Shown here piece by piece: positions 1 to 64,000 of a stretch of 64,000 nucleotides of DNA; within the stretch, counting starts at the first letter, position 1, and every line of letters begins with the position of its first letter. The DNA is from an uncultured Clostridia bacterium. Its GTDB lineage: Bacteria; Bacillota; Clostridia; UMGS1883. Position numbers and translations under genes: made by a program. Under the pieces are notes generated by a model. The model saw only the letters and a list, made by a program, of their open reading frames with translations, ran no database searches and was not told where the DNA came from. The stretch covers positions 1 through 64,000 of the forward strand of contig CANRCD010000008.1 in the NCBI GenBank assembly GCA_947629005.1. Reading direction: 5' to 3'.

Positions 1-170
1 CCTTAAACGCGTTGAGGGGTTTGGGGGCATCGCGGAGCCCCCAAGACTTTTGGTTCTTTTGGTCACAAAAGAACATAGGCATAAAATTAAATACGACTGC
101 CCGCGCCGCAGGCGCGTCCGCGAAGCGGCGGACGTGTGGAGGCAGACAGCGCGGGCGACATAATTATAAG
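1..170. repeat. Hairpin-rich dispersed repeat, copy 1 (truncated by window edge)
   Basis: This stretch matches the repeat at 283-452 almost base for base and is cut by the window start. It carries the same modules in order: a GGGGGC/GCCCCC hairpin, the palindrome TTCTTTTG-GTCA-CAAAAGAA, a GCGCC/GGCGC hairpin and a GTCCGC-rich hairpin, then a tail ending GACATAATTATAAG. Short ORFs across it are low-complexity and differ between strands, so it is not read as coding. A third copy lies at 40408-40602. Confidence 0.85.
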
Positions 171-214
171 GCACAGGCAACATAATTACAAGGCGCGGGC
201 GGCATGATTATATC
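149..214. repeat. Three tandem 22-bp repeat units
   Basis: Three consecutive 22-base units (149-170, 171-192, 193-214) share the pattern GCGCGGGCGACATAATTA followed by a short variable end. A single further unit closes the second large repeat at 431-452. The tail of the dispersed element appears to have been locally multiplied here. The units are contiguous, without spacers, so this is not a CRISPR array. Confidence 0.6.
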
Positions 215-256
215 GCGGCGCCTGCGGGCTCTCAATGTGCCCCTACCGCCCGTCGT

Positions 257-452
257 GGGGATTTTTAAGGGGCCCGCAGGCCCCTTAAACGCGTTGAGGG
301 GTTTGGGGGCATCGCGGAGCCCCCAAGACTTTTGGTTCTTTTGGTCACAAAAGAACATAGGCATAAAATTAAATGCGACTGCCCGCGCCGCAGGCGCGTC
401 CGCGAAGCGACGGACGTGTGGAGCCATACAGCGCGGGCGACATAATTACAAG
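257..452. repeat. Hairpin-rich dispersed repeat, copy 2 (complete)
   Basis: This is the most complete copy in the window. Visible hairpins are AAGGGGCC/GGCCCCTT (267-286), GGGGGC/GCCCCC (305-324), TTCTTTTG/CAAAAGAA (336-355), GCGCC/GGCGC (385-397) and a GTCCG/CGGAC stem (about 399-415). From 257 to 409 it differs from the copy at 40408-40560 at only three positions. No credible gene lies between 1 and 570. The structure suggests a non-coding mobile or REP-like element; function unknown. Confidence 0.85.
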
Positions 453-570
453 TCCATTGATAAAAAAATTAAACATTAACAATTTATTCACAATTTTGTA
501 TCAGTTTTTTCTTTAATTTGCTGTAAAATAAAGCTGTAAAAATTACACAAATAACCTTGGAGCGATAGCC

Positions 571-1023
571 ATGTATAAAAAAATCCTTCTCATCAACGGG
601 CCCAACATGAATATGCTGGGCATACGCCAGCCCGAGATTTACGGGCGGGACAGCCTCGAAACCATAGAGCGGCTGACGCGTGAGCGCGCGGCGGAGCTGG
701 GGTACGAGTGCGAGTGCTTCCAGTCGAACTACGAGGGGGCCGTGGTGGAGGAGATCCACCGTGCTTACGGGCGGGTGGACGGTATAGTCATGAATCCCGC
801 CGCCTTCACCCACTACAGCTACGCCGTGGCCGACGCCGTCAGCGCCGTGGGCCTGCCGGTGGTGGAGGTTCACATGAGCGATATACACAGCCGTGAGACA
901 TTCCGCAGCCGGAGCGTCATCCTGCCGTACTGCATAGGGCAGGTGGCCGGCCACGGCAAGGACAGCTACCGTATTGGCGTGGAGAAGCTGATAGCGTATT
1001 TGGAGGGCAAGGAAAATGTATGA
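571..1023 (+). CDS. aroQ: Type II 3-dehydroquinate dehydratase
   Basis: This cytoplasmic enzyme of the shikimate pathway dehydrates 3-dehydroquinate to 3-dehydroshikimate. The 150-residue length fits the small dodecameric type II family. Diagnostic segments are present: an N-terminal NGPNMNMLGIRQPEIYG (flexible loop with the catalytic Arg/Tyr region), NPAAFTHYSYAVADAV in the middle, and EVHMSDIHSRETFRSRSV carrying the substrate-binding His and Arg. The start is the ATG at 571 after a modest GGAG. Its last 8 bases overlap the start of the M24 homologue, and the order aroQ / M24 / efp is the common Firmicute arrangement. Confidence 0.96.
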   Translation: MYKKILLINGPNMNMLGIRQPEIYGRDSLETIERLTRERAAELGYECECFQSNYEGAVVEEIHRAYGRVDGIVMNPAAFTHYSYAVADAVSAVGLPVVEVHMSDIHSRETFRSRSVILPYCIGQVAGHGKDSYRIGVEKLIAYLEGKENV

Positions 1024-2083
1024 GAAAAGAATAGAACGCCTGCTTTCGGCCATGGAGGCCCGCGGGGCCGACGCCGCGCTCATCGCTTCGCCGGAGAACC
1101 GCTTCTTTTTCAGCGGCTTTACCGGCGAAACCGGCGCCATTCTTATCACCAATAACAGCCGCACCCTTTTTGTGGAGCAGCGCTACGCGCTTCAGGCCAC
1201 GATGGAGACTAAGGGCCTCGCCATAGTGAACGTGGCCGGCGGCCTGTATAACAGCATTAACGACACCGTAATCAGCGACGGAGTCAAAACCATAATTTTT
1301 GAGGACGATTACTTCACCGTGAGCGTGTACCGCACCTTAAAGCGCAAGCTCCGCTGCGAGGAGCTCATCCCCGCGGGCGACCTTATGCTGCGTCTGCGCG
1401 CCGTGAAGGACGCCGGCGAGACGGACAAGCTCCGCGCGGCCTCGGCCCTTGCCGACGAGGGCCTTGCCTTTGTCCGGCGGCAGCTCAGGGTTGGCGCGGA
1501 CGAGCGGGATTTGTCCCTTAAAACCGAGCTTTTCCTCCGCGAGAAGGGGGCGGGGCTGTCGTTTAAGCCGGTGGTGGTTTCCGGCGCGAGGACGGCCATG
1601 CCTTCGGCGTTTTCCGCGGCCAAGGAGCTCGCCTTCGGCGACGCGGTCATCGTGGGCATAGGTCTTTCGCTTGACGGCTACTGTGCCGAGCTCAGCCGCA
1701 CCTTCTTCATTGGCAGCGCCGACGAGCGAGCCCGAGGGCTTTACGCGGCGGTGCGCTCTGCCAGGGACGCGGTATTTGCCGAGGCGCGCATGGGCGTACC
1801 CTGCCGCGACGCGGACATGAAGGCCCGCACCTGCCTTGCCGACGCGGGTCTGCGCGAGGCTTACTGCCACAGCGTGGGCCATGGCGTGGGCATATCTCCG
1901 GTGGAGCTGCCGAAGGTCAGCCTCCAGAGCGGCGACACCCTCTGCGCCAATATGACTGTCAACCTCGGCGTGGGCGCGTATGAAAGCAGCTTCGGCGGCG
2001 TGCGCCTGACGGATACCGCCGTAATAACTCCCGACGGGGCGCAGGCCCTCACCCAAAGCTCCCTGGAATTGGAAGTGCTGTAA
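1016..2083 (+). CDS. M24 (creatinase/Xaa-Pro aminopeptidase) homologue, metal site degenerate
   Basis: A 355-residue protein with an N-terminal creatinase-like domain (about 1-125) and a C-terminal pita-bread M24 domain. It occupies the slot of the Xaa-Pro aminopeptidase usually found between aroQ and efp. The fold motifs align (DGYCAELSRTF, SVGHGVGI, MTVNLGVGAY, GGVRLTDTAVIT) but the five metal ligands of the family (D, D, H, E, E) read G214, E225, H289, N316 and T332. The usual substrate-side His of the PH motif is also replaced (MPSAFSAAKEL). The reading frame is intact, so it is not an ordinary pseudogene. I infer a non-catalytic or altered-function homologue. Translation is probably coupled to aroQ through the 8-base overlap. 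Confidence 0.88.
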   Translation: MYEKRIERLLSAMEARGADAALIASPENRFFFSGFTGETGAILITNNSRTLFVEQRYALQATMETKGLAIVNVAGGLYNSINDTVISDGVKTIIFEDDYFTVSVYRTLKRKLRCEELIPAGDLMLRLRAVKDAGETDKLRAASALADEGLAFVRRQLRVGADERDLSLKTELFLREKGAGLSFKPVVVSGARTAMPSAFSAAKELAFGDAVIVGIGLSLDGYCAELSRTFFIGSADERARGLYAAVRSARDAVFAEARMGVPCRDADMKARTCLADAGLREAYCHSVGHGVGISPVELPKVSLQSGDTLCANMTVNLGVGAYESSFGGVRLTDTAVITPDGAQALTQSSLELEVL

Positions 2084-2112
2084 TTTTTTCCGAATTATTT
2101 TTTGAAAAAGGG

Positions 2113-2141
2113 TTGATTATTTTTCCGTTTTGTTGTATTAT
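2113..2141 (+). promoter_or_regulatory. Putative sigma-A promoter of efp
   Basis: TTGATT (2113-2118) and TATTAT (2136-2141) are separated by 17 bases in an AT-rich spacer upstream of efp. efp can therefore be transcribed apart from aroQ and the M24 gene. Confidence 0.55.
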
Positions 2142-2174
2142 AATAAATAAGTACAGCACGAAAGGATGATTTGA

Positions 2175-2732
2175 ATGATTTCCGCGGGTGATTTCAGAAA
2201 CGGAGTAACCTTCGAATATGACGGAAATGTGTACCAGGTTATCGAATTCCAGCACGTTAAGCCGGGCAAGGGCGCGGCCTTCGTCAGGACGAAAATCAGA
2301 AACGTGATTTCCGGCGGAGTGGTTGAAAAAACCTTTAACCCCACCGATAAGATGCCCAAGGCGCATATCGAGCGCAAGGATATGGAGTATCTTTACAACG
2401 ACGGCGACCTCTATTATTTCATGGACCCCGAAACCTACGAGCAGATTCCCATCGGCACCGACAAGCTGGGCGACGCGCTCAAGTTCGTGAAGGAGAATAT
2501 GCAGGTCAAGGTGCTGTCCTATAAGGGCAACATCTTCGGTATCGAGCCCCCGAACTTTGTGGAGCTTAAAATTACCGATACCGAGCCCGGCTTTGCGGGC
2601 AACACCGCTCAGGGCGCCACAAAGCCCGCCACCCTTGAAACGGGGGCCGTTGTTCAGGTGCCTCTGTTTATTGATAACGGCGAGGTTATCCGTGTTGATA
2701 CCCGCACGGGCGAGTATATGTCCAGAGCATAA
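2175..2732 (+). CDS. efp: Elongation factor P
   Basis: EF-P binds ribosomes stalled at polyproline stretches and promotes peptide bond formation. The 185 residues match the usual length and three-barrel architecture. The N-terminal KOW-like domain has [20 protein letters not shown], and the loop PGKGAAFVR carries the conserved lysine (about residue 32) that is post-translationally modified in many bacteria. The C-terminus has the expected [13 protein letters not shown] ending. A GAAAGG Shine-Dalgarno precedes the ATG at 2175. No modification enzyme for EF-P is visible in the window. Confidence 0.97.
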
Positions 2733-2755
2733 ATTATTTATAAGGAGGCAGCATC

Positions 2756-3169
2756 GTGAGCTATTTAACGGAACAGGCCGCTTATCTCAAGGGCCTGCTT
2801 GACGGCGGCGACCTTGACAAAACCACCAATGAGGGCAAGCTTCTTGAGGCGCTCATCGGAGTTATCGGCGATATGGCCGAGGAAATTGAGGCCATTGGCG
2901 CGGAAACTCAAGAGCTGACTGAGACAGTGGATGAAATCGACGAGGACCTTGCCGACGTGGAGGACGCGCTCTACGGCGAGGACGACGAGGACTGGGACGG
3001 GGATGACGACGAGGAGTTTGCCATCGAGTGCCCTAACTGCGGCGATATGATTTATCTTGACCCTTCTCTCCTCGAGGGCAGCGAGCAGACCATTACCTGC
3101 CCCAACTGTCAGGAGGAAATCGAGCTTGAGATTTCCGATGACTGTGACTGCGAGGACTGCGGAGACTGA
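2756..3169 (+). CDS. Zinc-ribbon protein resembling CD1247-type proteins
   Basis: A 137-residue acidic protein starting at GTG 2756 behind a strong TAAGGAGG. Residues 1-75 are helical (YLTEQAAYLKGLLDGGDLD and following heptad-like stretch) and resemble the N-terminal domain found in clostridial proteins encoded after efp. A strongly acidic linker (about 70-90) leads to a zinc ribbon with CPNC (about residue 95) and CPNC (about 118), followed by a Cys/Asp-rich tail (CDCEDC). No catalytic residues are apparent. It follows efp by 23 bases and is probably cotranscribed. Function unknown; a structural or nucleic-acid-binding role is possible. Confidence 0.75.
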   Translation: MSYLTEQAAYLKGLLDGGDLDKTTNEGKLLEALIGVIGDMAEEIEAIGAETQELTETVDEIDEDLADVEDALYGEDDEDWDGDDDEEFAIECPNCGDMIYLDPSLLEGSEQTITCPNCQEEIELEISDDCDCEDCGD

Positions 3170-3177
3170 AATGACTT

Positions 3178-3193
3178 GCGGCGGTGTCGCCGC
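3178..3193 (+). terminator. Short GC hairpin after the efp unit
   Basis: GCGGCG-GTGT-CGCCGC forms a perfect 6-bp stem 8 bases after the zinc-ribbon gene. It lacks a clear U-run, so it may only weakly terminate or protect the 3' end. Confidence 0.35.
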
Positions 3194-3334
3194 TAACGGA
3201 ATAAAACGGATTTTATACTAATATTCAATTAAAGTAAGACGCCGAGCGACCGGAATTTTTCGTGCCTGACGAAGTATGACGCGATAAAGACCGCCGCGAA
3301 TGTCTGATTATGTGAGGATTAGTATTAAGCGGCG

Positions 3335-3368
3335 AAAAAGCTGTTTCGCATTGCGAAACAGCTTTTTT
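3335..3368. terminator. Bidirectional intrinsic terminator
   Basis: An AAAAAGCTGTTTCGC arm pairs with GCGAAACAGCTTTTTT around a very small loop, giving A- and T-tracts on both sides. It lies between the convergent efp unit and the AbrB gene and can stop both. Confidence 0.85.
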
Positions 3369-3396
3369 ACGCGGTATATATGTATTAAGTTTGAGC

Positions 3397-3630
3397 TTAT
3401 TTTCCTAACTTATCCGCAATCTCGCGCGCGCATTTGCTGCAAACCGACGTGCCCTCGACCATGTCTCCGACAACGCCGCAAAGAGCGCAGCTCTCACCGG
3501 ACTTTGAAAGGATAATTTTATCGCCCTTGAGCTCAATGTCTATAAGCGTGTTGTGAGTTATGTGGAGCTTTGTCCTCATTTCTTGAGGAAGAACTATCCT
3601 TCCCAGCTTGTCCAGCCTTCTGTTTATCAT
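3397..3630 (-). CDS. AbrB/SpoVT-family transition-state regulator
   Basis: A DNA-binding regulator of the swapped-hairpin AbrB fold. Translation most likely begins at the ATG ending at 3630 (GCAGGGG lies upstream), giving 77 residues; a TTG start 42 bases further out is less likely. The segment RRLDKLGRIVLPQEMRTKL is the family signature. The C-terminus carries two CxxC knuckles (CALCG and CSKC), an extension seen in clostridial AbrB proteins, probably binding zinc. The gene has its own consensus promoter (3729-3757). It is convergent to the efp unit; targets cannot be read from the sequence. Confidence 0.92.
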   Translation of the reverse strand: MINRRLDKLGRIVLPQEMRTKLHITHNTLIDIELKGDKIILSKSGESCALCGVVGDMVEGTSVCSKCAREIADKLGK

Positions 3631-3728
3631 GGCTTTATACCCCTGCTTTCTGATATATTTTTTTAGGCCCAAAGGCGGCCCGCCACGCAGGCGGTCTCTT
3701 ATGGCGCCCCTTTTCGGCCTCTGAACCC

Positions 3729-3757
3729 ATTATACACCAAAATATGTCAGTTGTCAA
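3729..3757 (-). promoter_or_regulatory. Consensus sigma-A promoter of the AbrB gene
   Basis: On the minus strand TTGACA (3752-3757) and TATAAT (3729-3734) are exactly 17 bases apart, a full consensus match. The resulting leader of about 90 bases contains a CCGCC-TGCGT-GGCGG hairpin (about 3681-3695) before the ribosome binding site. Confidence 0.85.
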
Positions 3758-3835
3758 TATTATTTTTACATTTTATCCCAAAAAATTTAATAAATAATGG
3801 AAGCGGGGAAAAGCCTAAAAACGGGCTCGGGGGGC

Positions 3836-4747
3836 TTACGACGGCAGGTTGGTTATGCTTTCCTTGTAGCTCTGGCGGTATTCGCTGGGCGACATACCTA
3901 TTTGTTTGCGGAAAATGTCGTTAAAGCGCTGCTGTGCGCTGAAGCCCACGTCTATGGCGATATCGCCGATTTTCTTGTTGGTTTCCTCCAGCATTGTCTT
4001 GGCCTTCTGAATGCGCACGCTCAGCAGGTACTGAATGGGGCTGATACCGTAATGCTTTTTAAAGGCGCGGGCGAAGTGGCTGGTGGATATGTATACATAG
4101 CTCGATATATCGTCGAGAGAAATATCGGTGTGATAGTTTTCCAGAATATAGTTGCGCGCGGCCTCAAGCAGCTCCTGAAGCTTGTCGCCCTTTGTGGCCA
4201 GCGAGCTTTCCCACTGAGCCTTCAGGCTGCGGCTGAGCCAAACAAAAAGCTCCATCACCAGCAGGCTTTTCATAAATTCGCTTGCCTCGTCCGGCTCCTT
4301 TGATTCCTGCATTATCTGCTGCATGTCGCCGACGATGTTGGCGCGGTAAATGCTGGAAAGCGTGAAATACCCGCAGGTGTCCGTGTCGGAGATAAAGCTC
4401 AAAAACTCGTCAAGGCTGACGCCGGCGATACGGCTGTCGTGATTCTTTACAAAGCAAAATTTCAGCACCCAGAACTGGCAGGGATTGTCGCTGTCCACGT
4501 CCAGCTTGTGGGGAATGCGCGGTTTTATGAGCAGCAGGTCGTGGTTGTGCACGGGCACGTCGCGGCCGTCGATTTCAAAGTGAGCGCGGGAGGCGTGCTG
4601 CACGTAAAGCAGCTCGAACTCGTCATGCACGCTTTCGGCGTCCACCTGATACCTCCCGTCCATTATCCGCTGCAGCGAGTGGACAACCACCGGCAGCCCG
4701 CCCTCGGAATTGATAAGATCCTCCCAGATCTTCGGCATATTCGACAT
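3836..4747 (-). CDS. AraC-family transcriptional regulator next to the GH2 gene
   Basis: A 303-residue regulator with an N-terminal cupin-type sensor domain (about 15-120; VPVHNHDLLLIKPRIPHKL is the typical cupin stretch) and two C-terminal AraC helix-turn-helix motifs (about 200-300; DDISSYVYISTSHFARAFKK and DIAIDVGFSAQQRFNDIFRK). AGGTGA precedes the ATG at 4747. It is transcribed divergently from the GH2 beta-galactosidase gene 99 bases away, so it is probably the sugar-responsive regulator of that gene. The inducer is not known. Confidence 0.93.
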   Translation of the reverse strand: MSNMPKIWEDLINSEGGLPVVVHSLQRIMDGRYQVDAESVHDEFELLYVQHASRAHFEIDGRDVPVHNHDLLLIKPRIPHKLDVDSDNPCQFWVLKFCFVKNHDSRIAGVSLDEFLSFISDTDTCGYFTLSSIYRANIVGDMQQIMQESKEPDEASEFMKSLLVMELFVWLSRSLKAQWESSLATKGDKLQELLEAARNYILENYHTDISLDDISSYVYISTSHFARAFKKHYGISPIQYLLSVRIQKAKTMLEETNKKIGDIAIDVGFSAQQRFNDIFRKQIGMSPSEYRQSYKESITNLPS

Positions 4748-4792
4748 TGCTTAATCACCTGCGTTTTTCACTTTTATTATCTATTTTTGAAT

Positions 4793-4821
4793 ATTATATC
4801 ACATTTTTTTGCATAAATCAA
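4793..4821 (-). promoter_or_regulatory. Putative promoter of the AraC gene
   Basis: On the minus strand TTGATT (4816-4821) and TATAAT (4793-4798) are 17 bases apart. The promoter lies within the short divergent region shared with the GH2 gene, so regulator binding here could affect both. Confidence 0.65.
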
Positions 4822-4846
4822 GAAAAATTTTCGGGAGTTGAGAATT

Positions 4847-7117
4847 ATGAAAAGAAAAGTTATCCCCCTCGGCGAGGGCTGGAGGTTTCGTCTGGGGGAG
4901 GAGCCCGACGGCTGGTACGCCGGCCTTGACGACAGCGCGTGGCAGATTGTGCGCGTTCCCCACGACTGGTCCGTCGCCCGTCCGTTTTCCAGGGAAAACA
5001 GCAGCGGCACGGGCTATGCCGAGGGCGGCGTGGGCTGGTACAGAAGGCGCTTTACCCTTGAAGATATAAAAGAAAAAAGGGTATATATCACCTTCGAGGG
5101 GGTATATAATAACTCACAGGTCTATATCAATTCAAACTATCTCGGCAAGCGACCCTACGGCTATGCCACCTTCACCCACGACATAACGGAGTTTGTCCGC
5201 GAGGGCGAGAACACCGTCTGCGTGGCGGTTCGCCATACCGAGACCGCCGACAGCCGCTGGTATACCGGCAGCGGAATTGTGCGGCCCGTGTATGTCACCG
5301 TAACGGATCGGGCCGCCGTGGCCTTCGGCGGCGTCCGGATAACCACGCCGGAGGTCTCTTCCGAGCGCGCCGTGGCGGTGGCCGAGGTCAGGACCACCCT
5401 TTCGGGGCTCGATGTCAAAAACACCGTTCTCGCGCCCGACGGCTCTGTGGCCGCCGAGGGAGGGGAGAGGCTCGAGATAAAAGACCCCCTGCTTTGGAGC
5501 CCCGCCTCGCCCGTTCTCTACACCCTCAGAACCGATGTTTACAGCGGCGGCGAGCTAACCGATACCTTGCTCACGTCCTTTGGCATACGCTTTTTCCGCT
5601 TCGACGCCGAAAACGGCTTCTTCCTGAACGGCGAAAGCATGAAGCTCAAGGGCGTGTGCCTTCACCACGACGCGGGCTGTCTTGGCGCGGCCGTGCCGAA
5701 ATCCGTCTGGCGAGGCCGCCTGATGACGCTCAAGGACTGCGGCTGCAACGCGGTGCGCACCAGCCATAACCCGCCCGACCCCGCTCTGCTGGACCTTTGC
5801 GACGAGCTTGGCTTTCTCGTTATGGACGAGGCCTTCGACGAGTGGGAGGGCCCCAAGAATAAGTGGTGGCAGGGGCATAACGTCTACCCGCCCAAGCGTT
5901 TCGGCTATTTTGAGGACTTCCCCGCATGGGGCGAGGAGGACATCAAGGCCATGGTGCGCCGCGACCGCAACCACCCCTGTGTCATAATCTGGAGCATAGG
6001 CAACGAGATAGACTACCCCAACGACCCCTACGTCCACCCGCTTTTTGACGAGGTCATGGGCAACAACGACGCCGGCAAGCCCAAGGAGGAGCGCGTTTAC
6101 GATAAGGATCGTCCCGACGCGGCCCGCCTCGCCGTGGTAGCCGAAAAGCTTGTCCGCCGGGTGAAGGAGGAGGACGCGACCCGCCCCGTCACCGCGGCGC
6201 TGGCCTTCCCCGAGCTGTCTAACCTGACCGGCCTTGCCGATAAGCTTGACATCGTTGGTTATAACTATAAGGAACACCTTTACGCCGCCGACTGCGCCCG
6301 CTATTCGGGGCGCGTCATCTACGGCAGCGAGAATAGCCACAGCCCCGCCGCGTGGGCGGCTGTGCGCGATGACCCCCGTATCTGCGGCCAGTTTCTCTGG
6401 ACGGGTATCGACTACATGGGCGAGGCCCACGGCTGGCCGGTCAGGGCCAGCGGAGCGGGCCTGCTCGATATGGCGGGCTTTCCCAAGCTGCGCTTTTATC
6501 AGCGCAAGGCCATGTGGAGCGGTAAGCCCGCCGCCGTCATCGCCTGCCGCCTTTATGAGCCCGAGCCCGACGGCCTTGACCGCCGCCACAGGCGCTGGAG
6601 ACCGTTTGAGATGTGCTGGAGCTTCCCCGAGGGCGCGGAGGCCGAGGTTTTGATTAGTACAAACCAAAGCGGCGTTGCCGAGCTGTTTTTGAACGGCGCA
6701 AGCGTTGGCAGGGCCGAGATTGACCCCTCCATGGGCGGGGCGCTGCTGCGCGTGCCCTTCGCTGTGGGCGTGCTTACGGCCCGCGTAGGAGGCGCGGAGG
6801 CGAGCCTCGTCACCGCTGGCAAGGCTGCGCGTATCGGCGTAAAGGCCTATTCCTTTGCCGACGACGACGTGACCCGCCTCGAGGTGAGCCTTCTCGATAA
6901 GGACGGCAACACCGTCCCCGAGCGGACGGAGATCTCGGCGGCCGTGCGCGGCTGCGAGCTTCTGGGCCTCGAAAACGGCGATATCGCCGACTGCCGCCCG
7001 TATACCGATACCGTCCGCGCCGCCTGTCGGGGCCGCCTCGCGGCATACGTCCGCGGCAGCGGCAGCGTCGTATTCACCGCCGGAGGGCTCGCAGCGGATG
7101 CGGAGGTCGGGAAATAA
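4847..7117 (+). CDS. Glycoside hydrolase family 2, beta-galactosidase type
   Basis: A 756-residue enzyme without a signal peptide, so probably cytoplasmic. The ATG at 4847 is preferred over a TTG at 4838 because GGGAG (4833-4837) is correctly spaced for it. Domain order: sugar-binding jelly roll (about 1-165; GWRFRLGEEPDGW, VPHDWS, GGVGWYRRRF), Ig-like domain (about 170-260), TIM barrel (about 265-560), then C-terminal beta domains, the first resembling DUF4982 (VAELFLNGASVG). The barrel has LKGVCLHHDAGCLG, IIWSIGNE (acid/base Glu about residue 387) and GSENSH (probable nucleophile Glu about 495). GH2 also includes beta-glucuronidases and mannosidases, so the sugar is uncertain; beta-galactosidase fits best. 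Removal of galactan side chains from pectin would suit the RG-I genes elsewhere in the window. Confidence 0.88.
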   Translation: MKRKVIPLGEGWRFRLGEEPDGWYAGLDDSAWQIVRVPHDWSVARPFSRENSSGTGYAEGGVGWYRRRFTLEDIKEKRVYITFEGVYNNSQVYINSNYLGKRPYGYATFTHDITEFVREGENTVCVAVRHTETADSRWYTGSGIVRPVYVTVTDRAAVAFGGVRITTPEVSSERAVAVAEVRTTLSGLDVKNTVLAPDGSVAAEGGERLEIKDPLLWSPASPVLYTLRTDVYSGGELTDTLLTSFGIRFFRFDAENGFFLNGESMKLKGVCLHHDAGCLGAAVPKSVWRGRLMTLKDCGCNAVRTSHNPPDPALLDLCDELGFLVMDEAFDEWEGPKNKWWQGHNVYPPKRFGYFEDFPAWGEEDIKAMVRRDRNHPCVIIWSIGNEIDYPNDPYVHPLFDEVMGNNDAGKPKEERVYDKDRPDAARLAVVAEKLVRRVKEEDATRPVTAALAFPELSNLTGLADKLDIVGYNYKEHLYAADCARYSGRVIYGSENSHSPAAWAAVRDDPRICGQFLWTGIDYMGEAHGWPVRASGAGLLDMAGFPKLRFYQRKAMWSGKPAAVIACRLYEPEPDGLDRRHRRWRPFEMCWSFPEGAEAEVLISTNQSGVAELFLNGASVGRAEIDPSMGGALLRVPFAVGVLTARVGGAEASLVTAGKAARIGVKAYSFADDDVTRLEVSLLDKDGNTVPERTEISAAVRGCELLGLENGDIADCRPYTDTVRAACRGRLAAYVRGSGSVVFTAGGLAADAEVGK

Positions 7118-7242
7118 CATAAAATTCTAAAAATTCTAAATTTTATTGAAATTTTTCTCGGAATTTCAAAGGAATTTTGGCAGATTTGCAGAATATATAA
7201 CTAATAAGGATTTTACTATCCGCCACTGAAAGGATGAAAGCT

Positions 7243-7947
7243 ATGACTCCTAAGTACAAAAGAGTACTAATCAAGGTCAGCGGCGAGGCCTTGGCAGGCG
7301 ACAAGGGCTTCGGCCTTGACAGCGACACGTTGGACAGCATTGCCGAAACCATCAAGGTATGCTCCGACATGGGCGTGGAAATCGCCGTCGTTGTGGGGGG
7401 CGGCAATTTCTGGCGCGGCCGCACCGGCGAAAATATGGAGCGAACCCGCGCCGACCACATGGGTATGCTGGCTACCGTCATCAACGCTCTTGCTCTGTGC
7501 GACGCATTTGAGCGTCACGGCATACCCACAAGGGTCCAGACGGCCATTGATATGCGCCAGATAGCCGAGCCCTATATCCGCGGCCGCGCCCTGAGCCATC
7601 TCGAAAAGGGCCGCGTGGTGATTTTTGGCTGCGGCACAGGCAACCCCTTCTTTTCCACCGATACCACGGCGGCCCTGCGCGCCGCCGAGATTGACGCCGA
7701 TATCATCCTTCTCGCCAAAAAGGTGGACGGCGTTTACGACAGCGACCCCGAAAAGAACCCCGACGCAAAGAAAATCGAATCCATCAGCTATATCGACGTG
7801 CTCAATCGGGGCCTCGGCGTGATGGATACCACCGCCACCTCCCTTTGCATGGACAATAAAATGCCCATCCGCGTGTTCGGCCTTGCTCAGCCGGATAATA
7901 TCCGCCGCGTTATCATGGGCGAGGAGATAGGCACGCTGGTATATTGA
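7243..7947 (+). CDS. pyrH: UMP kinase
   Basis: This hexameric amino-acid-kinase-fold enzyme phosphorylates UMP to UDP. The ATG at 7243 is chosen because GAAAGGATG sits about 8 bases upstream; the ATG at 7234 overlaps that Shine-Dalgarno. The 234-residue product has [19 protein letters not shown] at the phosphate-binding end, [11 protein letters not shown], and the nucleotide-binding [19 protein letters not shown]. It heads the order pyrH / frr / uppS / cdsA / dxr / rseP typical of Firmicutes. The rpsB and tsf genes that often precede pyrH are absent here. Confidence 0.96.
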
Positions 7948-8008
7948 AAGCCCGTCGGTACGAACATTGCGGACAAACCCAAAAAAATAAATGAAAGGAA
8001 CTGAGAAA

Positions 8009-8560
8009 ATGAAAAATTACCCTGAGATTACCGGAAAGATGGATAAAACTCTCAACCACCTTTTAAGCGAGTTCGGCGCCATTCGCGCGGGCCGCGCAAA
8101 CCCCACCGTGCTCGACCGCATAACTGTGGACTATTACGGCACGGCGACTCCGCTCCAGCAGGTTGGCACGGTTTCCACGCCCGACCCGAGGACGATCACC
8201 ATACAGCCGTGGGACGGTTCGCTGCTCAAGGCCATCGAGAAGGCCATTCTGGCCTCGGACCTCGGCATAACCCCGCAGAACGACGGCCGGCTCATCCGCC
8301 TGTCGTTCCCGCAGCCCACGGAGGAAAGGCGCAGGGAGCTCATCAAGCAGGCGTCGAAGAAGGCCGAGGAGGCGAAAGTGGCCGTCCGCTCCATCCGCCG
8401 CGACGCGATGGAGGATTTCAAGGCGCAAAAGAAGAAGAGCGAGATAACCGAGGACGACCTTAAGGGTATCGAAAAGGATATTCAAGATTTGACCGACGCC
8501 AAAATCAAGGAAATAGATAACCTTCTTTCCAAGAAGGAAAAAGAGATAACCGAGATTTAA
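8009..8560 (+). CDS. frr: Ribosome recycling factor
   Basis: RRF splits post-termination ribosomes together with EF-G. The ATG at 8009 has AAAGGA nine bases upstream and gives 183 residues, the normal size; the ATG at 7991 would add an atypical leader. Conserved stretches include LSEFGAIRAGRANPTVLDRI and the C-terminal helical bundle DDLKGIEKDIQDLTD. It lies 61 bases after pyrH and is followed at 11 bases by uppS. Confidence 0.96.
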   Translation: MKNYPEITGKMDKTLNHLLSEFGAIRAGRANPTVLDRITVDYYGTATPLQQVGTVSTPDPRTITIQPWDGSLLKAIEKAILASDLGITPQNDGRLIRLSFPQPTEERRRELIKQASKKAEEAKVAVRSIRRDAMEDFKAQKKKSEITEDDLKGIEKDIQDLTDAKIKEIDNLLSKKEKEITEI

Positions 8561-8571
8561 GGGGCGCGGCT

Positions 8572-9321
8572 ATGAGCTTATTGGACAAATTCCGCCATAA
8601 AAGACTCGAAGCCGAGGTGGACTTTGAAAACATACCCAAGCACGTGGCGATTATAATGGACGGGAACGGCCGCTGGGCAAAGCGCCGTTCCCTCCCGCGC
8701 AAAAGCGGCCACGCCATGGGCGCCAAAACCTTTGAGGTAATTTCGGAATGTGCGGGCGAGCTCGGGATAAAGGTCGTCACCTTCTATGCCTTTTCCACCG
8801 AAAACTGGAAAAGGGACAAAGATGAGGTGGAGTCTCTAATGGCCCTTTTGGAGGACTATCTCGACAACGGCCTAAAAAAGCTGAAAAACCGCGCGCAGAT
8901 ACGCTTTATCGGCGACATGAGCGCCTTTTCCGAAAGCTTCAGGGAAAAGCAGAGGTATGTTGAGGAGGCCACTAAGAATAACAGCGGCTTCCTTATTAAT
9001 GTGGCGTTAAATTACGGCAGCCGCGACGAAATAACCCGCGCGGTGCGCTCCATTGCGGCGGACGCCGCCGCGGGACGGCTCGCGCCCGAGGACGTGACCG
9101 AGGAGCTCATCTCCTCGCGGCTCGACACCGGCGGCCTGCCCGATCCCGACCTTATTATCCGCCCCAGCGGCGAATTTCGCCTGAGTAACTTCCTGATGTG
9201 GCAGGGGGCCTACGCCGAGCTGTGGTTCGATAAAATACTCTGGCCCGATTTCACCCGCGACGACCTGCTCCGCGCCGTGGCCGACTATCAGCGGCGGAAC
9301 AGACGATTCGGCGGAAGATAG
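8572..9321 (+). CDS. uppS: Isoprenyl transferase (undecaprenyl diphosphate synthase)
   Basis: A cis-prenyltransferase that builds the C55 lipid carrier for peptidoglycan and other envelope polymers. The 249-residue protein shows the family opening HVAIIMDGNGRWAKRRSLPR, with the catalytic Asp in MDGNGRWA, then TFYAFSTENWKR and the C-terminal LPDPDLIIRPSGEFRLSNFL and WPDF motifs. AAGGGG precedes the ATG. It sits between frr and cdsA as in most Firmicutes. Confidence 0.97.
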   Translation: MSLLDKFRHKRLEAEVDFENIPKHVAIIMDGNGRWAKRRSLPRKSGHAMGAKTFEVISECAGELGIKVVTFYAFSTENWKRDKDEVESLMALLEDYLDNGLKKLKNRAQIRFIGDMSAFSESFREKQRYVEEATKNNSGFLINVALNYGSRDEITRAVRSIAADAAAGRLAPEDVTEELISSRLDTGGLPDPDLIIRPSGEFRLSNFLMWQGAYAELWFDKILWPDFTRDDLLRAVADYQRRNRRFGGR

Positions 9322-9344
9322 GCGGGCGTTTGGAGGGAAAAACC

Positions 9345-10166
9345 GTGCTTAAAGAAAGACTCATAAGCGCCGCCCTCGGCGTGGCGCTGTTTTTGGTGAT
9401 AATTTTCAGCGAAAAATACGTGCTGACTTTGGCGGTGCTCGCCGTCATCGAGATAGCCCTTTGGGAAATGTACCGCGCCGTGGGCGTGGCCGACAGGCGC
9501 ATACTCGTAGCTGCGGGGATGATAGTGCCGGTTTTTGTGCTGTTCGGCTTTATGTCGCCGCGCCCGCAGAGCGTGTATATGGCGATATGGTTCTATCTTC
9601 TCTTTCTGTTTGCGGTGCTCGTTGTAAGGCATAAGGCATATACCTTTGAGGACGTCGCAAAGTTTTTCACCGTAACGATACTTTTAAGCCTGCTCTTTTC
9701 TCATGTGGCGTGGATGCGCCAGACGGAGCACGGCCTTTGGAATACCTTTGCCATTTTCGTCGGCGCGTGGATAACCGATACCTGCGCCTACTTTGCGGGC
9801 AGGGCCTTTGGCCGCCACAAGCTGGCCCCCGTCATCAGCCCCAAGAAAACCGTCGAGGGCGCGATAGGCGGCGTTGTGGGCACGGCTGTGCTGATGTGCG
9901 TATACGGCCTGCTCGTGGGGCGGTTCACGGGCCTCGCGGCAAATCTGCCGCACCTGCTCGCGCTGGGGCTGCTCTGCGGGGTGGTTTCACAGCTCGGCGA
10001 CCTTGGCGCGTCCGCCATAAAGCGGGAGTACGGCATCAAGGACTACGGGCGCATAATGCCCGGCCACGGCGGCGTCATGGACCGCTTCGACAGCGTGCTT
10101 TTCGTCGCGCCGCTCGTTTACCATTTTGTGGGCGCGTTTCCGATTTTCGAATCGGTTTTCAGATGA
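9345..10166 (+). CDS. cdsA: Phosphatidate cytidylyltransferase (CDP-diacylglycerol synthase)
   Basis: An integral membrane enzyme making CDP-diacylglycerol from CTP and phosphatidate. The GTG at 9345 is the likely start because GGAGGG (9332-9337) is correctly spaced for it. The roughly 273-residue product has about eight hydrophobic segments and the C-terminal signature region ISPKKTVEGAIGG plus KDYGRIMPGHGGVMDRFDS, which carries the metal-binding Asp residues. It lies 23 bases after uppS and about 40 before dxr. Confidence 0.95.
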   Translation: MLKERLISAALGVALFLVIIFSEKYVLTLAVLAVIEIALWEMYRAVGVADRRILVAAGMIVPVFVLFGFMSPRPQSVYMAIWFYLLFLFAVLVVRHKAYTFEDVAKFFTVTILLSLLFSHVAWMRQTEHGLWNTFAIFVGAWITDTCAYFAGRAFGRHKLAPVISPKKTVEGAIGGVVGTAVLMCVYGLLVGRFTGLAANLPHLLALGLLCGVVSQLGDLGASAIKREYGIKDYGRIMPGHGGVMDRFDSVLFVAPLVYHFVGAFPIFESVFR

Positions 10167-10208
10167 TATTTTCGCGCGTAATACATAAACTGTAAAGGAA
10201 TTGAGAAT

Positions 10209-11357
10209 ATGGCAAAGTCAATAGCCGTGCTGGGCTCCACGGGCTCCATCGGCACGCAGACGCTGGACGTGGCCGAGCGCGAGGGCGACATTACCGTCCG
10301 CGCCCTGACGGCCCGCTTGAATATAAAGCTCCTCGAGGAGCAGATACGCAAATTCCGCCCCGCGCTGGCCGCCGTGGCCGACGAAAAAAAGGCGGCCGAG
10401 CTTCGCGCGGCCGTGGCCGACGTTCCCACGAAGGTGCTTGCGGGGGAGGAGGGCGTAACAGAGTGCGCCGCCGAGTCGGGCAGCGACACCGTTGTCACCG
10501 CCGTGGTGGGCATAGCGGGGCTTCGCCCGACCGTTGCCGCCATCGAGGCCGGCAAGGACATCGCCCTCGCAAATAAGGAGACCCTTGTCACCGCGGGCGA
10601 GATCGTCATGCCGCTCGCAAAGCGCCATGGAGTAAAAATCCTCCCCGTGGACAGCGAGCACAGCGCGATTTTCCAGTCCATAGCGGACCAGAAAAAATTT
10701 CTTAAGCGCATTATCATAACCGCCAGCGGCGGCCCGTTTTTCGGGATGACCCGCGCGCGGCTCGCGGGCAAAACCCGCGCCGACGCGCTTAAGCACCCCA
10801 ACTGGACTATGGGCGCCAAAATAACCATAGACAGCGCCACCCTCGTCAATAAGGGGCTTGAGATAATCGAGGCGAGCCATTTGTTCGGCCTCGGCGTGGA
10901 CGACATAACCCCCGTCGTCCACCGCGAAAGCATTATCCATTCGATGGTGGAATTTTGCGACGGCAGCGTTATCGGCCAGCTTGGCGTGGCGGATATGCGT
11001 TTGCCGATAGCCTACGCGCTGACCTATCCCGAAAGAAAAATTCCCGTGACCGCGCCGCTCGACCTTGTCAAAATCGGCTCGCTCACGTTCTACGACATAG
11101 ATAACGCCGCCTTTCCGGCGGTGGAGCTGGCCAAAAATGCCGCCCGCGCGGGCGGAACCATGCCCGCCGTGCTGAACGGCGCCAACGAGGAGGCCGTGGC
11201 GGCCTTCCTTGAGGATAGGTGCGGCTTTCTCGATATTACCGACCTCATTGCCGAGGCCATGGAGGCACACCGTCCCAAGGCGGCTCCGACGCTCGACGAT
11301 ATATCCGCCGCCGACCTTGAGGCCCGCGAGTCCGTCCGCCGGAGGCTGGGCAGGTAA
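10209..11357 (+). CDS. dxr: 1-deoxy-D-xylulose 5-phosphate reductoisomerase
   Basis: The committed step of the MEP isoprenoid pathway, NADPH-dependent. The 382-residue protein opens with the NADPH-binding SIAVLGSTGSIGTQTLDV and contains ANKETLVTAG, LPVDSEHSAIFQ (metal-binding Asp/Glu) and TMGAKITIDSATLVNKGLE. AAAGGAA precedes the ATG. ispD and ispF lie at 52906-54098 in this window, while dxs is not seen. Confidence 0.97.
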   Translation: MAKSIAVLGSTGSIGTQTLDVAEREGDITVRALTARLNIKLLEEQIRKFRPALAAVADEKKAAELRAAVADVPTKVLAGEEGVTECAAESGSDTVVTAVVGIAGLRPTVAAIEAGKDIALANKETLVTAGEIVMPLAKRHGVKILPVDSEHSAIFQSIADQKKFLKRIIITASGGPFFGMTRARLAGKTRADALKHPNWTMGAKITIDSATLVNKGLEIIEASHLFGLGVDDITPVVHRESIIHSMVEFCDGSVIGQLGVADMRLPIAYALTYPERKIPVTAPLDLVKIGSLTFYDIDNAAFPAVELAKNAARAGGTMPAVLNGANEEAVAAFLEDRCGFLDITDLIAEAMEAHRPKAAPTLDDISAADLEARESVRRRLGR

Positions 11358-11388
11358 AATTATCCGATTTTATCCGAGGTGTTTTTGT

Positions 11389-12402
11389 TTGATTTTTTCA
11401 GTGGTTCTGACGCTTCTTGCTCTCAGCTTCATGGTGATTGTGCATGAGCTTGGGCACATGATAGCCGCAAAGCGGTTCGGGGTGCTCGTGCATGAGTTTT
11501 CCATAGGCATGGGGCCCAAGCTGTTTTCCGTAAAAATAGGCGAAACGGCCTACTCCCTGCGGCTTTTGCTTGTGGGCGGCTATGTGCGCATGGCCGGCGA
11601 CGAGGACGACGGGGACGATCCCCGCGCCTTTACGGCCCTCGATTGGTGGAAGCGGCTGCTGGTGATGCTTTCCGGCCCCGCGGTAAATGTGGCTGTGGGC
11701 TGGCTGATGTACGTTGTCATAAACTGCTTTCTGCCCATTGTGCCGGCGGCGGTCAGCTCCGTGCCCGAGCAGTACGAGGGCAGCGTTTTTCGGGCCGGAG
11801 ACGTGATACTTCGGGTGAACGGCTCTGCCGTGCATACCAAAAGCGATGTGGATATGAGCATATCCATGGCCGACGATGATACGCTCGACGTTCTTGTGCG
11901 TCGCGGCGGCGAAAAGCTGCCCCTTCGCGCGAGGCTGTATAAAACCGACGCGGGCCCGAGGCTCGGCGTGATGTTCGAGCCCATTAAGGACCCTTCGCTC
12001 CTCACCTCGGCGCGCTACGCCGCCTACGACACGGTGTTTGTGGTAAAGGCCGTCGTCTGGGCCGTGCGCGACCTCGTTACCGGCCGACAGAGCGTCGATT
12101 CGCTCAGCGGGCCTGTTGAGATAGTTTCCGTAGTCGATACCGTGGCCGAAAGCGGGCGAGAGGGCGCTTGGCTCATTCTCATGAACCTTTTCGCCCTTAT
12201 AGCCGTCAATCTGGGGGTTTTCAACCTCCTGCCGGTGCCCGGGCTCGACGGCGGGCAGATACTTTTTGTGCTGATTGAAAAGATAATCGGAAGAAAAATC
12301 AAGCCCGAGGTCGCCGGCACGATAAACCTTGTGTTTTTCGCGCTGCTGGCCCTGCTGGCGGCGTATGTGACCGTCGGGGATATCGTTGGGATTGTGAAGT
12401 AA
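11389..12402 (+). CDS. rseP: RIP metalloprotease RseP (site-2 protease)
   Basis: An M50 intramembrane protease that cleaves membrane-anchored regulators such as anti-sigma factors. The TTG at 11389 is chosen because GAGGT lies at 11376-11380 and the first transmembrane helix begins immediately; a longer upstream frame runs inside dxr and is not credible. The roughly 337-residue product has the zinc site HELGH in the first helix, a central PDZ domain (about 120-210) and NLLPVPGLDGGQ near the C-terminus supplying the third ligand. The putative ECF-type promoters at 42834 and 51417 make an anti-sigma substrate plausible, though none is encoded in the window. Confidence 0.93.
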   Translation: MIFSVVLTLLALSFMVIVHELGHMIAAKRFGVLVHEFSIGMGPKLFSVKIGETAYSLRLLLVGGYVRMAGDEDDGDDPRAFTALDWWKRLLVMLSGPAVNVAVGWLMYVVINCFLPIVPAAVSSVPEQYEGSVFRAGDVILRVNGSAVHTKSDVDMSISMADDDTLDVLVRRGGEKLPLRARLYKTDAGPRLGVMFEPIKDPSLLTSARYAAYDTVFVVKAVVWAVRDLVTGRQSVDSLSGPVEIVSVVDTVAESGREGAWLILMNLFALIAVNLGVFNLLPVPGLDGGQILFVLIEKIIGRKIKPEVAGTINLVFFALLALLAAYVTVGDIVGIVK

Positions 12403-12446
12403 CGATGAATTCGGAATGCAGAATGATAAATTAAAGGAGTGGTACC

Positions 12447-12887
12447 GTGAGCAGAATACAGGCCAGAGAGGACAGCTTCAAAATGCTGTTTGAGGCGGCC
12501 GTTGTTGGCTCGACCGCCGACGAGCTGCTTGAAAAATTCCACGAGACCGTATCCGACGGCGATATATGGGAGCAAAAGACCGAAACCGAGGCCGACTCCC
12601 GCTACATGAGCGACGTGCTTCACGGCGTGGAGGAAAAGCTGCCCGAGATAAACGCCGCCATCACGCCGTTTTTGCGCCGCTGGAGGCTTGAACGGCTCGC
12701 TAAGGTGGACCTTGCGCTGCTGCGGCTCGCCGCCTACGAGGCGCTCTTTATGGACGACGTGCCCGCCGGCGTGGCCGTGAACGAGGCCGTGGAGCTTGCC
12801 AAAAAGTACGGCGGCGACGATTCGCCCGCCTTCATTAACGGCGTTATGCACTCGGTAATAAATGAGAGCGGGGAGAAAAATGGCTGA
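12447..12887 (+). CDS. nusB: Transcription antitermination factor NusB
   Basis: NusB binds boxA RNA with NusE (S10) in rRNA antitermination. The 146-residue all-helical protein has the expected opening (RIQAREDSFKMLFEA) and C-terminal half (LERLAKVDLALLRLAAYE, VAVNEAVELAKKYG, FINGVMHSV). It starts at GTG behind AAAGGAG. Its end overlaps the xseA start by 8 bases, giving likely translational coupling. Confidence 0.94.
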   Translation: MSRIQAREDSFKMLFEAAVVGSTADELLEKFHETVSDGDIWEQKTETEADSRYMSDVLHGVEEKLPEINAAITPFLRRWRLERLAKVDLALLRLAAYEALFMDDVPAGVAVNEAVELAKKYGGDDSPAFINGVMHSVINESGEKNG

Positions 12888-14103
12888 AAACAGGAGAATA
12901 GCTACAGTAACTCAGCTCAATAACTTCATAAAGGCCATAATGGACAACACACCCGTTCTTTCCAATTTGTGGGTGAAGGGCGAGATAAGCAATCTTAAGC
13001 TCCATTCCTCGGGGCATATTTACCTCACCTTAAAGGACGAGGGCGGGGTTCTGGCGGCGGTTATGTTCCGTTCTGCCGCGCATAAGCTCCCCTTCCGTCC
13101 CGAAAACGGAATGAAGGTGCTTGCCGGAGGCCGCGTTTCGGTTTACGAGCGCGCGGGAGCGTATCAGTTGTACATAGAGGAAATGGAGCTGGAGGGCCAA
13201 GGCGAGCTGTACATTAAGTTCGAGGAGCTCAAGCGCAGGCTTGAGGCCGAGGGCCTGTTCGACCAAAGCCGCAAGCGTCCCCTGCCCCAGTTTCCGCAGG
13301 TGGTGGGTATCTGCACCAGTCCCACCGGCGCCGCTGTGCGCGACATAATCAATGTGCTCCGCCGCCGCTGGCCGCTGTGCCGCGCCGTGCTGTACCCCTG
13401 CCTTGTTCAGGGCGAGGGAGCCTCGGCCAGCGTAGCGGAGGCGATAGAATATTTCAACCGCGAAAAGCTTGCCGACGTGCTAATTGTGGGCCGCGGCGGC
13501 GGCAGTATCGAGGATTTGTGGGCTTTCAACGAGGAGACCACAGTCCGCGCCGTGGCCGCGTCGAACATACCGATTATCTCTGCCGTCGGTCATGAGACCG
13601 ACTTCACAATATGCGACTTCGCGGCCGATCGCCGCGCGCCCACTCCCTCGGCCGCAGCCGAGCTGGCAGTGCCCGATATCGCCGCCTTTGCCCGAAGGGT
13701 GGAGCAGCTCAGGGACGGTCTCAGGAACCGTCTGGAGCAGAAGGCCGCCCAAAGCCGCCGCCATCTTGAGCTTTTGCTTGGCAGGGCGGGCATAACGGGC
13801 TTCCGCCGCCGCCTCGGCGAGCTGCAAATGACCGTGGACGGCCTGTCCGCCCACGGCGAGCAAGCCGTGCGCCGGAGGCTGCGCGAGAGCAGGCAGGCCC
13901 TTGCCTCCTGCGCGGGCAGGCTTAACGCGCTCAGCCCGCTGGGCATCCTCGAAAGGGGCTACAGCGTGGCCATGAGCGACGGCAGGGCCGTGCGCCGCTT
14001 AAGCGACGTCAGCGTCGGCGGAGAACTGTGGACCACCCTCGCCGATGGGAAGATTCGTTCGGTCGTTACCGATAAGATAGACGAAGGGAAGGATAATATA
14101 TGA
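12880..14103 (+). CDS. xseA: Exodeoxyribonuclease VII large subunit
   Basis: The catalytic subunit of exonuclease VII, which degrades single-stranded DNA. The ATG at 12880 follows GGGGAG and overlaps nusB; an ATG at 12862 lacks a suitable ribosome binding site. The 407-residue product has an N-terminal OB fold (NLWVKGEISNLKLHSSGHIY), the central nuclease domain (VVGICTSPTGAAVRDIINVL, VLIVGRGGGSIEDLWAFNEE, ISAVGHETDFTICDFAADRR) and a coiled-coil C-terminus. Its stop overlaps the xseB start in ATGA. Confidence 0.96.
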   Translation: MAENRRIATVTQLNNFIKAIMDNTPVLSNLWVKGEISNLKLHSSGHIYLTLKDEGGVLAAVMFRSAAHKLPFRPENGMKVLAGGRVSVYERAGAYQLYIEEMELEGQGELYIKFEELKRRLEAEGLFDQSRKRPLPQFPQVVGICTSPTGAAVRDIINVLRRRWPLCRAVLYPCLVQGEGASASVAEAIEYFNREKLADVLIVGRGGGSIEDLWAFNEETTVRAVAASNIPIISAVGHETDFTICDFAADRRAPTPSAAAELAVPDIAAFARRVEQLRDGLRNRLEQKAAQSRRHLELLLGRAGITGFRRRLGELQMTVDGLSAHGEQAVRRRLRESRQALASCAGRLNALSPLGILERGYSVAMSDGRAVRRLSDVSVGGELWTTLADGKIRSVVTDKIDEGKDNI

Positions 14104-14312
14104 AATTTGAGGAAGCCTTAAAGGAGCTTGAGGATACCGCCAAAAAGCTCGAAAGCGGCGAAACGACCCTCGAGGAGGCCATGGCCCTGTTCGAGAAGGG
14201 CGTGGGCCTTTCCCGCCAATGCACAAAGCTGCTCGAGGAAGCGGAACTGAAGGTGACAAAGCTTATCGACGGCGGCGAGGAGCCCTTTGCTCCCGTCACC
14301 GATAACGCATAG
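14100..14312 (+). CDS. xseB: Exodeoxyribonuclease VII small subunit
   Basis: A 70-residue helical protein with the family stretch MKFEEALKELEDTAKKLESG and the following LEEAMALFEKGVGLSRQC. Several copies coat the coiled coil of XseA. The ATG overlaps the xseA stop codon (ATGA), so the two are translationally coupled; ispA follows at 11 bases. Confidence 0.94.
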   Translation: MKFEEALKELEDTAKKLESGETTLEEAMALFEKGVGLSRQCTKLLEEAELKVTKLIDGGEEPFAPVTDNA

Positions 14313-14323
14313 GGGGCGGCGCG

Positions 14324-15190
14324 ATGGATTTTGACGAAAAATACCGCCGGTATGCGCAGACCGTGAACGCCGCCCTTGAAAAAATCATGGCCGGCGAGGC
14401 CGGAGCCGAGGCCGTGGGCCGCGCCATGGCCTACAGCCTGCTGGCCGGAGGCAAGCGGGTGCGGCCTGTCATTGTGCTGGCCTGCTGCGAGGCTCTTTCC
14501 GGCGACATGGAGCTTGCGCTCAAGTACGCCTGCGCGATAGAGATGGTGCATACCTACTCTCTCATTCACGACGACCTTCCCTGCATGGATAACGACGCTC
14601 TGCGCCGCGGCCGTCCCACCAATCACGTGGTGCACGGCGAGGCTTTGGCCCTGCTCGCGGGCGACGGGCTGCTCAACCTCGCGGCGGAGTACATAAGCGG
14701 CGCGGCCCCCCGCGACGCCGAAAAGGACATAAGGGCCGTTTCGCGTCTGTTCGGCGGCAGCGGCGTTCTGGGCATGATAGGCGGTCAGGCCGACGATATT
14801 TATGCCGAGGCGCACGGGGCCGATAAGGAGCTTGTGGAAAGGATACATCACCGTAAGACCGGCGCGCTGATACGCGCCGCGGGCGAGCTGGGGGCCATAG
14901 CCGCCGGCGCCGGGCCCGACGCCTTTGACGGCTATACCACGCATCTCGGCCTCGCCTTCCAGATACGCGACGACATACTTGACGTAGAGGGAAGCGCCGA
15001 GCAGCTTGGCAAGAGCAACAGCGACGCCGCCAATAACAAGGCCACCTTTGTCAGCGTCTACGGCCTTGACGAGGCCAAGCGCCGCCTTGAAAGGGAGACG
15101 GCCGCCGCCCTTGCCGCCCTCGAGCCGCTTGGCGAAGGGGGCCGGTTCCTGCGCGGGCTGGCCGGTTATTTGCTAAGCAGAAGCAATTAG
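14324..15190 (+). CDS. ispA: Short-chain polyprenyl diphosphate synthase (farnesyl/geranyl)
   Basis: A trans-prenyltransferase condensing IPP with allylic diphosphates to supply UppS. The 288-residue protein has [18 protein letters not shown], the first Asp-rich motif in [12 protein letters not shown] and the second in [11 protein letters not shown], with the [14 protein letters not shown] helix between them. Position after xseAB is standard. Chain length (C15 or C20) cannot be fixed by eye. Confidence 0.94.
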
Positions 15191-15200
15191 GAGTGACACA

Positions 15201-16268
15201 ATGTTTGGAAAATTAGAAGGTCTGGTTGAAAGGTACGAGGCTCTTGGCGCACAGATAAGCGACCCCGCCGTCATAGCCGACCAAAGCCGCTGGCGCGGGC
15301 TGATGAAGGAGCACAGCAGCCTTGGGCCTATAGTTGAAAAGTACCGCGAATATAAGGCGGCCAAGGCCGCTATCGACGACGCCGAGGAGCTTCTCGGCAG
15401 CGGCGATAAGGAGATGGAGGAGCTCGCCAGGGCCGAAATCGACGAGAACCGCGAAAAGCTCCCCGCCATCGAGGAGGAGCTTAAGGTCCTCCTGATACCC
15501 AAGGACCCCAACGATGAAAAGTCCGTAATAATGGAAATACGCGGCGGCACGGGCGGCGAGGAGGCCGCTCTCTTTGCGGGGGATTTGTTCCGTATGTACA
15601 GTATGTACGCCGAGAACCGCCGCTGGAAAATCGAGATAATGAACTCGAACCCCACCGACCTCGGCGGGTATAAGGAGATAACCTTCAGCGTTGAGGGCGA
15701 GGGAGCGTACAGCCGCCTCAAGTACGAGAGCGGCGTTCACCGCGTCCAGCGCGTGCCCGAGACCGAGTCCGGCGGGCGCATACAGACCAGCGCCGCCACC
15801 GTGGCCGTGCTGCCCGAGGCCGAGGACGTGGAGGTCAATATCGACCCTAACGACCTCAAGATAGACGTGTTCCGCGCGGGCGGCCCGGGCGGCCAATGCG
15901 TCAACACCACCGATTCCGCCGTCCGCATAACCCACCTGCCGACGGGGCTTGTGGTGTCGTGTCAGGACGAAAAGAGCCAGCACAAAAACAAGGATAAGGC
16001 CATGAAGGTGCTCCGCAGCCGCCTGTACGAGCTTATGGAGAGTGAAAAAAACGCCGCCATCTCCGAGGAGCGGCGCAGTCAGGTGGGCAGCGGGGACCGC
16101 AGCGAGCGCATCCGCACATATAACTTCCCGCAGGGGAGAGTGAGCGACCACCGCATAAATCTTACGCTTTACAAGATCGACGCCATAATGAACGGCGACC
16201 TTGATGAAATAATCGACGCCCTTAACACCCATTTTCAGAGCGAAAAGCTCCGCGCGGGCGAGAATTAA
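15201..16268 (+). CDS. prfA: Peptide chain release factor 1
   Basis: RF1 recognises UAA and UAG and triggers peptidyl-tRNA hydrolysis. The 355-residue length is typical. The GGQ loop reads [20 protein letters not shown], followed by a conserved [16 protein letters not shown] stretch, and the N-terminal coiled-coil domain is complete. An AGGAG-like site precedes the ATG. The usual partner prmC is not present; hprK follows at 15 bases. Confidence 0.96.
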
Positions 16269-16283
16269 AAGGAGAGAAGAACA

Positions 16284-17249
16284 ATGGAGGCAGCACATAG
16301 GGAAGCCATCGCGCTGACAAAGCTCATCGAGGATTTCCACCTCGAAAAAATCTACGTTCCCGACGACCTTGACGCCGTGATGATACGCTGTTCGGACGTT
16401 CACCGTCCCGGCATACAGCTTGGCGCGGGATATTACGACTATTTTGACGACGACCGTATCCAAATTTTAGGCAAGGCCGAGCAGTTCTATATGATGCAGA
16501 AAACCCCCGAGGACCGCTTCGCCACATACGATAAGCTCATGGCCACCAATATTCCGGCCGTGGTGATAACCCGCTCTATGGACTGCTATCCGGAGCTTAT
16601 CGAGACGGCGCGTATCCACCGTACGCCGCTGCTCAGGACGGAGGAGAGCACCTCCGATTTTGTGGCCGCGCTCATCGGCGCGCTGAATGTGTATCTTGCG
16701 CCGACCATAACCCGCCACGGCGTGCTGGTGGAGGTTTACGGCGAGGGCGTGCTGCTTCTGGGCGACAGCGGCGTCGGCAAGAGCGAGACCGCCATTGAGC
16801 TCATCAAGCGCGGCCACCGCCTCGTCGCGGACGACGCCGTTGAAATACGCCGCACCTCGGCCAAGACCGTCGTCGGCTCCTCGCCCGAGATAATCCGCCA
16901 CTTCATGGAACTGCGCGGTATCGGCATAGTGGACGTCAAGCGTATTTTCGGCGTAGGCGCGGTCAAGGATACCGAGAAGATAAACCTCGTCGTCAATCTC
17001 GAGCCGTGGCAGCAGGGCAAGAACTATGAGCGCCTCGGCCTCGACCGCGAAAAAACGTCCCTTCTGGGCATAGAATTGCCCTGCCTTACCATACCCGTCC
17101 GCCCCGGGCGGAATTTGGCGGTGATTATCGAGATAGCCGCCATGAATAACCGCCAGCAGCGCATGGGCTATAACGCCGCCGAGGAGCTCAGCGAGCGCCT
17201 CAATAAGCAGATGGCGGGGAGCAACATCACCGGAGGCGAGCTGTTTTGA
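16284..17249 (+). CDS. hprK: HPr kinase/phosphorylase
   Basis: This bifunctional enzyme phosphorylates and dephosphorylates Ser46 of HPr, controlling carbon catabolite repression in Firmicutes. The 321-residue protein has an N-terminal domain (about 1-130) and a kinase domain with the Walker A GDSGVGKSETAIEL (about 155-168), the HPrK signature LRGIGIVDVKRIFGVGAV, and a C-terminal NRQQRMGYNAAEELSERLN. It is well placed to link sugar supply to the glycan-degrading genes found elsewhere in the window. Confidence 0.96.
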   Translation: MEAAHREAIALTKLIEDFHLEKIYVPDDLDAVMIRCSDVHRPGIQLGAGYYDYFDDDRIQILGKAEQFYMMQKTPEDRFATYDKLMATNIPAVVITRSMDCYPELIETARIHRTPLLRTEESTSDFVAALIGALNVYLAPTITRHGVLVEVYGEGVLLLGDSGVGKSETAIELIKRGHRLVADDAVEIRRTSAKTVVGSSPEIIRHFMELRGIGIVDVKRIFGVGAVKDTEKINLVVNLEPWQQGKNYERLGLDREKTSLLGIELPCLTIPVRPGRNLAVIIEIAAMNNRQQRMGYNAAEELSERLNKQMAGSNITGGELF

Positions 17250-17959
17250 TAATCGCCGTTGACGTTCATACCCATACCAATATCAGCCACCACGCCTATT
17301 CCACCCTCGAGGAAAACCTCGCCGCCGCGCGGCGCAAGGGCATGGAGGGCATAGCCGTGACAAATCACGGCCCCCGCTTGGGCGACGGGGCGCACCCGTG
17401 GCATTTCTCGTCGCTTAAGAATTTCAAAAACTATGTCGGCGGCGTGCGATTGCTGCGCGGGGCCGAGGTGAATATCATGGACGGGGAAGGGACGATAGAT
17501 TTGGACGATTACGCCCTCGCCCCGCTCGAGATAGTCATCGCTTCCATGCACACGCCCTGCTTTGCGTCGGGCCAAAGCGAGGCCGCCGTCACCCGCGCGT
17601 GGATAAACGTCCTCGAGCGCAACCCCAAGGTGAATATCCTCGGGCATTTGGGCGACGGCCGCTTTAAGTGCGACTACGCCGCCGTGCTGAAAAAGGTAAA
17701 GGAGACCGGCCGCGTGGTGGAGATAAACCACCACTCCTTCGACGTGCGTCCCCATAGCCATGAAAACTGCCGCGAAATAGCCCTTCTCTGCAAGGAGCTT
17801 AACATACCCGTCGTCCTCACCACCGACGCCCATTTTTCGGACGACGTAGGCGAGGTCGAAAACTCCCGCTGCCTTCTTGACGAGATAGCCTTTCCCGACG
17901 AGCTTGTGCTCAATACCTCGCTTCGCAAGCTCGCGGACTACTTCGGGCTCGAGACATAA
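17246..17959 (+). CDS. PHP-domain phosphatase (YcdX-like)
   Basis: A 237-residue metal-dependent phosphoesterase of the PHP family. The metal ligands lie in DVHTHTNISHHAYST (N-terminus), AVTNHG, LGHLGDGRF and TTDAHFSDDVG. It starts at a TTG that overlaps the hprK stop (TTGA), with GGAGGCGAG just upstream. This position between hprK and murB is conserved in many Clostridia. The exact substrate is unknown. Confidence 0.9.
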   Translation: MIIAVDVHTHTNISHHAYSTLEENLAAARRKGMEGIAVTNHGPRLGDGAHPWHFSSLKNFKNYVGGVRLLRGAEVNIMDGEGTIDLDDYALAPLEIVIASMHTPCFASGQSEAAVTRAWINVLERNPKVNILGHLGDGRFKCDYAAVLKKVKETGRVVEINHHSFDVRPHSHENCREIALLCKELNIPVVLTTDAHFSDDVGEVENSRCLLDEIAFPDELVLNTSLRKLADYFGLET

Positions 17960-17986
17960 TTAATCCAACAACAATCGGGTGATAGC

Positions 17987-18901
17987 ATGAACAACGAACT
18001 CGCCGCCGCGCTGAGGCGGGCCCTGCCCCTTGGCCGCGTGCTGGAAAACGAATCCCTGAGCGGCCTTACGTCCTTTCGGGTGGGCGGCCCTGCCGCCCTT
18101 ATCGCCGAGCCCGCCTCCTCCGGCGAGGTGGCCGCGGCCATAAATGTATTAAACGAATTTTCGTCGCCGTATCTCATCTTGGGTAACGGAACGAATATCC
18201 TTGCCCCCGACGAGGGCGTGGCCGTGCCGATAATCCGCATAGGCAAAAGCATGAGCGCGATAACGCGCTTTGAAAACTGCGTCACGGCACAGGCCGGCGC
18301 GCAGCTCAGCGCCGTGGCCCGCTTTGCGATGGAAAACGGTCTTTCGGGGCTGGAGTTTGCCTCGGGCATACCGGGCAATGTGGGCGGCGGCGTAATAATG
18401 AACGCCGGAGCTTATGGCGGGGAGCTCGCCGGAGTTGTCGAGGCCGTGTCCTTTGTGGGGCCGGACGGCAAGGAATACGCCGCGTCAAAGGCCGAAATGG
18501 AGTTTGGATACCGCAAAAGCGCGCTGGCGGATACCGGCGCGGTCATCACGGGCGTGTGCTTAAGCCTGACGCCGGACGACAAGGACGAAATAGCGGCCCG
18601 CATGGCGGAGCTTAACCGCCGCCGCCGCGAGAAGCAGCCGCTCGAATACCCCAGCGCGGGCAGCGCCTTTAAGCGGCCCTCCGGCGGCTACGCCGCCGCG
18701 CTGATTGACGAAGCGGGCTTAAAGGGCCTTGCGGTGGGCGGGGCTCAGGTCAGCGAAAAGCACGCGGGCTTTGTGATAAACCGCGGCGGAGCCACCGCGG
18801 CCGACGTTACGGCCCTGCTCGCGAGGGTGCAGAAAGCCGTTTATGAGAAAAGCGGCATAGCTCTTGAACCCGAGATAAAAATCTGGCAAAGGGGAGAGTA
18901 A
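17987..18901 (+). CDS. murB: UDP-N-acetylenolpyruvoylglucosamine reductase
   Basis: The FAD-dependent second step of UDP-MurNAc synthesis. The 304-residue protein has the FAD-binding LGNGTNILAPDEG and GLEFASGIPGNVGGGVIMNAGAYGGE regions, the catalytic GFRYRKS-like FGYRKSAL and the C-terminal PSAGSAFKRP with the active Ser. The C-terminal glutamate in LEPEIKIW is present. Only two bases separate it from rapZ. Confidence 0.95.
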   Translation: MNNELAAALRRALPLGRVLENESLSGLTSFRVGGPAALIAEPASSGEVAAAINVLNEFSSPYLILGNGTNILAPDEGVAVPIIRIGKSMSAITRFENCVTAQAGAQLSAVARFAMENGLSGLEFASGIPGNVGGGVIMNAGAYGGELAGVVEAVSFVGPDGKEYAASKAEMEFGYRKSALADTGAVITGVCLSLTPDDKDEIAARMAELNRRRREKQPLEYPSAGSAFKRPSGGYAAALIDEAGLKGLAVGGAQVSEKHAGFVINRGGATAADVTALLARVQKAVYEKSGIALEPEIKIWQRGE

Positions 18902-18903
18902 TA

Positions 18904-19758
18904 ATGAGATTTGTCATCATAACAGGCATGAGCGGCGCGGGCAAAACGCAGGTCATGCACTTTCTGGAGGACATCGGCTACTACTGTATCGACAATATGC
19001 CGCCCATTTTCATCAACACCTTTGCCAAAGCCTGCTACAGCGATGAAAGTCTCCAAAACGTGGCCATAGTCACCGATATTCGCAGCGGCGATATGTTTGA
19101 CGATATCGAAAAGGAGCTCGACGACCTCCGCGCAGGCGATTTCCCCTTTGAGGTGCTCTATCTTGAAGCCAGCGACAGCGTAATCATCAAGCGGTACAAG
19201 GAGTCCCGCCGCAGCCATCCCCTCAGCGCGGACGGCCGCATAGCCGACGGTATTGAAAGGGAGCGCGAAAAGCTCAAGGGCCTGCGCCAGAGGGCCGATC
19301 AGATAATTGATACCAGCAACCTCCTCACCCGCCAGCTAAAGCGTATCGTCACCGATATTTACGGAGCGGGCGAGGAGAGCTACTTCACTATCGAGTGCCG
19401 CTCCTTCGGTTTTAAGAACGGTATTCCCGCCGACGCCGACCTCGTGTTTGACGTGCGCTTTTTGCCCAATCCCTTTTATATCGAAAATCTCAAGCCCCAC
19501 AGCGGGCTCGAGGCCTCCGTGCGCGATTATGTTATGGATTTTCCCCAGACGCTTAAATTTCTCGATAAGCTCTACGATATGATAACTACCCTTATACCCT
19601 ACTATGTGGACGAGGGCAAGACCCAGCTCGTAATATGTATCGGCTGCACCGGCGGCCGCCACCGCAGCGTAGTCATAGCCGAGGCTTTGGGCAAGCTTCT
19701 CGCCCAGAACGGGGGCAATGTTTCCGTCACCCATCGCGATATCAATACGGGGCATTAA
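18904..19758 (+). CDS. rapZ: RNase adapter RapZ / nucleotide-binding protein YvcJ
   Basis: A P-loop protein of 284 residues. The N-terminal Walker A is GMSGAGKTQVMHFLEDIGYY; the C-terminal domain carries the conserved GCTGGRHRSVVIAEALGKLL and a His-rich end (VTHRDI). In enterobacteria RapZ senses GlcN6P; in Firmicutes the YvcJ orthologue has nucleotide hydrolysis activity and links to competence and envelope metabolism. It usually neighbours yvcK, but here whiA follows directly after 30 bases. Confidence 0.93.
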   Translation: MRFVIITGMSGAGKTQVMHFLEDIGYYCIDNMPPIFINTFAKACYSDESLQNVAIVTDIRSGDMFDDIEKELDDLRAGDFPFEVLYLEASDSVIIKRYKESRRSHPLSADGRIADGIEREREKLKGLRQRADQIIDTSNLLTRQLKRIVTDIYGAGEESYFTIECRSFGFKNGIPADADLVFDVRFLPNPFYIENLKPHSGLEASVRDYVMDFPQTLKFLDKLYDMITTLIPYYVDEGKTQLVICIGCTGGRHRSVVIAEALGKLLAQNGGNVSVTHRDINTGH

Positions 19759-19788
19759 CGCCTTACCCCTGCAAGGGAGTGACAGAAT

Positions 19789-20640
19789 ATGTCTTTTTCA
19801 TCTGACGTAAAAGCGGAGCTCTGCGCCCTGCCCATAGGCAAGCCCTGCTGTCAGAGGGCGGAGCTCTGCGCCTGCCTGCTTTTCGGCGGCGACGCCGACG
19901 AGGGCGGCATTACTCTCCGCGCCGAGCGGGACGACGTGTTCAAGCGCGTCTGCGTGCTGCTGAAAAGGGCGCTTGGCTGCGCCGAGCGCCAGACCGCTCC
20001 CGAGATACGCGCCCCGCTTTCGCTGCTGGACGCTCTGGGCGTCAGCATGGACGGCGCAGACGCGGCCATTGACGAGGAGCTTTTCGCCAGCGACTGCTGT
20101 AAGCGGGCCTTTTTGCGCGGGGCCTTTCTCATGGCGGGAACCGTCAGCGACCCCGCCAAGAACTATCGTATCGAGCTTTTTGCCTATAATTCCACTCTTG
20201 CGGCTCTGGCCTCGGAAATGCTGGAGGGCTTTGGTCTTTCGCCGTCCTCGGCGGTGCGCAAGAATTATTACGTGATATACCTCGAGGACCACGAGTCTGT
20301 CTGCGACAGCCTCACCGTCATGGGCGCGCAGCGCGCCATGATGGCAATGGCGGATATGCAGGTTGAAAAGGACGTCGCCAACCGCGAGAACCGCCGCGGG
20401 AATTGCTTTGCCGCCAATCTCGACAAAACCTACGCCGCCTCGGCCCGTCAGTGCGCCGCCATCGACGCCCTTGCCGCCTCCGGCAGGCTCGAGTCTCTGC
20501 CGGAGGAGCTCAAGGCTGTGGCCTATGCCCGCGCCGAAAACCCCGAGCTCAGCCTAACGGAGCTTGCCGCCGCTGCCGGAGTTGGCCGCAGCGCTCTCAA
20601 CCGCCGCCTCGCCAAGCTTGTGAAGCTGGCAAATTCGTAG
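19789..20640 (+). CDS. whiA: DNA-binding protein WhiA
   Basis: WhiA combines an N-terminal LAGLIDADG-like fold with a C-terminal helix-turn-helix and influences cell division and chromosome segregation in Firmicutes. The 283-residue protein begins SFSSDVKAELCALPIG and has the family stretches FLRGAFLMAGTVSDPAKNYRIE, NRRGNCFAANLDKTYAAS and the HTH ELAAAAGVGRSALNRRLAKL. It is somewhat shorter than the roughly 315-residue Bacillus protein. GGGAG precedes the ATG. Confidence 0.94.
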   Translation: MSFSSDVKAELCALPIGKPCCQRAELCACLLFGGDADEGGITLRAERDDVFKRVCVLLKRALGCAERQTAPEIRAPLSLLDALGVSMDGADAAIDEELFASDCCKRAFLRGAFLMAGTVSDPAKNYRIELFAYNSTLAALASEMLEGFGLSPSSAVRKNYYVIYLEDHESVCDSLTVMGAQRAMMAMADMQVEKDVANRENRRGNCFAANLDKTYAASARQCAAIDALAASGRLESLPEELKAVAYARAENPELSLTELAAAAGVGRSALNRRLAKLVKLANS

Positions 20641-20673
20641 TGCGCGGCGATTACGCAAACAGGAGACAACACC

Positions 20674-21315
20674 ATGATAAAACACATCTTATTCGACCTC
20701 GACGGTACCCTGACCGACCCCAAGGAGGGCATAATAAACAGCGTCCGGTACGCCCTTCGGGCCTACATGGACGCCGTACCCGCGGCGGACGAGCTCATGG
20801 GCTTCATCGGTCCTCCGCTTCAGGATTCGTTTATGGATTTTCTCGGTGTGGACAGGGCCGAGGCCGTCCGGGCCGTTGAAATATACAGGGAATATTTTGC
20901 CGATAAGGGCATATACGAAAACCGCGCCATGGACGGTATGACAGACTTGCTTGAGAGGCTTAAGGCTTCGGGCCGCACCCTTGCCGTTGCCACAAGCAAG
21001 CCCCAGATTTTTGCCGAGCGCGTAATAAAACAGTACGGCATGGAGCCGTACTTCGAGGTCTTGGTAGGCAGCGAGCTGGACGGCCGCCGCACCCGCAAAA
21101 GCGAGGTGATACTCGAGGCCATGCGCCTTCTCGGCGCAAAGACGGCCGTCATGGTGGGAGACCGCCGCCATGATATCATAGGCGCAAAGGAGGCCGGTAT
21201 TCCCTCGGTTGGCGTCCGTTTTGGCTATGCTGACGAGGGCGAGCTCGAGGCCGCCGGCGCGGACTATATCGCCGCTACCGTGGAGGAGCTGGGGGATATA
21301 CTGCTGTCTCTGTGA
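20674..21315 (+). CDS. HAD-superfamily phosphatase (phosphoglycolate phosphatase-like)
   Basis: A 213-residue HAD hydrolase of subclass IA. Motif I is FDLDGTLTD (residues about 7-15), motif II the Thr/Ser in VATSKP, motif III the Lys of the RTRKSEVI stretch, and motif IV VGDRRHDIIGAKEAG. A helical cap lies between motifs I and II. Phosphoglycolate phosphatase is the usual annotation of this type, but 5'-nucleotidase activity is equally possible. It is the last gene of the long plus-strand run and converges on the YihY gene. Confidence 0.9.
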   Translation: MIKHILFDLDGTLTDPKEGIINSVRYALRAYMDAVPAADELMGFIGPPLQDSFMDFLGVDRAEAVRAVEIYREYFADKGIYENRAMDGMTDLLERLKASGRTLAVATSKPQIFAERVIKQYGMEPYFEVLVGSELDGRRTRKSEVILEAMRLLGAKTAVMVGDRRHDIIGAKEAGIPSVGVRFGYADEGELEAAGADYIAATVEELGDILLSL

Positions 21316-21372
21316 CCGGCCCCCCGCGAGCTCCCCGCGCATGGGCGTTTTGCGCGCCGCCGCGCCCGCGGT

Positions 21373-22230
21373 TCACTCCTTCAGTACCTTTCTGATTTCC
21401 GCAAGCTGCTTTCTCGAATGCTTGTCCGCCAAAAAGCGGTTGAACTCGGCCCCGAGGAACAGAATATAAAAGCACACGTACATCCACAGCAGGAAGAACA
21501 CGGCCAGCGTAAGGCTGCCGTAAACGCTGAAATTCGTGATATTGTTAATGTAAAACGAATACAGGAACGAAAACCCCGCCCAGCCGGCGGCGGCCAAAAC
21601 AGCCCCCGGAAGCTCGCTCAGGAAGCGGCTTTTTCTTTTTGGGGCAAAAAGATAAACGAGGTCGAACAGAAAGGCCAGCAGGCACACGCCGCAAAGCCAG
21701 CGAAAGCCCGACGCCAGCAGCGAAAGAATTTGCAGGTGCGGCATGAACCTCGCCGCTTGGTTGATGATAAGGTTGCCGAAAACGAACAGTCCTAACGAGA
21801 GAATGATAGTCAGCAGCATAAGGATCATGTAAAACACCGATTTAAGCCGCACCAGAAGCCATACGCCGTTTTCGCTGTCGGCAATGCGCGTAAGCCCGCG
21901 CAGAATGGCGTTTACGCCCGTGGAGGCCGACCACACCGCCGTGATAGCGGTTAAGGAGATCAGCGCGGGAGTGCCCTTTTGGTAAATTTCGGAAATCGTC
22001 GGTACGATAAAGCCCTCCAGTCCGTCGGGCAGAACAACGCTTACAGCCTCGATAAGGTCCTCCATGTCGAAGGGGAAAAACTGGAGCAGCGCCAAAAGGA
22101 GCATTATAAAAGGGAACAGCGACACAAACAGAAAAAAGGCCGCCATCGCCGAGAACGCGCCGATGTTGTCATCCGCCAGCTTGCGTCCGGCGGGGTCAAG
22201 CAGCATAAGTATTCGGATTAGCTTTTTCAA
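21373..22230 (-). CDS. YihY/BrkB-family membrane protein
   Basis: A 285-residue integral membrane protein with about six hydrophobic segments. The TTG ending at 22230 is the likely start: AAAGGAGG sits 8 bases upstream and the frame before it shows only low-complexity residues. Family features include an N-terminal DNIGAFSAMAAFFLFVSLFPF and the SGVNAI-like ASTGVNAILRGLTRI region, ending with a charged cytoplasmic tail. The family was once called ribonuclease BN, but that activity belongs to another protein. Role unknown. Confidence 0.88.
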   Translation of the reverse strand: MKKLIRILMLLDPAGRKLADDNIGAFSAMAAFFLFVSLFPFIMLLLALLQFFPFDMEDLIEAVSVVLPDGLEGFIVPTISEIYQKGTPALISLTAITAVWSASTGVNAILRGLTRIADSENGVWLLVRLKSVFYMILMLLTIILSLGLFVFGNLIINQAARFMPHLQILSLLASGFRWLCGVCLLAFLFDLVYLFAPKRKSRFLSELPGAVLAAAGWAGFSFLYSFYINNITNFSVYGSLTLAVFFLLWMYVCFYILFLGAEFNRFLADKHSRKQLAEIRKVLKE

Positions 22231-22335
22231 TCGACAGACCTCCTTTCGTCGGAGCAAGCTCGCTTCCGCTTGTATTATTTTTATGCAAAAATAAGAATTC
22301 GGCTCGTTCGCCGCCGTTTCGGTTGATGTATACGT

Positions 22336-22355
22336 CCGCGCCGACTGATGAGGGG
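22336..22355. repeat. 20-bp repeat shared with 40623-40642
   Basis: CCGCGCCGACTGATGAGGGG occurs here and as its exact reverse complement at 40623-40642. It lies in the 310-base region between the YihY gene and glyA, which otherwise holds only the glyA promoter and no recognisable riboswitch or gene. It resembles a module of the dispersed repeats common in gut Clostridia. Confidence 0.6.
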
Positions 22356-22454
22356 CGGATGCGCAAAGCGCAGAGGCAAAATATCCCGCCGCATACATTA
22401 TAACAAAAAATCCTCCGTTTTGCAAGCATAATTTACAAAAACGGAAAATAACAC

Positions 22455-22483
22455 TTGAATAATGAAGAAAACTGTGATACAAT
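22455..22483 (+). promoter_or_regulatory. Putative sigma-A promoter of glyA
   Basis: TTGAAT (22455-22460) and TACAAT (22478-22483) are separated by 17 bases, about 58 bases before the glyA start codon. Confidence 0.65.
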
Positions 22484-22540
22484 AATTCCGTATAAGTATA
22501 TGTCCCGATGAGGGAAAATAAAACTGACGGAGGTAAAAAA

Positions 22541-23776
22541 ATGTATAGCTGTGACAAGGTAAGGGCCATTGACCCCGAGGTTGCCGGCGCGATAGACAGC
22601 GAGGTCCGTCGCCAGCAGCACAAAATAGAGCTTATCGCCAGCGAAAACTTTGTGAGCGAGGCCGTTATGGAGGCCATGGGCTCGCCCCTGACAAATAAAT
22701 ACGCCGAGGGCTATCCCGGCAAGCGTTACTACGGCGGCTGCGAATACGTGGACGTGGTGGAAAATCTCGCCATCGAGCGCGCGAAGGAGCTTTTCGGGGC
22801 AGAGGCCGCCAACGTGCAGCCTCACAGCGGCGCGCAGGCCAATATGGCCGTGTTCTTCGCCTGCCTTAACCCCGGCGACACTGTGCTTTCCATGAGTCTT
22901 GCCCACGGCGGCCACCTCTCCCACGGCAGCCCCGTGAACATGAGCGGCAAGTACTTCAATATCGTGCCCTACGGCGTGACCGAGGCCGATCAGACCATAG
23001 ATTACGACGAGGTTCGCCGCCTCGCCATTGAGCACAGGCCCAAGCTGATACTGGCCGGAGCTTCGGCCTACCCGCGTGAAATCGACTTCGCCCGCTTTGG
23101 CGAAATCGCTAAGGAGGTAGGCGCGTGGCTGCTCGTGGATATGGCCCATATCGCGGGCCTCGTGGCCGCTGGCCTGCACCAAAATCCCGTGCCATACGCC
23201 GACTTTGTCACCACAACCACCCATAAAACGCTTCGCGGTCCGAGGGGCGGCCTCATTCTCTGCCGCGAGGAGAATCTCAAGATGATAAATAAGGCCATCT
23301 TTCCGGGCATACAGGGCGGCCCGCTCATGCACGTCATCGCCGCCAAGGCCGTCTGCTTTAAGGAGGCTCTTTCGCCGGAGTTTCGGGAGTATCAGCTCCG
23401 CGTAAAAAAGAACGCCGCCGCTTTGGCAAAAGCCCTTGCCGGCGCCGGCTTCGACCTTGTCAGCGGAGGCACCGACAACCACCTTATGCTTGTCGATCTG
23501 CGCGGCAAAAACGTCACCGGCAAGGAGGCCGAGCATAAGCTTGACGAGGTGGGTATCACCGTCAATAAGAACGCCATCCCCTTTGACCCGCAGAGCCCCT
23601 TCATCACCAGCGGTATTCGTATCGGTACTCCCGCCGTGACCACTCGCGGCATGAACGAGGCCGACATGGCCGAGATAGCCGACCTTATCCGCCTCACCCT
23701 CGCCGACGATAACGGCCGTGACGAGGTCAGCGCAAGGGTTCAGGCGCTCTGCGCCAGATACCCGCTCTACGCCTGA
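22541..23776 (+). CDS. glyA: Serine hydroxymethyltransferase
   Basis: A PLP enzyme interconverting serine and glycine while loading tetrahydrofolate with a one-carbon unit. The ATG at 22541 follows GGAGG and gives 411 residues; an upstream ATG at 22508 has no Shine-Dalgarno. Conserved segments: [31 protein letters not shown], and the PLP-binding lysine in [13 protein letters not shown]. It stands alone with its own promoter. Confidence 0.97.
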
Positions 23777-23843
23777 GGCGGTATGTATGGGGGCTCGGGC
23801 GATTCCTACTGGAAAAATATAAAAGGACAGGAGCGGAATAAAA

Positions 23844-25955
23844 ATGCTTGAAATTGCTTTTATAATCCTCGCGGCGCTCATAGTACTGTTCGGCCTTTGC
23901 GCTTTTGCGGCGGTCAGGAGCGGCTATGAGGACGACGATACCGGCGAACCCGAGGAGGCCGGGGAGGAAACGCAGGACGAGGACGAGGCCTCCGAAAATG
24001 CGGCGAGAGAGGCCCGCGTGGAGGAGCGCCGCCGCAAGCGCGAGAAAAGGCGGGCTGAAAAGGCGGCCGCGCAAAAGGCCGAGGCCGAACGTATAGCGGC
24101 CGAAAAAGCGGCCTCTGCCGCCGAAGCTTTTGAAAAGGCCTCCGAACCCCGAAGCGAACTTCAAAGCGAGCCCCAGAGCGAACCTCAGGGCGGGCCGAGG
24201 AACGAGCCTCAAGGCGACGTCGGCGCGACGCGGCGAATCGAGCTGCCCAAGGACATGGCCGAGGAGCCTGAGCCAAAGGATACGCCTGCTTGCGACGACC
24301 TTGACAAAACTCGCAAGGTCACCAAGGAGGAGCTTAAGCAGCTCCGCGCCGCAGCGGCTGTAGACAGCGCCGAGGCCCCCGAGGAGCCCGCTGTAGGCAG
24401 CGACTATGACGGCGTCCGCGACGGCGAGGACGATGACGATGACGAGGGCGGCATAAACCCCGTGCCCTTCATTATCGGCGGCGCGGTGGCGCTTGCGGTG
24501 TTGGGCGGAGTGGCCTTCGGCCTTGTGCGCGGCGATATATTCAAAAAGAACGACGGCCTTGTTCACGAGCCTAAGACCGTGACCGCGACCGTCAGCAATA
24601 TAGTGCAGGAATCCGAGTTTATGGGCACAATAAAAAGCGAGACCCCCGATGTGCGCAGCTTTGCCGCCGCCGGTAAGGTCAAGAGCGTGAACGCCGCCGA
24701 GGGCGACCATGTGCAGAAGGGGCAGACGCTTTACGTGCTCGACAGCTCCGCCATTGAGGAACGCATAAGTCTGCTCCGCCAGCGGCTTAATAACGCCAAA
24801 ACCACCCGCGAGACCACCGTTGAGGACGAAACCTCCGTCAAAGCGGGCAGCAGCGGCGCCGTCACCGTACTGAACTTTGACGAAGGGGACAGCGTTTCGA
24901 GCGGCGATGTGATTGCCCAGATAGCGAACGTGTCCGACTACCGTGTGACGCTGGATTTTGACGCCGAGGACACCGGCACGGTCAATAACGGCGACGCCGC
25001 CGACGTGTCTATTGGCGGCGACGTTGTAAGCGGCACGGTCACTAATGTCAAGCTCGTCGATGAGGAAGAGGACGAGGTTCCGCTCTACAGGCTCACCATC
25101 TCCTTTAGGGGAGGCGAGGCGGGAGCGCAGGCCGGAGCCACCGTCAACGGGGCCAAGAGCCTCGGTACCGCCTCGGTAGCCGCAGGCAACCGCACCTCCT
25201 CGACCGTGCGCGCCACGGCCACGGGCAGGATAAGCGACCTGCGCGTTGAGGAGGGCGGCTCCGTCAGCGAGGGCGACGTGGTGGCCGTCATAACCACCAG
25301 CCGAAGCGTTACCGAAACCGATACCGACGAGCTTCAGGCCAAGGACCTGAACCTCCAGATAGAACAGCTCGAGAGCGAGCTTGCGAACTATACCCTAAAG
25401 GCCGATACCGGCGGTTATCTGCAAAAGCTTTACCTCAAGGCCGGCGATAACGCAGCCGTTAATATGCAGGCCGCCGTTATCATACCCGACGGCAGTCTGT
25501 ATCTCGACGTGGCTCTTGACGAGAAGGATTCCGACCTGACCGTGCCCGCCGTGGCCCGCTTCACTCTTCTAAAGACCGCCGAGAGCGGCGTGCCCGACGA
25601 GGCGTGGCAGAACGTCGATCTCTTTGCCGAGCGCAGCGGTATCATGGATTCCGTGGCCCCCAGCGCCGAGGAGCCCGACAGCTTCAGCGGCCATATCGAT
25701 ATCGACGACCAGACCGGTCTCGTCGAGGGCATGAACGCAAAGGTCAGCGTAGTCACCTATTCCGCCTACGACGCTCTGCTCCTTCCCAAGGAGCTTGTGA
25801 AGGACGGCAGGGTCACCGTATGGCGCGCCCAAAAGGCCGAGGAGGTTCCCGTTAAAACGGGCATAACCACCGACGACGGCTACGTTGAAATCGTCGGCGG
25901 CATAACCGCCGTGGATAAGGTAGTGACCGGCGAGGCATTGGAGGACGAGAAATGA
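23844..25955 (+). CDS. Two-TM protein with duplicated membrane-fusion-type (HlyD-like) adaptor
   Basis: A 703-residue protein of unusual build. TM1 is at 2-24 and TM2 at 206-228. Between them lies a charged, Glu/Ala/Lys-rich segment with a Ser-Glu-Pro-Gln repeat patch (about 100-122). After TM2 come four lipoyl/biotinyl hammerhead-like halves (about 275-300, 334-362, 456-485, 519-546), each with a G-x-V...G-D-x-V pattern. Short helices at about 303-325 and 495-517 split them into two adaptor-like pairs. A beta-rich C-terminus (550-700) resembles the membrane-proximal domain of efflux adaptors. No ABC or RND partner is adjacent. It overlaps the dCMP deaminase gene by 4 bases. Function unknown; adaptor of a distant transporter or an envelope structural protein are options. 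Confidence 0.7.
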   Translation: MLEIAFIILAALIVLFGLCAFAAVRSGYEDDDTGEPEEAGEETQDEDEASENAAREARVEERRRKREKRRAEKAAAQKAEAERIAAEKAASAAEAFEKASEPRSELQSEPQSEPQGGPRNEPQGDVGATRRIELPKDMAEEPEPKDTPACDDLDKTRKVTKEELKQLRAAAAVDSAEAPEEPAVGSDYDGVRDGEDDDDDEGGINPVPFIIGGAVALAVLGGVAFGLVRGDIFKKNDGLVHEPKTVTATVSNIVQESEFMGTIKSETPDVRSFAAAGKVKSVNAAEGDHVQKGQTLYVLDSSAIEERISLLRQRLNNAKTTRETTVEDETSVKAGSSGAVTVLNFDEGDSVSSGDVIAQIANVSDYRVTLDFDAEDTGTVNNGDAADVSIGGDVVSGTVTNVKLVDEEEDEVPLYRLTISFRGGEAGAQAGATVNGAKSLGTASVAAGNRTSSTVRATATGRISDLRVEEGGSVSEGDVVAVITTSRSVTETDTDELQAKDLNLQIEQLESELANYTLKADTGGYLQKLYLKAGDNAAVNMQAAVIIPDGSLYLDVALDEKDSDLTVPAVARFTLLKTAESGVPDEAWQNVDLFAERSGIMDSVAPSAEEPDSFSGHIDIDDQTGLVEGMNAKVSVVTYSAYDALLLPKELVKDGRVTVWRAQKAEEVPVKTGITTDDGYVEIVGGITAVDKVVTGEALEDEK

Positions 25956-26446
25956 GCGGGCGGCGCGACAAGCATAACTACTACCTCGATATCGCAATGA
26001 CCGTGCTTGAGCGGGGCACCTGTCTCAGACGCAAGTACGGCTCGATAATCGTTAAAAACGACGAGATCATCTCCACCGGCTACACCGGCGCGCCCCGAGG
26101 GCGTAAGAACTGCATAGACCTTGGCTTCTGCCGGCGCGAGCAGCTCAACATTCCCCGCGGCGAGCGCTACGAGCTGTGCCGCAGCGTACACAGCGAGGCC
26201 AACGCCATAATCAGCGCCCCTCGGCGCGATATGATAGGCTCTACGCTGTACCTTGCCGGCAGGGACTGCAAAACCGGCCAGCTTGTGGAAAACGCCACCA
26301 GCTGCGCCTTTTGCAAGCGCATGATAATCAACGCCGGCATCGAGAAGGTCATCATCCGCGAAACTATGGATACATATAAGGTCATCGACGTTCAGAAGGA
26401 CTGGATAGAAAATGATGACAGCTTGGGCGACGAGCTCGGCTACTGA
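25952..26446 (+). CDS. Deoxycytidylate (dCMP) deaminase, ComEB type
   Basis: A zinc cytidine/deoxycytidylate deaminase of 164 residues converting dCMP to dUMP. The catalytic signature is HSEANAI with the proton-shuttle Glu, and the other zinc ligands are in CAFCKRMI. YLDIAMTVLERGTCLRRKYG and TGYTGAPRGRKNC are typical of this group. Its ATG overlaps the stop of the adaptor gene (ATGA), which is translational coupling rather than evidence of related function. Confidence 0.91.
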   Translation: MSGRRDKHNYYLDIAMTVLERGTCLRRKYGSIIVKNDEIISTGYTGAPRGRKNCIDLGFCRREQLNIPRGERYELCRSVHSEANAIISAPRRDMIGSTLYLAGRDCKTGQLVENATSCAFCKRMIINAGIEKVIIRETMDTYKVIDVQKDWIENDDSLGDELGY

Positions 26447-26467
26447 TAGGGAGAAGGAGGGAAAAAC

Positions 26468-26728
26468 ATGGCTGCGGATAAGGTTTACCGCGTGCTTTCC
26501 ATGTATAGCCACATGATGGAGGGCGGCGTAATTATGGCCGATAAACTGGCCGAGCGTTACGATATCAGCGTGCGCAGCGTCATGCGGGACATTGCCGACA
26601 TACGCGAATTCCTTGAAAAGAGGGCCATTCGCTCCGGCGTGGGCGACAGCCTTTATTATGACCGCAAGCTCAAGGGGTACAAAATAAGGCGCGCCGAGGC
26701 CCCTCCTTCCGGCAAACGCGCCGTTTAG
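26468..26728 (+). CDS. Small HTH protein (HTH_11-like, WYL domain absent)
   Basis: An 86-residue protein consisting of one winged-helix domain. LAERYDISVRSVMRDIADI is the recognition region of HTH_11 domains that normally begin WYL-domain transcription factors of about 300 residues. Here translation ends soon after the wing (LYYDRKLKGYKIRR), so the effector-binding part is missing. The gene is intact, with GGGAGAAGGAGG upstream, and a strong terminator follows, arguing for a genuine small protein. Confidence 0.72.
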   Translation: MAADKVYRVLSMYSHMMEGGVIMADKLAERYDISVRSVMRDIADIREFLEKRAIRSGVGDSLYYDRKLKGYKIRRAEAPPSGKRAV

Positions 26729-26744
26729 GCGGGGAAGCGAATCG

Positions 26745-26772
26745 CGCGGCCGGCCTTTGCCGGCCGCGTTTT
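26745..26772. terminator. Intrinsic terminator between convergent units
   Basis: CGCGGCCGGC-CTTT-GCCGGCCGCG forms a 10-bp GC stem followed by TTTT on the plus strand. It ends the adaptor/deaminase/HTH unit and could also stop the phage-derived cassette coming from the other side. Confidence 0.85.
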
Positions 26773-26778
26773 GTGCGC

Positions 26779-27450
26779 TCACTTTTCGGCGGAAATGCGC
26801 CGTCGCATTTCTTCCACTGCCTGCGGGTCGAGTCTCGGGGGCCCGCCCGCGCCGCGTTGGGCGGGCCTTTGCCCGCCCTCCTTTTTTGTTTCGAGAATTT
26901 TGGCGATATAGCTAAGCTTCGGCACGTTGTTCTCCGCCGCTTCGTTGATGGCGTAGCGGATGTCCTCCGGCGGGAGACCGTATGAAAACAGCCGCTTTTC
27001 GACGTTTGCGCTCCATTTGCCGATGAGCTCCGTGTAAAGCGTCCTTATACCGCTCCTTTCGGCGGCCGCGGCGACCTTGCTGCCGCCACCGCAGGCGGCA
27101 GCACAGTCATTATCATAGTCACTGTCATTATCACCGTCACTATCATAATCACTATCATTACCATGGCCGATATCAGTTGATTTCTGCTGATTTCCGCCGC
27201 CGCGGTTTCCGGCGAGAACGCGGCATTTTTTGCTGTACTTTTCGGCGTTTTTGTCAAGGTCAACCTTAATCATCATGAACGCCGCGAAAAGCGTGCCGCC
27301 CAGATCCCGCGCCGTAGGCACGGCCCCGCTTTCGTGGTATTCAAATATGGCCAGCATCAGCGCGCCGATTTCGGCCTTGGATAGGCCCATTTCGCGAAAG
27401 TATGTGAGATAGTCGGTTTTCAGTATGAATGTCGGCTTAGGCATCGCCAT
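26779..27450 (-). CDS. DUF6291-like phage protein with DnaD-like C-terminus
   Basis: A 223-residue phage-type protein. Residues 1-95 (TDYLTYFREMGLSKAEIGAL and following) resemble DUF6291, a domain of Firmicute prophage replication regions. A low-complexity linker rich in Asn, Asp, Ser, Gly and Tyr (about 97-118) is encoded by six-base-periodic DNA. The C-terminal part (about 140-190; YGLPPEDIRYAINEAAENNV, LSYIAKILETKKEGG) resembles DnaD/phage-associated helicase-loader domains. AGGAGG precedes the ATG. It is the last gene of the tail fibre/holin/endolysin unit, which is odd for a replication-type protein. Confidence 0.72.
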   Translation of the reverse strand: MAMPKPTFILKTDYLTYFREMGLSKAEIGALMLAIFEYHESGAVPTARDLGGTLFAAFMMIKVDLDKNAEKYSKKCRVLAGNRGGGNQQKSTDIGHGNDSDYDSDGDNDSDYDNDCAAACGGGSKVAAAAERSGIRTLYTELIGKWSANVEKRLFSYGLPPEDIRYAINEAAENNVPKLSYIAKILETKKEGGQRPAQRGAGGPPRLDPQAVEEMRRRISAEK

Positions 27451-27459
27451 TTTTCCTCC

Positions 27460-28353
27460 TTATTTTCCCGTCGCGTACCTGACGGCGTTTCTCACCATCG
27501 CGGCGGCCTCGGCGCGGGTGATAGGCTCGTCGGGGCGGAAGTTGCCGTTTCCGTCTCCGTGAACTATGCCCATCGCGGCCAGCTCGTCGATTATTTCCTC
27601 GGCCCAATGGCCCTCGGTATCGGCAAATTTTGCCACATCGTCCACCTCCTCGCTCGGCTCCTTCAGCAGCGCGGCCCACGTCAGCGGGCCGACGCTTCCA
27701 TCGACCTCGAGGCCCTGCTTTTCTTGAAAGCCCTTCACCGCCTCGAGCGTCGCGGGGCCGAAGCTGCCGTCAATTTCGAGCGAATAGCCCCATTCGTTGA
27801 GGCGGCTTTGCAGCTTTTTTACGGCCTCGCCCTTCGCGCCCTTCGTCAGCACGGGAGTGGAATTTTCCGCCTCGCCAAGCTCCGCGCGGACGAGGTTAAG
27901 GAAGTATTCCCAGCCGTAATCGCTCAGTATGCGGTGCGGGCAGTATTTGTCGCTGAAGTCCTGATGCTTCTTCACATGGGATATGTCCCAGCCGTGGTCG
28001 TTCAGCAGCTTCGCCGTGAGCTCGGCGGCGTTCTTCATCGCGGCCTCGAACCGCGCCCCGCCGCTTTTGCTGTAGCATATCTCGATAGCGATGTATCTGC
28101 GGTTCCCCGCGCCCTTGCCGCCGTCGCCCGCGTGCCAGGCGTTGCGGCTGTCGGGTATGGCGTGGACTATCTCCACGTCGTCCACGGCGTAGTGGTAGCT
28201 CGTCTGCGCGGTATTCCCGAGCATATAGCTCACCTCGGCGGCGGCGCTCGCGTCGTTAGCGGTGTTATGTATGCACACGCCTTCGGGCGTCATCTCGTAG
28301 GGGCATTTGGTTTTGTACTTCGAGGATGGGCAGAGCTTATCCTTAACCGTCAT
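27460..28353 (-). CDS. N-acetylmuramoyl-L-alanine amidase endolysin with peptidoglycan-binding and SLH domains
   Basis: A 297-residue lysin without a signal peptide, as expected for a holin-dependent enzyme. Domain order: Amidase_2/PGRP-type catalytic domain (about 15-150; VCIHNTAN and YCPHRIL carry zinc ligands, HYAVDDVEIVHAIPDSRNAWH is typical), a PG_binding_1 domain (about 170-230; AVKKLQSRLNEWGYS, DGSFGPATLEAVKGFQ) and one SLH domain (about 242-290; FADTEGHWAEEIIDELAAMG, FRPDEPITRAEAAAMV). The start overlaps the holin gene by 11 bases. A single SLH domain on an endolysin is uncommon and suggests tethering to secondary cell-wall polymer. Confidence 0.9.
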   Translation of the reverse strand: MTVKDKLCPSSKYKTKCPYEMTPEGVCIHNTANDASAAAEVSYMLGNTAQTSYHYAVDDVEIVHAIPDSRNAWHAGDGGKGAGNRRYIAIEICYSKSGGARFEAAMKNAAELTAKLLNDHGWDISHVKKHQDFSDKYCPHRILSDYGWEYFLNLVRAELGEAENSTPVLTKGAKGEAVKKLQSRLNEWGYSLEIDGSFGPATLEAVKGFQEKQGLEVDGSVGPLTWAALLKEPSEEVDDVAKFADTEGHWAEEIIDELAAMGIVHGDGNGNFRPDEPITRAEAAAMVRNAVRYATGK

Positions 28354-28765
28354 TTTCGCCGCCTCCCTTGCTTTTCAATACCTCCAGCACGTTTTTGATA
28401 ACCTCCGGCATAGGCACGCCGAGCAGGGCCGCGTTTTCCGCCACGGATATGAGCTCGTTCGCGAGAAAGCCGATTATGACGGTGTTGCGTACGTAATCGA
28501 GCTCCAGTACCAAATCAAGCCGATAGCCGATGAGCACCAGGAGCAAAATCACGACCTTCTTCGCGAGCCCCGTAAAGATGACCGCGCTGCTTATGCCGCC
28601 CTTTTCGGTCTTGGGCGATTTGCCGAGCCCCGCCGCCAAAAGGCCCGTCGCAAAATCGACGGCCATAAAAATGACCAGCGAACCGAGCGGCGCGTCCCAG
28701 CCGCCAAGGACCGACGCTGTGGCCGCCACCGCCATTCCGATTCCTGTGCAAATCACGTTTTTCAT
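28343..28765 (-). CDS. Phage holin (phage_holin_4 / Cph1-like)
   Basis: A 140-residue small membrane protein with about three hydrophobic segments, opening MKNVICTGIGMAVAATASVL and continuing with the conserved LVIFMAVDFATGLLAA stretch and a charged C-terminal tail. The ATG at 28765 is preferred because GGAGG lies 7-12 bases upstream; an upstream start at 28804 has none. Holins of this family form membrane lesions that release the endolysin. It sits between tail fibre and amidase genes, a normal phage lysis arrangement. Confidence 0.88.
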   Translation of the reverse strand: MKNVICTGIGMAVAATASVLGGWDAPLGSLVIFMAVDFATGLLAAGLGKSPKTEKGGISSAVIFTGLAKKVVILLLVLIGYRLDLVLELDYVRNTVIIGFLANELISVAENAALLGVPMPEVIKNVLEVLKSKGGGENDG

Positions 28766-28779
28766 TATATTGCCTCCGA

Positions 28780-30351
28780 TTATATTTCCACGACGCCGCC
28801 CCAATTATCATTGCCTATATACACCCACGTCGGCCGAGGCGGCGCAGGGTCGGCAAAGTGATTGTTGCGGAAGGAAATCATCTTAAACATCCAATAATCG
28901 AGGAGATTTACCTGCAATAATTCCTTGCCCTCGAACCACAGTCCCAGAGAATGATCGTAACTAAGCGTGGCGCAAGGCAAATAGCCGTTGTTGAAAAAAT
29001 GAAATATCATTCCGTCTTTGACCCAATCCGCGACGGGCATTGACCAATCGCCTAAGTCTATTACCCAGTCCTCGGTGAAATCTATCATTACTGAGCCGGC
29101 GTGCAGAGGGGCTTCAAAATCGTCGTCGCCCACGTCTGACGGAAGTTTTACGATGCCGTGGGGCGGGATAACGCGCCAAATGTAACGGTTTCCGTCCTTC
29201 TCCAAATGTACGTTGCCGGCGTAAATAGAGCGCAGCTGTGCGTCCGCCGACAATTTATTTTCAGTCACGGCCCCGTCGGCAAGTTTTTGAGCGGTCACGG
29301 CGCCGTCGGCGAGCTTTTGAGCAGTCACCGCCGCGTCGCGGATTTTGTCGGTGTTTATGGCGTTGTCAGCGATTTTTATGCTGGTAACGCACCCGTCCGC
29401 AATCTTATAATGAGTGACGCTCCCCGCCTGAAGTTTGGTTTCGCTGATGGCGTCGGCGGCGATTTTTCCGTTGGTAATGGCCTTGTCGGCGATTTTGGCG
29501 GTGGTAACGGCGCCGTCGCGGATTTTGCCCTCGGTCACGGCTCCGTCCTGAATTTTGGGCTGAGTAACGCTTCCTGCCTGAAGCTTGTCCGCGCTGACGG
29601 CCTTGTCGGCCAGCTCCGCGGTGTTGACCTGCCCGTCCATAATCATGGACGAATCAATCTCTCGCCAGTGCGTTTCCAGCTTATTGTTTTCGTATACCGT
29701 GACAAGCGCCTTGTTTTTTGTATCGGCGGGATTGATTTTGTTCAGCGTAACGGCCTTTTCGGCGATTTTGGCGGTGGTAACGGCGCCGTCGCGGATTTTA
29801 CCCTCGGTCACGGCTCCGTCCTGAATTTTCGGCTGAGTGACGCTCCCCGCCTGAAGCTTGTCCGCGCTGACGGCCTTGTCGGCGAGCTTGGGCTCGGTAA
29901 CCGCGTCGTCAGGCAGCATAGTGGATTTAATCGCGTCGCCTATTTGTTCATCGACGTATTTTTCCCACACATTGCGGGGCAGGGGAGGCACGTCCGCGCC
30001 GGTGACGGTTCCGGCAAGTACCTTGAGCCGCGCGGTATCGGTGGTTATACGGATATTGCCGCCGTCGCGGCCAACGGCTCCGAGCGTCAGGAAGCCGTCC
30101 TCGGTCAGAAGCGCCTCGGGAATTACTGCGGCGGCCGTGCGGCTGTCGTTCTCCGCCTGCGTGAGCGGCAGGGCGTAGCACGGCCCGTCGTTCACGCTGA
30201 GGGTCAGCTCCTTGCTGAGGCCGTCCCAGTCGCCGGTAAAAACGGCGCTCAGCTCGTAATAGTTTTTGCCTCCGCTGACAATGGCCGCCGGCTCCGTCAC
30301 ACATATACGGTCGTTGTCCACGCGGACGCTTACGGTTAATTTGCTGCTCAT
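28780..30351 (-). CDS. Phage tail-fibre/baseplate protein with tandem repeats
   Basis: A 523-residue protein. Residues 1-135 resemble the N-terminal baseplate-attachment domain of clostridial phage tail proteins. Residues about 145-375 consist of short repeats of the pattern G/K-A-V-T-x-x-K-I/L-A/Q-D, typical of trimeric tail-fibre shafts. The C-terminal 140 residues, beginning near NRYIWRVIPPHGIVKL, have no recognised fold and may be the receptor-binding tip. GGAGGAAAAA precedes the ATG. It is the first gene after the SOS-box promoter; no other tail, portal or capsid gene is in the window. Confidence 0.85.
   Translation of the reverse strand: MSSKLTVSVRVDNDRICVTEPAAIVSGGKNYYELSAVFTGDWDGLSKELTLSVNDGPCYALPLTQAENDSRTAAAVIPEALLTEDGFLTLGAVGRDGGNIRITTDTARLKVLAGTVTGADVPPLPRNVWEKYVDEQIGDAIKSTMLPDDAVTEPKLADKAVSADKLQAGSVTQPKIQDGAVTEGKIRDGAVTTAKIAEKAVTLNKINPADTKNKALVTVYENNKLETHWREIDSSMIMDGQVNTAELADKAVSADKLQAGSVTQPKIQDGAVTEGKIRDGAVTTAKIADKAITNGKIAADAISETKLQAGSVTHYKIADGCVTSIKIADNAINTDKIRDAAVTAQKLADGAVTAQKLADGAVTENKLSADAQLRSIYAGNVHLEKDGNRYIWRVIPPHGIVKLPSDVGDDDFEAPLHAGSVMIDFTEDWVIDLGDWSMPVADWVKDGMIFHFFNNGYLPCATLSYDHSLGLWFEGKELLQVNLLDYWMFKMISFRNNHFADPAPPRPTWVYIGNDNWGGVVEI
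29486..29905 (-). repeat. Internal duplication in the tail-fibre shaft
   Basis: A segment of about 135 bases at 29486-29620 recurs with few changes at 29752-29886. In the protein this duplicates a run containing ADKAVSADKLQAGSVTQPKI and its continuation. Such repeats can change shaft length by recombination. Confidence 0.7.
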
Positions 30352-30396
30352 TTTTTCCTCCTTGTGTAAATATTGGGGGCGTGGGGGGCGTTTAAT

Positions 30397-30412
30397 GCGA
30401 ACGTATGTTCGC
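30397..30412. promoter_or_regulatory. SOS (LexA) box
   Basis: GCGAACGTATGTTCGC contains CGAAC-N4-GTTCG, the Gram-positive SOS operator, with arms symmetrical over six bases. It begins 7 bases downstream of the -10 element of the cassette promoter, covering the expected transcription start, where LexA binding would block initiation. Confidence 0.85.
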
Positions 30413-30419
30413 TATTTTT

Positions 30420-30448
30420 ATATTACCATCCGAAAAGTACCGTGTAAA
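30420..30448 (-). promoter_or_regulatory. Promoter of the phage-derived lysis cassette
   Basis: On the minus strand TTTACA (30443-30448) and TAATAT (30420-30425) are separated by 17 bases. It reads into the tail-fibre gene and is immediately followed by the SOS box. A terminator for the upstream operon lies directly before it, so the cassette is an independent transcription unit. Confidence 0.75.
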
Positions 30449-30452
30449 GCAT

Positions 30453-30476
30453 AAAAAAATAACGGATTTCTCCGTT
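30453..30476 (-). terminator. Intrinsic terminator of the RG-I operon
   Basis: On the minus strand AACGGA-GAAA-TCCGTT is followed by ATTTTTTTAT. It ends the esterase/lyase operon about 70 bases after its last stop codon and insulates the downstream lysis cassette. Confidence 0.8.
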
Positions 30477-30545
30477 TCACGCCGAAAAAATCCGTAGATA
30501 TTGATGAAAAAATGCTTTTAGAAATTTGTGTGGTAGTTTAATTTT

Positions 30546-31427
30546 TCATTTGACGGCCGTCCGCAGCAGCTCTTCCGCAACCTTCGCGCCGATAAAGATG
30601 GCGCCGCGGTCGTTGGGGTGCGTTCTGTCGAGCTTGGGACTATGGTAAAACAGTCCCTCGGCCTCTTTTCCCATGCGGACGTAGGCTTCGCTTGTGTAGG
30701 CATGGAGGTCGATAAGCCCCGCGCCCGCCTCGCGTGCGGCCTCGCGTGCGGCCTCCGCGTAGCTGTCAAGGTAGTCGTTCAGCCGCCCGTCCACGTAAAT
30801 CAGGCGGTTTATGGGCGTGCATATAACCGGCCTTGCGCCGCGCTCCGCCGTTAGGCGGGCAAGCCTTATCAGGTTGTCCTTATAGCCGCCGAACGGCTTT
30901 AAGAAGCTCTGCTTTTGGTCGTTGTGGCCGAACTGAATCGCCACTGTGTCGCCTCTGCGCAGGCGGCTTTGCACCGGCGGAAAGTGGCAGGCAAGGCAGT
31001 CGGCTGTGTGCGTACCCTGCTCGGCGTGATTGCTGAGGGCATATCTGTCGCCGAGAAACAGCCCGAGCGTCTGGCCCCAGCCGCAGCAGCGCGTCAGCTC
31101 GTCCCCGCCCGCGTACTCTTGGTCGCAGACGGTGGAATCGCCGAGGCAGTATACGACCGGCAGCTCTGCTGGCTCGATTTCGGCGCTTACGCGGCAGCCG
31201 CCGCTTATTTCAAGCTCTATCCCGCCGTCCCTGTAGGGAGGGCGTTTTTGAAAATCGGCCTCCCGCACGGCGAGGGCAAAGCGGAAGTCTCTTGCCTCGC
31301 CCACGCGCAGGGGAAAGCTCCTCAGCAGAAAGCGGCGGTGGTTTGCCGTCACGGTGAGCGACGTGTTTTCCCGTGCCTCGGCGTGCAGCCGGAGCAGATA
31401 CTCGCCCTCGCCGAGAGCCCACCTCAC
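30546..31427 (-). CDS. SGNH/GDSL esterase (rhamnogalacturonan acetylesterase-like)
   Basis: A 293-residue protein starting at GTG 31427, which overlaps the stop of the large lyase gene (GTGA) behind GAGG. An N-terminal beta-rich part (about 1-95) precedes an SGNH hydrolase with the nucleophile Ser in CLGDSTVCD, block III QFGHND and the catalytic Asp/His in DRTHPNDRG. Arrangement and context match CE12-type acetylesterases that remove O-acetyl groups from galacturonate of RG-I. No signal peptide is visible, so it may act on imported oligosaccharides, complementing the secreted esterase domains upstream. Confidence 0.86.
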   Translation of the reverse strand: MRWALGEGEYLLRLHAEARENTSLTVTANHRRFLLRSFPLRVGEARDFRFALAVREADFQKRPPYRDGGIELEISGGCRVSAEIEPAELPVVYCLGDSTVCDQEYAGGDELTRCCGWGQTLGLFLGDRYALSNHAEQGTHTADCLACHFPPVQSRLRRGDTVAIQFGHNDQKQSFLKPFGGYKDNLIRLARLTAERGARPVICTPINRLIYVDGRLNDYLDSYAEAAREAAREAGAGLIDLHAYTSEAYVRMGKEAEGLFYHSPKLDRTHPNDRGAIFIGAKVAEELLRTAVK

Positions 31428-34400
31428 AGCTTTACCTCGCCGGCCTCGCCGAGGCTCAGCCACTCGTTGGGGCTGAGCGTGAGGGCAGTCTCGCCCGAGG
31501 AGAGCTCCGCCGTAACGGTGCGCTTTTCGGTGGAGCCGTTGTAAAGGCGCAGCTTATTGCCGTTCCTTAAAACGTACACTCCGTTAAGTATATCCGTAAC
31601 CTCGTAATATCCGTCCGTTTTTATCAGGCCCAAATCCGCCGCCGCGCCAACGAACAGCGAGCAGAGCTCCCGTGCTCCTGCAAAGGAGATGTGGAGCTTG
31701 TCGGCCATCTCGCCCGCCTCGGCGTTCCAAAGCTGATAATTCCGCGAAACGTAGTCGCGGCCCAGCTCGGCAAAGCGCGCGCCGGCTAGGGCGTAAAGGT
31801 CCACGTAGGCGCAGCCTGTTTCGGCGGCAACCTCGGCCACAGCGTCAAAAAAACCGCCGTTGTTGCCGTTGGGGGCCTCGTGCTCTCCCGCGCTGCCCCA
31901 AGTGTAGCCCACCGAGGGCTGAGGCTTCACAAGCACGGGCACGATTCCTTTTTTGCCGCACTCGTCTATCATGTAGCGCAGAGCGTCCTTCATAGTGTCC
32001 CTGCTCTTGTCGTCGCGGTTGCGGTCGTTTATGCCGAACTGAATAACGAGCAGGTCTCCCTTTTCGCCCTGTGCCAGAACCGTCGGGAAGATAACGTCCT
32101 TCCAGTCGCGGGCCCAGTCGCCGCTGGAGGCCAGATTGACGACCTCGGCGGAGTCGTCCGTGAATCGCGGCAAAAGCTGCGCCCAGCCGGTGCGCCGCTC
32201 TCCCGCCGGAATTTCGGCCTCGCGGACGTCGGGTATAACAGGGTAGTAATTGCAAAGGGTGGAGTCTCCGGCCACGAAGATACGCTTTTTGCGCGGCAGC
32301 ACGGAGGGTGATTTTACGGCCTCGACGGCTTTAAGCCGCGTAGTGCGCTGATCGACCCTGACCGCCGCGCCGCCGTCGGTCTTAAAGCCCCTGAAAACGT
32401 GAACCGTGCCCTCCGGCACGGCCACCGTGCCGTACATATCCACGTTGGCCCCGACAACCTGCGAATTGACATAGATGTTGCCGCGCTCGGCGTCGGCCTT
32501 GGTAAAGTAAAGGTCGTACTCTCCGGCGGGCAGGCCCAGCTCGTACTCGCCCGCCGCTGTGTCGATGCCGCCCTCGGGGGCGAAGCGGCGCACGGGAGTG
32601 ACCTCCGCCTCGGCGGGGCCGGAGGCCGAAATATTGATTTTGCCGCCCTGCGCCTCGGCGCGGACTATGGCCTCGCTCCCGCCCGCAAGCACGGTTTCGC
32701 CGTTCACGGCCACCGCCGCGCCCTCGGGGGAGTATATGGCCACGCTGAACTCATCAAATCTGCCGTAGGGGCGCACATCGAAGGCGTAATCCCCCTCGAA
32801 GGAGGCGGCCATCGAGTACCCGTCGGTGATTCGCGCCGCGAGGTCAGGCACACCGGCGAGGCCCGCGGCCACGATTTTGGCTATCTCAAACGCTCCCTCA
32901 TAGGAGTAGTGCGTGTTGTCGGCCACACCGTCGGGGTATTTTTCGTATTCGCCCGCGCCCGCGTAAAGGTGCAGCCGCTTTGAGGCCTCGGGGCCGAGGG
33001 CGTTTTCGAGCGCACGGCTTTCGGCGTTCACGTCTATGAAGGGCAGGCCGTACTTTTCGGCCATATCGCGCTGAATGGTGTCGTAGCTTGTTCCCCCGTC
33101 CGGCTCGGGTATGAGGCCGGAGCCTTCGTCAAACCAGCGGGGCTGAGTGTGCGAGGCGAGAATGGGTTTCAGCCCCTTGGCGAGCGCGGGGAGGACGTAC
33201 TCGTTTTCGAGCATGACCTCAAAATCTTCATGGCTGAGATAGCGTTCCGGCTTGTTCCACGCGCCGTCGTTGTGGCCGAACTGGATTATCACATAGTCGC
33301 CGGCGCGGGCGTCGTTAAGTATGGAGCCCCACCGGCCCTCGTCAAAAAAACTTTTCAGACTTCTTCCTGCCATGGCGCGGTTTTCCACCGTCACCGACCC
33401 GTCCATAAACAGCCCCAGCATCTGTCCCCAGCCCGCCTGCGGGGCGTAGCTGTCGCGGTACGACTGCGCGGTTGAGTCGCTCGCAATGAAGAGCGTCACC
33501 GGCTCCGGCGTTTTTTCGGCTGTTTCGGCCCCCGCCGCAAGGTAGGGCAGGGGCTCGCTTACGTATGTCATTTCAGGCAAATCTCCTCTTTTAACGGTAA
33601 TTTCGCCGCGCTCGCCGTCCCAGTCAACGATAAGGCCCAGCGCCTCGCCGAGGGCGCGCAGCGGCACGAGGGTGCGGCCGTTCACAATGACGGGCGGCGT
33701 TTCCATGGTTTTGGCCTCGCCGTTCACGGTGAAGCTCGCCGAGCCGACCGTCATTACCGCCGTTTTGTCGCCGAGCGCGGCGGTGACAACGCCGTTTTCG
33801 TAGTCCACCTTTGCGCCGAGGGCCTCTGCTATAAAGCGCAGCGGCACGAGAGTGCGGCCGTTTTCAACGTAGGGCGCGGCGTCGAGGACGCACGGCTTGC
33901 CGCAGACGCTCGCGGCGGCCGAGCCCGCTTTGAGCCGCGTCACTCCGGCGATGTAGCCGCCCAAATGCGGCGGCTGGTTATAGCTGGAATTCTGCCACAC
34001 AACGCCCATGCGGTAAATGTGGTCGCTCATCAGCGGCGGCAGGGCAAATTCCGTGGGAATAGTCGTGGTATAAAGGCGCAGGCACGAGCTGTCCGCGCTT
34101 CGCCACAAAATCTCCTCGCGCCAGTCGCCGAGGATGTCCGCCTGAAGGCAGGGGTTGGACTTGCTGCCGTTGTTCGAGACGCAGCCGTCGCGCGAGGCGT
34201 CGAGCAGCGAGCTTTGCGCCCCGTCGTCGTCAATCTTGAAAATCGACGTACCGTCCAGCAGCTCGTCGTACAAGTCGCCGTCCCAATAAATGCGGAAGTT
34301 CATGGAATTGAACGGCAAATCAAGGTTTTCGCCGAGGGAGTTTATCTTTCCGGCCCCGCTTCCGGCCCAAGCGATATAGCTGCCGCCGAAGGGGCCCACG

Positions 34401-36076
34401 CTCGCGATAAGGCCGCGGCCGGTATCCTTGCCGCCTTCGCGTGCGTGGAGAATTTCGCCTGTTTTCGCGTCAAAAACGGTAAAGCCGAATTTCTGCGCCT
34501 CCGTTTGGTCCTCGTGCACGGCGAACAGCTCCAGCCCGGGACGGTTCGGGTCGAAATCGCCGAGGTGCATTGCGTCGCCGTGGCCCATGAAGGAGCACCA
34601 CAGCACGCTGCCGTCGTCGTCCAGCGCGAGCGCGCCGGTGAAAATCTCGTCGCGTCCGTCGCCGTCGCAGTCGCCCACGCTGATGTTGTGGTTGCCCTGA
34701 CCGATGTATTTTTCGTTTCCGGCGTCTTGTGTATCAAAGCGCCAGAGCTTGGTTATTTCGTTGTTTTTAAAGCCGTAGGCCGCAATCACCGTGCGGCCCG
34801 GCCCCTTGCCTGCGCGGCCGCCGTAATAGCCGCGCTGAAAAACGACGTAAGGGTTCTCGCCGTCAAGGTACGCCACGCAGGCGTTGTAGCGTTCGGAGCG
34901 GTTGCCGTAATCGTCGCCGAAAACCAGCGAGCTCCCCGGGCCGTTCTGCGGGTCGAAGTCGGTTTTGGCCCGCAGTGCGCCGGTTTCGCCGTCGAACACC
35001 GTCAGCCAGATTGGGCCTTCGAGGTTTTTTCCGGCCCAGTTGTCCGTCCAGACGGCGTTTGCGTCGCCTATGACCGCTCCCGTGCCGTCAACCGTGCCGT
35101 CGGCGGTGCGGGTAGCGACCTCGGCTTTGCCGTCGCCGTCGAGGTCATAGACTACAAACTGAGTATCGTGTGCGCCCGCGCGTATGTTGGGGCCCATGTC
35201 CACGCGCCAGAGCCTTGTGCCGTCAAGCTCAAGAGCGTCAAGGTACACGCGGCCCGTTTTGCCCTGCTGCGAAGCGTCCTTCGAGTCGGAGGGGTCCCAT
35301 TTGAGGACTATCTCCCACTCGCCGTCGCCGTCAAGGTCGCCCACGGAGGCGTCGTTCGCGCTGTATGTCACGCGGCCCGCGGCGTTCTTGGCGGTCTCAA
35401 GGGCCTCGTCCGAGGGGGCGGCGCCGCTGTCGGTCAGCGAAAACGCCGTAGCGTCGGCCTTTTCGCTAAGGGTCAGCGCGCCGTCGGGCGAAAGGGCGAG
35501 GTAAAGCCCGCTCTGCTTGCCTTTTATGTACGTGTCGCCGGCTTCCCCCTCTATGGCGAATTTCTGATTGTCGCCGCCGTTATAGCCGTATACGCCAACC
35601 GATGCCCCCACAGCGGTGGACTGGGCGTTCACGTCCAGCGTTTTGCCGTCCGCGCCGATAAAGACGGAGCTTCCGTCCGCGTCGGTGTATACGCTCCACT
35701 CGGCCCCCGCCGAGGGCGAGGCTCCGCCCGCGCCGAGAGTTACACAGCGGAGATCCTTTTTAAGGTCGCCGTAATCCTCGGTCGGGACGGAGAGCGGGAT
35801 TTCGAGATATTGGCCGTTCCACACCGCGACGGGGGTTCCGTTCACGCTGTATTCGGCGGAGCCGTCGGCCCCGACGTCGGTGTAGTTGGTGAGCTCCGTC
35901 GTCGCGATGAGCTCTCCGTTCCGGCTGACGGTATAGCTTTCCGCGCCGCTTTCCATCGGCCACGAAAGGAACACGCCCTCCTCGGTTTTCACGGCCACGG
36001 GAGCGTTGTGCCCGTCGGCCAGCGCGGTCGGCGCAAGGGCCAGCAGAGCCGCCAAGGCTATCAGAAACCTTTTCAT
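31424..36076 (-). CDS. Secreted multi-domain pectinase: PL11 rhamnogalacturonan lyase, stalk domain and two SGNH esterases
   Basis: A 1550-residue protein with a signal peptide (1-21). A fibronectin-like domain (about 25-90) comes first, followed by a beta-rich insert resembling a ricin-type lectin (about 100-215). The PL11 eight-bladed propeller spans about 230-715, with Asp-rich calcium loops such as GDLDGDGEWEIV and DLDGDGKAEV and a GPFGGSYIAWAGSG segment. A copper-amine-oxidase-like stalk domain follows (about 725-830; two NGRTLVPLR motifs). SGNH domain 1 spans about 860-1090 (Ser868, GHND at 934-937, Asp1053/His1056). A beta-sandwich (about 1100-1230) separates it from SGNH domain 2 (about 1265-1490; Ser1272, GIND at 1348-1351, Asp1459/His1462). 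Inferred action: cleavage and deacetylation of RG-I outside the cell. GGAGG precedes the ATG. Confidence 0.9.
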   Translation of the reverse strand: MKRFLIALAALLALAPTALADGHNAPVAVKTEEGVFLSWPMESGAESYTVSRNGELIATTELTNYTDVGADGSAEYSVNGTPVAVWNGQYLEIPLSVPTEDYGDLKKDLRCVTLGAGGASPSAGAEWSVYTDADGSSVFIGADGKTLDVNAQSTAVGASVGVYGYNGGDNQKFAIEGEAGDTYIKGKQSGLYLALSPDGALTLSEKADATAFSLTDSGAAPSDEALETAKNAAGRVTYSANDASVGDLDGDGEWEIVLKWDPSDSKDASQQGKTGRVYLDALELDGTRLWRVDMGPNIRAGAHDTQFVVYDLDGDGKAEVATRTADGTVDGTGAVIGDANAVWTDNWAGKNLEGPIWLTVFDGETGALRAKTDFDPQNGPGSSLVFGDDYGNRSERYNACVAYLDGENPYVVFQRGYYGGRAGKGPGRTVIAAYGFKNNEITKLWRFDTQDAGNEKYIGQGNHNISVGDCDGDGRDEIFTGALALDDDGSVLWCSFMGHGDAMHLGDFDPNRPGLELFAVHEDQTEAQKFGFTVFDAKTGEILHAREGGKDTGRGLIASVGPFGGSYIAWAGSGAGKINSLGENLDLPFNSMNFRIYWDGDLYDELLDGTSIFKIDDDGAQSSLLDASRDGCVSNNGSKSNPCLQADILGDWREEILWRSADSSCLRLYTTTIPTEFALPPLMSDHIYRMGVVWQNSSYNQPPHLGGYIAGVTRLKAGSAAASVCGKPCVLDAAPYVENGRTLVPLRFIAEALGAKVDYENGVVTAALGDKTAVMTVGSASFTVNGEAKTMETPPVIVNGRTLVPLRALGEALGLIVDWDGERGEITVKRGDLPEMTYVSEPLPYLAAGAETAEKTPEPVTLFIASDSTAQSYRDSYAPQAGWGQMLGLFMDGSVTVENRAMAGRSLKSFFDEGRWGSILNDARAGDYVIIQFGHNDGAWNKPERYLSHEDFEVMLENEYVLPALAKGLKPILASHTQPRWFDEGSGLIPEPDGGTSYDTIQRDMAEKYGLPFIDVNAESRALENALGPEASKRLHLYAGAGEYEKYPDGVADNTHYSYEGAFEIAKIVAAGLAGVPDLAARITDGYSMAASFEGDYAFDVRPYGRFDEFSVAIYSPEGAAVAVNGETVLAGGSEAIVRAEAQGGKINISASGPAEAEVTPVRRFAPEGGIDTAAGEYELGLPAGEYDLYFTKADAERGNIYVNSQVVGANVDMYGTVAVPEGTVHVFRGFKTDGGAAVRVDQRTTRLKAVEAVKSPSVLPRKKRIFVAGDSTLCNYYPVIPDVREAEIPAGERRTGWAQLLPRFTDDSAEVVNLASSGDWARDWKDVIFPTVLAQGEKGDLLVIQFGINDRNRDDKSRDTMKDALRYMIDECGKKGIVPVLVKPQPSVGYTWGSAGEHEAPNGNNGGFFDAVAEVAAETGCAYVDLYALAGARFAELGRDYVSRNYQLWNAEAGEMADKLHISFAGARELCSLFVGAAADLGLIKTDGYYEVTDILNGVYVLRNGNKLRLYNGSTEKRTVTAELSSGETALTLSPNEWLSLGEAGEVKL

Positions 36077-36094
36077 TTTATCTTCCTCCTTTTT

Positions 36095-37336
36095 CTATCT
36101 GTATACGTCCGCGCCGGCCTGCCCGCCCCAGTAGCGGGTGTTGTTATAGAGCCGCTTGGGCTGTGGCAGCGGCGCGGCGGCCTTTTTACTGAGGTCTGTG
36201 CCTGTGGCGGAGTAGATGACCGCCTCGGTTTGGGAATACACGATGAGATGGTTCGCCCCCGTGCCGCAAAGGTCGCCCCAAGCCACATAGCCGTCAAACG
36301 GGAACTCGAACAGCGTGCGGAGCCTCCCGTCGTATACGGCGTTCGGCAGCCCGCCTCGGCGGTAGGCCAAAATGTGGTCGCTTCCCCTGCCGTCAAGGTT
36401 GTTTATGACCGTGCATACGCTGCTCCAGCCCGGCACTGTGCGGTGTTCCTTGAAAAGCGGCCTGCCGCGGCTGTCCACGATGAAAATGCCGTCAAGGCCG
36501 GGATTGCCTCGGTCAATGCGGTCGAGCCCGCACACCTCGAGGCCGGGCAGTTCGGGCCGCAGATTGCCGATGGCCACATTCTGCGATTCAACCGTATCGG
36601 TGAACCGCCACAGCAGACGGCCGTCGTGCGTCCACGCGGTTATGTCGTCCCCGCCGATTACCGCCTCGGGCAGGCCGTCGGAATTGATGTCGCCCACCCA
36701 TATACAGTCGGCGTGGTCCTTCATGTCGATTTTCCAAAGGGGCCGCCCCGCGCCGTCCAGCACGGTGTAGCCCGCGATGAGCTCGTCGCGCCCGTCGCCG
36801 TTCAGGTCGTAGGGCCAAGGATAATGCCCCACGTTGCCCTCGTGGGCCCACATCACGTTAAAGTCGGCGTCCAGAGCCCACAGCTTTTCGTAGCGGTTTT
36901 TGAGTATGATATTCCTCGGGCGGCCCGCGCCCTCAAGGTCTGCGATGATAATACAGTCGTGAGCCTCGGGGTCGGGCAGCGGGGCCGAACGCTTAAGCCC
37001 GCCGTTCGCGCCGTCGTATACGCGCAGCCCGCCGTCCATGACGCATATCAGCTCGAGCCGCCCGTCGCCGTCGATGTCGTAAAGCTGGGCGGGAATGTCG
37101 GCCCCGCTGGCGCGGGCGTTTTCGTCGGGCCTGCCCACCTGCCACAACAGCCCGCCGTCGAGGTCAAAGGCCGTGGCGCAGCGGACGCTGTGCGGAAAGT
37201 AGCGGTCGTCGCGGTCGGAATCGGGCTGAACCATAACTATTTCCATGCGCCCGTCGCCGTTTATGTCGCCCAGCCACATGCGGCAAAAACGACCCGCGCG
37301 GCTGATGTCTATTCTCGCTGTTTCGATGAGCTTCAT
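36095..37336 (-). CDS. Intracellular FG-GAP/PL11-like beta-propeller protein
   Basis: A 413-residue protein without a signal peptide. The ATG at 37336 overlaps the GH105 stop (ATGA) behind GAGGTG. It is built of FG-GAP/VCBS-like blades with repeated Asp-rich calcium loops: DINGDGRMEIV, DIDGDGRLELI, DLNGDGRDELI, DINSDGLPEAV. The architecture resembles the PL11 propeller, but it is shorter than the roughly 600-residue PL11 enzymes. I cannot identify catalytic residues. It might be a cytoplasmic rhamnogalacturonan-oligosaccharide lyase or a non-catalytic propeller. Confidence 0.72.
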   Translation of the reverse strand: MKLIETARIDISRAGRFCRMWLGDINGDGRMEIVMVQPDSDRDDRYFPHSVRCATAFDLDGGLLWQVGRPDENARASGADIPAQLYDIDGDGRLELICVMDGGLRVYDGANGGLKRSAPLPDPEAHDCIIIADLEGAGRPRNIILKNRYEKLWALDADFNVMWAHEGNVGHYPWPYDLNGDGRDELIAGYTVLDGAGRPLWKIDMKDHADCIWVGDINSDGLPEAVIGGDDITAWTHDGRLLWRFTDTVESQNVAIGNLRPELPGLEVCGLDRIDRGNPGLDGIFIVDSRGRPLFKEHRTVPGWSSVCTVINNLDGRGSDHILAYRRGGLPNAVYDGRLRTLFEFPFDGYVAWGDLCGTGANHLIVYSQTEAVIYSATGTDLSKKAAAPLPQPKRLYNNTRYWGGQAGADVYR

Positions 37337-39132
37337 TTCAACACCTCGCATATCGCAAGCAAAACTATGCCTATGCCGTGGGTATCGTTATCCCTCGGCA
37401 GCAGCTCGTATTTATAATAGTCCGGCGAAAAGGAAAACTCCGAGCCTCGGCACACGCCGTAAACGTTCCCCTCTTCGTCCACGCAGTTTTTAACTATGGA
37501 TTTCACCGCCCGCCGCGCCGCCTCGGCGTACTCCGCGCCCAAGAGGCCCAGCCGCGCTCCCCGCGCAAAGGCGCAGGCGAACATTGCGGTGCAGCTTGTT
37601 TCAAGGTAGGCCTCGGGGTCGTCCAGCACCTGACGCCAACGGCCGTCGGCGCTCTGACGCGCGATGTATCCCTCGCAAAGGAGCGTGAAAAGCCGCTCCA
37701 TCTCGCCGCGCAGAGCGTGATTTTTCGGCATCGCCAAAAGCAGCTCCGCAAGCGAAAACAACGCCCAGCCGTTGCCGCGCCCCCAAGCCACGCCGTTTTT
37801 TATCCCGTGGCGGAGGTCGAAAACATGGCTCATAAGGCGGCTTTCCTCCATGTACAAAAGCTCCTTGTACCGGCGAAGCTGATTTGCCGCGTCGAGCAGC
37901 GGGGCCTCGCGGCCTGTAAGCAGATACCTGCGGCATAGGAACGGCACGCTCATGTAAAGGTCGTCCAGCCAAACGGTGTCGTTGTGGAAGCTGTGCATTT
38001 GGTTTTTGCGGCAAAAGGCCCCGTTTTCAAGCCTCGGCTGTCGGTTTTCGATATAGTCCGCTATGTATTCGGTTATCTCCTCCGCGCCGGTAAGCCCCAG
38101 CGAGAGCGCCGCCTCCTCGATAAACGAGCCGAACGCGCCGCAGTCGTCAAGGCTGTCGATGCCGCAAAGCAGATTGTGCAGGCTCGCCGCTCCGCCGTGT
38201 GCGTCCCTGTCCCAAAGGGCGTAGGGGAAGGTTTCGACGCAAAGCTCCGCGTGGGCCTTCACGTAGGCGAGTATATCCCCGCGCCCAAGCGTCTCGCCCG
38301 CCTTCAGCAGGCCGTAAAGCGTCACCCCGAGGGGATAGCTCCAGCGGCCGAAGTTCCCCGCCGCGTAGTAAGGCCGCAGCCACATATCCTTATATTTGAA
38401 CCGCCAGTAGGTTCCGCCGGTCAAATGCCCGAAGTCCCTCGGCTCCGCCTCGGCCCTGAGAGGCCACAGCCCCAGCCACGGGCCGTAGCCCTCCGTTCCG
38501 GCCGGATTTACATAATCCCCGTCCTCGGGGAAGGCCGTCCCGCGAACGTAAACGTTGCGTCCGTCCTTTGCTTTGGCGTAAAACAGGGCGTATTCTCCCT
38601 CGGCGAGCTCCACCTCGGCAGGGGAGAGCTTCGGCAGCCACTCGCCGCCGTTTAGCCGACAGCGGCAGCCCTCGAGCCGAAGGTCGTCGGGCCGAAGCAG
38701 CAGATAGTCCCACTTGCCGAGCCACGTCCCGAACACCGCCCCGAAGCCCAGCGCGGTTTTTTTGAAAGTGAATTTAAGCGGGTTTACGCCCTTTTTCATG
38801 GGCAGATCAACGCGAATGGGAACGTGGTTGTTCCGTTCGGAAAACACGTCCGAGCGAAAGACTCTCTCGCCCCGAAGCTCCAGCACGGCGCTTCCAAGGA
38901 GGCTTATGCTCATGCCAACGAGCTCGTCCCTCTCGGCGAGGTACACGCACTCGGCCTCGGCCGTATCGCCCGCCTTCGCGTCGGGGAACAGCCTGTTCAT
39001 GTCGGCCATGTAGCGGTAATCGCTCCCTCGGCGGACGCCGCCGTCGAAAAAGGGGCGCGGCTCCGTCGGGTTTGGAGGGTTATCCCTTATGTATCTCGCG
39101 GCTATGAGCTCCGCCGCGCGCTTCAAGTCCAT
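37333..39132 (-). CDS. GH105 unsaturated rhamnogalacturonyl hydrolase with N-terminal extension
   Basis: A 599-residue cytoplasmic protein. The C-terminal about 360 residues form the (alpha/alpha)6 barrel of GH105, with TVWLDDLYMSVPFLCRRY, GVAWGRGNGWALFSLAELLL and YLETSCTAMFACAFARG. The WLDD motif carries the aspartate known as essential in YteR-type enzymes. The first about 240 residues form an extra beta-rich domain not present in the roughly 370-residue enzymes. It hydrolyses the unsaturated galacturonyl residue left by lyase cleavage of RG-I. It is the first gene of the operon and lies divergent from an AraC regulator; AAGGATGTGAGG precedes the ATG. Confidence 0.9.
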   Translation of the reverse strand: MDLKRAAELIAARYIRDNPPNPTEPRPFFDGGVRRGSDYRYMADMNRLFPDAKAGDTAEAECVYLAERDELVGMSISLLGSAVLELRGERVFRSDVFSERNNHVPIRVDLPMKKGVNPLKFTFKKTALGFGAVFGTWLGKWDYLLLRPDDLRLEGCRCRLNGGEWLPKLSPAEVELAEGEYALFYAKAKDGRNVYVRGTAFPEDGDYVNPAGTEGYGPWLGLWPLRAEAEPRDFGHLTGGTYWRFKYKDMWLRPYYAAGNFGRWSYPLGVTLYGLLKAGETLGRGDILAYVKAHAELCVETFPYALWDRDAHGGAASLHNLLCGIDSLDDCGAFGSFIEEAALSLGLTGAEEITEYIADYIENRQPRLENGAFCRKNQMHSFHNDTVWLDDLYMSVPFLCRRYLLTGREAPLLDAANQLRRYKELLYMEESRLMSHVFDLRHGIKNGVAWGRGNGWALFSLAELLLAMPKNHALRGEMERLFTLLCEGYIARQSADGRWRQVLDDPEAYLETSCTAMFACAFARGARLGLLGAEYAEAARRAVKSIVKNCVDEEGNVYGVCRGSEFSFSPDYYKYELLPRDNDTHGIGIVLLAICEVLK

Positions 39133-39154
39133 ATCCTCACATCCTTATTTTAAT

Positions 39155-39160
39155 TTTATA
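39155..39160 (-). promoter_or_regulatory. Probable -10 element of the RG-I operon
   Basis: TATAAA on the minus strand lies 23 bases before the GH105 start codon. I see no good -35 hexamer at 17 bases; the nearest (TTATAC, spacing 18) is poor. An activator-dependent promoter controlled by the divergent AraC protein would fit. Confidence 0.4.
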
Positions 39161-39223
39161 CCATCGGCGATAGGGCTTGTATAAGAATTTGTAGCCAAAA
39201 CATTTGATTTTGTGACATTTTTC

Positions 39224-39252
39224 TTGACAGCCCGCCCGTTTGGGGATATAAT
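39224..39252 (+). promoter_or_regulatory. Consensus sigma-A promoter of the AraC regulator
   Basis: TTGACA (39224-39229) and TATAAT (39247-39252) are exactly 17 bases apart, 42 bases before the AraC start codon. The strong promoter implies constant regulator supply. Confidence 0.85.
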
Positions 39253-39294
39253 TAATCTGTAAAATGCCGATATAATTTGCAGGGAGGCGTTTTT

Positions 39295-40098
39295 ATGCGA
39301 AAAACACAGGTAAACCGCTACCGTGACTTTGTGGATTTCAACGTGATACAGTACGGACACGAGGACTGTAGGCCAAACTACTCGATTGGTGATTTTGTGC
39401 GGTCGAACCACCTTATCCACTACGTTCACCGCGGGCGCGGCAGATACGTGTGCGGAGGCAAAACCTACTCCCTTTCCGCCGGCGACGCCTTTCTCATATA
39501 TCCGGGAGATGTGACATTGTATCAAGCCGACTCCGCCGAACCGTGGGAGTATAGCTGGGTGGAGTTCAGTGGGGCGGCCGCCGGTAAATATCTCTCCTCC
39601 ACGGGCTTCACGCGGGAGCGGCCCGTCATGCGCGGGGTGCACGGAGCCGCCGGCCCCATGCTGGCGCTTTCGGCCACCTCGCCCGATAACCCATACGAGC
39701 TGCTGGGCCGCCTTAACGAGGCGCTGGCCTCCTTTGTGACGGGCGAGCCGCAGCCGGTTTCCATGGCGGACGAATACGTAAAATACGCCCTTAATTATAT
39801 CCACACCATACATTACCGCAGCCCCGTCACCGTGGGCGAGATAAGCAGCTACGTGGGCATAAACCGCAGCTATCTCAGCCGCCTTTTCAAGGAGAAGCTC
39901 GGCGTTTCGCCAAAGCGATATATTACCGAGTTCCGCATGAAAACCGCCGCCCGCCTGCTCGAGGAAACGAACCTCACCATAGGACAGGTGGCTCTCAGCG
40001 CGGGCTTTGAGGATCAGCTCTATTTTTCGACCAGCTTCAAAGCCTTTTTCGGCCATAGCCCCACCCGCCATCGAGCTATGGCGAAGGCCGCAAAGTAG
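39295..40098 (+). CDS. AraC-family regulator of the RG-I operon
   Basis: A 267-residue regulator starting at ATG 39295 behind AGGGAGG; a TTG at 39277 overlaps that site and is rejected. The N-terminal cupin (about 20-130; LSAGDAFLIYPGDVTLY) probably senses a sugar. The two C-terminal HTH motifs are EISSYVGINRSYLSRLFKEK and QVALSAGFEDQLYFSTSFKA. It is divergent from GH105 and the rest of the pectin operon, the usual position of a local activator. Confidence 0.92.
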   Translation: MRKTQVNRYRDFVDFNVIQYGHEDCRPNYSIGDFVRSNHLIHYVHRGRGRYVCGGKTYSLSAGDAFLIYPGDVTLYQADSAEPWEYSWVEFSGAAAGKYLSSTGFTRERPVMRGVHGAAGPMLALSATSPDNPYELLGRLNEALASFVTGEPQPVSMADEYVKYALNYIHTIHYRSPVTVGEISSYVGINRSYLSRLFKEKLGVSPKRYITEFRMKTAARLLEETNLTIGQVALSAGFEDQLYFSTSFKAFFGHSPTRHRAMAKAAK

Positions 40099-40129
40099 TG
40101 AGCGCGAGTCGCGTTCCGCGGGTTGTCGC

Positions 40130-40200
40130 TGTGTAATGTAATAATGTCGCCCGAGCGGTCTGCCCCACACGCCGTCCGCTTTGCGGACGCGCCCGCAGGC
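40130..40200 (-). repeat. Inverted partial copy of the dispersed repeat tail
   Basis: Read on the minus strand this segment matches the 3' tail of the repeat at 1-170: GCGTCCGC...GCGGACG hairpin, then GTGTGG, GGCAGAC, and GGGCGACATTATTA. It faces the full copy at 40408-40602 in opposite orientation, so similar tails close both ends of a segment of about 475 bases. Confidence 0.7.
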
Positions 40201-40220
40201 TGCCGCCGCTGTGGTTGCTC

Positions 40221-40250
40221 AAAAGGCTTCCCCCTTGGGGGAAGCCTTTT
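40221..40250. terminator. Perfect hairpin AAAAGGCTTCCCCC/GGGGGAAGCCTTTT
   Basis: A 14-bp perfect stem with a TT loop carrying A and T tracts on both ends. It can act as a bidirectional terminator for the AraC gene, but the GCTTCCCCC/GGGGGAAGC core is also a module of the dispersed repeats seen in gut Clostridia. Confidence 0.65.
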
Positions 40251-40306
40251 ACTATTATGCGGGCCTTCTAATATCCATAGGGGCTACGGGCTGAAACACG
40301 GAAAAA

Positions 40307-40367
40307 CGCCCCTCATTCGGCCTTTCGGGCCACCTTTACCCCCCTCCGAGGGAAGGTAAGGCGAGGA
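40307..40367. repeat. REP-like module (CCCCTCATTCGG ... CCGAGGGAAGGTA)
   Basis: The order CCCCTCATTCGG, GGCCTTTCGGGCC hairpin, CCACCTTTACCCCCC and GAGGGAAGGTA follows the pattern of repetitive extragenic elements common in Oscillospiraceae-type genomes. I recognise the pattern from general knowledge and cannot count copies outside this window. Confidence 0.5.
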
Positions 40368-40378
40368 GATGTAAATAT

Positions 40379-40417
40379 AAAAAAATCCCACGTAAAATTA
40401 CATTCACGGGGATTTTT
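40379..40417. repeat. Inverted repeat AAAAATCCC ... GGGATTTTT
   Basis: A 9-bp arm AAAAATCCC (from about 40381) pairs with GGGATTTTT ending at 40417 across an AT-rich loop. It lies immediately before the full dispersed-repeat copy and overlaps its first bases. Confidence 0.5.
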
Positions 40418-40602
40418 AAGGGGCCCGCAGGCCCCTTAAACGCGTTGAGGGGTTTGGGGGCATCGCGGAGCCCCCAAGACTTTTGGTTCTTTTGGTCACA
40501 AAAGAACATAAGCATAAAATTAAATGCGACTGCCCGCGCCGAAGGCGCGTTCGCGAAGCGGATGGCGTGTGGAAGCACACCGCATAGGGCATAATTATAC
40601 AT
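40408..40602. repeat. Hairpin-rich dispersed repeat, copy 3
   Basis: From 40408 to 40560 this copy is collinear with 257-409 with three mismatches. It keeps the AAGGGGCC/GGCCCCTT, GGGGGC/GCCCCC and TTCTTTTG/CAAAAGAA hairpins. The tail (40561-40602) is more diverged but still ends in GGCATAATTATAC. The region 40099-40729 holds no credible gene. Confidence 0.85.
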
Positions 40603-40622
40603 CATCAACCTATGGCAAATAA

Positions 40623-40642
40623 CCCCTCATCAGTCGGCGCGG
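40623..40642. repeat. 20-bp repeat, reverse complement of 22336-22355
   Basis: CCCCTCATCAGTCGGCGCGG is the exact reverse complement of the copy upstream of glyA. It resembles the first half of the REP-like module at 40307-40367, so all three probably belong to one repeat family. Confidence 0.6.
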
Positions 40643-40729
40643 GCCTTTAATTACGCAAACAATATTTGCACGGCTAATCCCGCGGAGCGTATTAGGCAAG
40701 GGCCGTGGGAGCGCACTGCGCTCCCCTGC

Positions 40730-42781
40730 TCAGTCCTTTATCAGCGGCATGGGTTCGTCCCCGCCGAGTCCCTGCACGGCCAGATTGTACGCCGCCGCAT
40801 AGGCCTCGCCGTAGGTGAGGGGCCGCCGAGGAGCGAAGCTGCCGCCGTCGCCGCTCATGATTCCCAGCCCCTGAAGCACGGCCGCGCCGCCGACGCCGCC
40901 CACAAAATCAGCCTCGTCGGCAAATTTCACGGCGAATACGTCAAGGCCGACCAGCGGTTTCCAGCCGAGAGCCGTCATTATCAGCTCCGCCGCGCCCTCT
41001 CGGGACGGAACGTCGGAATTTCTTTCCCTGTCCACATCGGCCCCGCCGGTTTCAAAATAGTAATATCGGGACGGCATATTGCTTATGTTTATGGCTTGGC
41101 GCACAAGGCTCATAAAGTCGTCGCAGGCTATGTTGTCGTCAAACGAGTAGCCGCCGGGGACATAGATGTCATTTTCGCGCAGAATGTCGTAAAACGGCCA
41201 CGCCCAGTGCTCCTTTTCGGCGGGCTTTTCGGCGGCGGCTTCGGGGGCCGCGCCCGTGTAGTCTATGGCCGAGCCGTCCTCTGCCTTGACGGCGTAAAGG
41301 TCGGCGTTGGGCTTAAGCGCGTAGCTTAATACGGGCTTGCCCTCGGCGCTGTAGCTGTAGACAAGCTCGGCGGTGAAATTGTTTTTCGCCGCCTCAAGGG
41401 CGCTCACCATCGAGGCGGGAGTGATTATTTCGGCCTCGGGGTCGCTTTCGGAGAAGTAGACCACCTTGCCGGTGCGCTTCGACACATTCACGCTCTTGCT
41501 GTCGTCGGGGTATGGAATTCCGCCGATTACGCGCTGCCAGCTTTTGCGGAAGAAGGTTTTGCTGCCCGCGCCGTTATTCGTTTCGGCGTAGGCCGAAAGG
41601 TCGCGCGTTTTGGCCATAAAGCTTGTGGCGGCGCGGGCGCAGTCCTCGTCCGAAACGGGGTTTTCGGGAACGCTCCACATATCGTCGTAGGAGATGTCCA
41701 CCGACTTAAGCTCGCCGCTTATGCCGTCGAACCTAATGTCGGCGCTGCCGCGCGCCTCGTCCGCGCCCCATTCGCAGCGGGCCGAGGCGTAGTAGGTCGT
41801 TTCGGCCCCTTTGGTATAGGAATAGTAATTGACCGATAAGTCGTATTCCGCCGGAAGGTCAAGCTCGGGCAGAGCGCGGAGCCTCGCGGCAATATCGTCC
41901 TTCGAGATAAGCCCCTTCATTGCTTCGACGGCGGCCTGCTCCTTGGGGCTCAGCGACTTGCGCAGGGCTTGGCCCGCGTTCGAGCCGCCGCCGCTGTACT
42001 CCTCGGCGGCCGCGTCCATATCCATAGAGGCGGAGGAGTTGAATATGGACGAGCGGAAGTATCCGCGCTCAAAAATCGAGCCGTCGGCCGCGTCCGCGCG
42101 GAGCCCGTTTTGCGGCACGTAGATAGGGAAGGCCACGGGCTTCGCCTCGGCTTCGGCGTCCGTATACTCGGGCCAAAACGTGTGGTACTCAAGCTTCAGC
42201 GCGCCCTCGGCGAGGGCCTCCAGCCCCTGCTCGGGAGTGAGCGAGGCCGAGCCGGAGAAGGTGTTTTCCGTATCGTAGCTGAGGCTGTAATCCCGCACCT
42301 TGCCGCTTTGGCGGTTAAAGTAGACGGACGCGCCGTTGTCCTCCACGCGGGCGCCGTTCTCGCGGCGCACAAACGCGGCGCGGCGGCCCGTGCTGTTTTC
42401 CTCGTCAAGCGTGAGGCTCGCGGCGGCCTCGGGGGCTGTGCGGCCCACAAAGTCCTTCGCGCTCTGCCACAGAGCGGCGCGGCGGACGGTTGAAAGCCCG
42501 CGCTCGGCTTCGTTGTCGTCGTATCGGCTGTATTCGGTGATAAGGCCGTCCTTCGTCACGGTTGCCTGAAGGCTGCCGCTTCCGTCGGGCTTGGACCAGC
42601 GCAGCTCGTAGCCGCCCTCGTAGTCGTTGTAGCTGAACTCGCTCAGCTCCTCGGGCACATCTATGGCCTCCTTTACGAGGACAATGGCGTCCTCGGGCGA
42701 GAGGGCCGCCTCCGCCGCGGGCGAGGGTACGGCGGGGATAAGCATTGCCGCCGCGAGCATGGCCGAAATCATTTTTTTCAT
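40730..42781 (-). CDS. Secreted YcdB/YcdC-repeat protein with SLH-like C-terminus
   Basis: A 683-residue exported protein with a signal peptide (about 1-26, ending PSPAAEAA). Residues about 27-220 and 290-500 form two YcdB/YcdC-PepSY-like alpha/beta repeats (LSPEDAIVLVKEAIDVPEEL; VSDEDCARAATSFMAKTRDL; SKRTGKVVYFSESDPEA). The last about 150 residues have weak SLH-like units (HWAWPFYDILRENDIYVPGG; PRRPLTYGEAYAAAYNLAV), suggesting wall attachment. Family members are found with sporulation and envelope functions, but the role is unknown. The promoter (42834-42860) looks ECF-type. AAGGAGG precedes the ATG. Confidence 0.78.
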   Translation of the reverse strand: MKKMISAMLAAAMLIPAVPSPAAEAALSPEDAIVLVKEAIDVPEELSEFSYNDYEGGYELRWSKPDGSGSLQATVTKDGLITEYSRYDDNEAERGLSTVRRAALWQSAKDFVGRTAPEAAASLTLDEENSTGRRAAFVRRENGARVEDNGASVYFNRQSGKVRDYSLSYDTENTFSGSASLTPEQGLEALAEGALKLEYHTFWPEYTDAEAEAKPVAFPIYVPQNGLRADAADGSIFERGYFRSSIFNSSASMDMDAAAEEYSGGGSNAGQALRKSLSPKEQAAVEAMKGLISKDDIAARLRALPELDLPAEYDLSVNYYSYTKGAETTYYASARCEWGADEARGSADIRFDGISGELKSVDISYDDMWSVPENPVSDEDCARAATSFMAKTRDLSAYAETNNGAGSKTFFRKSWQRVIGGIPYPDDSKSVNVSKRTGKVVYFSESDPEAEIITPASMVSALEAAKNNFTAELVYSYSAEGKPVLSYALKPNADLYAVKAEDGSAIDYTGAAPEAAAEKPAEKEHWAWPFYDILRENDIYVPGGYSFDDNIACDDFMSLVRQAINISNMPSRYYYFETGGADVDRERNSDVPSREGAAELIMTALGWKPLVGLDVFAVKFADEADFVGGVGGAAVLQGLGIMSGDGGSFAPRRPLTYGEAYAAAYNLAVQGLGGDEPMPLIKD

Positions 42782-42833
42782 GGTTCGTTCCTCCTTGTGA
42801 GTATATTCGGGAATATTATGCTTACCTGTAATT

Positions 42834-42860
42834 TAGACGCAAAAGCGGTAAAAAAGTTCC
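42834..42860 (-). promoter_or_regulatory. Putative ECF sigma factor promoter of the YcdB/YcdC gene
   Basis: On the minus strand GGAAC (42856-42860) and CGTCTA (42834-42839) are separated by 16 bases, with a T-run after GGAAC. This matches the general ECF pattern and is almost the same as the promoter at 51417-51443, including the following AATTA. Confidence 0.75.
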
Positions 42861-42886
42861 GTATATTTTATATTTTTTTGAAAATT

Positions 42887-44035
42887 TTATTCGCGCTTCC
42901 CCGACGCGGCGGCTAAAAACAGCATAATAATCGGGAACGCCGCGCACAGCAGCAGTCCGGAGCGCAGGCCCCCCGCGAGGCTCACCACGGCGGGTCCCAG
43001 CGAGCAGCCCACGTCGCCGCCCAACGCCAGCAGGGCAAACATGACCGTCCCGCCCGAGGGCAGCCTCCGCGTGGACAGACTTAACGTTCCGGGCCACATC
43101 ACGCCCACCGCGAGGCCGCACAGCCCGCACCCGAGCAGCGAGAGGGCCGCCGTCGGCGAGAGCGCCGCGAGGGCGTAGGCCGCCGCGCACACCGCGCCGC
43201 ACAGGCATAAAAACCGCCTGAGGTCAAGCCTTGCGCCCCTCGCGCCGTAGTACGAGCGCGCAAGTCCCATCATCGCCGCGAAAAAGCATGGGCCAAACAA
43301 ATCGCCGAGGCTCTTGCTCACCCCAAGGCCCGCCTCCGCAAAGGCCGACGCCCACTGGCTCATGCCCTGTTCCGAGGCTCCGGCGCAGACCATCAGCGCG
43401 AAAAACAGCCAAAACTCTCGCCGCCGGAGCAGCGCGCCCCTCGGCGCGGAGGGGGCGTTTTTCCCAAGGCGCGGCATAGGCGACCGTGCAAAGGCGCAGA
43501 AATTAGCTATCGGCACAGCGGCCCACAGCAGCGGCAGCAGCCGCCAGCGTTCCTCTCCGGCGAGAGCTAAAAACAGCGTGGATAGCAGTACCACCGCCAC
43601 GTGGCCCCAGCAGTAAAACGAGTGCAGCAGGCTCATCGCCGCGGCCTTGTCGTCCGAGGGCAGAGCCTCGAGCACGGGGCTGAGCATGACCTCGAGCAGT
43701 CCGCCGCCCACGGCGTAAAGCGCCACGGCAAGCAATATACCGGCGTAAGCCGGCATAAAAAGCGGAAACAGGCTTAGGCCGACGAGCCCCAGCGCCGCCA
43801 GCGCGTGGGCCGCGAGTATCATCGGGCGGCAGCCGATACGGCCGGCCAGCGCAGCCGAAAGAATATCAACTATCATCTGAATTGCAAAGTTCACCGTGGC
43901 CAGCAGGCCGATAAGACCGAGACCGAGCCCCAGCCGCCGCTGAAAGATGACGAACAGCAGCGGGGCGAGGTTGTTCACTACGGCCTGAACCACAAAGCCG
44001 AGGTAGCAGGCGCGGCGGGTGCGGTCGTAGTTCAC
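42887..44035 (-). CDS. Major facilitator superfamily transporter
   Basis: A 382-residue protein with about 12 hydrophobic segments in two halves. The loop between TM2 and TM3 reads ALAGRIGCRPMIL, the usual MFS position for a basic motif. It starts at GTG 44035, overlapping the stop of the preceding gene (GTGA), behind AAGGAGG. Lying in one operon with a DUF2264 protein, it may import the sugar that enzyme acts on; substrate unknown. Confidence 0.88.
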   Translation of the reverse strand: MNYDRTRRACYLGFVVQAVVNNLAPLLFVIFQRRLGLGLGLIGLLATVNFAIQMIVDILSAALAGRIGCRPMILAAHALAALGLVGLSLFPLFMPAYAGILLAVALYAVGGGLLEVMLSPVLEALPSDDKAAAMSLLHSFYCWGHVAVVLLSTLFLALAGEERWRLLPLLWAAVPIANFCAFARSPMPRLGKNAPSAPRGALLRRREFWLFFALMVCAGASEQGMSQWASAFAEAGLGVSKSLGDLFGPCFFAAMMGLARSYYGARGARLDLRRFLCLCGAVCAAAYALAALSPTAALSLLGCGLCGLAVGVMWPGTLSLSTRRLPSGGTVMFALLALGGDVGCSLGPAVVSLAGGLRSGLLLCAAFPIIMLFLAAASGKRE

Positions 44036-44718
44036 AGTCCCGAGACCTCCTTGAACGCGCGCGAGAGCCAGTCTGTGTCCTCGTCGTCGTTGTTTAAGTT
44101 AACGTTTTTCGCTTTGTCCACGCGGTAATTCATGGCGTAGGCGGCGTTGTGTATCTGCCATTCGCCCACCATGCTGTCGAGAGTGCGCTCCCAGTCGGTA
44201 GGGTAGAGCTCCTCATGGTCGAGCAGGATTTTGCATATACGCCGAATAAGGGCGGAATTGTCGGCCCGATACGAGTCTATGACCACGAATTCGGGGTCTG
44301 AATTTGTGCGGCTGTCCAGCACAACGTAGTCGTTGTCGGTTATGGAAAGGGGCTCTCGGTCAAGGCTTTTTTTCACTATGTATACGTTCCCCGCAAACTC
44401 CTCGTATCTTGTGACGCTTACGCGGAAGGGGTAGGTGTAGATAACGCCGCCGTGCGTGTAGTCGTACTCCCCATCCGGGAAGGGTATGCCCGTCAGCGAG
44501 AGGTTGCGTTCGTAGAGCTTGTTCATGGAGATAAGGTCGCCCCTCTCCTCGGCCTCCTGAAACAGGGCGTAAAGCTCTCTGTCGTAGCTTTCCGGTACGT
44601 CAAGGGATGGTCCGTCCGCCGTTATGGGGCGGCGCAGCTCGGCGCGGATAAGGATAACCGCCGCCGCCGCAAGAATTGCCGCAATGCAGACGGCAAGGAT
44701 TATTTTCGGGTTTTTCAT
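44032..44718 (-). CDS. Unknown membrane-anchored protein
   Basis: A 228-residue protein with an N-terminal hydrophobic anchor (about 5-26) and a soluble extracytoplasmic part with no motif that I recognise. The soluble region is acidic and mixed alpha/beta (GGVIYTYPFRVSVTRYEEF; NDYVVLDSRTNSDPEFVVID). It overlaps both neighbours by 4 bases, so it is firmly part of the DUF2264/MFS operon. Function unknown. Confidence 0.7.
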   Translation of the reverse strand: MKNPKIILAVCIAAILAAAAVILIRAELRRPITADGPSLDVPESYDRELYALFQEAEERGDLISMNKLYERNLSLTGIPFPDGEYDYTHGGVIYTYPFRVSVTRYEEFAGNVYIVKKSLDREPLSITDNDYVVLDSRTNSDPEFVVIDSYRADNSALIRRICKILLDHEELYPTDWERTLDSMVGEWQIHNAAYAMNYRVDKAKNVNLNNDDEDTDWLSRAFKEVSGL

Positions 44719-46508
44719 AGCTCGATTACTACCTTTTTGCCTCCAAAGTCAACAGTTATTTTTCCGCCTTCCACGGTCAGCGCGGGCGCGGGGGAGGCTT
44801 CGCCTTCTCCGCAGAACACAGCGCAGCCCAGCACGGTTTCGCCCCTGTGCACGGGGCCAGTCAGAGCGGGGACCGCCGTGCGGGAGAAAACGAGATTGGT
44901 GTTTGCCTCCATACCGCGAAGGCCGGCCTCGCGGCCGCCCAAAAGGTCGATTATGCCGCCGGTAAAGCCGCCGAAAGCGACGAAGGCCCCGTCCCCGCGC
45001 GGGAGGGCGCTCGCCCCCTCGGAAGGGTAGGCAAAGCCGCCCTCAAACGAGGCGAGCTCCCGCCCCGAGCTTATTATGTGGACGCGCACCTGCCACGGCA
45101 GGCGGGGGATAAGGTAGGTCTTTACCTCGACGTCGGCCCAAGGCGTCCATTTTGCGTATATGTAATCGTCGGTGACAAGAAATTCCTTGTTTTCGCGCTT
45201 GGTTCGCCAGTCCTCGTCCCCCTCGGAGAGGGCCAGAGTACTGTCGAGTCCGGCCGCGCCGGTCCCCCAGCGGGACTTTGGCACGCTGAAGCCGAAAAGG
45301 TTTGAATATGCAAATTTCTCGTACTTTGCCTCGCCGTGGGTGTGCCAGTTGGGCATGGGGTGGCCGGCCGCGAAAAGCACGCTGTGGCGGCCGTTTTTCT
45401 GGGCTATCATGTGCGGGTGCGCCAGCGCGCGCGAGCCGTCGGCCACGGGCAGCGGCAGCTCCTCGCACCGCCAGAACTCGCTGTCCTCGCCGAGGGCCAG
45501 CACAAGCATCGTCTTAAGCGCCCAGTATGGCGAGCCGGGGGCGTTGTAGCCTTCGGTCATTATCAGGTTCGGGTAGCCGTATCCGATAGACAGCGTGCCG
45601 TCATTGTTCCATATAGGCCGCTTAAACCAGCTCCGCAGGCAGCGCAGAATTATGCCCTTCACCACGCCCGGGGCAAAGCCGTCCACTCCGGCGTAGGCGT
45701 AAGCGCTCCAGAAGGCCGCCTGCGCGAAGCGGTATGTCATGCTGCGGCCGTAGGGCACGGCTTCGCCGTCCTCGCCGAACCATAGGATAAAATCCTCGGC
45801 AAAGGCCTTGGCGCGGGCCTTATAAAGGGCGCTGCGCTCGGGGTCGGCGGTTTCCATCTGCTTAGCGTAAACGAGTTGGTAAAAATGTATGGCGAAGGCC
45901 ACGTAGTAGTCGCTGTGGGCGGGCTTGCCGTCGGCGTACCAGCCGTCGCCGAGGTAGAACTCCTCCACCCGCGCGAGCGCGGCGTCCACAGCCTCGGCGC
46001 AGTAGGGCAGGCCCGCCTTGCGGAAGCCGAGGTTCACCATCACGGCGAACAGCCGCCAGTTGCAGTCGTAGGCTTTTTTTTCGTTCACAAAGCTGAGCCA
46101 GCGGTAAATGTTGGCTTTTTCCTTTTCGCCCAGCGGCTCCCAGATTTTTTCGGGAGCGAGCATAAGCGCCAGCCCCATGGCCGCCATTTCCACCAAAAGC
46201 TGGTCGTAGTCATGCGGGTCGCCCCAGTATTCGGGGCTATCGGGGTCCGTGCCGGAGGCGAGTCCCTTTCGGTAAAGCTCGGCCCAATCGTCGGCGCAGC
46301 CGTCCGAAAGCAGCGGAGCCAGCCCCCACAGCGGGCGGGCAAAGGCCTCTGCCTCGGCGGTGGAGTCGCTGTAGCTCGCGGAGGTGTCGCCTATGTGCAG
46401 GCGGCTTTTTCCTTCGGAGTAGTGGGGGAGCAGGGGAGCCGTTATGTCAAGCACGGCCTTTTTCAGGTCCTCGCGCGTTCTTAGCGGGTTGTCGGTAAGC
46501 ATTTTCAT
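44715..46508 (-). CDS. DUF2264 protein, probable polysaccharide-active enzyme
   Basis: About 597 residues with no signal peptide. The ATG at 46508 is preferred because GGAAAGGCAGG lies before it; the ATG at 46529 has no Shine-Dalgarno. The N-terminal about 370 residues form an (alpha/alpha) toroid-like region (ARPLWGLAPLLSDG, DYDQLLVEMAAMGLALMLAP, NWRLFAVMVNLGFRKAGLP, DGWYADGKPAHSDYYVAF), followed by a beta-rich domain. DUF2264 members are found in plant-polysaccharide loci and I recall a link to a beta-glucuronidase family (GH154). That link is from memory. Substrate unknown. Confidence 0.75.
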   Translation of the reverse strand: MKMLTDNPLRTREDLKKAVLDITAPLLPHYSEGKSRLHIGDTSASYSDSTAEAEAFARPLWGLAPLLSDGCADDWAELYRKGLASGTDPDSPEYWGDPHDYDQLLVEMAAMGLALMLAPEKIWEPLGEKEKANIYRWLSFVNEKKAYDCNWRLFAVMVNLGFRKAGLPYCAEAVDAALARVEEFYLGDGWYADGKPAHSDYYVAFAIHFYQLVYAKQMETADPERSALYKARAKAFAEDFILWFGEDGEAVPYGRSMTYRFAQAAFWSAYAYAGVDGFAPGVVKGIILRCLRSWFKRPIWNNDGTLSIGYGYPNLIMTEGYNAPGSPYWALKTMLVLALGEDSEFWRCEELPLPVADGSRALAHPHMIAQKNGRHSVLFAAGHPMPNWHTHGEAKYEKFAYSNLFGFSVPKSRWGTGAAGLDSTLALSEGDEDWRTKRENKEFLVTDDYIYAKWTPWADVEVKTYLIPRLPWQVRVHIISSGRELASFEGGFAYPSEGASALPRGDGAFVAFGGFTGGIIDLLGGREAGLRGMEANTNLVFSRTAVPALTGPVHRGETVLGCAVFCGEGEASPAPALTVEGGKITVDFGGKKVVIEL

Positions 46509-46643
46509 GGGGTTGTCCTGCCTTTCCATATAATTTGCTAATTATATTATAATAATAAACGGCCCTGCCGTCAAGAATAAATAGGAATTTTTTAAGCAAA
46601 TCTTGAACGGTTTGTTAATTTCCCCGAAGGGCAATAATAACGG

Positions 46644-46672
46644 TTGACAACCGTCCGAAAAAGTGGTAAGAT
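46644..46672 (+). promoter_or_regulatory. Putative sigma-A promoter of secA
   Basis: TTGACA (46644-46649) and TAAGAT (46667-46672) are separated by 17 bases. The region 46509-46733 between the divergent DUF2264 and secA genes contains nothing else that I recognise. Confidence 0.7.
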
Positions 46673-46733
46673 ATAAACGTGAAATTGTGCTTATTAAAGT
46701 AAAACTATGCTTATCAAAGAGGAATGAACAAAA

Positions 46734-49490
<2,757 letters not shown>

Positions 49491-49546
49491 CGCGCGGAAA
49501 TAAGCGGCATGGGCAGCCCGTAATATCAGCCTGACGGAGGATTTAT

Positions 49547-50671
49547 ATGATAGTCGAATACGAAAAATATAAGCAGGAGCTCGCCGCCATGGAGGGCCCC
49601 ATCAACGAGCTCGGCTCAGCGCTTAATATCGACGGCGCGAAGGAGGAGCTAAGGGAGCTTGAGCAGAAAACCCTTGAGCCCGATTTTTATTCCGAGCCCG
49701 AAAAAAGCCAAAAAACGCTCCAGAAGATAAAGCAGCTCGGAGCGAAAATAAAGCGTTACGAGGATATGCGCTCCTCGTGGGAGGACTGCGCCACCCTTGT
49801 GGAGCTCGCCATCGCCGAGGACGACGCCGGCGAGCTGGACGAGATAACCGCCGAGTTCACGGCGCTTCAGAAGAATATCGAGGAAACCAAGCTCGAGACG
49901 CTGCTTTCCGGCCCTTACGATAAGTATAACGCCATTCTCACGCTCCATGCGGGCGCGGGCGGCACCGAGGCGCAGGACTGGTGCGCCATGCTCTGCCGTA
50001 TGTACCAGATGTGGGCCGAGCGGCGCGGCTTCGCCGTTTCCACGCTCGATTTTCTTGACGGCGACGAGGCCGGCCTCAAGAGCATAACCCTCCTTGTGGA
50101 GGGGCTTAACGCCTACGGCTACGCCAAGTGTGAAAAGGGCGTGCACCGCCTTGTGCGCATATCTCCGTTCGACGCCGCGGGCAGGAGGCATACCTCCTTC
50201 GCCTCGCTCGAGGTCATGCCCGATATCGAGGACGATATAGAAATCAACATCAACCCCGACGACCTTAAGATTGATACCTACCGTTCCAGCGGCGCGGGCG
50301 GCCAGCACGTCAACAAGACAAGCTCCGCCATCCGCATAACCCATATCCCCACCGGCGTTGTGGTGGCCTGCCAGAACGAGCGCAGCCAGTTCCAGAACAA
50401 GGATACCGCCATGAAAATGCTAAAGGCCAAGCTCATGGAGCTTGCCGAGGCCGAGCATAAGGAAAAAATCGAGGACATTAAGGGCGTACAGAAGGAGATT
50501 GCTTGGGGCAGCCAGATACGCTCCTACGTTTTTCACCCCTATACTATGGTCAAGGATCACCGCACCGGCTACGAGGTGGGCAATATAAGCGCCGTCATGG
50601 ACGGCGACCTCGACGGCTTCATCAACGAGTATCTCAGAAAGGCCAGTCTCGGCCAGCTCGACCTGAAGTAA
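49547..50671 (+). CDS. prfB: Peptide chain release factor 2, without programmed frameshift
   Basis: RF2 reads UAA and UGA. The 374-residue protein is encoded in a single frame. The GGQ loop is SSGAGGQHVNKTSSAIRITH and the anticodon-like tripeptide region lies in the superdomain after HRLVRISPFDAAGRRHTSF. Most bacterial prfB genes have an in-frame UGA near codon 25 that needs a +1 shift; here that region (about codons 22-35, GSALNIDGAKEEL) has no stop. A GGAGG-type site precedes the ATG. It follows secA as in many Firmicutes. Confidence 0.95.
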   Translation: MIVEYEKYKQELAAMEGPINELGSALNIDGAKEELRELEQKTLEPDFYSEPEKSQKTLQKIKQLGAKIKRYEDMRSSWEDCATLVELAIAEDDAGELDEITAEFTALQKNIEETKLETLLSGPYDKYNAILTLHAGAGGTEAQDWCAMLCRMYQMWAERRGFAVSTLDFLDGDEAGLKSITLLVEGLNAYGYAKCEKGVHRLVRISPFDAAGRRHTSFASLEVMPDIEDDIEININPDDLKIDTYRSSGAGGQHVNKTSSAIRITHIPTGVVVACQNERSQFQNKDTAMKMLKAKLMELAEAEHKEKIEDIKGVQKEIAWGSQIRSYVFHPYTMVKDHRTGYEVGNISAVMDGDLDGFINEYLRKASLGQLDLK

Positions 50672-50695
50672 ATATCGGGGCGGTGCCGCGCAAAG

Positions 50696-50714
50696 GGGAG
50701 CCCGTTGGGCTCCC
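50696..50714 (+). terminator. GC hairpin between prfB and the GtrA-like gene
   Basis: GGGAGCCC-GTT-GGGCTCCC forms an 8-bp perfect stem without a clear U-run, 25 bases after prfB. It may attenuate rather than stop transcription. Confidence 0.4.
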
Positions 50715-50747
50715 GACGGTTATCGCCGTATACATATCGGAGCGTTT

Positions 50748-51281
50748 ATGTTGAGACAACGAATAGAAAAATGGCTGGACGATTTCCGGCAAAAGCATAA
50801 CTTCAATCTGGCGTGGTTTATCCGCTACTTTCTCGGCGGCGCCGCCACCTTGGCATTGGAGTTTATCCTGTTTTACATACTTTCCCTGTGGAGCGCCCCG
50901 TGGCGCTTTATCGTCGGCCTGCTGCCCGAGGGGCTCCGCGCATCCGCCGTGGACGAGGGGCAGCTTTTTGCCATTGTCGTCAGCAATATCGTCAGCTATG
51001 TCGCGAACTATTTTATATCCAAATATTGGGTATTTCGCAGTCCGGAAACGCGCCACAGGCGCGACGCCGCTCTGTTTGCGTTGGCCAGCGCGGCCAATCT
51101 CGCCGTGGTTATGCTCTCGGCCAAGCTGATACTGCTGGGGTTAGGGCTGCTGCCGTTCGGCGGCGAGCTGTGGGAAGCCCTTGTGCCTACCCTCGGTAAA
51201 ATCGGTTCGAACGTCGTGGCCTTTGTGACGGTGCTGTTCTTCAAGCGGTTTATTATCTGGAACGATACCAGCAAATATTGA
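50748..51281 (+). CDS. GtrA-like membrane protein
   Basis: A 177-residue protein with four hydrophobic segments. The GtrA family pattern is visible: RYFLGGAATLALEFILFYIL in the first segment, VSNIVSYVANYFISKYWVF in the second, and the C-terminal KRFIIWN. GtrA-like proteins help move lipid-linked sugars across the membrane for O-antigen or teichoic acid modification. It has no glycosyltransferase neighbour here. A terminator follows at 51381. Confidence 0.85.
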   Translation: MLRQRIEKWLDDFRQKHNFNLAWFIRYFLGGAATLALEFILFYILSLWSAPWRFIVGLLPEGLRASAVDEGQLFAIVVSNIVSYVANYFISKYWVFRSPETRHRRDAALFALASAANLAVVMLSAKLILLGLGLLPFGGELWEALVPTLGKIGSNVVAFVTVLFFKRFIIWNDTSKY

Positions 51282-51380
51282 AGGAAGCGGTATTGTGGGA
51301 AGAGGAGAAGCGGCCGATTGAGCCAAAATTCTGATTTTTTCGAAACCGGAATTTGCGATATGAGGTCAGCTTCGATGAGT

Positions 51381-51406
51381 CGGGCGGGGGCCGCCCGATT
51401 TTTTTT
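51381..51406 (+). terminator. Intrinsic terminator
   Basis: CGGGCGG-GGG-CCGCCCG followed by ATTTTTTTT is a strong terminator closing the secA/prfB/GtrA region, just before the ECF-type promoter of the next gene. Confidence 0.9.
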
Positions 51407-51416
51407 GAAATAATCG

Positions 51417-51443
51417 GGAACTTTTTGGCCGCTTCTGCGTCTA
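51417..51443 (+). promoter_or_regulatory. Putative ECF sigma factor promoter of the stalk-domain gene
   Basis: GGAAC (51417-51421) and CGTCTA (51438-51443) are separated by 16 bases with TTTTT after GGAAC. Spacer and flanks (GCTTCTG before and AATTA after CGTCTA) are almost the same as at 42834-42860. No usable sigma-A promoter is seen before this gene. Confidence 0.78.
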
Positions 51444-51468
51444 AATTATAAATACAGGAGGTGTTTTT

Positions 51469-52842
51469 ATGAAAAAAATAATCTTAACACTGTTGGCGGC
51501 CTTGGCCGTCAGCGCGCCGGCCTTCGCTCTCGAGGCCGATGTGGCTCAGTTCGACGTGTGGGTGGATAACTCCAAAATCGAGCATAAGGCCACAGAATAC
51601 CCGCTGTTGGTCTATAAGGACATAACTTATTTCCCCATGACATACGACTATGTACGTATGCTCGGGCTGACAAGCTCGTGGACGGACGGCTGCTTTTATC
51701 TGTCCTACTGCCCGCCTGCGGGCGGCTGGCCCGACGCCGCTCCGGCCTACGCGCCTGAAACCGCGAAAATTGAGGGCGAGATAGCGACCTATCCGATTTA
51801 TGTCAACGGAAAGCCGATTGACAACAGCAAGGAGGAGTACCCCGTTTTCAACGCCCGCGGCATAACCTATTTCCCCATGACATGGCGCTTTGCGACCGAG
51901 GAGTTCGGCATGGACTATATATGGAACGGCAGGCTCATAATCAACGCCAACAGGGGCAATAAGCGCGGCAACGGCTTCACTGAGGACGGCGGCAGGCTTT
52001 ATTTTGAAACCGACACTTACGAATTTTACCCGTCCGAGGAATACGAGGGCCATGCAGGCTTCCGAAGAACAGGCGAGATAAAGCGTGTGTTCGACCCGTC
52101 CTCCCGCACCGTGACGGCGACGGACTACTGCCCGCCGGCCTCGGACAGCGGCGCGGATATACGCGAAAAGCTTAGCGTGAACGGCGGCAGCTTGATGTAC
52201 GAAAACACCATGATAGCCGATATATCCGACTATGTGGCCGCCGAAAAGCAGCGTGACGAGCCGCTGGGGATAAACGTCTTTGGCTATGAGAGCGACCTCG
52301 GCGGCGGAAAGTCGCTTGTTTCCGTTTCCATGAGATATTTGACCAAGTATGCTCAGCCCCATTCGGTGGGGGCGACGGGGTTTTGGTTCATCAAAAACGC
52401 CGACGGCAGCTTTGATAGGTTCGACCTCGGGTTCGACTTCACCTTTGCGGGGGCGGAGTATGTGGGCGGAAAGCGGTATATGTGCGTGAACGCAACGAAA
52501 AAAGAGGGAGGCACGACGTATGTCACGGGCAAGTACCTGACCTATATCCTAAACGACGACAACTCCCTCGTTCCAATAACCGACGCCGACCATGAAAATA
52601 TCCGCCTGCTCGGCTCCTCCGAGGGGAAGCCCGTCGTCCTTGCCACTTGGCTTGACGAGTACGTAGGCGTGTCCGCCGTGAACGACGGCTATTTTACCGT
52701 TGAGTCCGACGGCGGACTAAGAAAAATCTATCCCTACGTTTTCGGCGACGGTATGACCGTTTACGACGGGCATTTGTATCTGCTGATATGGCGGAACAAA
52801 ACCATTGTAGACGTTACGACCGGCGAGGAGATAAAATTTTAG
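51469..52842 (+). CDS. Secreted protein with two stalk-like repeats
   Basis: A 457-residue exported protein with a signal peptide (1-20, cleavage after APAFA). Residues about 22-160 contain two related units (YPLLVYKDITYFPMTYDYVR and YPVFNARGITYFPMTWRFAT) that resemble copper-amine-oxidase N-terminal stalk domains. The remaining about 290 residues are beta-rich, possibly a propeller (VSVSMRYLTKYAQPHSVGA; YLTYILNDDNSLVPIT), with no catalytic motif I recognise. AGGAGG precedes the ATG. It has its own ECF-type promoter and a terminator downstream, so it is monocistronic. Confidence 0.75.
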   Translation: MKKIILTLLAALAVSAPAFALEADVAQFDVWVDNSKIEHKATEYPLLVYKDITYFPMTYDYVRMLGLTSSWTDGCFYLSYCPPAGGWPDAAPAYAPETAKIEGEIATYPIYVNGKPIDNSKEEYPVFNARGITYFPMTWRFATEEFGMDYIWNGRLIINANRGNKRGNGFTEDGGRLYFETDTYEFYPSEEYEGHAGFRRTGEIKRVFDPSSRTVTATDYCPPASDSGADIREKLSVNGGSLMYENTMIADISDYVAAEKQRDEPLGINVFGYESDLGGGKSLVSVSMRYLTKYAQPHSVGATGFWFIKNADGSFDRFDLGFDFTFAGAEYVGGKRYMCVNATKKEGGTTYVTGKYLTYILNDDNSLVPITDADHENIRLLGSSEGKPVVLATWLDEYVGVSAVNDGYFTVESDGGLRKIYPYVFGDGMTVYDGHLYLLIWRNKTIVDVTTGEEIKF

Positions 52843-52865
52843 CGGCGCAAAGACCATAAAAGCAA

Positions 52866-52893
52866 AGAAAATCCGCAGACCTGCGGATTTTCT
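52866..52893. terminator. Bidirectional intrinsic terminator
   Basis: AGAAAATCCGCA-GACC-TGCGGATTTTCT is a symmetrical stem with A and T tracts between the convergent stalk-domain gene and ispF. Confidence 0.88.
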
Positions 52894-52905
52894 AAATTAA
52901 TTCAA

Positions 52906-53397
52906 TTATTGCCTCTCGCCGCACGCGCTTTCTTCTATCAGGCACGCGGCACGGGTCTCTATGGCCTCGCCGAGGCCGAGATATCCTAAACCCTCGTTGG
53001 TTTTGGCCTTCACGCTGACCATTTCGGGCGCGACGCCCAAGGCCTCCGCGATGTTCGCGGCCATTTTTGCCGTATGCGGGGCCATTTTCGGCTTTTGCGC
53101 AATGATTATCGAGTCGATGTTTACGACCTCGTACCCCGCTTCGCGGATAAGCCGTCTGGCCTCGCGCAGCAGGGCCAGACTGGATGCTCCGGCGTACTTC
53201 GGGTCGGTATCGGGAAAGTGCGCGCCGATGTCGCCCAGCGCCGCCGCGCCGAAAAGCGCGTCAATAACGGCGTGGCAGAGGGCGTCGGCGTCGCTGTGGC
53301 CCAAAAGGCCCGTCGGGTGTTCTATTTCAACCCCGCCCAAAATCAGCCTTCTGCCCTCCGCCATGCGGTGTACGTCGCAGCCAAGTCCTACTCTCAT
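52906..53397 (-). CDS. ispF: 2-C-methyl-D-erythritol 2,4-cyclodiphosphate synthase
   Basis: The MEP-pathway enzyme that cyclises CDP-ME 2-phosphate. The 163-residue protein has the zinc-binding GCDVHRM near the start, [33 protein letters not shown] and the C-terminal TTEGLGF-like [10 protein letters not shown]. It overlaps ispD by 4 bases, so the two are coupled. Confidence 0.97.
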
Positions 53398-54098
53398 AGC
53401 TTGCCCCTTTCCTGCAAAACGGCTTTAGCCAGCGCAAGGTCGATAGGCTCCGTCAGCTTTAGATTGACGTAGGGGAGGTACAAAAGCCTCGCGCTTATGC
53501 CAATGCGCTCGGTCAGGGCGCAGTCGTCGGTGCCGTCAAAGCCCGCGGCCTCGGCCTCGTCGTGGGCGCGGAAGATGATATCGCGCTTAAAGGCCTGCGG
53601 CGTCTGAATAAGCACGGCCTTTTCCCTGTCCACCGATGAAACCGCGAAATCGCCGTCGATGATTTTGATGGAATCCTTTGACTTCACGCAGACCGAAGCC
53701 GCCCCATGCTCCCGCGCGAGCCGCACGGTCTCGTCCACGGAGTCGGGCTTTATCAGCGGGCGCGCGCCGTCATGAATAACGATAATTTCCGCGTTTTTCG
53801 CGCAGCAGTCCATGCCGCGGCGCACGCTTTCTCCGCGGCTGTTTCCGCCGCGGACGATATTCGTCACCTTTGAAAGAAGGCTGTCCTTCACGATATCCCT
53901 GTATCTGGGCAAGTTGTCCTCGGAGGCCACAACGATTATCTCATCCACCTCGGCGCTGTCCTCAAAAGCCCTGACGGCGCGTTCAAACACCGTCGCGGCG
54001 CCAAGCATGAGCAGCATTTTGTTCGCGCCCATGCGCGTCGAGGCCCCCGCCGCCACAACCACGGCCGATACAAAGCCTCTGCTTTGATTGCTATCCAT
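53394..54098 (-). CDS. ispD: 2-C-methyl-D-erythritol 4-phosphate cytidylyltransferase
   Basis: Transfers CMP to methylerythritol phosphate. The ATG at 54098 follows AAAGGA; a GTG at 54107 overlaps that site. The roughly 234-residue protein has the nucleotide-binding [46 protein letters not shown] and a C-terminal [13 protein letters not shown]. It lies between CarD and ispF, a frequent Firmicute order. Confidence 0.96.
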
Positions 54099-54112
54099 AG
54101 CTGCCACTTCCT

Positions 54113-54613
54113 TTATGCCTCTGCTTTAAGCTGATTGTCCACAATTTCGGCCAAAATGCCTTCGATTTCGCTGTTTGTCATTCCCTTTGCCAGCACCATT
54201 TCGCTGACAAAAATCTGCCGCGCGTTGGCCAGCATTTTTCTTTCTCCTGTGGAAAGCCCCTTTCGGCGGTCGCGCACCATAAGGCATTTAAGCACCGAGG
54301 CCACTTCGTTGATATCGCCGCTTTTTATCCTTGCCATGTTTTCGCGGAAGCGCTTGTTCCAGTTTGAGTTCATAACGGTATCCACCGTTTCAAACCGCGC
54401 CAGCACCTCGTCGGCCTCGCTCGGGGATATGACGTCCCTTATGCCGACCCCGCCGAGATTGTTACGAGGCACCATTACCTTCATGTCGCCGTAGGGGATG
54501 CGCATGATATAGTACTCGCGCACGGCGCCCAGCACTTCCGCTTCTTCAATTCCTTCGATAACTCCCGCCCCGTGCATGGGGTAAACTACGGCGTCGCCAA
54601 TACTATAGCACAT
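54113..54613 (-). CDS. CarD-family RNA polymerase-binding regulator
   Basis: A 166-residue protein with an N-terminal Tudor-like RNA-polymerase interaction domain (MCYSIGDAVVYPMHGAGVIE, RIPYGDMKVMVP) and a C-terminal helical DNA-binding part (LSTGERKMLANARQIFVSEM). The ATG at 54613 follows GGAGGTG; an ATG at 54631 lacks spacing. CarD proteins stabilise the open complex and affect rRNA and growth-related promoters. It heads the CarD / ispD / ispF unit. Confidence 0.93.
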   Translation of the reverse strand: MCYSIGDAVVYPMHGAGVIEGIEEAEVLGAVREYYIMRIPYGDMKVMVPRNNLGGVGIRDVISPSEADEVLARFETVDTVMNSNWNKRFRENMARIKSGDINEVASVLKCLMVRDRRKGLSTGERKMLANARQIFVSEMVLAKGMTNSEIEGILAEIVDNQLKAEA

Positions 54614-54795
54614 TTTTTTCACCTCCGGCATAAGACTTTATAATCGCCCATAAGTATAATACCACATTTTGTCATGCCAGTCAACGTGAAAATTACACAA
54701 TAAAAAGTAAATTCCATAGGCGTTTTTACTGATAAATACACGTTTTAGTGACGCTTTCGGGTCAAAAAACGGTCCGAGGGGTGAAAAAATTCCTG

Positions 54796-54824
54796 TTGCA
54801 ATTTTGCGCGAATTGGTGTAAAAT
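54796..54824 (+). promoter_or_regulatory. Putative promoter of the phosphodiester glycosidase gene
   Basis: TTGCAA (54796-54801) and TAAAAT (54819-54824) are 17 bases apart, 27 bases before the start codon. Another AT-rich stretch with no recognisable element separates it from the divergent CarD gene. Confidence 0.6.
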
Positions 54825-54850
54825 TAAATGTTGTGAAGGGATTGATAAAT

Positions 54851-57121
54851 ATGAAAAGGCTTATTCTGCCGCTTTTGCTGCTTATGCTGCTGGCCCCTGC
54901 GGCACACGGCGAGGTTTATACATACGACGAGACGGAGCCCGTGATGAACGGCGTGGAGCTGCGCCGCATAAGGCGTTTTTTCGGCGATTCGTGGCTGAAT
55001 GTGGTCTGCGTTAAGGCCGACCTCAGCGCGGAGCACGTCGGACTTGATTTGCTCAAGAACGGGGCCGACAAGCTTACGACAATCGACGGCCTTGTCAAAA
55101 CCCGCGAGGGAGTGCTCGCGGCGGTAAACGCCGATTTTTTTGACGCCACGCACCCCGAAACGGCGCAGGGATTTTCACTTGGAATCGAGATTAAGGACGG
55201 CGAGCTTTTGCAGTCGCAGATAGACGAGAATATGGCCGCCGCCTTTTACGACGGCGACTCCCTTTCGCTCGGCTATATGAGCATGAACATCAGCGTCTCC
55301 GCGCCCAATGGCGAAAGCTGCGCCGTGAAGCACCTCAATAAGCACGTTGATTACTATGGCGAGCCTGTGATGTATACCTCCGAGTGGAACGGCGGCCTTT
55401 CGCCCGCGGCGGGCGGAGAGGTGGCCGAGATTGTCGTTGCGGACGGCGTTGTGACGGAATTCCGCCGCGGCCTGCCGCCGGTCGAAATACCCGAGAACGG
55501 CTATGTTATCGCCGTAAACGAGGGCGTTAGTATGTTTTTCGCGAATAATTTCTCCGTGGGCGACAGGATCGAGCTGAACATCTCCGCCACGCCGGATATA
55601 TCGAATGTCGAAACAGCCTTCGGCGGCGGCACGCTGCTGCTTAAGGACGGCAAAAAAACGCCCCACACCCACGTTGCGGCTGGCCGCAGCAACAGGAGCT
55701 GCGTCGGCTCCAACGCCGACGGTACCGTGGTTTACCTGATTGCGGTGGACGGCCGCCAGCGCCTTTCGCGCGGGGCTACTCAGGACGAGCTTGCGGATAT
55801 TGCGCTGGAACTGGGCTGTGTTAACGCGATGAACCTCGACGGCGGCGGCTCCACCCGTATGATGGCCTCACCGTTCTGGAGCGATTCGCCGGAGGTAGTG
55901 AATTCCCCCACCGAGAACCGCAGGGTGATAAACGCCGTGTCCGTGGTGACCGACGCGGCTGTCGGCCCCGCCGTGGGCGTACGGCTGCGTTCCTCGGAGA
56001 AAACCGTGGCTCTGGGCGACAGCATGGTTATCGAGGCTCGCTGCTATGACGCCTCCGGCCTGCCGGCCGCGCAGGAGGGCGAAATCGTCTGGAACCTTTC
56101 CGGAGTGGACGGTAAGGTGGAAAACGGCGTGTTTACGCCGTATACCGCCGGTACTGCCCAAATAACCGCAGGCTGCGGCGGAGAAATGTCCGCCCCGCTG
56201 ACCGTTACGGTAATCGGAAGCTATGCGGGTATCAGCGTGCCCGAGTCCATAAGCCTCGCCGTGGGGGAGAGCTATACTCCCGTGCCCGAGGTCTGTTCCG
56301 CCGACGGCTCATACGCCGCCGTGCGTAACCTCGGCTTGCTTTCGCCGTCGCTCGAGGGAGAGGCGGCGCGGCTTGAGGGCGGCGTGATAACAGCCGTCGG
56401 CGAGGGCTACTCTGTGCTTCGCCTGAGCCTTAACGGAGCCACGGCCTCCATGCTGATAACCGTCGGTTCGCCCGCTTCTCCGCCCCCTTTTGTGGAGGAG
56501 AACATCAGCCTTGATCCGGCGCAGGGCAGTATTGAGGGCGACAGCTTTGGCGTGTTCGCGTGGACGGGCGAGCCCGATACCTTGATGGATACGTTCCTTT
56601 ACCGCGAAGGACTTTTGGGAATATCCTCATCCTCCAGCTACGGTTTCCTCGGCGCGTACCGCTCCGATTTGCTGCCCGCGGGCCTGCGCACGCCCATCGC
56701 CGCCGACAGCTACAGCGCTATAGACAAAGGCTTTGCGCTGGTGATTTCACTTCCCGCGAGCGGCCGCCTGAGCGGCGGCGAATGGACGTCCATGGCCAAC
56801 GCTCTGGCAAAAACTCAGGCAAAGAATGTTATAGTCCTCACCAAAACGGCGCCGAACGGTCAGTCCGACGCCGATACGGCCGTATTTTACGATTATTTTG
56901 ACTTTATCGCGAAAACGAAAAACGTATTTATCGTTCAGACCGGCGCGAGAAACGCCTCGAGCCGCAGGGGGAACCTGCGCTTCGTCACTCTGGCCGATTC
57001 CTCCCTTGGGGAGGGGATAGTCCCCGCGGCTGAAAACGCCTGCCTGCTGCGGTTTACGATGAGCGGAGAAGAGTGCAGGTTTCAGTTTGAGCGTTTGTTC
57101 GACTTCGGCAGCGGGTATTGA
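54851..57121 (+). CDS. Secreted phosphodiester glycosidase (NAGPA-like) with Ig-like repeats
   Basis: A 756-residue exported protein (signal peptide about 1-20, APAAHG). The ATG at 54851 is behind AAGGG. Residues about 60-350 contain the NAGPA/phosphodiester glycosidase domain: GVLAAVNADFFDA, AAGRSNRSCVGSNADGTVVYLIAVDGRQ, and the active-site-type GCVNAMNLDGGGSTRMM. Two Big2/Ig-like domains follow (about 360-540). The last about 200 residues look like a divergent second domain with no clear family. Members remove N-acetylglucosamine-1-phosphate-type caps; in Firmicutes, wall-polymer or exopolysaccharide trimming is plausible. Confidence 0.85.
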   Translation: MKRLILPLLLLMLLAPAAHGEVYTYDETEPVMNGVELRRIRRFFGDSWLNVVCVKADLSAEHVGLDLLKNGADKLTTIDGLVKTREGVLAAVNADFFDATHPETAQGFSLGIEIKDGELLQSQIDENMAAAFYDGDSLSLGYMSMNISVSAPNGESCAVKHLNKHVDYYGEPVMYTSEWNGGLSPAAGGEVAEIVVADGVVTEFRRGLPPVEIPENGYVIAVNEGVSMFFANNFSVGDRIELNISATPDISNVETAFGGGTLLLKDGKKTPHTHVAAGRSNRSCVGSNADGTVVYLIAVDGRQRLSRGATQDELADIALELGCVNAMNLDGGGSTRMMASPFWSDSPEVVNSPTENRRVINAVSVVTDAAVGPAVGVRLRSSEKTVALGDSMVIEARCYDASGLPAAQEGEIVWNLSGVDGKVENGVFTPYTAGTAQITAGCGGEMSAPLTVTVIGSYAGISVPESISLAVGESYTPVPEVCSADGSYAAVRNLGLLSPSLEGEAARLEGGVITAVGEGYSVLRLSLNGATASMLITVGSPASPPPFVEENISLDPAQGSIEGDSFGVFAWTGEPDTLMDTFLYREGLLGISSSSSYGFLGAYRSDLLPAGLRTPIAADSYSAIDKGFALVISLPASGRLSGGEWTSMANALAKTQAKNVIVLTKTAPNGQSDADTAVFYDYFDFIAKTKNVFIVQTGARNASSRRGNLRFVTLADSSLGEGIVPAAENACLLRFTMSGEECRFQFERLFDFGSGY

Positions 57122-57134
57122 TTCGGCTCGGCCG

Positions 57135-57839
57135 TCAATCGCCCAGCGCCTGCCCGATGGGGTCTCGTATGACAAGGGTCGCCCTCGCGTCCGCGGGGGT
57201 GGCCGTTTTGTTTATCAGCGCCAGCTCGTCGCCGCGAAAATAGTCGATAAGCCCCGCCGCGGGGTACACGCTCAGCGACGTACCGCCCACGATGAGCACG
57301 TCGGCGGCGCGAATGGCCGCCACGCTGCGGTTTACCGTATCGCTGTCGAGTCCCTCCTCGTACAGCACCACGTCGGGCTTTATCGTGCCGCCGCATTCAC
57401 AGCGGGGTATGCCCTCGCTTTCGGCCACGGCCTCCACGCCGTAGAACCTGCCGCATCGCTCGCAGTGGTTGCGCAGCACGCTGCCGTGCAGCTCCAGCAC
57501 GTTTTTGCTGCCGGCGGCCTGGTGCAGCCCGTCTATGTTCTGGGTTATCACGGCCTTCAGCTTCCCTTCGGCCTCCAGCCGCGCCAGCGACAGGTGCGCC
57601 GCGTTGGGCTTTGCCCACAGGCACAGCATTTTGTCGCGGTAAAAGCGGAAGAACTCCAGCGGTCTCGCTCTGTAAAAGCTGTGCGAAAGAATGGTTTCGG
57701 GCGGGTAGTCGTACTTTTGGCTATACAGCCCGTCCACGCTGCGGAAGTCCGGTATGCCGCTCTCGGTCGAGACTCCCGCCCCGCCGAAAAACACAATGTT
57801 TTTTCCCTTTTCGATAATTTCTTTGAGCTTGCTGTTCAT
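57135..57839 (-). CDS. NAD-dependent protein deacylase (sirtuin)
   Basis: A Sir2-family enzyme of 234 residues. The ATG at 57839 follows GGAGGT; a TTG at 57854 overlaps that site. Motifs: GGAGVSTESGIPDFRSVDGLY (NAD and acyl pocket), TQNIDGLHQAAG, catalytic His in ELHGSV, two zinc-binding pairs (CERC and CECGG) and GGTSLSVYPAAGL. It converges on the phosphodiester glycosidase gene with a 13-base gap. Confidence 0.95.
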   Translation of the reverse strand: MNSKLKEIIEKGKNIVFFGGAGVSTESGIPDFRSVDGLYSQKYDYPPETILSHSFYRARPLEFFRFYRDKMLCLWAKPNAAHLSLARLEAEGKLKAVITQNIDGLHQAAGSKNVLELHGSVLRNHCERCGRFYGVEAVAESEGIPRCECGGTIKPDVVLYEEGLDSDTVNRSVAAIRAADVLIVGGTSLSVYPAAGLIDYFRGDELALINKTATPADARATLVIRDPIGQALGD

Positions 57840-57876
57840 AACAGATACCTCCAAAAGTAATTTTTTTAAAATAGCA

Positions 57877-57905
57877 TTGACTTTTTTTGCGTTTTAGTGT
57901 ATAGT
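57877..57905 (+). promoter_or_regulatory. Putative sigma-A promoter of the CpsBCD-type unit
   Basis: TTGACT (57877-57882) and TATAGT (57900-57905) are separated by 17 bases, 34 bases before the first gene. Confidence 0.65.
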
Positions 57906-57939
57906 TATATAAGATGTTTCCAAAGAAGGAGGCCCCCGC

Positions 57940-58674
57940 ATGGAGGAACAGAACGAATACCAGGTGGATTTTAAGCAGATATTTCTTCTTATGCTGCATA
58001 AGCTCCCCGTCATAGTGGCTTTCACGCTGGCGCTTGGCCTTGCGGCGTTTATCTACAGCAGCTTTTTCGCGGTCCCTATTTATTCGGCCAATGTTAAGTT
58101 TTACGTGAATAACCAGCAGGGCGTGTCGAATTCCACAAAGGTTCAGGGCTCCGATATAACCACCGCGAGGACGCTTGTGAACAGCTATATCAACATGATG
58201 TATACCGACCTTGTCATTGACGAGGTGGCCAGCGCATCGGAACTCGGGTACGAGCCGGAGCAGATACTCTCCATGGTATCCGCCAGCGACGTGGACGAGG
58301 AAGCCCCGATTTTCATCGTGACCGTGCGCAATCCCGTGCCGGAATACGCGCAGATAATTGCCAACACCTTCGCCGATGTGGCCCCGGGCCTCATTCAGGG
58401 GGTTGTCAAGGGCAGCGACGCCGAGATAATTGACCGCGCAAAGCTGCCGGAGAAGCCGGTTTCGCCTAACGTGAAGCGGTTCACCCTGATTGGCCTTGTG
58501 TTGGGCTTTGTGCTGGGCGCGGGCCTTGTGCTGCTTTTGGAATCCCTTGACGCCAGAGTAAAGAGCAGCGACTATCTCACGCAGACCTTTGAACTGCCCG
58601 TCCTCGGCGTGATACCGAATATTGCCGCAGAGCAGGGCAAAAGGCCCGCGGCGGAAGGAGGGCATAAGCGATGA
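57940..58674 (+). CDS. Wzz/CpsC-type chain-length regulator and kinase activator
   Basis: A 244-residue membrane protein with TM1 at about 25-45 and TM2 at about 180-202, flanking an extracellular domain. The Pro-rich region before TM2 (LPEKPVSPNVKRF) is diagnostic for Wzz. The short cytoplasmic tail would activate the kinase encoded next. It overlaps that gene by 4 bases. GAAGGAGG precedes the ATG. Confidence 0.92.
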   Translation: MEEQNEYQVDFKQIFLLMLHKLPVIVAFTLALGLAAFIYSSFFAVPIYSANVKFYVNNQQGVSNSTKVQGSDITTARTLVNSYINMMYTDLVIDEVASASELGYEPEQILSMVSASDVDEEAPIFIVTVRNPVPEYAQIIANTFADVAPGLIQGVVKGSDAEIIDRAKLPEKPVSPNVKRFTLIGLVLGFVLGAGLVLLLESLDARVKSSDYLTQTFELPVLGVIPNIAAEQGKRPAAEGGHKR

Positions 58675-59420
58675 AGCTTTTCGGCGGAAAAAAAGTTCAG
58701 GAGGAGACCCTTGCCGAAAAGCGCGCAAAGGTCGAAAGCGCAAAGAGCAATTTTGCCGTGCGCGAGGCGTATAACGCCCTCCGGACGAATGTTATGTTTT
58801 CAATCCCCAAAAAGAAATGCCGCAGGATTGTTATAACAAGCTCCGATATGGGCGACGGCAAAAGTACAAATTCCGTCAATCTGGCGGTAAATATAGCCGA
58901 GTCCGGCACGAAGGTGCTGTTGGTCGACTGCGACCTGCGCCGGCCAAACGTGTCGGCCCTGATGGGGCTGAGCAACAAAAAAGGCCTCAGCAATATTCTC
59001 ACCGGCTATTGCAGCTTTGAGAACGCCGTAGTTCACGCCGCCCCCAATCTGGACGTCGTAACCTCCGGCGAAATCCCCCCGAACCCGACGGAGCTTTTGG
59101 GCAGCGGAGCCTTTGCGGAGCTGCTCGACACCGTTTCCGGAAGCTACGAGTATATAATCCTCGATTCTTCTCCCGTAAACATCGTCGCCGATACGGCCCT
59201 TATCTCCGAGCTGGCGGACGGAGTTATCATCGTTGTGCGCTCGAACCGCACCGAAAAGGACAGCGTGGCTCAGGCCGTGAGCTCGCTCAGGCTGGTGAAC
59301 GCCAAAATCCTCGGCTTTATCTTTAACGCCGCCGAGAGCGACGGCAAGAGCGGATATAAGTACGGCGGATATTACGCCGCGGCTGACGGCGAAAAGGCAG
59401 GTAACGGCGAAAATGAATGA
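58671..59420 (+). CDS. CpsD/CapB-family tyrosine-protein kinase
   Basis: A 249-residue BY-kinase. Walker A is SSDMGDGKSTNSVNLA, Walker A' and B lie in VLLVDCDLRRPNVSAL and YIILDSSPVNIVADTAL. The C-terminus has a short tyrosine cluster (SGYKYGGYYAA) for autophosphorylation. It needs the preceding Wzz-type protein for activity and regulates exopolysaccharide polymerisation or other targets. It overlaps the phosphatase gene by 8 bases. Confidence 0.94.
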   Translation: MKLFGGKKVQEETLAEKRAKVESAKSNFAVREAYNALRTNVMFSIPKKKCRRIVITSSDMGDGKSTNSVNLAVNIAESGTKVLLVDCDLRRPNVSALMGLSNKKGLSNILTGYCSFENAVVHAAPNLDVVTSGEIPPNPTELLGSGAFAELLDTVSGSYEYIILDSSPVNIVADTALISELADGVIIVVRSNRTEKDSVAQAVSSLRLVNAKILGFIFNAAESDGKSGYKYGGYYAAADGEKAGNGENE

Positions 59421-60126
59421 TATCCATACGCATATACTGCCCAGCATTGACGACGGCAGCAGGGATGCGGAAACGTCAATTGAAATGATAAAGCGGCTTT
59501 CGGCCGAGGGGGTGCGCAAAATAGCGCTCACTCCTCATTTCTACGCCTCGCGCAACAGCGTTGACAGCTTCCTCGAAAAACGCGCCGCCGCGCTCGGCAG
59601 GCTCCGCGAGGCCGCCGAGGGCGTGGAGCTCGGCGCGGAAATCTACGTCGGGGCCGAGGTGCTTTTCATGGATTCCCTCGACAGGGTGGAGGGCTTTGAG
59701 CGCATGGCCATCGAGGGCACAAAGTATATGCTGCTTGAAATGCCCTTTACGATGTGGAGCTCCCGTACGCTGGAGACCGTTTACCGTATCACGAGTAACG
59801 GTATTACGCCGATAATCGCCCATTTTGAACGATATATCCCCATTGTAAAGGATATGAACATGATATACGAGCTTCCGCGGCTGGGCTGCCTGCTCCAGAT
59901 GAACGCCGAGAGCTTCCGCAGCTTTCTCCCGAAAAGGCGAGCGCTTAAATTTTTTGCCGAGGGAGTTGCGAAGCTCCTTGGCAGCGACGCTCATAACCTC
60001 ACCTCGCGCCCGCCGGAGATAAAGCCCGCATACGACGCCATTGCCGCAAAGCTCGGCGAGGAAAAGCGCCGCGAAATTATAGCCCTCGGCGATAGTATTC
60101 TCGCCTCCGCCACCCGCGTTATATGA
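59413..60126 (+). CDS. CpsB/CapC-type tyrosine-protein phosphatase
   Basis: A 237-residue PHP-type manganese-dependent phosphatase that dephosphorylates the kinase. The metal-binding motifs are DIHTHILPSIDDGS (N-terminus), ALTPHFYAS, IAHFERY and LGSDAHNLTSRPP. It completes the Wzz/kinase/phosphatase trio. No glycosyltransferase or polymerase follows; a short GCCCG/CGGGC hairpin (60131-60146) and a toxin-antitoxin promoter come next. Confidence 0.94.
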   Translation: MNDIHTHILPSIDDGSRDAETSIEMIKRLSAEGVRKIALTPHFYASRNSVDSFLEKRAAALGRLREAAEGVELGAEIYVGAEVLFMDSLDRVEGFERMAIEGTKYMLLEMPFTMWSSRTLETVYRITSNGITPIIAHFERYIPIVKDMNMIYELPRLGCLLQMNAESFRSFLPKRRALKFFAEGVAKLLGSDAHNLTSRPPEIKPAYDAIAAKLGEEKRREIIALGDSILASATRVI

Positions 60127-60185
60127 TCCATGGCCCGCTCGCGCGGGCTGATTTTGTTAATTTTTTATTAAATTCATTCATTTGC

Positions 60186-60214
60186 TTGCATTTGCAGTCA
60201 AAAGCTGATATAAT
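60186..60214 (+). promoter_or_regulatory. Promoter of the toxin-antitoxin unit
   Basis: TTGCAT (60186-60191) and a perfect TATAAT (60209-60214) are 17 bases apart, 35 bases before the antitoxin start codon. Confidence 0.75.
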
Positions 60215-60248
60215 GGGTATATAAATTGATTTTAAAGGTGATGTTGTT

Positions 60249-60554
60249 ATGGCAAATTCAATGATACAGTTCAGAGCAGATGATACGATTAGGATAAAGG
60301 CGGCGAAAATCTGTGAACGCCTTGGGATAGATATTCAGACGTATATGAGAATATGCTTGTACAGGCTCGTTGAGGACGGCGGCATACCGTTCAGTATGAC
60401 GCTTTGTGATAATACCGAAGCCGGCAGGCGGGCCATTGAGGCCGCCGACAGGATAAACGCCGCTTCGGAAAGGCGCGGCGCCGCCTCAATGCCGCTGGAT
60501 GAAATCAACGCCGAGATAAGGGCATATCGTCGTGAAAAAGAGGCGGGACAATGA
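60249..60554 (+). CDS. RelB/DinJ-family antitoxin
   Basis: A 101-residue protein. Residues 1-50 have the ribbon-helix-helix pattern of RelB/DinJ antitoxins (MIQFRADDTIRIKAAKICER, LGIDIQTYMRICLYRLVE), and the C-terminal half is a charged helix that would wrap the toxin. It probably represses its own promoter. It overlaps the toxin gene by 4 bases (ATGA). Confidence 0.88.
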   Translation: MANSMIQFRADDTIRIKAAKICERLGIDIQTYMRICLYRLVEDGGIPFSMTLCDNTEAGRRAIEAADRINAASERRGAASMPLDEINAEIRAYRREKEAGQ

Positions 60555-60967
60555 GAATATATGCCGTGCTTGACACAAACGTAGTGGTTTCGGCGTTGCT
60601 CGGCGGCGGTTCACCGCCGAGAGAGGTGCTTAACGCGGCTCTTACAGGCCGTTTGACGCCGTTGATGAGTGATGCCGTCCTGCGGGAGTATACCGAGGTA
60701 CTTAGCAGGAGCAAGTTTTGCTTCGATTTTGAAGATATTAAGACGGTACTCGAGGGCCTTTGCGAGAAGGCCGTTTTTGTGGAGGCTTCCCCGACCGGAG
60801 AGGTCTTTCCCGACCCTGATGACGCCGTTTTTTACGAGATAGCCGTGAAGGCCGGCGCGGCTGATGGTATGGCCTATCTGGTGACAGGCAACATCAAGCA
60901 TTTCCCGTCGGCGTCGTTTGTCGTAACGCCGAGGGATATGCTTGATATAATCAATGAGGCGGGTTAA
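60551..60967 (+). CDS. PIN-domain toxin (putative ribonuclease)
   Basis: A 138-residue protein of the PIN-family toxins. The acidic active-site residues are visible: Asp8 in VLDTNVVVSALL, Glu in LREYTEVLSRSKF, and Asp residues in PDPDDAVFYEIA and VTGNIKHF. PIN toxins cut RNA. The partner is a RelB/DinJ-type antitoxin; those more often pair with RelE/YafQ toxins. A terminator follows immediately. Confidence 0.9.
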   Translation: MRIYAVLDTNVVVSALLGGGSPPREVLNAALTGRLTPLMSDAVLREYTEVLSRSKFCFDFEDIKTVLEGLCEKAVFVEASPTGEVFPDPDDAVFYEIAVKAGAADGMAYLVTGNIKHFPSASFVVTPRDMLDIINEAG

Positions 60968-60988
60968 GGCGCGGACGCGCCTTTTTTT
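60968..60988 (+). terminator. Intrinsic terminator
   Basis: GGCGC-GGAC-GCGCC followed by TTTTTTT ends the toxin-antitoxin unit, directly after the toxin stop codon. Confidence 0.85.
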
Positions 60989-60995
60989 ATGCCCG

Positions 60996-61778
60996 CTACG
61001 CCCGTTTTTTCCGAGCGTATTCCTTCAGCTCCTCAAAGCCCTTCGAGAAGCGGCTGTGGCGCGCGGTTGGGTTGTTCTTTGCAAGGCTCCTCATAGCGAG
61101 GCCGAGGCCGCGCAGGGCCTCCTCGCGGCGCTGGCGCAGCTCCTCGGCGCGTTCCTCCGCCTTTGAGGCAAGCTCGTCAGCCTTCTGGGCGAGGGCATCC
61201 CTGGCCTCCATTTTGGCCAATTCCATCTGTACGTTAATCTCATCCAGCGCACGGGCCAGCTTGTCAAGCATAAAGGCGGCCTTGGCGGAGAAGTAAAGAT
61301 CCGCCAGCATAATTGCCGAGAAAACGATTGCCAGCGCGGCCGTGAGCGGCAGGGGCAGCTTTTCCGTCGCAAAGGCGGCGATAGGCTCGTGAATCACGTG
61401 TACGACGAACAGCGTCAGCACGCCCCAAAACAGCGAGCTCCGAAGGCAGATACGCCCCTGAAAATTCATGAACTGTCCGGTGTAGTCCCAGTATCTGGTT
61501 TTGAATATGGTCTCCATCAGCACTCCGGTCACGTATTCCAGCACGGTGCAGGCCACAACGCCCACCAGATACTCCATTATGTAGTTGCCGTAAAACGGCA
61601 GGGTACAGAAGATTATTATTATCGCGCCGAAGCCGTATATGGGCAGTGCAGGCCCGCGGAGGAAGCCGCGGTTCGTGGGGGTTTTGGTGTCGATAGTGAC
61701 GATGGCGCTTTCGATGCACCAGCCGAGAAAGCAGTAGATAAAGAAGAACATGAGCCAGTCAAAAATGTTGTAATCCAT
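60996..61778 (-). CDS. CmpB-type putative ABC transporter permease (PF06541 family)
   Basis: A 260-residue membrane protein with about five hydrophobic segments in the first 170 residues (WLMFFFIYCFLGWCIESAIV, FLRGPALPIYGFGAIIIIFC, VLEYVTGVLMETIFKTRYWDY, GRICLRSSLFWGVL). These match the clostridial family annotated as CmpB. The last about 90 residues form a charged, Glu/Ala/Arg-rich coiled-coil-like cytoplasmic tail. No ABC ATPase is nearby, so transport is unproven. Confidence 0.82.
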   Translation of the reverse strand: MDYNIFDWLMFFFIYCFLGWCIESAIVTIDTKTPTNRGFLRGPALPIYGFGAIIIIFCTLPFYGNYIMEYLVGVVACTVLEYVTGVLMETIFKTRYWDYTGQFMNFQGRICLRSSLFWGVLTLFVVHVIHEPIAAFATEKLPLPLTAALAIVFSAIMLADLYFSAKAAFMLDKLARALDEINVQMELAKMEARDALAQKADELASKAEERAEELRQRREEALRGLGLAMRSLAKNNPTARHSRFSKGFEELKEYARKKRA

Positions 61779-61823
61779 AATATCTCCTCCGATGTGTATT
61801 TTTCCACTGTGGCTACAGCGGCT

Positions 61824-62711
61824 TTATATCAGCCGTTCCGCGCCGTGGACGGTTATTTCCTTCCCTTTCATATAGGCGAAAAACCCGTCGGTCTCAAAAA
61901 TCAGCCTGTAGGCCGCCAGCCGCTGCCCGCCCTCGCGCGGGGCCGCGCCGTACTTGCCGTCGCCCACGATAGGATGGCCTATGGCGGCGAGCTGCGCGCG
62001 TATCTGGTGGCTGCGCCCTGTTTTGAGCTCCACCTCGAGCACGGCCGTATCGCCCTCGTTCCTGAGCACGCGGTACGCCGTGACGATTTCCCGCCCGCCG
62101 CCTCCGACGGAGCTTTTATTTTTTGCGGCGTCCTTTTTGATTGTGGAGCGCAGCGTTGCCGAGGCGGGGGAGGGCGCGCCCTCGGTGCGGCAAAGGTAGA
62201 GCTTGCGCACCTTCCGCTCCCTTATCGCGGAGTTCATCTCGCGCAGGGCCTCGGCGTTTTTTGCGCCGATGACCAGTCCTGCGGTATTGGTATCCAGCCG
62301 GTTGCAGAGAGCGGGGGCGAAGCTGTTTTCGGCCGTCGGGTCATATTCGCCCTTTTGTATCAGATATGCCTTGAACCTTTCGCTCAGCGCGTCTGAGTGG
62401 GCCGCGTCGGGCTGTGATGGCAGCCCCGAGGGCTTTACCAGCACGGCGATGTTTATGTCCTCGTAGGCTATGTCCACCTCGGCCGGAGCGTTGATACAAA
62501 TGCGCTTCTTCTCGAATTCGCCGCTGATATAAGCCGTAAGCAGCTCCCCCTCGGCCAGCGTCCTTTCGCGGGGAATCCATTTCCCGCCGATTTTGACGTC
62601 CTTTTTGCGGAAGGCCCTGTATATGAGCGATGACGGGGCCGAGGTGGCCTTGAGCAGGAATTTGTCGGCCCGCTGTCCGGCGTCGTTTTTGCCGACGGTG
62701 AAGCTCAGCAT
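61824..62711 (-). CDS. RluA-family 23S rRNA/tRNA pseudouridine synthase
   Basis: A 295-residue protein. The ATG at 62711 follows GGGAGGG; the open frame further upstream overlaps tgt and is not coding. An N-terminal S4 RNA-binding domain (about 5-60; AGQRADKFLLKATSAPSSLI) precedes the catalytic domain with the essential Asp in CNRLDTNTAGLVIGAKN and the RluA-type GRSHQIRAQLAAIGHPIVGD. Target uridines cannot be determined; RluC/RluD-like is likely. It starts 2 bases after the tgt stop codon. Confidence 0.92.
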   Translation of the reverse strand: MLSFTVGKNDAGQRADKFLLKATSAPSSLIYRAFRKKDVKIGGKWIPRERTLAEGELLTAYISGEFEKKRICINAPAEVDIAYEDINIAVLVKPSGLPSQPDAAHSDALSERFKAYLIQKGEYDPTAENSFAPALCNRLDTNTAGLVIGAKNAEALREMNSAIRERKVRKLYLCRTEGAPSPASATLRSTIKKDAAKNKSSVGGGGREIVTAYRVLRNEGDTAVLEVELKTGRSHQIRAQLAAIGHPIVGDGKYGAAPREGGQRLAAYRLIFETDGFFAYMKGKEITVHGAERLI

Positions 62712-62713
62712 GG

Positions 62714-63859
<1,146 letters not shown>

Positions 63860-64000
63860 TTATGATTTGATTACTCCCCAAACCGCGAGTATCAGCGCCG
63901 CTCCCGCGGCGAGGATAACTCCGGCGGCGGTAAAGCCTACTGCATTGCCGAAGCCCGAGAGCAGCACCATCGTGAACGCCGCGAGTATCACGGCGAAAGC
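63860..64000 (-). CDS. C-terminus of a small membrane protein (truncated by window edge)
   Basis: The minus-strand frame open from the window end to the TAA at 63860-63862 encodes 46 residues. They form two hydrophobic stretches (AFAVILAAFTMVLLSGF and FTAAGVILAAGAALILAVW) and end GVIKS. It lies just upstream of tgt on the same strand. The protein cannot be identified from this end. Confidence 0.6.
   Translation of the reverse strand, partial: AFAVILAAFTMVLLSGFGNAVGFTAAGVILAAGAALILAVWGVIKS

Follow-up and report, generated by a model that had tools for sequence, protein, structure and literature searches.

Background

Palindromic repeats between genes are commonly regarded as simple hairpins. 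The BOX-type repeats are built of modules in a fixed order, contain stem-loops, are intergenic, and occur also as truncated and mosaic copies. In pseudoknots of the telomerase-RNA triple-helix type, a U-rich first loop lies opposite an A-U stem, and integron attC sites carry GTTRRRY at their 3' end. REPs include the GTAG and CGTC superfamilies (PMC3733652), and REPINs are two inverted REPs acting as one unit (PMC3116915). The STAXI motif has a conserved pseudoknot and may be single-stranded DNA (Weinberg 2010, PMC2864571), while structured DNA of the attC kind has RYYYAAC at its 5' end (OTH-22-1, PMC8632094).

The repeat described here lies in the window, which is bases 1-64000 of contig C8 of the 2,039,511-base draft genome G000. 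Like BOX it is modular and intergenic, with stem-loops in a fixed order and with truncated and mosaic copies, but it has a probable pseudoknot in its third hairpin, the core, and the BOX sequence is one that we take to be unrelated. A relative in a sister genus resembles MITEs and foldback elements in being 561 bp long with inverted ends of about 75 bp and no gene. It differs from them in that no target duplication or parent transposon was recognised, its ends are folded cores and its interior is made of two covarying domains; the window copies differ further in having a single end. As in telomerase RNA, the core has a U-rich first loop opposite an A-U stem, but its helix S1 is much shorter, and it has no A-rich third loop and no known link to a reverse transcriptase.

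The likeness to REPs and REPINs lies in short intergenic palindromes, in inverted outward pairs (in Rhodospirillales MAGs) and in the lack of coding capacity. The differences are the small number of copies, the added pseudoknot pairing, a core without the GTAG or CGTC tag, and no RAYT partner found. STAXI shares a conserved pseudoknot with the core but is tandem and often near DNA-handling genes, and the present core has no Rfam match. Identity with integron attC was rejected, as the core has GTT on its 5' arm and AAC on its 3' arm, the reverse of the attC box order. No description of the core was recognised in a literature search that covered mostly papers free of subscription.

Copies of the repeat

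The features of the window and of the reference relative are listed in Table 1. The initial annotation had placed three copies at 1-170, 257-452 and 40408-40602. All three are present, the last extending to 40603, and its count of 3 differences between copies 2 and 3 in the first 153 positions is correct. Over all 196 positions these two copies differ at 23, because the D part diverges. Copies 1 and 2 have 5 differences over 170.

Table 1. Features of the repeat, its neighbouring genes and the reference 561-bp relative. Positions are those of the window unless a locus is named; A1 and A2 are the within-genus and cross-phylum alignments.
Feature	Position	Strand	Details
Copy 1	1-170	+	97% over 170 bases; 5' side cut by contig start; core TTTTGG at 48
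Copy 2 (complete, A-B-core-D; used as reference)	257-452	+	sequence comparison
Hairpin A, copy 2	264-289	+	11-bp stem, loop CGCA; two-sided changes at 4/11 pairs; 96.5% of cells paired
Hairpin B, copy 2	303-326	+	8-bp stem directly 5' of core; two-sided changes at 3/8 pairs; 91.7% of cells paired
S1a (GAC), 5' strand of proposed pseudoknot helix	327-329	+	loop complementarity, covariation
TTTTG linker, proposed third strand	330-334	+	invariant in 17 A2 rows, partly by construction (TTTTGG was part of the search patterns); register test
Core hairpin S2	335-356	+	GTTCTTTTG 335-343, loop GTCA 344-347, CAAAAGAAC 348-356
S1b (GTC), within core loop	344-346	+	proposed to pair with S1a
D module	381-452	+	outer stem 381-388/431-438 around two hairpins
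Type II dehydroquinase gene	571-1023	+	PF01220; copy 2 upstream
AraC-family regulator gene	39277-40098	+	converges on copy 3
Solo D module, facing away from copy 3	40137-40196	-	29-nt arms 40165-40193/40544-40572, 90% complementary
Copy 3	40408-40603	+	blastn similarity ends at 40573; D part diverged
Gene with YcdB/YcdC repeats	40730-42781	-	PF16244; converges on copy 3
561-bp foldback element, sister genus g4	L056:2099-2659	-	reference locus; relatives aligned

The genome-wide count that had been proposed as a check extends well beyond the window. A similarity search of the ~2.04-Mb draft gave 24 matches, which correspond to 15 distinct places once eight matches of the palindromic stem A to its other strand were dropped and two overlapping matches on contig C23 were merged. 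Two places sit at contig starts (copy 1 on C8 and one on C7); the repeat thus coincides with assembly breaks, and the 15 places are therefore a lower bound. The core hairpin is present at 10 of the 15, in degenerate form at one of them. The copy at C14:39899 occupies the same locus in genome G004, so not all copies are young.

Within the genus, 7 of 8 genomes gave matches to the element, and in a wider sample of relatives 9 of 60 did; both counts include G000. A strict pattern for the TTC class of core was found in one of 398 genomes sampled from the window's phylum, the window's own genome; this class is therefore lineage-specific within that phylum. The exact 34-nt core had no matches among the named genomes, and the window copy had none in Rfam, phages or plasmids. 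At the gathering threshold none of 4227 Rfam families was found in the window, with nothing near threshold in its first 600 bases, and on 29 other loci only one tRNA and one TwoAYGGAY were found. In a Pseudomonadota genome, a TwoAYGGAY RNA (Rfam RF01731) at L246 1342-1464 (+) precedes a core by ~36 nt, which is probably coincidence.

Hairpins and covariation

Four to five consecutive hairpins had been noticed, and in copy 2 there are five in order: A, B, the core and two in D. Copy 2 contains three perfect 8-bp hairpins, compared with a mean of 0.04 (maximum 2) in 2000 block shuffles and of 0.09 (maximum 3) in 196-nt tiles of the window. RNA-fold z-scores of the repeat are -4.9 on the plus strand and -6.0 on the minus strand. 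The module order A-BC-D is constant in the copies compared. Some places consist of D alone or A alone, and the one on C23 is chimeric, joining part of A to part of D. D modules or D fragments without a core are seen as the solo D of the window and, in G000, at C7:50727 and C23:3031-3069. The composite may have taken up D, which would then be a distinct small family of repeats.

Covariation within the genus was assessed in alignment A1, with 17 copies, 36 stem pairs and 500 shuffles as control. Standard pairs account for 94.5% of cells, against 34-57% when the partners are slid by 1-3 columns. Two-sided changes occur at 9 of the 36 pairs versus 4.4 in the shuffles, none of which reached 9; four are in stem A, three in stem B, one each in S1 and S2, and none in the D hairpin. 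Stem B is unpaired in part in several copies, and only 74.5% of cells are paired in the S1 columns, for which register is partly responsible. In G005 the core stem is altered to CTAC...GTAG in a compensatory manner. The stem covariation that had been suggested as a test is therefore present, and the case that the initial annotation had named as refuting it, only three copies with stems not kept by compensatory change, does not apply: there are more than three copies, and compensatory changes are present.

The core as a probable pseudoknot

The core is probably an H-type pseudoknot, in which the loop of the hairpin would pair with the bases preceding TTTTGG. Named genomes were searched with the pattern TTTTGGTTCTTTTGNNNNCAAAAGAACA, in which neither the loop nor the bases upstream are constrained, and 82 stretches were found. 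Of these, 46 are in Rhodospirillales MAG JANYFG and 3 in other Rhodospirillales MAGs, the remainder being in Clostridia, Glassbacteria, Patescibacteria (one titled Kerfeldbacteria), Lewinellaceae and Bacteroidaceae. The pattern TTTTGGTTNCTTTT matched 0 of 12 core-bearing genomes, which does not indicate absence since the window-type core is one base too short for it. The upstream and loop bases of S1 are GAC/GTC in the window and AAC/GTT in other gut Clostridia. Elsewhere they are GAA/TTC and AAA/TTT in Glassbacteria, GGC/GCC in a Bacteroidaceae MAG, and CAG/CTG and GTAC/GTAC in Patescibacteria.

A sister class of cores has TTAC (or TTCC, TTTC) replacing TTC. Its own pattern found 16 stretches in viral contigs and matched 12 of 395 Bacteroidota and 6 of 299 Pseudomonadota genomes; the reversed-pattern control gave none in the latter two samples. 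S1 of this class is often 6 bp (CTTGAT/ATCAAG, CTTGAC/GTCAAG, CTTGAA/TTCAAG). The cores cover five phyla and viral contigs. Two invented core variants, compared with plasmids by BLAST, matched only weakly (best E 0.4), and the result was not used.

An S1 of at least 3 bp within the permitted register was present in 43 of 53 hand-picked representative cores, where loops shuffled among the entries gave a mean of 17.3 +/- 3.2 and a maximum of 29 in 3000. Without the CTTGA families this was 34 of 43 (mean 14.0, maximum 23) and in the TTC class alone 15 of 17 (mean 5.0, maximum 11). When every distinct entry of the same loci was taken, with none picked, the count was 56 of 78 against 24.5 +/- 3.9 (maximum 38 in 3000). 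In both the 53 and the 78 the entries are related by descent and not independent. S1 is shorter than 3 bp in 10 of the 53 and 22 of the 78. In the Rhodospirillales it has 4 bp in the commonest upstream variant (32 loci) and 2 bp in eight rarer variants (18 loci), and it has at most 2 bp in three core variants of G002, which include copies split by another repeat. In the cross-phylum alignment A2 (17 rows) all three S1 pairs have two-sided changes, and the covariation score of S1 and S2 together is 0.263 versus 0.070 in the shuffles, none of 500 being as high.

S1 is retained in 42 of the 53 cores when all inner S2 pairs are kept. In 32 of these 42, the number of spacer bases between S1a and TTTTG is one less than the number of inner S2 pairs. 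With one inner pair the spacer is zero in 14 cores and not zero in 5, versus 0 and 18 with two (Fisher p 2.4e-6, related entries included). This coupling between spacer and S2 holds the TTTT opposite the AAAA strand, and the register would be that required by a U.A-U major-groove triple helix.

Relatives with inverted ends

In the sister genus g4, stem B and core are found at both ends of the 561-bp element, inverted, the two ends being ~75 bp long and 80% alike. The interior is found in either orientation relative to the reference core. In a sample of the family, 10 of 21 genomes match this element at E 1e-8; in g4, 5 of the 7 show interior sequence, and G000 and G004 match in the core only. 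Nine ORFs of at least 40 aa touch the element, of which two (56 and 40 aa) are wholly inside and the rest, of at most 401 aa, extend beyond its ends. It contains no transposase gene, as is expected of a MITE. Its fold has a z-score of -13.7, to which the inverted ends contribute. Searches of Rfam (nothing near threshold), phages and plasmids gave no match to the element, and a 20-base motif of its domain II was not found in viral contigs.

The left-end core of the element keeps S2 through the compensatory change GTCC/GGAC, and its S1 has only 2 bp in all four copies read. No clear target duplication was seen by eye in the flanks of four copies of this type. In a third genus, g5, the match covers the 80-bp end only, with an S1 of at least 3 bp in 3 of 4 such ends read. 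Core pairs within 400 nt of each other in the Rhodospirillales MAGs are inverted and outward in 29 of 29 cases, so that these have the two inverted elements per unit of a REPIN, and Bacteroidota genome G812 has three foldbacks of ~230-510 bp with a core at each end.

Neither the 561-bp domains nor a second inverted end was found in the window's genus. The window copies are not REPIN-like pairs, and they lack the terminal inverted repeats of MITEs, which the 561-bp relative has; beyond their own palindromes there is only the outward D at copy 3. We read the window copies as solo-end derivatives, in which one end of stem B and core would be joined to A and D.

Genomic context

The repeat is intergenic and occurs in both orientations. 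The two genes that flank copy 3 lie on different contigs in G004, where the element is absent, and this split of the locus leaves no clean empty site. In G005 a diverged element adjoins the same YcdB/YcdC gene. Relative to the upstream gene, the 14 Clostridia matches in g4 are sense in 4 cases, antisense in 7, unknown in 2 and 'inside' in 1, and the 30 Bacteroidota sites are sense in 7, antisense in 12, unknown in 2 and 'inside' in 9; these counts use crude longest-ORF gene calls, and several of the 'inside' labels are probably spurious. A 3'-UTR element of fixed sense is disfavoured by this mixed orientation. In the Rhodospirillales, 14 of 51 matches lie between converging genes.

Nature of the element

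The explanation that we favour, with moderate confidence, is a composite non-autonomous mobile element of the REPIN, MITE or BOX kind, which has an end of stem B plus core and is mobilised in trans. The window copies are read as solo-end, composite relatives, that is, as REPIN/MITE-like non-autonomous repeats. Of the three options in the initial annotation (structured RNA, REP-type element, non-autonomous transposable unit), the last two together fit best, the repeat being dispersed, intergenic, gene-less and related to the 561-bp inverted-repeat element, although membership in the GTAG/CGTC REPs did not stand and structured RNA remains a rival. The repeat is more than a plain REP: it is of a known general kind of non-autonomous mobile repeat, with an end whose covarying pseudoknot is common to several phyla.

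The working part would be the terminal end of stem B and core, the same as both termini of the 561-bp element. When the DNA, or a transcript, is single-stranded, this end may fold with hairpin B stacked on the pseudoknot and S1 on S2, so that the TTTT linker would occupy the major groove of the stem formed by AAAA and TTTT. A trans-acting enzyme would recognise the fold and copy or move the element, and recombination between copies could then give rise to solo ends, mosaics and local rearrangements. Against a mobile element it counts that no enzyme came out of the Y1 loci, that no clean empty site or target duplication was recognised, and that the window copies have no inverted ends. The copy at C14:39899 that G004 shares, and the cores whose S1 is shorter than 3 bp, also weigh against this reading.

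A structured RNA is the rival that survives best, although we think it unlikely. The repeat would be a small RNA or mRNA-end element, with a pseudoknot that protects or presents the RNA, and would have spread through an RNA intermediate, as a SINE-like retroelement, or by plain duplication. Evidence bearing on this comes from both domains of the 561-bp element. In domain II, with 16 sequences compared, there are two-sided changes at 15 of 45 predicted pairs and, on the core-sense strand, 25 G.U versus 3 A.C cells, where the antisense strand in its own fold has 5 versus 14. In domain I (8 sequences) the bias is on the opposite strand, with 31 versus 4, and the plus strand in its own fold has 18 versus 12. 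Since predicting a fold on a given strand biases the result towards G.U on that strand, the comparison of both strands is the informative one. This strand-specific wobble argues for a folded single strand, and the register of TTTT and AAAA is compatible with an RNA major-groove triplex. However, G.T wobble in single-stranded DNA could yield the same bias, which is weak in the window's own family (10 G.U versus 5 A.C). The mixed orientation to neighbouring genes speaks against a cis-acting RNA, and neither core nor domains match an Rfam family. Given the strand-specific wobble, each half of the 561-bp element seems to read domain, stem, core outward. The two domains are likely to be inverted paralogues, judging from a 19-nt match at mirrored places and from the strand test, and the element with its domains may be a new family of structured RNA or single-stranded DNA in its own right.

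An ordinary REP or REPIN mobilised by a RAYT, a Y1 HUH transposase, is improbable. The inverted pairs of the Rhodospirillales MAGs are REPIN-like, and Y1_Tnp matches occur in 6 of the 8 genomes of the genus. Y1 open frames of 250-305 aa, comparable in length to RAYTs, are present in G005, G010, G012 and G015. The initial annotation had suggested looking for a partner transposase, and the scan of Y1/RAYT loci gave none: 0 of 39 carry a core nearby (some overlap; ~1.5 kb on each side where the contig allowed; 17 further Y1 matches, which had no locus, are outside the count). The core-richest genome, G454, has no Y1 gene, nor have G833 and G456, and the sole Y1 match in G000 is an IS200-like fragment at a contig end. 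A RAYT/Y1 partner was rejected on the 39 loci and on G454. The GTAG or CGTC tag is also absent from the foot of the hairpin, where the rows of A1 and A2 show S1a-TTTTGG, and the CGTC in copy 2 falls inside a D stem. In copy number the comparison with REPs is mixed: the repeat is palindromic and intergenic, as they are, but lies at only 15 places.

Least probable is a host sequence that does not move, whose palindromes would resemble terminators or organise the chromosome, being maintained for their function and increased in number by recombination. In its favour are the frequent position between converging genes (copy 3 and the Rhodospirillales matches) and the divergent copy beside the same YcdB/YcdC gene in G005. 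Against it are near-identical copies far apart, foldback relatives with inverted ends, both orientations and a strict core pattern in a single genome of the phylum sample.

A further proposal is tentative and rather doubtful. It is an undescribed class of selfish elements in at least five phyla, a bacterial analogue of SINEs, whose 3' end would be a compact triple-helix pseudoknot (S1-TTTTGG-S2a-S1b-S2b) and whose half-units of structured domain, stem and pseudoknot would move as folded RNA or single-stranded DNA, the pseudoknot being what a polymerase or recombinase acting in trans recognises. Repeat families that look unrelated, in Clostridia, Bacteroidota, Pseudomonadota, Patescibacteria and Glassbacteria, have at their tip a covarying pseudoknot whose preferred register is that of a putative triple helix. 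The pseudoknot core could serve as a structural signature for collecting such elements and as a target for finding the enzyme that moves them.

Other repeats and features

The loop of stem B is split by a second repeat in some copies of G002 and G007, for example L039 (G007:C153) and L047 (G002:C13). A more abundant palindromic repeat of the GTAGGGAGCGCCGACTCGGCGCTCC type adjoins several copies (e.g. L004, L005, L025 and L033; C14:44513-44584), and a stretch beside C14:44179 has matches at more than 10 places in G004. At ~40312-40370 of the window, an intergenic repeat-like stretch, CCCCTCATTCGGCC...GGGCCACCTTTACCCC...GGGAAGGTAAGGCGAG, adjoins copy 3, and similar strings flank copies in G004.

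Away from the repeat, the window has repeats spaced by multiples of 30 bp at 29269-29910, within an ORF at 28780-30351 (-) of 523 aa with no Pfam match. An ORF of 1550 aa at 31424-36076 (-) combines rhamnogalacturonan lyase family 11, copper-amine-oxidase-N-like and GDSL lipase domains, and probably encodes a fused pectin-degrading enzyme.

Follow-up and report, generated by a model that had tools for sequence, protein, structure and literature searches.

A tail-fibre and lysis cassette in the genome of an uncultured clostridial bacterium is probably the second operon of a vertically inherited, bipartite particle system that derives from a siphovirus, has been domesticated, is linked to the SOS response and resembles a gene transfer agent (GTA). 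The cassette consists of four minus-strand genes (fibre, holin, amidase and DUF6291) that form a single transcription unit at 26779–30448 of the window, the whole 64-kb stretch of DNA analysed here. The window belongs to the genome designated G000, in which the cassette is on contig C8 and a cluster of head, packaging and tail genes is on contig C7. The genomes compared, including those of the eight species of the genus, are drafts, and at least some are metagenome assemblies.

The fibre and lysis cassette

The four genes of the unit proposed in the initial annotation were all recovered by hmmscan and PHROGs searches (Table 1), as were, by position and sequence, the promoter, the LexA box and the terminator that it had placed upstream of them. 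The N-terminal ~135 residues of the fibre are conserved across the cassettes of the genus and are followed by tail-fibre repeats. No solved relative of this N-terminus was found, and a single-sequence structure model of it had a pLDDT of 34. The likely start of the holin is the ATG at 28765, which has a ribosome site, rather than the upstream TTG at 28804. The DUF6291 gene is part of the cassette only in G000 and in its sister species G004. A 39% homologue of the window's DUF6291 protein precedes the terminase genes of a prophage in G005 (L077:5981–6811).

Table 1. Features of the cassette (window positions) and of the structural operon (contig C7) in G000
Feature	Position	Strand	Length	Evidence or remarks
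DUF6291 protein	26779..27450	-		hmmscan; weak DnaB_2/DnaD-like C-terminus, of phage replication-module type
Endolysin	27460..28353	-	297 aa	hmmscan: Amidase_2, PG_binding_1 and SLH domain
Holin	28343..28765	-	140 aa from ATG	hmmscan: Phage_holin_4_1, E 3e-33
Tail fibre / receptor-binding-type protein	28780..30351	-	523 aa	PHROGs: tail-fibre repeats
LexA box, perfect	30398..30411	-		CGAACATACGTTCG; just downstream of the -10
Cassette promoter	30420..30448	-		TTTACA-17-TAATAT, extended -10; sequence TTTACACGGTACTTTTCGGATGGTAATAT common to structural operon
Terminator-like hairpin	30462..30495	-		sets the cassette apart from the upstream operon
Run of 16 same-strand structural genes	C7:37770-49414			gene calls on L036 (C7:30000-49999)

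As far as the gene calls read by eye show, the rest of the window consists of ordinary chromosomal genes. No further phage genes were recognised in these calls over the 64 kb, in agreement with the initial annotation, and searching the same stretch for Rfam families and tRNAs gave no matches. Upstream of the cassette, positions 31424–36076 encode a giant, secreted-looking multi-domain protein of 1550 aa, which by eye is of polysaccharide lyase or esterase type. The cassette had been described as being without a phage; this is true of the window but not of the genome, in which a complete head-and-tail cluster with the same promoter is found on another contig.

A structural gene cluster on a second contig

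Contig C7 of G000 contains an 11.7-kb cluster of siphovirus type (37661–49414) with terminase, portal, capsid and tail genes. It begins with a gene for a 97-aa treble-clef-like protein, followed by the terminase, portal, small head proteins, Gp15, scaffold, major capsid, connectors, tail tube, tape measure, Dit, a Tal/Gp37-like protein and a 282-aa tip protein, after which comes the host gene comFC. Family searches back the terminase (Terminase_3, with a gp3/TerS-like N-terminus), portal (1e-102), scaffold, capsid (8e-104), connectors, tape measure, Dit and Tal, while the tail-tube and tip proteins were assigned by position.

The gene calls of the C7 cluster include no lysis, integrase, repressor or replication genes, and the cluster stops just short of where fibre, holin and endolysin would come. 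In L044, a prophage on G003:C18 and thus in the same genus, the homologue of the 282-aa protein (fib282) comes directly before that of the cassette's fibre; next are two small proteins and an amidase with 70% identity. Because the two homologues are adjacent in this prophage, the split between the C7 cluster and the cassette falls at the junction of tip protein and fibre. Neither locus is at a contig end; they lie on different contigs, at least ~61 kb apart, and both are flanked by host genes.

The small and large terminase subunits are naturally fused in the product of one gene (L036:8061–9656), and the fusion is kept in five species. Its first ~120 residues can be aligned with small terminases that are separate proteins in prophages (L300, L075). 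For its C-terminal nuclease, the best solved relative is 2wbn, the large subunit of a terminase. The leading 97-aa gene was considered as a small terminase and ruled out, since its product is treble-clef-like and the small-terminase part sits fused to TerL. The family to which the terminase belongs suggests headful packaging.

A promoter common to both operons

In an alignment of upstream regions, the promoters of the structural and lysis operons are alike in the -35, the extended -10 and the intervening spacer; mean identity between the operons is 0.72 in the spacer, versus 0.22–0.27 in the flanks. Across the genus (eight genomes), TTNACANNGNANNTTTNGGRTG, the pattern that describes this unusual promoter sequence, is matched exactly at 10 sites; every one belongs to one of the two operons, and the reversed control has no match. 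It is present at both operons in G000, G003, G006 and G007, at the structural operon only in G002, and at the lysis operon only in G004. The pattern was written from eight of the ten sites, leaving out the G007 cassette site, and it predicted this promoter, which had not been looked at before. No third locus with the shared promoter is among the exact matches in the genus; allowing one mismatch adds one site, on G002:C106, which is probably due to chance. Ninety genomes outside the genus have 3 matches. The 78 hits in viral contigs are read as chance, because the collection is huge and no related phage cluster adjoins them.

LexA boxes

The cassette's box is the sole exact match to CGAACNNNNGTTCG in the window, and counts of sites with one mismatch equal chance. 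Genome-wide, CGAACNNNNGTTCG has five sites in G000, no more than the reversed control. Since pattern counts do not exceed reversed controls, the box is credible by its position and perfection, not by its frequency. Two of the five sites fit the stricter pattern CGAACRNRYGTTCG: the box in the window and one at C7:37702, just upstream of the terminase gene. The same type of box lies upstream of lexA (C2:205546) and uvrB (C5:63734) in G000, and in both operons a box of this, the organism's own, type overlaps the promoter. A box also precedes the gene for a conserved 437-aa protein (G000:C6:42534, L107, and relatives), which is radical-SAM DNA-repair-like and seems to be a core SOS gene of the genus.

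All five structural promoters in hand have a LexA box just after the -10. Lysis promoters with a LexA box are confined to G000 and its nearest sister, G004, and the G004 box is not independent evidence, because it falls in an 851-bp near-identical tract at the end of a metagenome contig. The predicted sites support LexA/SOS control of both operons in G000. LexA control of lysis would have been gained in one branch or else lost in the others. Judged by these sites, the genus as a whole has a dedicated control that serves both operons, and the promoter sequence they have in common is more widely conserved than the lysis LexA box.

Conservation and selection

Of the eight species of the genus, seven have the structural cluster (by its capsid gene) and six the cassette (by its holin). 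The draft genomes in which the cassette was not found are those of G001 and G002, and that in which the structural cluster was not found is G005. The structural gene order, with the box, is identical in five species; the G002 copy runs off its contig inside the tape measure, and the clusters of G001 and G004 are partly assembled. Both halves are present, apart from each other, in five species (G000, G003, G004, G006 and G007), with intact frames and constrained genes. In G007 there is no amidase after the cassette holin. A 75% homologue of the amidase stands alone at another locus of G007 (C2:35749–36771; L049:8750–9772), without the shared promoter.

Between G006 and G007, dN/dS of 16 structural genes ranges from 0.04 (capsid) to 0.26 (tape measure), and between G000 and G004 it is 0.04–0.26 for the ten assembled structural genes. 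Three of the cassette genes, for which the initial annotation had proposed a test of purifying selection, are also constrained, with a dN/dS of 0.12–0.15 for the holin, 0.14 for the amidase and 0.19 for DUF6291. Synonymous divergence is comparable to that of the host gene lepA (0.32–0.99 versus 0.59 between G000 and G004). A tree of the concatenated structural proteins (FastTree) has the same unrooted topology as one of six host proteins, an agreement that with five taxa has a chance of 1 in 15. The genes downstream of the cluster are the same in G001 and G003, and the neighbours are others in G000 and G002, so that the location of the cluster is only partly conserved.

Among 391 genomes of the class there are few close terminase matches outside the genus. 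One is in an unsplit, stand-alone cluster of similar type, ca. 14.5 kb from terminase to holin, between host genes in a member of another family of the class (G194:C9, L298:1598–16051). It encodes a BppU_N fibre, an endolysin with Amidase_3 and NAGPA domains, small holin-like proteins and a capsid of another family, and is possibly an unsplit counterpart of the present system. A broken remnant is found in G034, and the matches in G298 and G339 are prophage-like. In viral contigs there are relatives of the capsid (59–67%) and of the terminase (50%, with portals at 26–28%); the present structural cluster was not found in the viral contigs searched. The closest phage capsid proteins, with 64% identity over the whole protein, are those of the Clostridioides phages phiC2 and phiCDKH02, which, unlike the present cluster, are complete phages of ca. 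56 kb.

Fibre variation and exchange with prophages

The fibres of G000 and G004 have a common N-terminus and differ in their C-terminal part. An 851-bp tract that covers the promoter and the fibre N-terminus (window 29780–30630; L041:10980–11830) is 99.5% identical between them, versus 82% for the remainder. Given its place at a metagenome contig end, the tract may reflect either a recent exchange or a chimeric contig. A second amidase gene in G000, at the end of a contig (C21:1654–2547, L039), appears to sit in the lysis module of another prophage. It is 91% identical to that in the window, and parts therefore seem to pass between true prophages and the cassette.

Nature of the particle

Several features of the system are those of a GTA. 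The phage-derived head, packaging and tail genes are chromosomal and vertically inherited, as indicated by their presence in most species of the genus, the congruent tree and purifying selection. The genes for self-propagation (integrase, repressor, replication) are absent from the gene calls at both loci, and the DnaD-like DUF6291 gene in the cassettes of G000 and G004 is the one ambiguous gene. Under the proposed mechanism, both operons would be held off by LexA and by whatever reads the shared promoter. DNA damage would lead to RecA-driven cleavage of LexA and both operons would come on together; heads would be filled with DNA in the headful manner, the fibre from the cassette would be added to the particle, and holin and amidase would burst the cell. 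As neither an integrase nor a repressor nor a phage replication module accompanies the structural genes, most of the DNA in the particle would be expected to be that of the host, as in a GTA.

The initial annotation had suggested that the cassette was a domesticated lysis device triggered by DNA damage, releasing a toxin, vesicles or a tailocin, or else the last piece of a prophage. Domestication, the SOS link and lysis on behalf of particles encoded elsewhere are supported by the C7 cluster, the shared promoter, the LexA boxes and purifying selection. A headless tailocin, or a free-standing device that releases toxin or vesicles and makes no capsids, would agree with a cassette that stands alone in the window with fibre and lysis genes only, but it is extremely improbable: the sole other operon with the promoter encodes terminase, portal, scaffold and capsid, the head genes that a tailocin lacks, and these are kept and constrained. 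A prophage in decay, or one recently split by a rearrangement or an assembly break, whose parts persist by chance or are rescued by other prophages, is very unlikely. Real prophages with related fibre, holin, amidase and capsid genes do occur in the genus, but the halves are apart in five species, their frames are intact and their genes constrained, and the structural tree is congruent with that of the host; the conservation of both halves throughout the genus, under purifying selection, speaks against a last piece of a prophage. We give as little credence to an active temperate phage or satellite with integrase and replication genes at a third locus. The DnaD-like gene in two of the cassettes would be in keeping with one, but no third locus has the promoter, host genes flank both known loci, and the gene calls at these two loci include no integrase or repressor.

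A killing particle like PBSX, unlikely in our estimation, is a more serious alternative. The same bipartite particle would be made on DNA damage and would deliver no DNA; its fibre would target and kill relatives, making it a bacteriocin with a head. The same genes and the same SOS link would be expected, the replacement of the fibre C-terminus between sister species is what would be seen for host-range or killing specificity, and PBSX has been described as acting in this way (PMC12946183). The strong constraint on terminase, portal and capsid (including the low capsid dN/dS), which are dispensable for killing, speaks against it, but weakly, because PBSX itself keeps all three. Sequence cannot choose between DNA transfer and killing of this kind. 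In its fullest form, the GTA-like reading is of a functional two-operon siphovirus-type GTA of Clostridia, wired to the SOS response through its own two-site promoter regulon, with a fused terminase, carrying host DNA out of damaged gut bacteria into healthy ones and evolving its host range by swaps of the fibre end. We put this forward tentatively, as a possibility with somewhat less than even prospects.

Comparison with known systems

RcGTA and other alphaproteobacterial GTAs have a chromosomal siphovirus-type structural cluster and further co-regulated genes at other loci. The present system differs from them in phylum and regulators; the likeness is one of organisation, and homology is not claimed. 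PBSX of Bacillus subtilis occupies one locus and has a repressor of its own. As compared by description, it is likewise a Gram-positive, SOS-linked defective phage particle without self-propagation, whereas here there are two loci, neither has a repressor, and the late promoters themselves bear LexA boxes. In PMC12946183, PBSX is called GTA-like and is also said to act like a tailocin.

The FpGTA of Faecalibacterium has two separated operons, I for packaging and head and II for fibre/receptor-binding protein, holin and endolysin; it has no replication genes, is nearly ubiquitous in the genus, and its particles have been shown to contain ca. 9 kb of DNA (PMC12946183). It is, by analogy, the closest precedent, with the same two-operon division of labour. 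Both are found in gut clostridia and both have head and packaging apart from fibre and lysis (here on C7 and C8), a likeness in gene content and arrangement. FpGTA is podovirus-like with a separate TerS, whereas the present element has all the parts of a siphovirus-type tail (tube, tape measure, Dit and Tal), a TerS-TerL fusion, and a visible shared promoter and LexA boxes. A literature search, the coverage of which excluded most subscription journals and preprints, turned up no description of the present element.

Implications

To our knowledge, very few GTA systems are known outside the Alphaproteobacteria. The Gram-positive systems named in PMC12946183 are PBSX and FpGTA only. A second two-operon element in Clostridia, with another particle type, suggests that the splitting of a late operon into particle and fibre/lysis halves may be a repeated route of domestication. 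The two-site promoter provides a concrete, testable regulon and a handle for searches. Through the SOS link, the exchange of DNA by way of capsids would be coupled to DNA damage in the gut.
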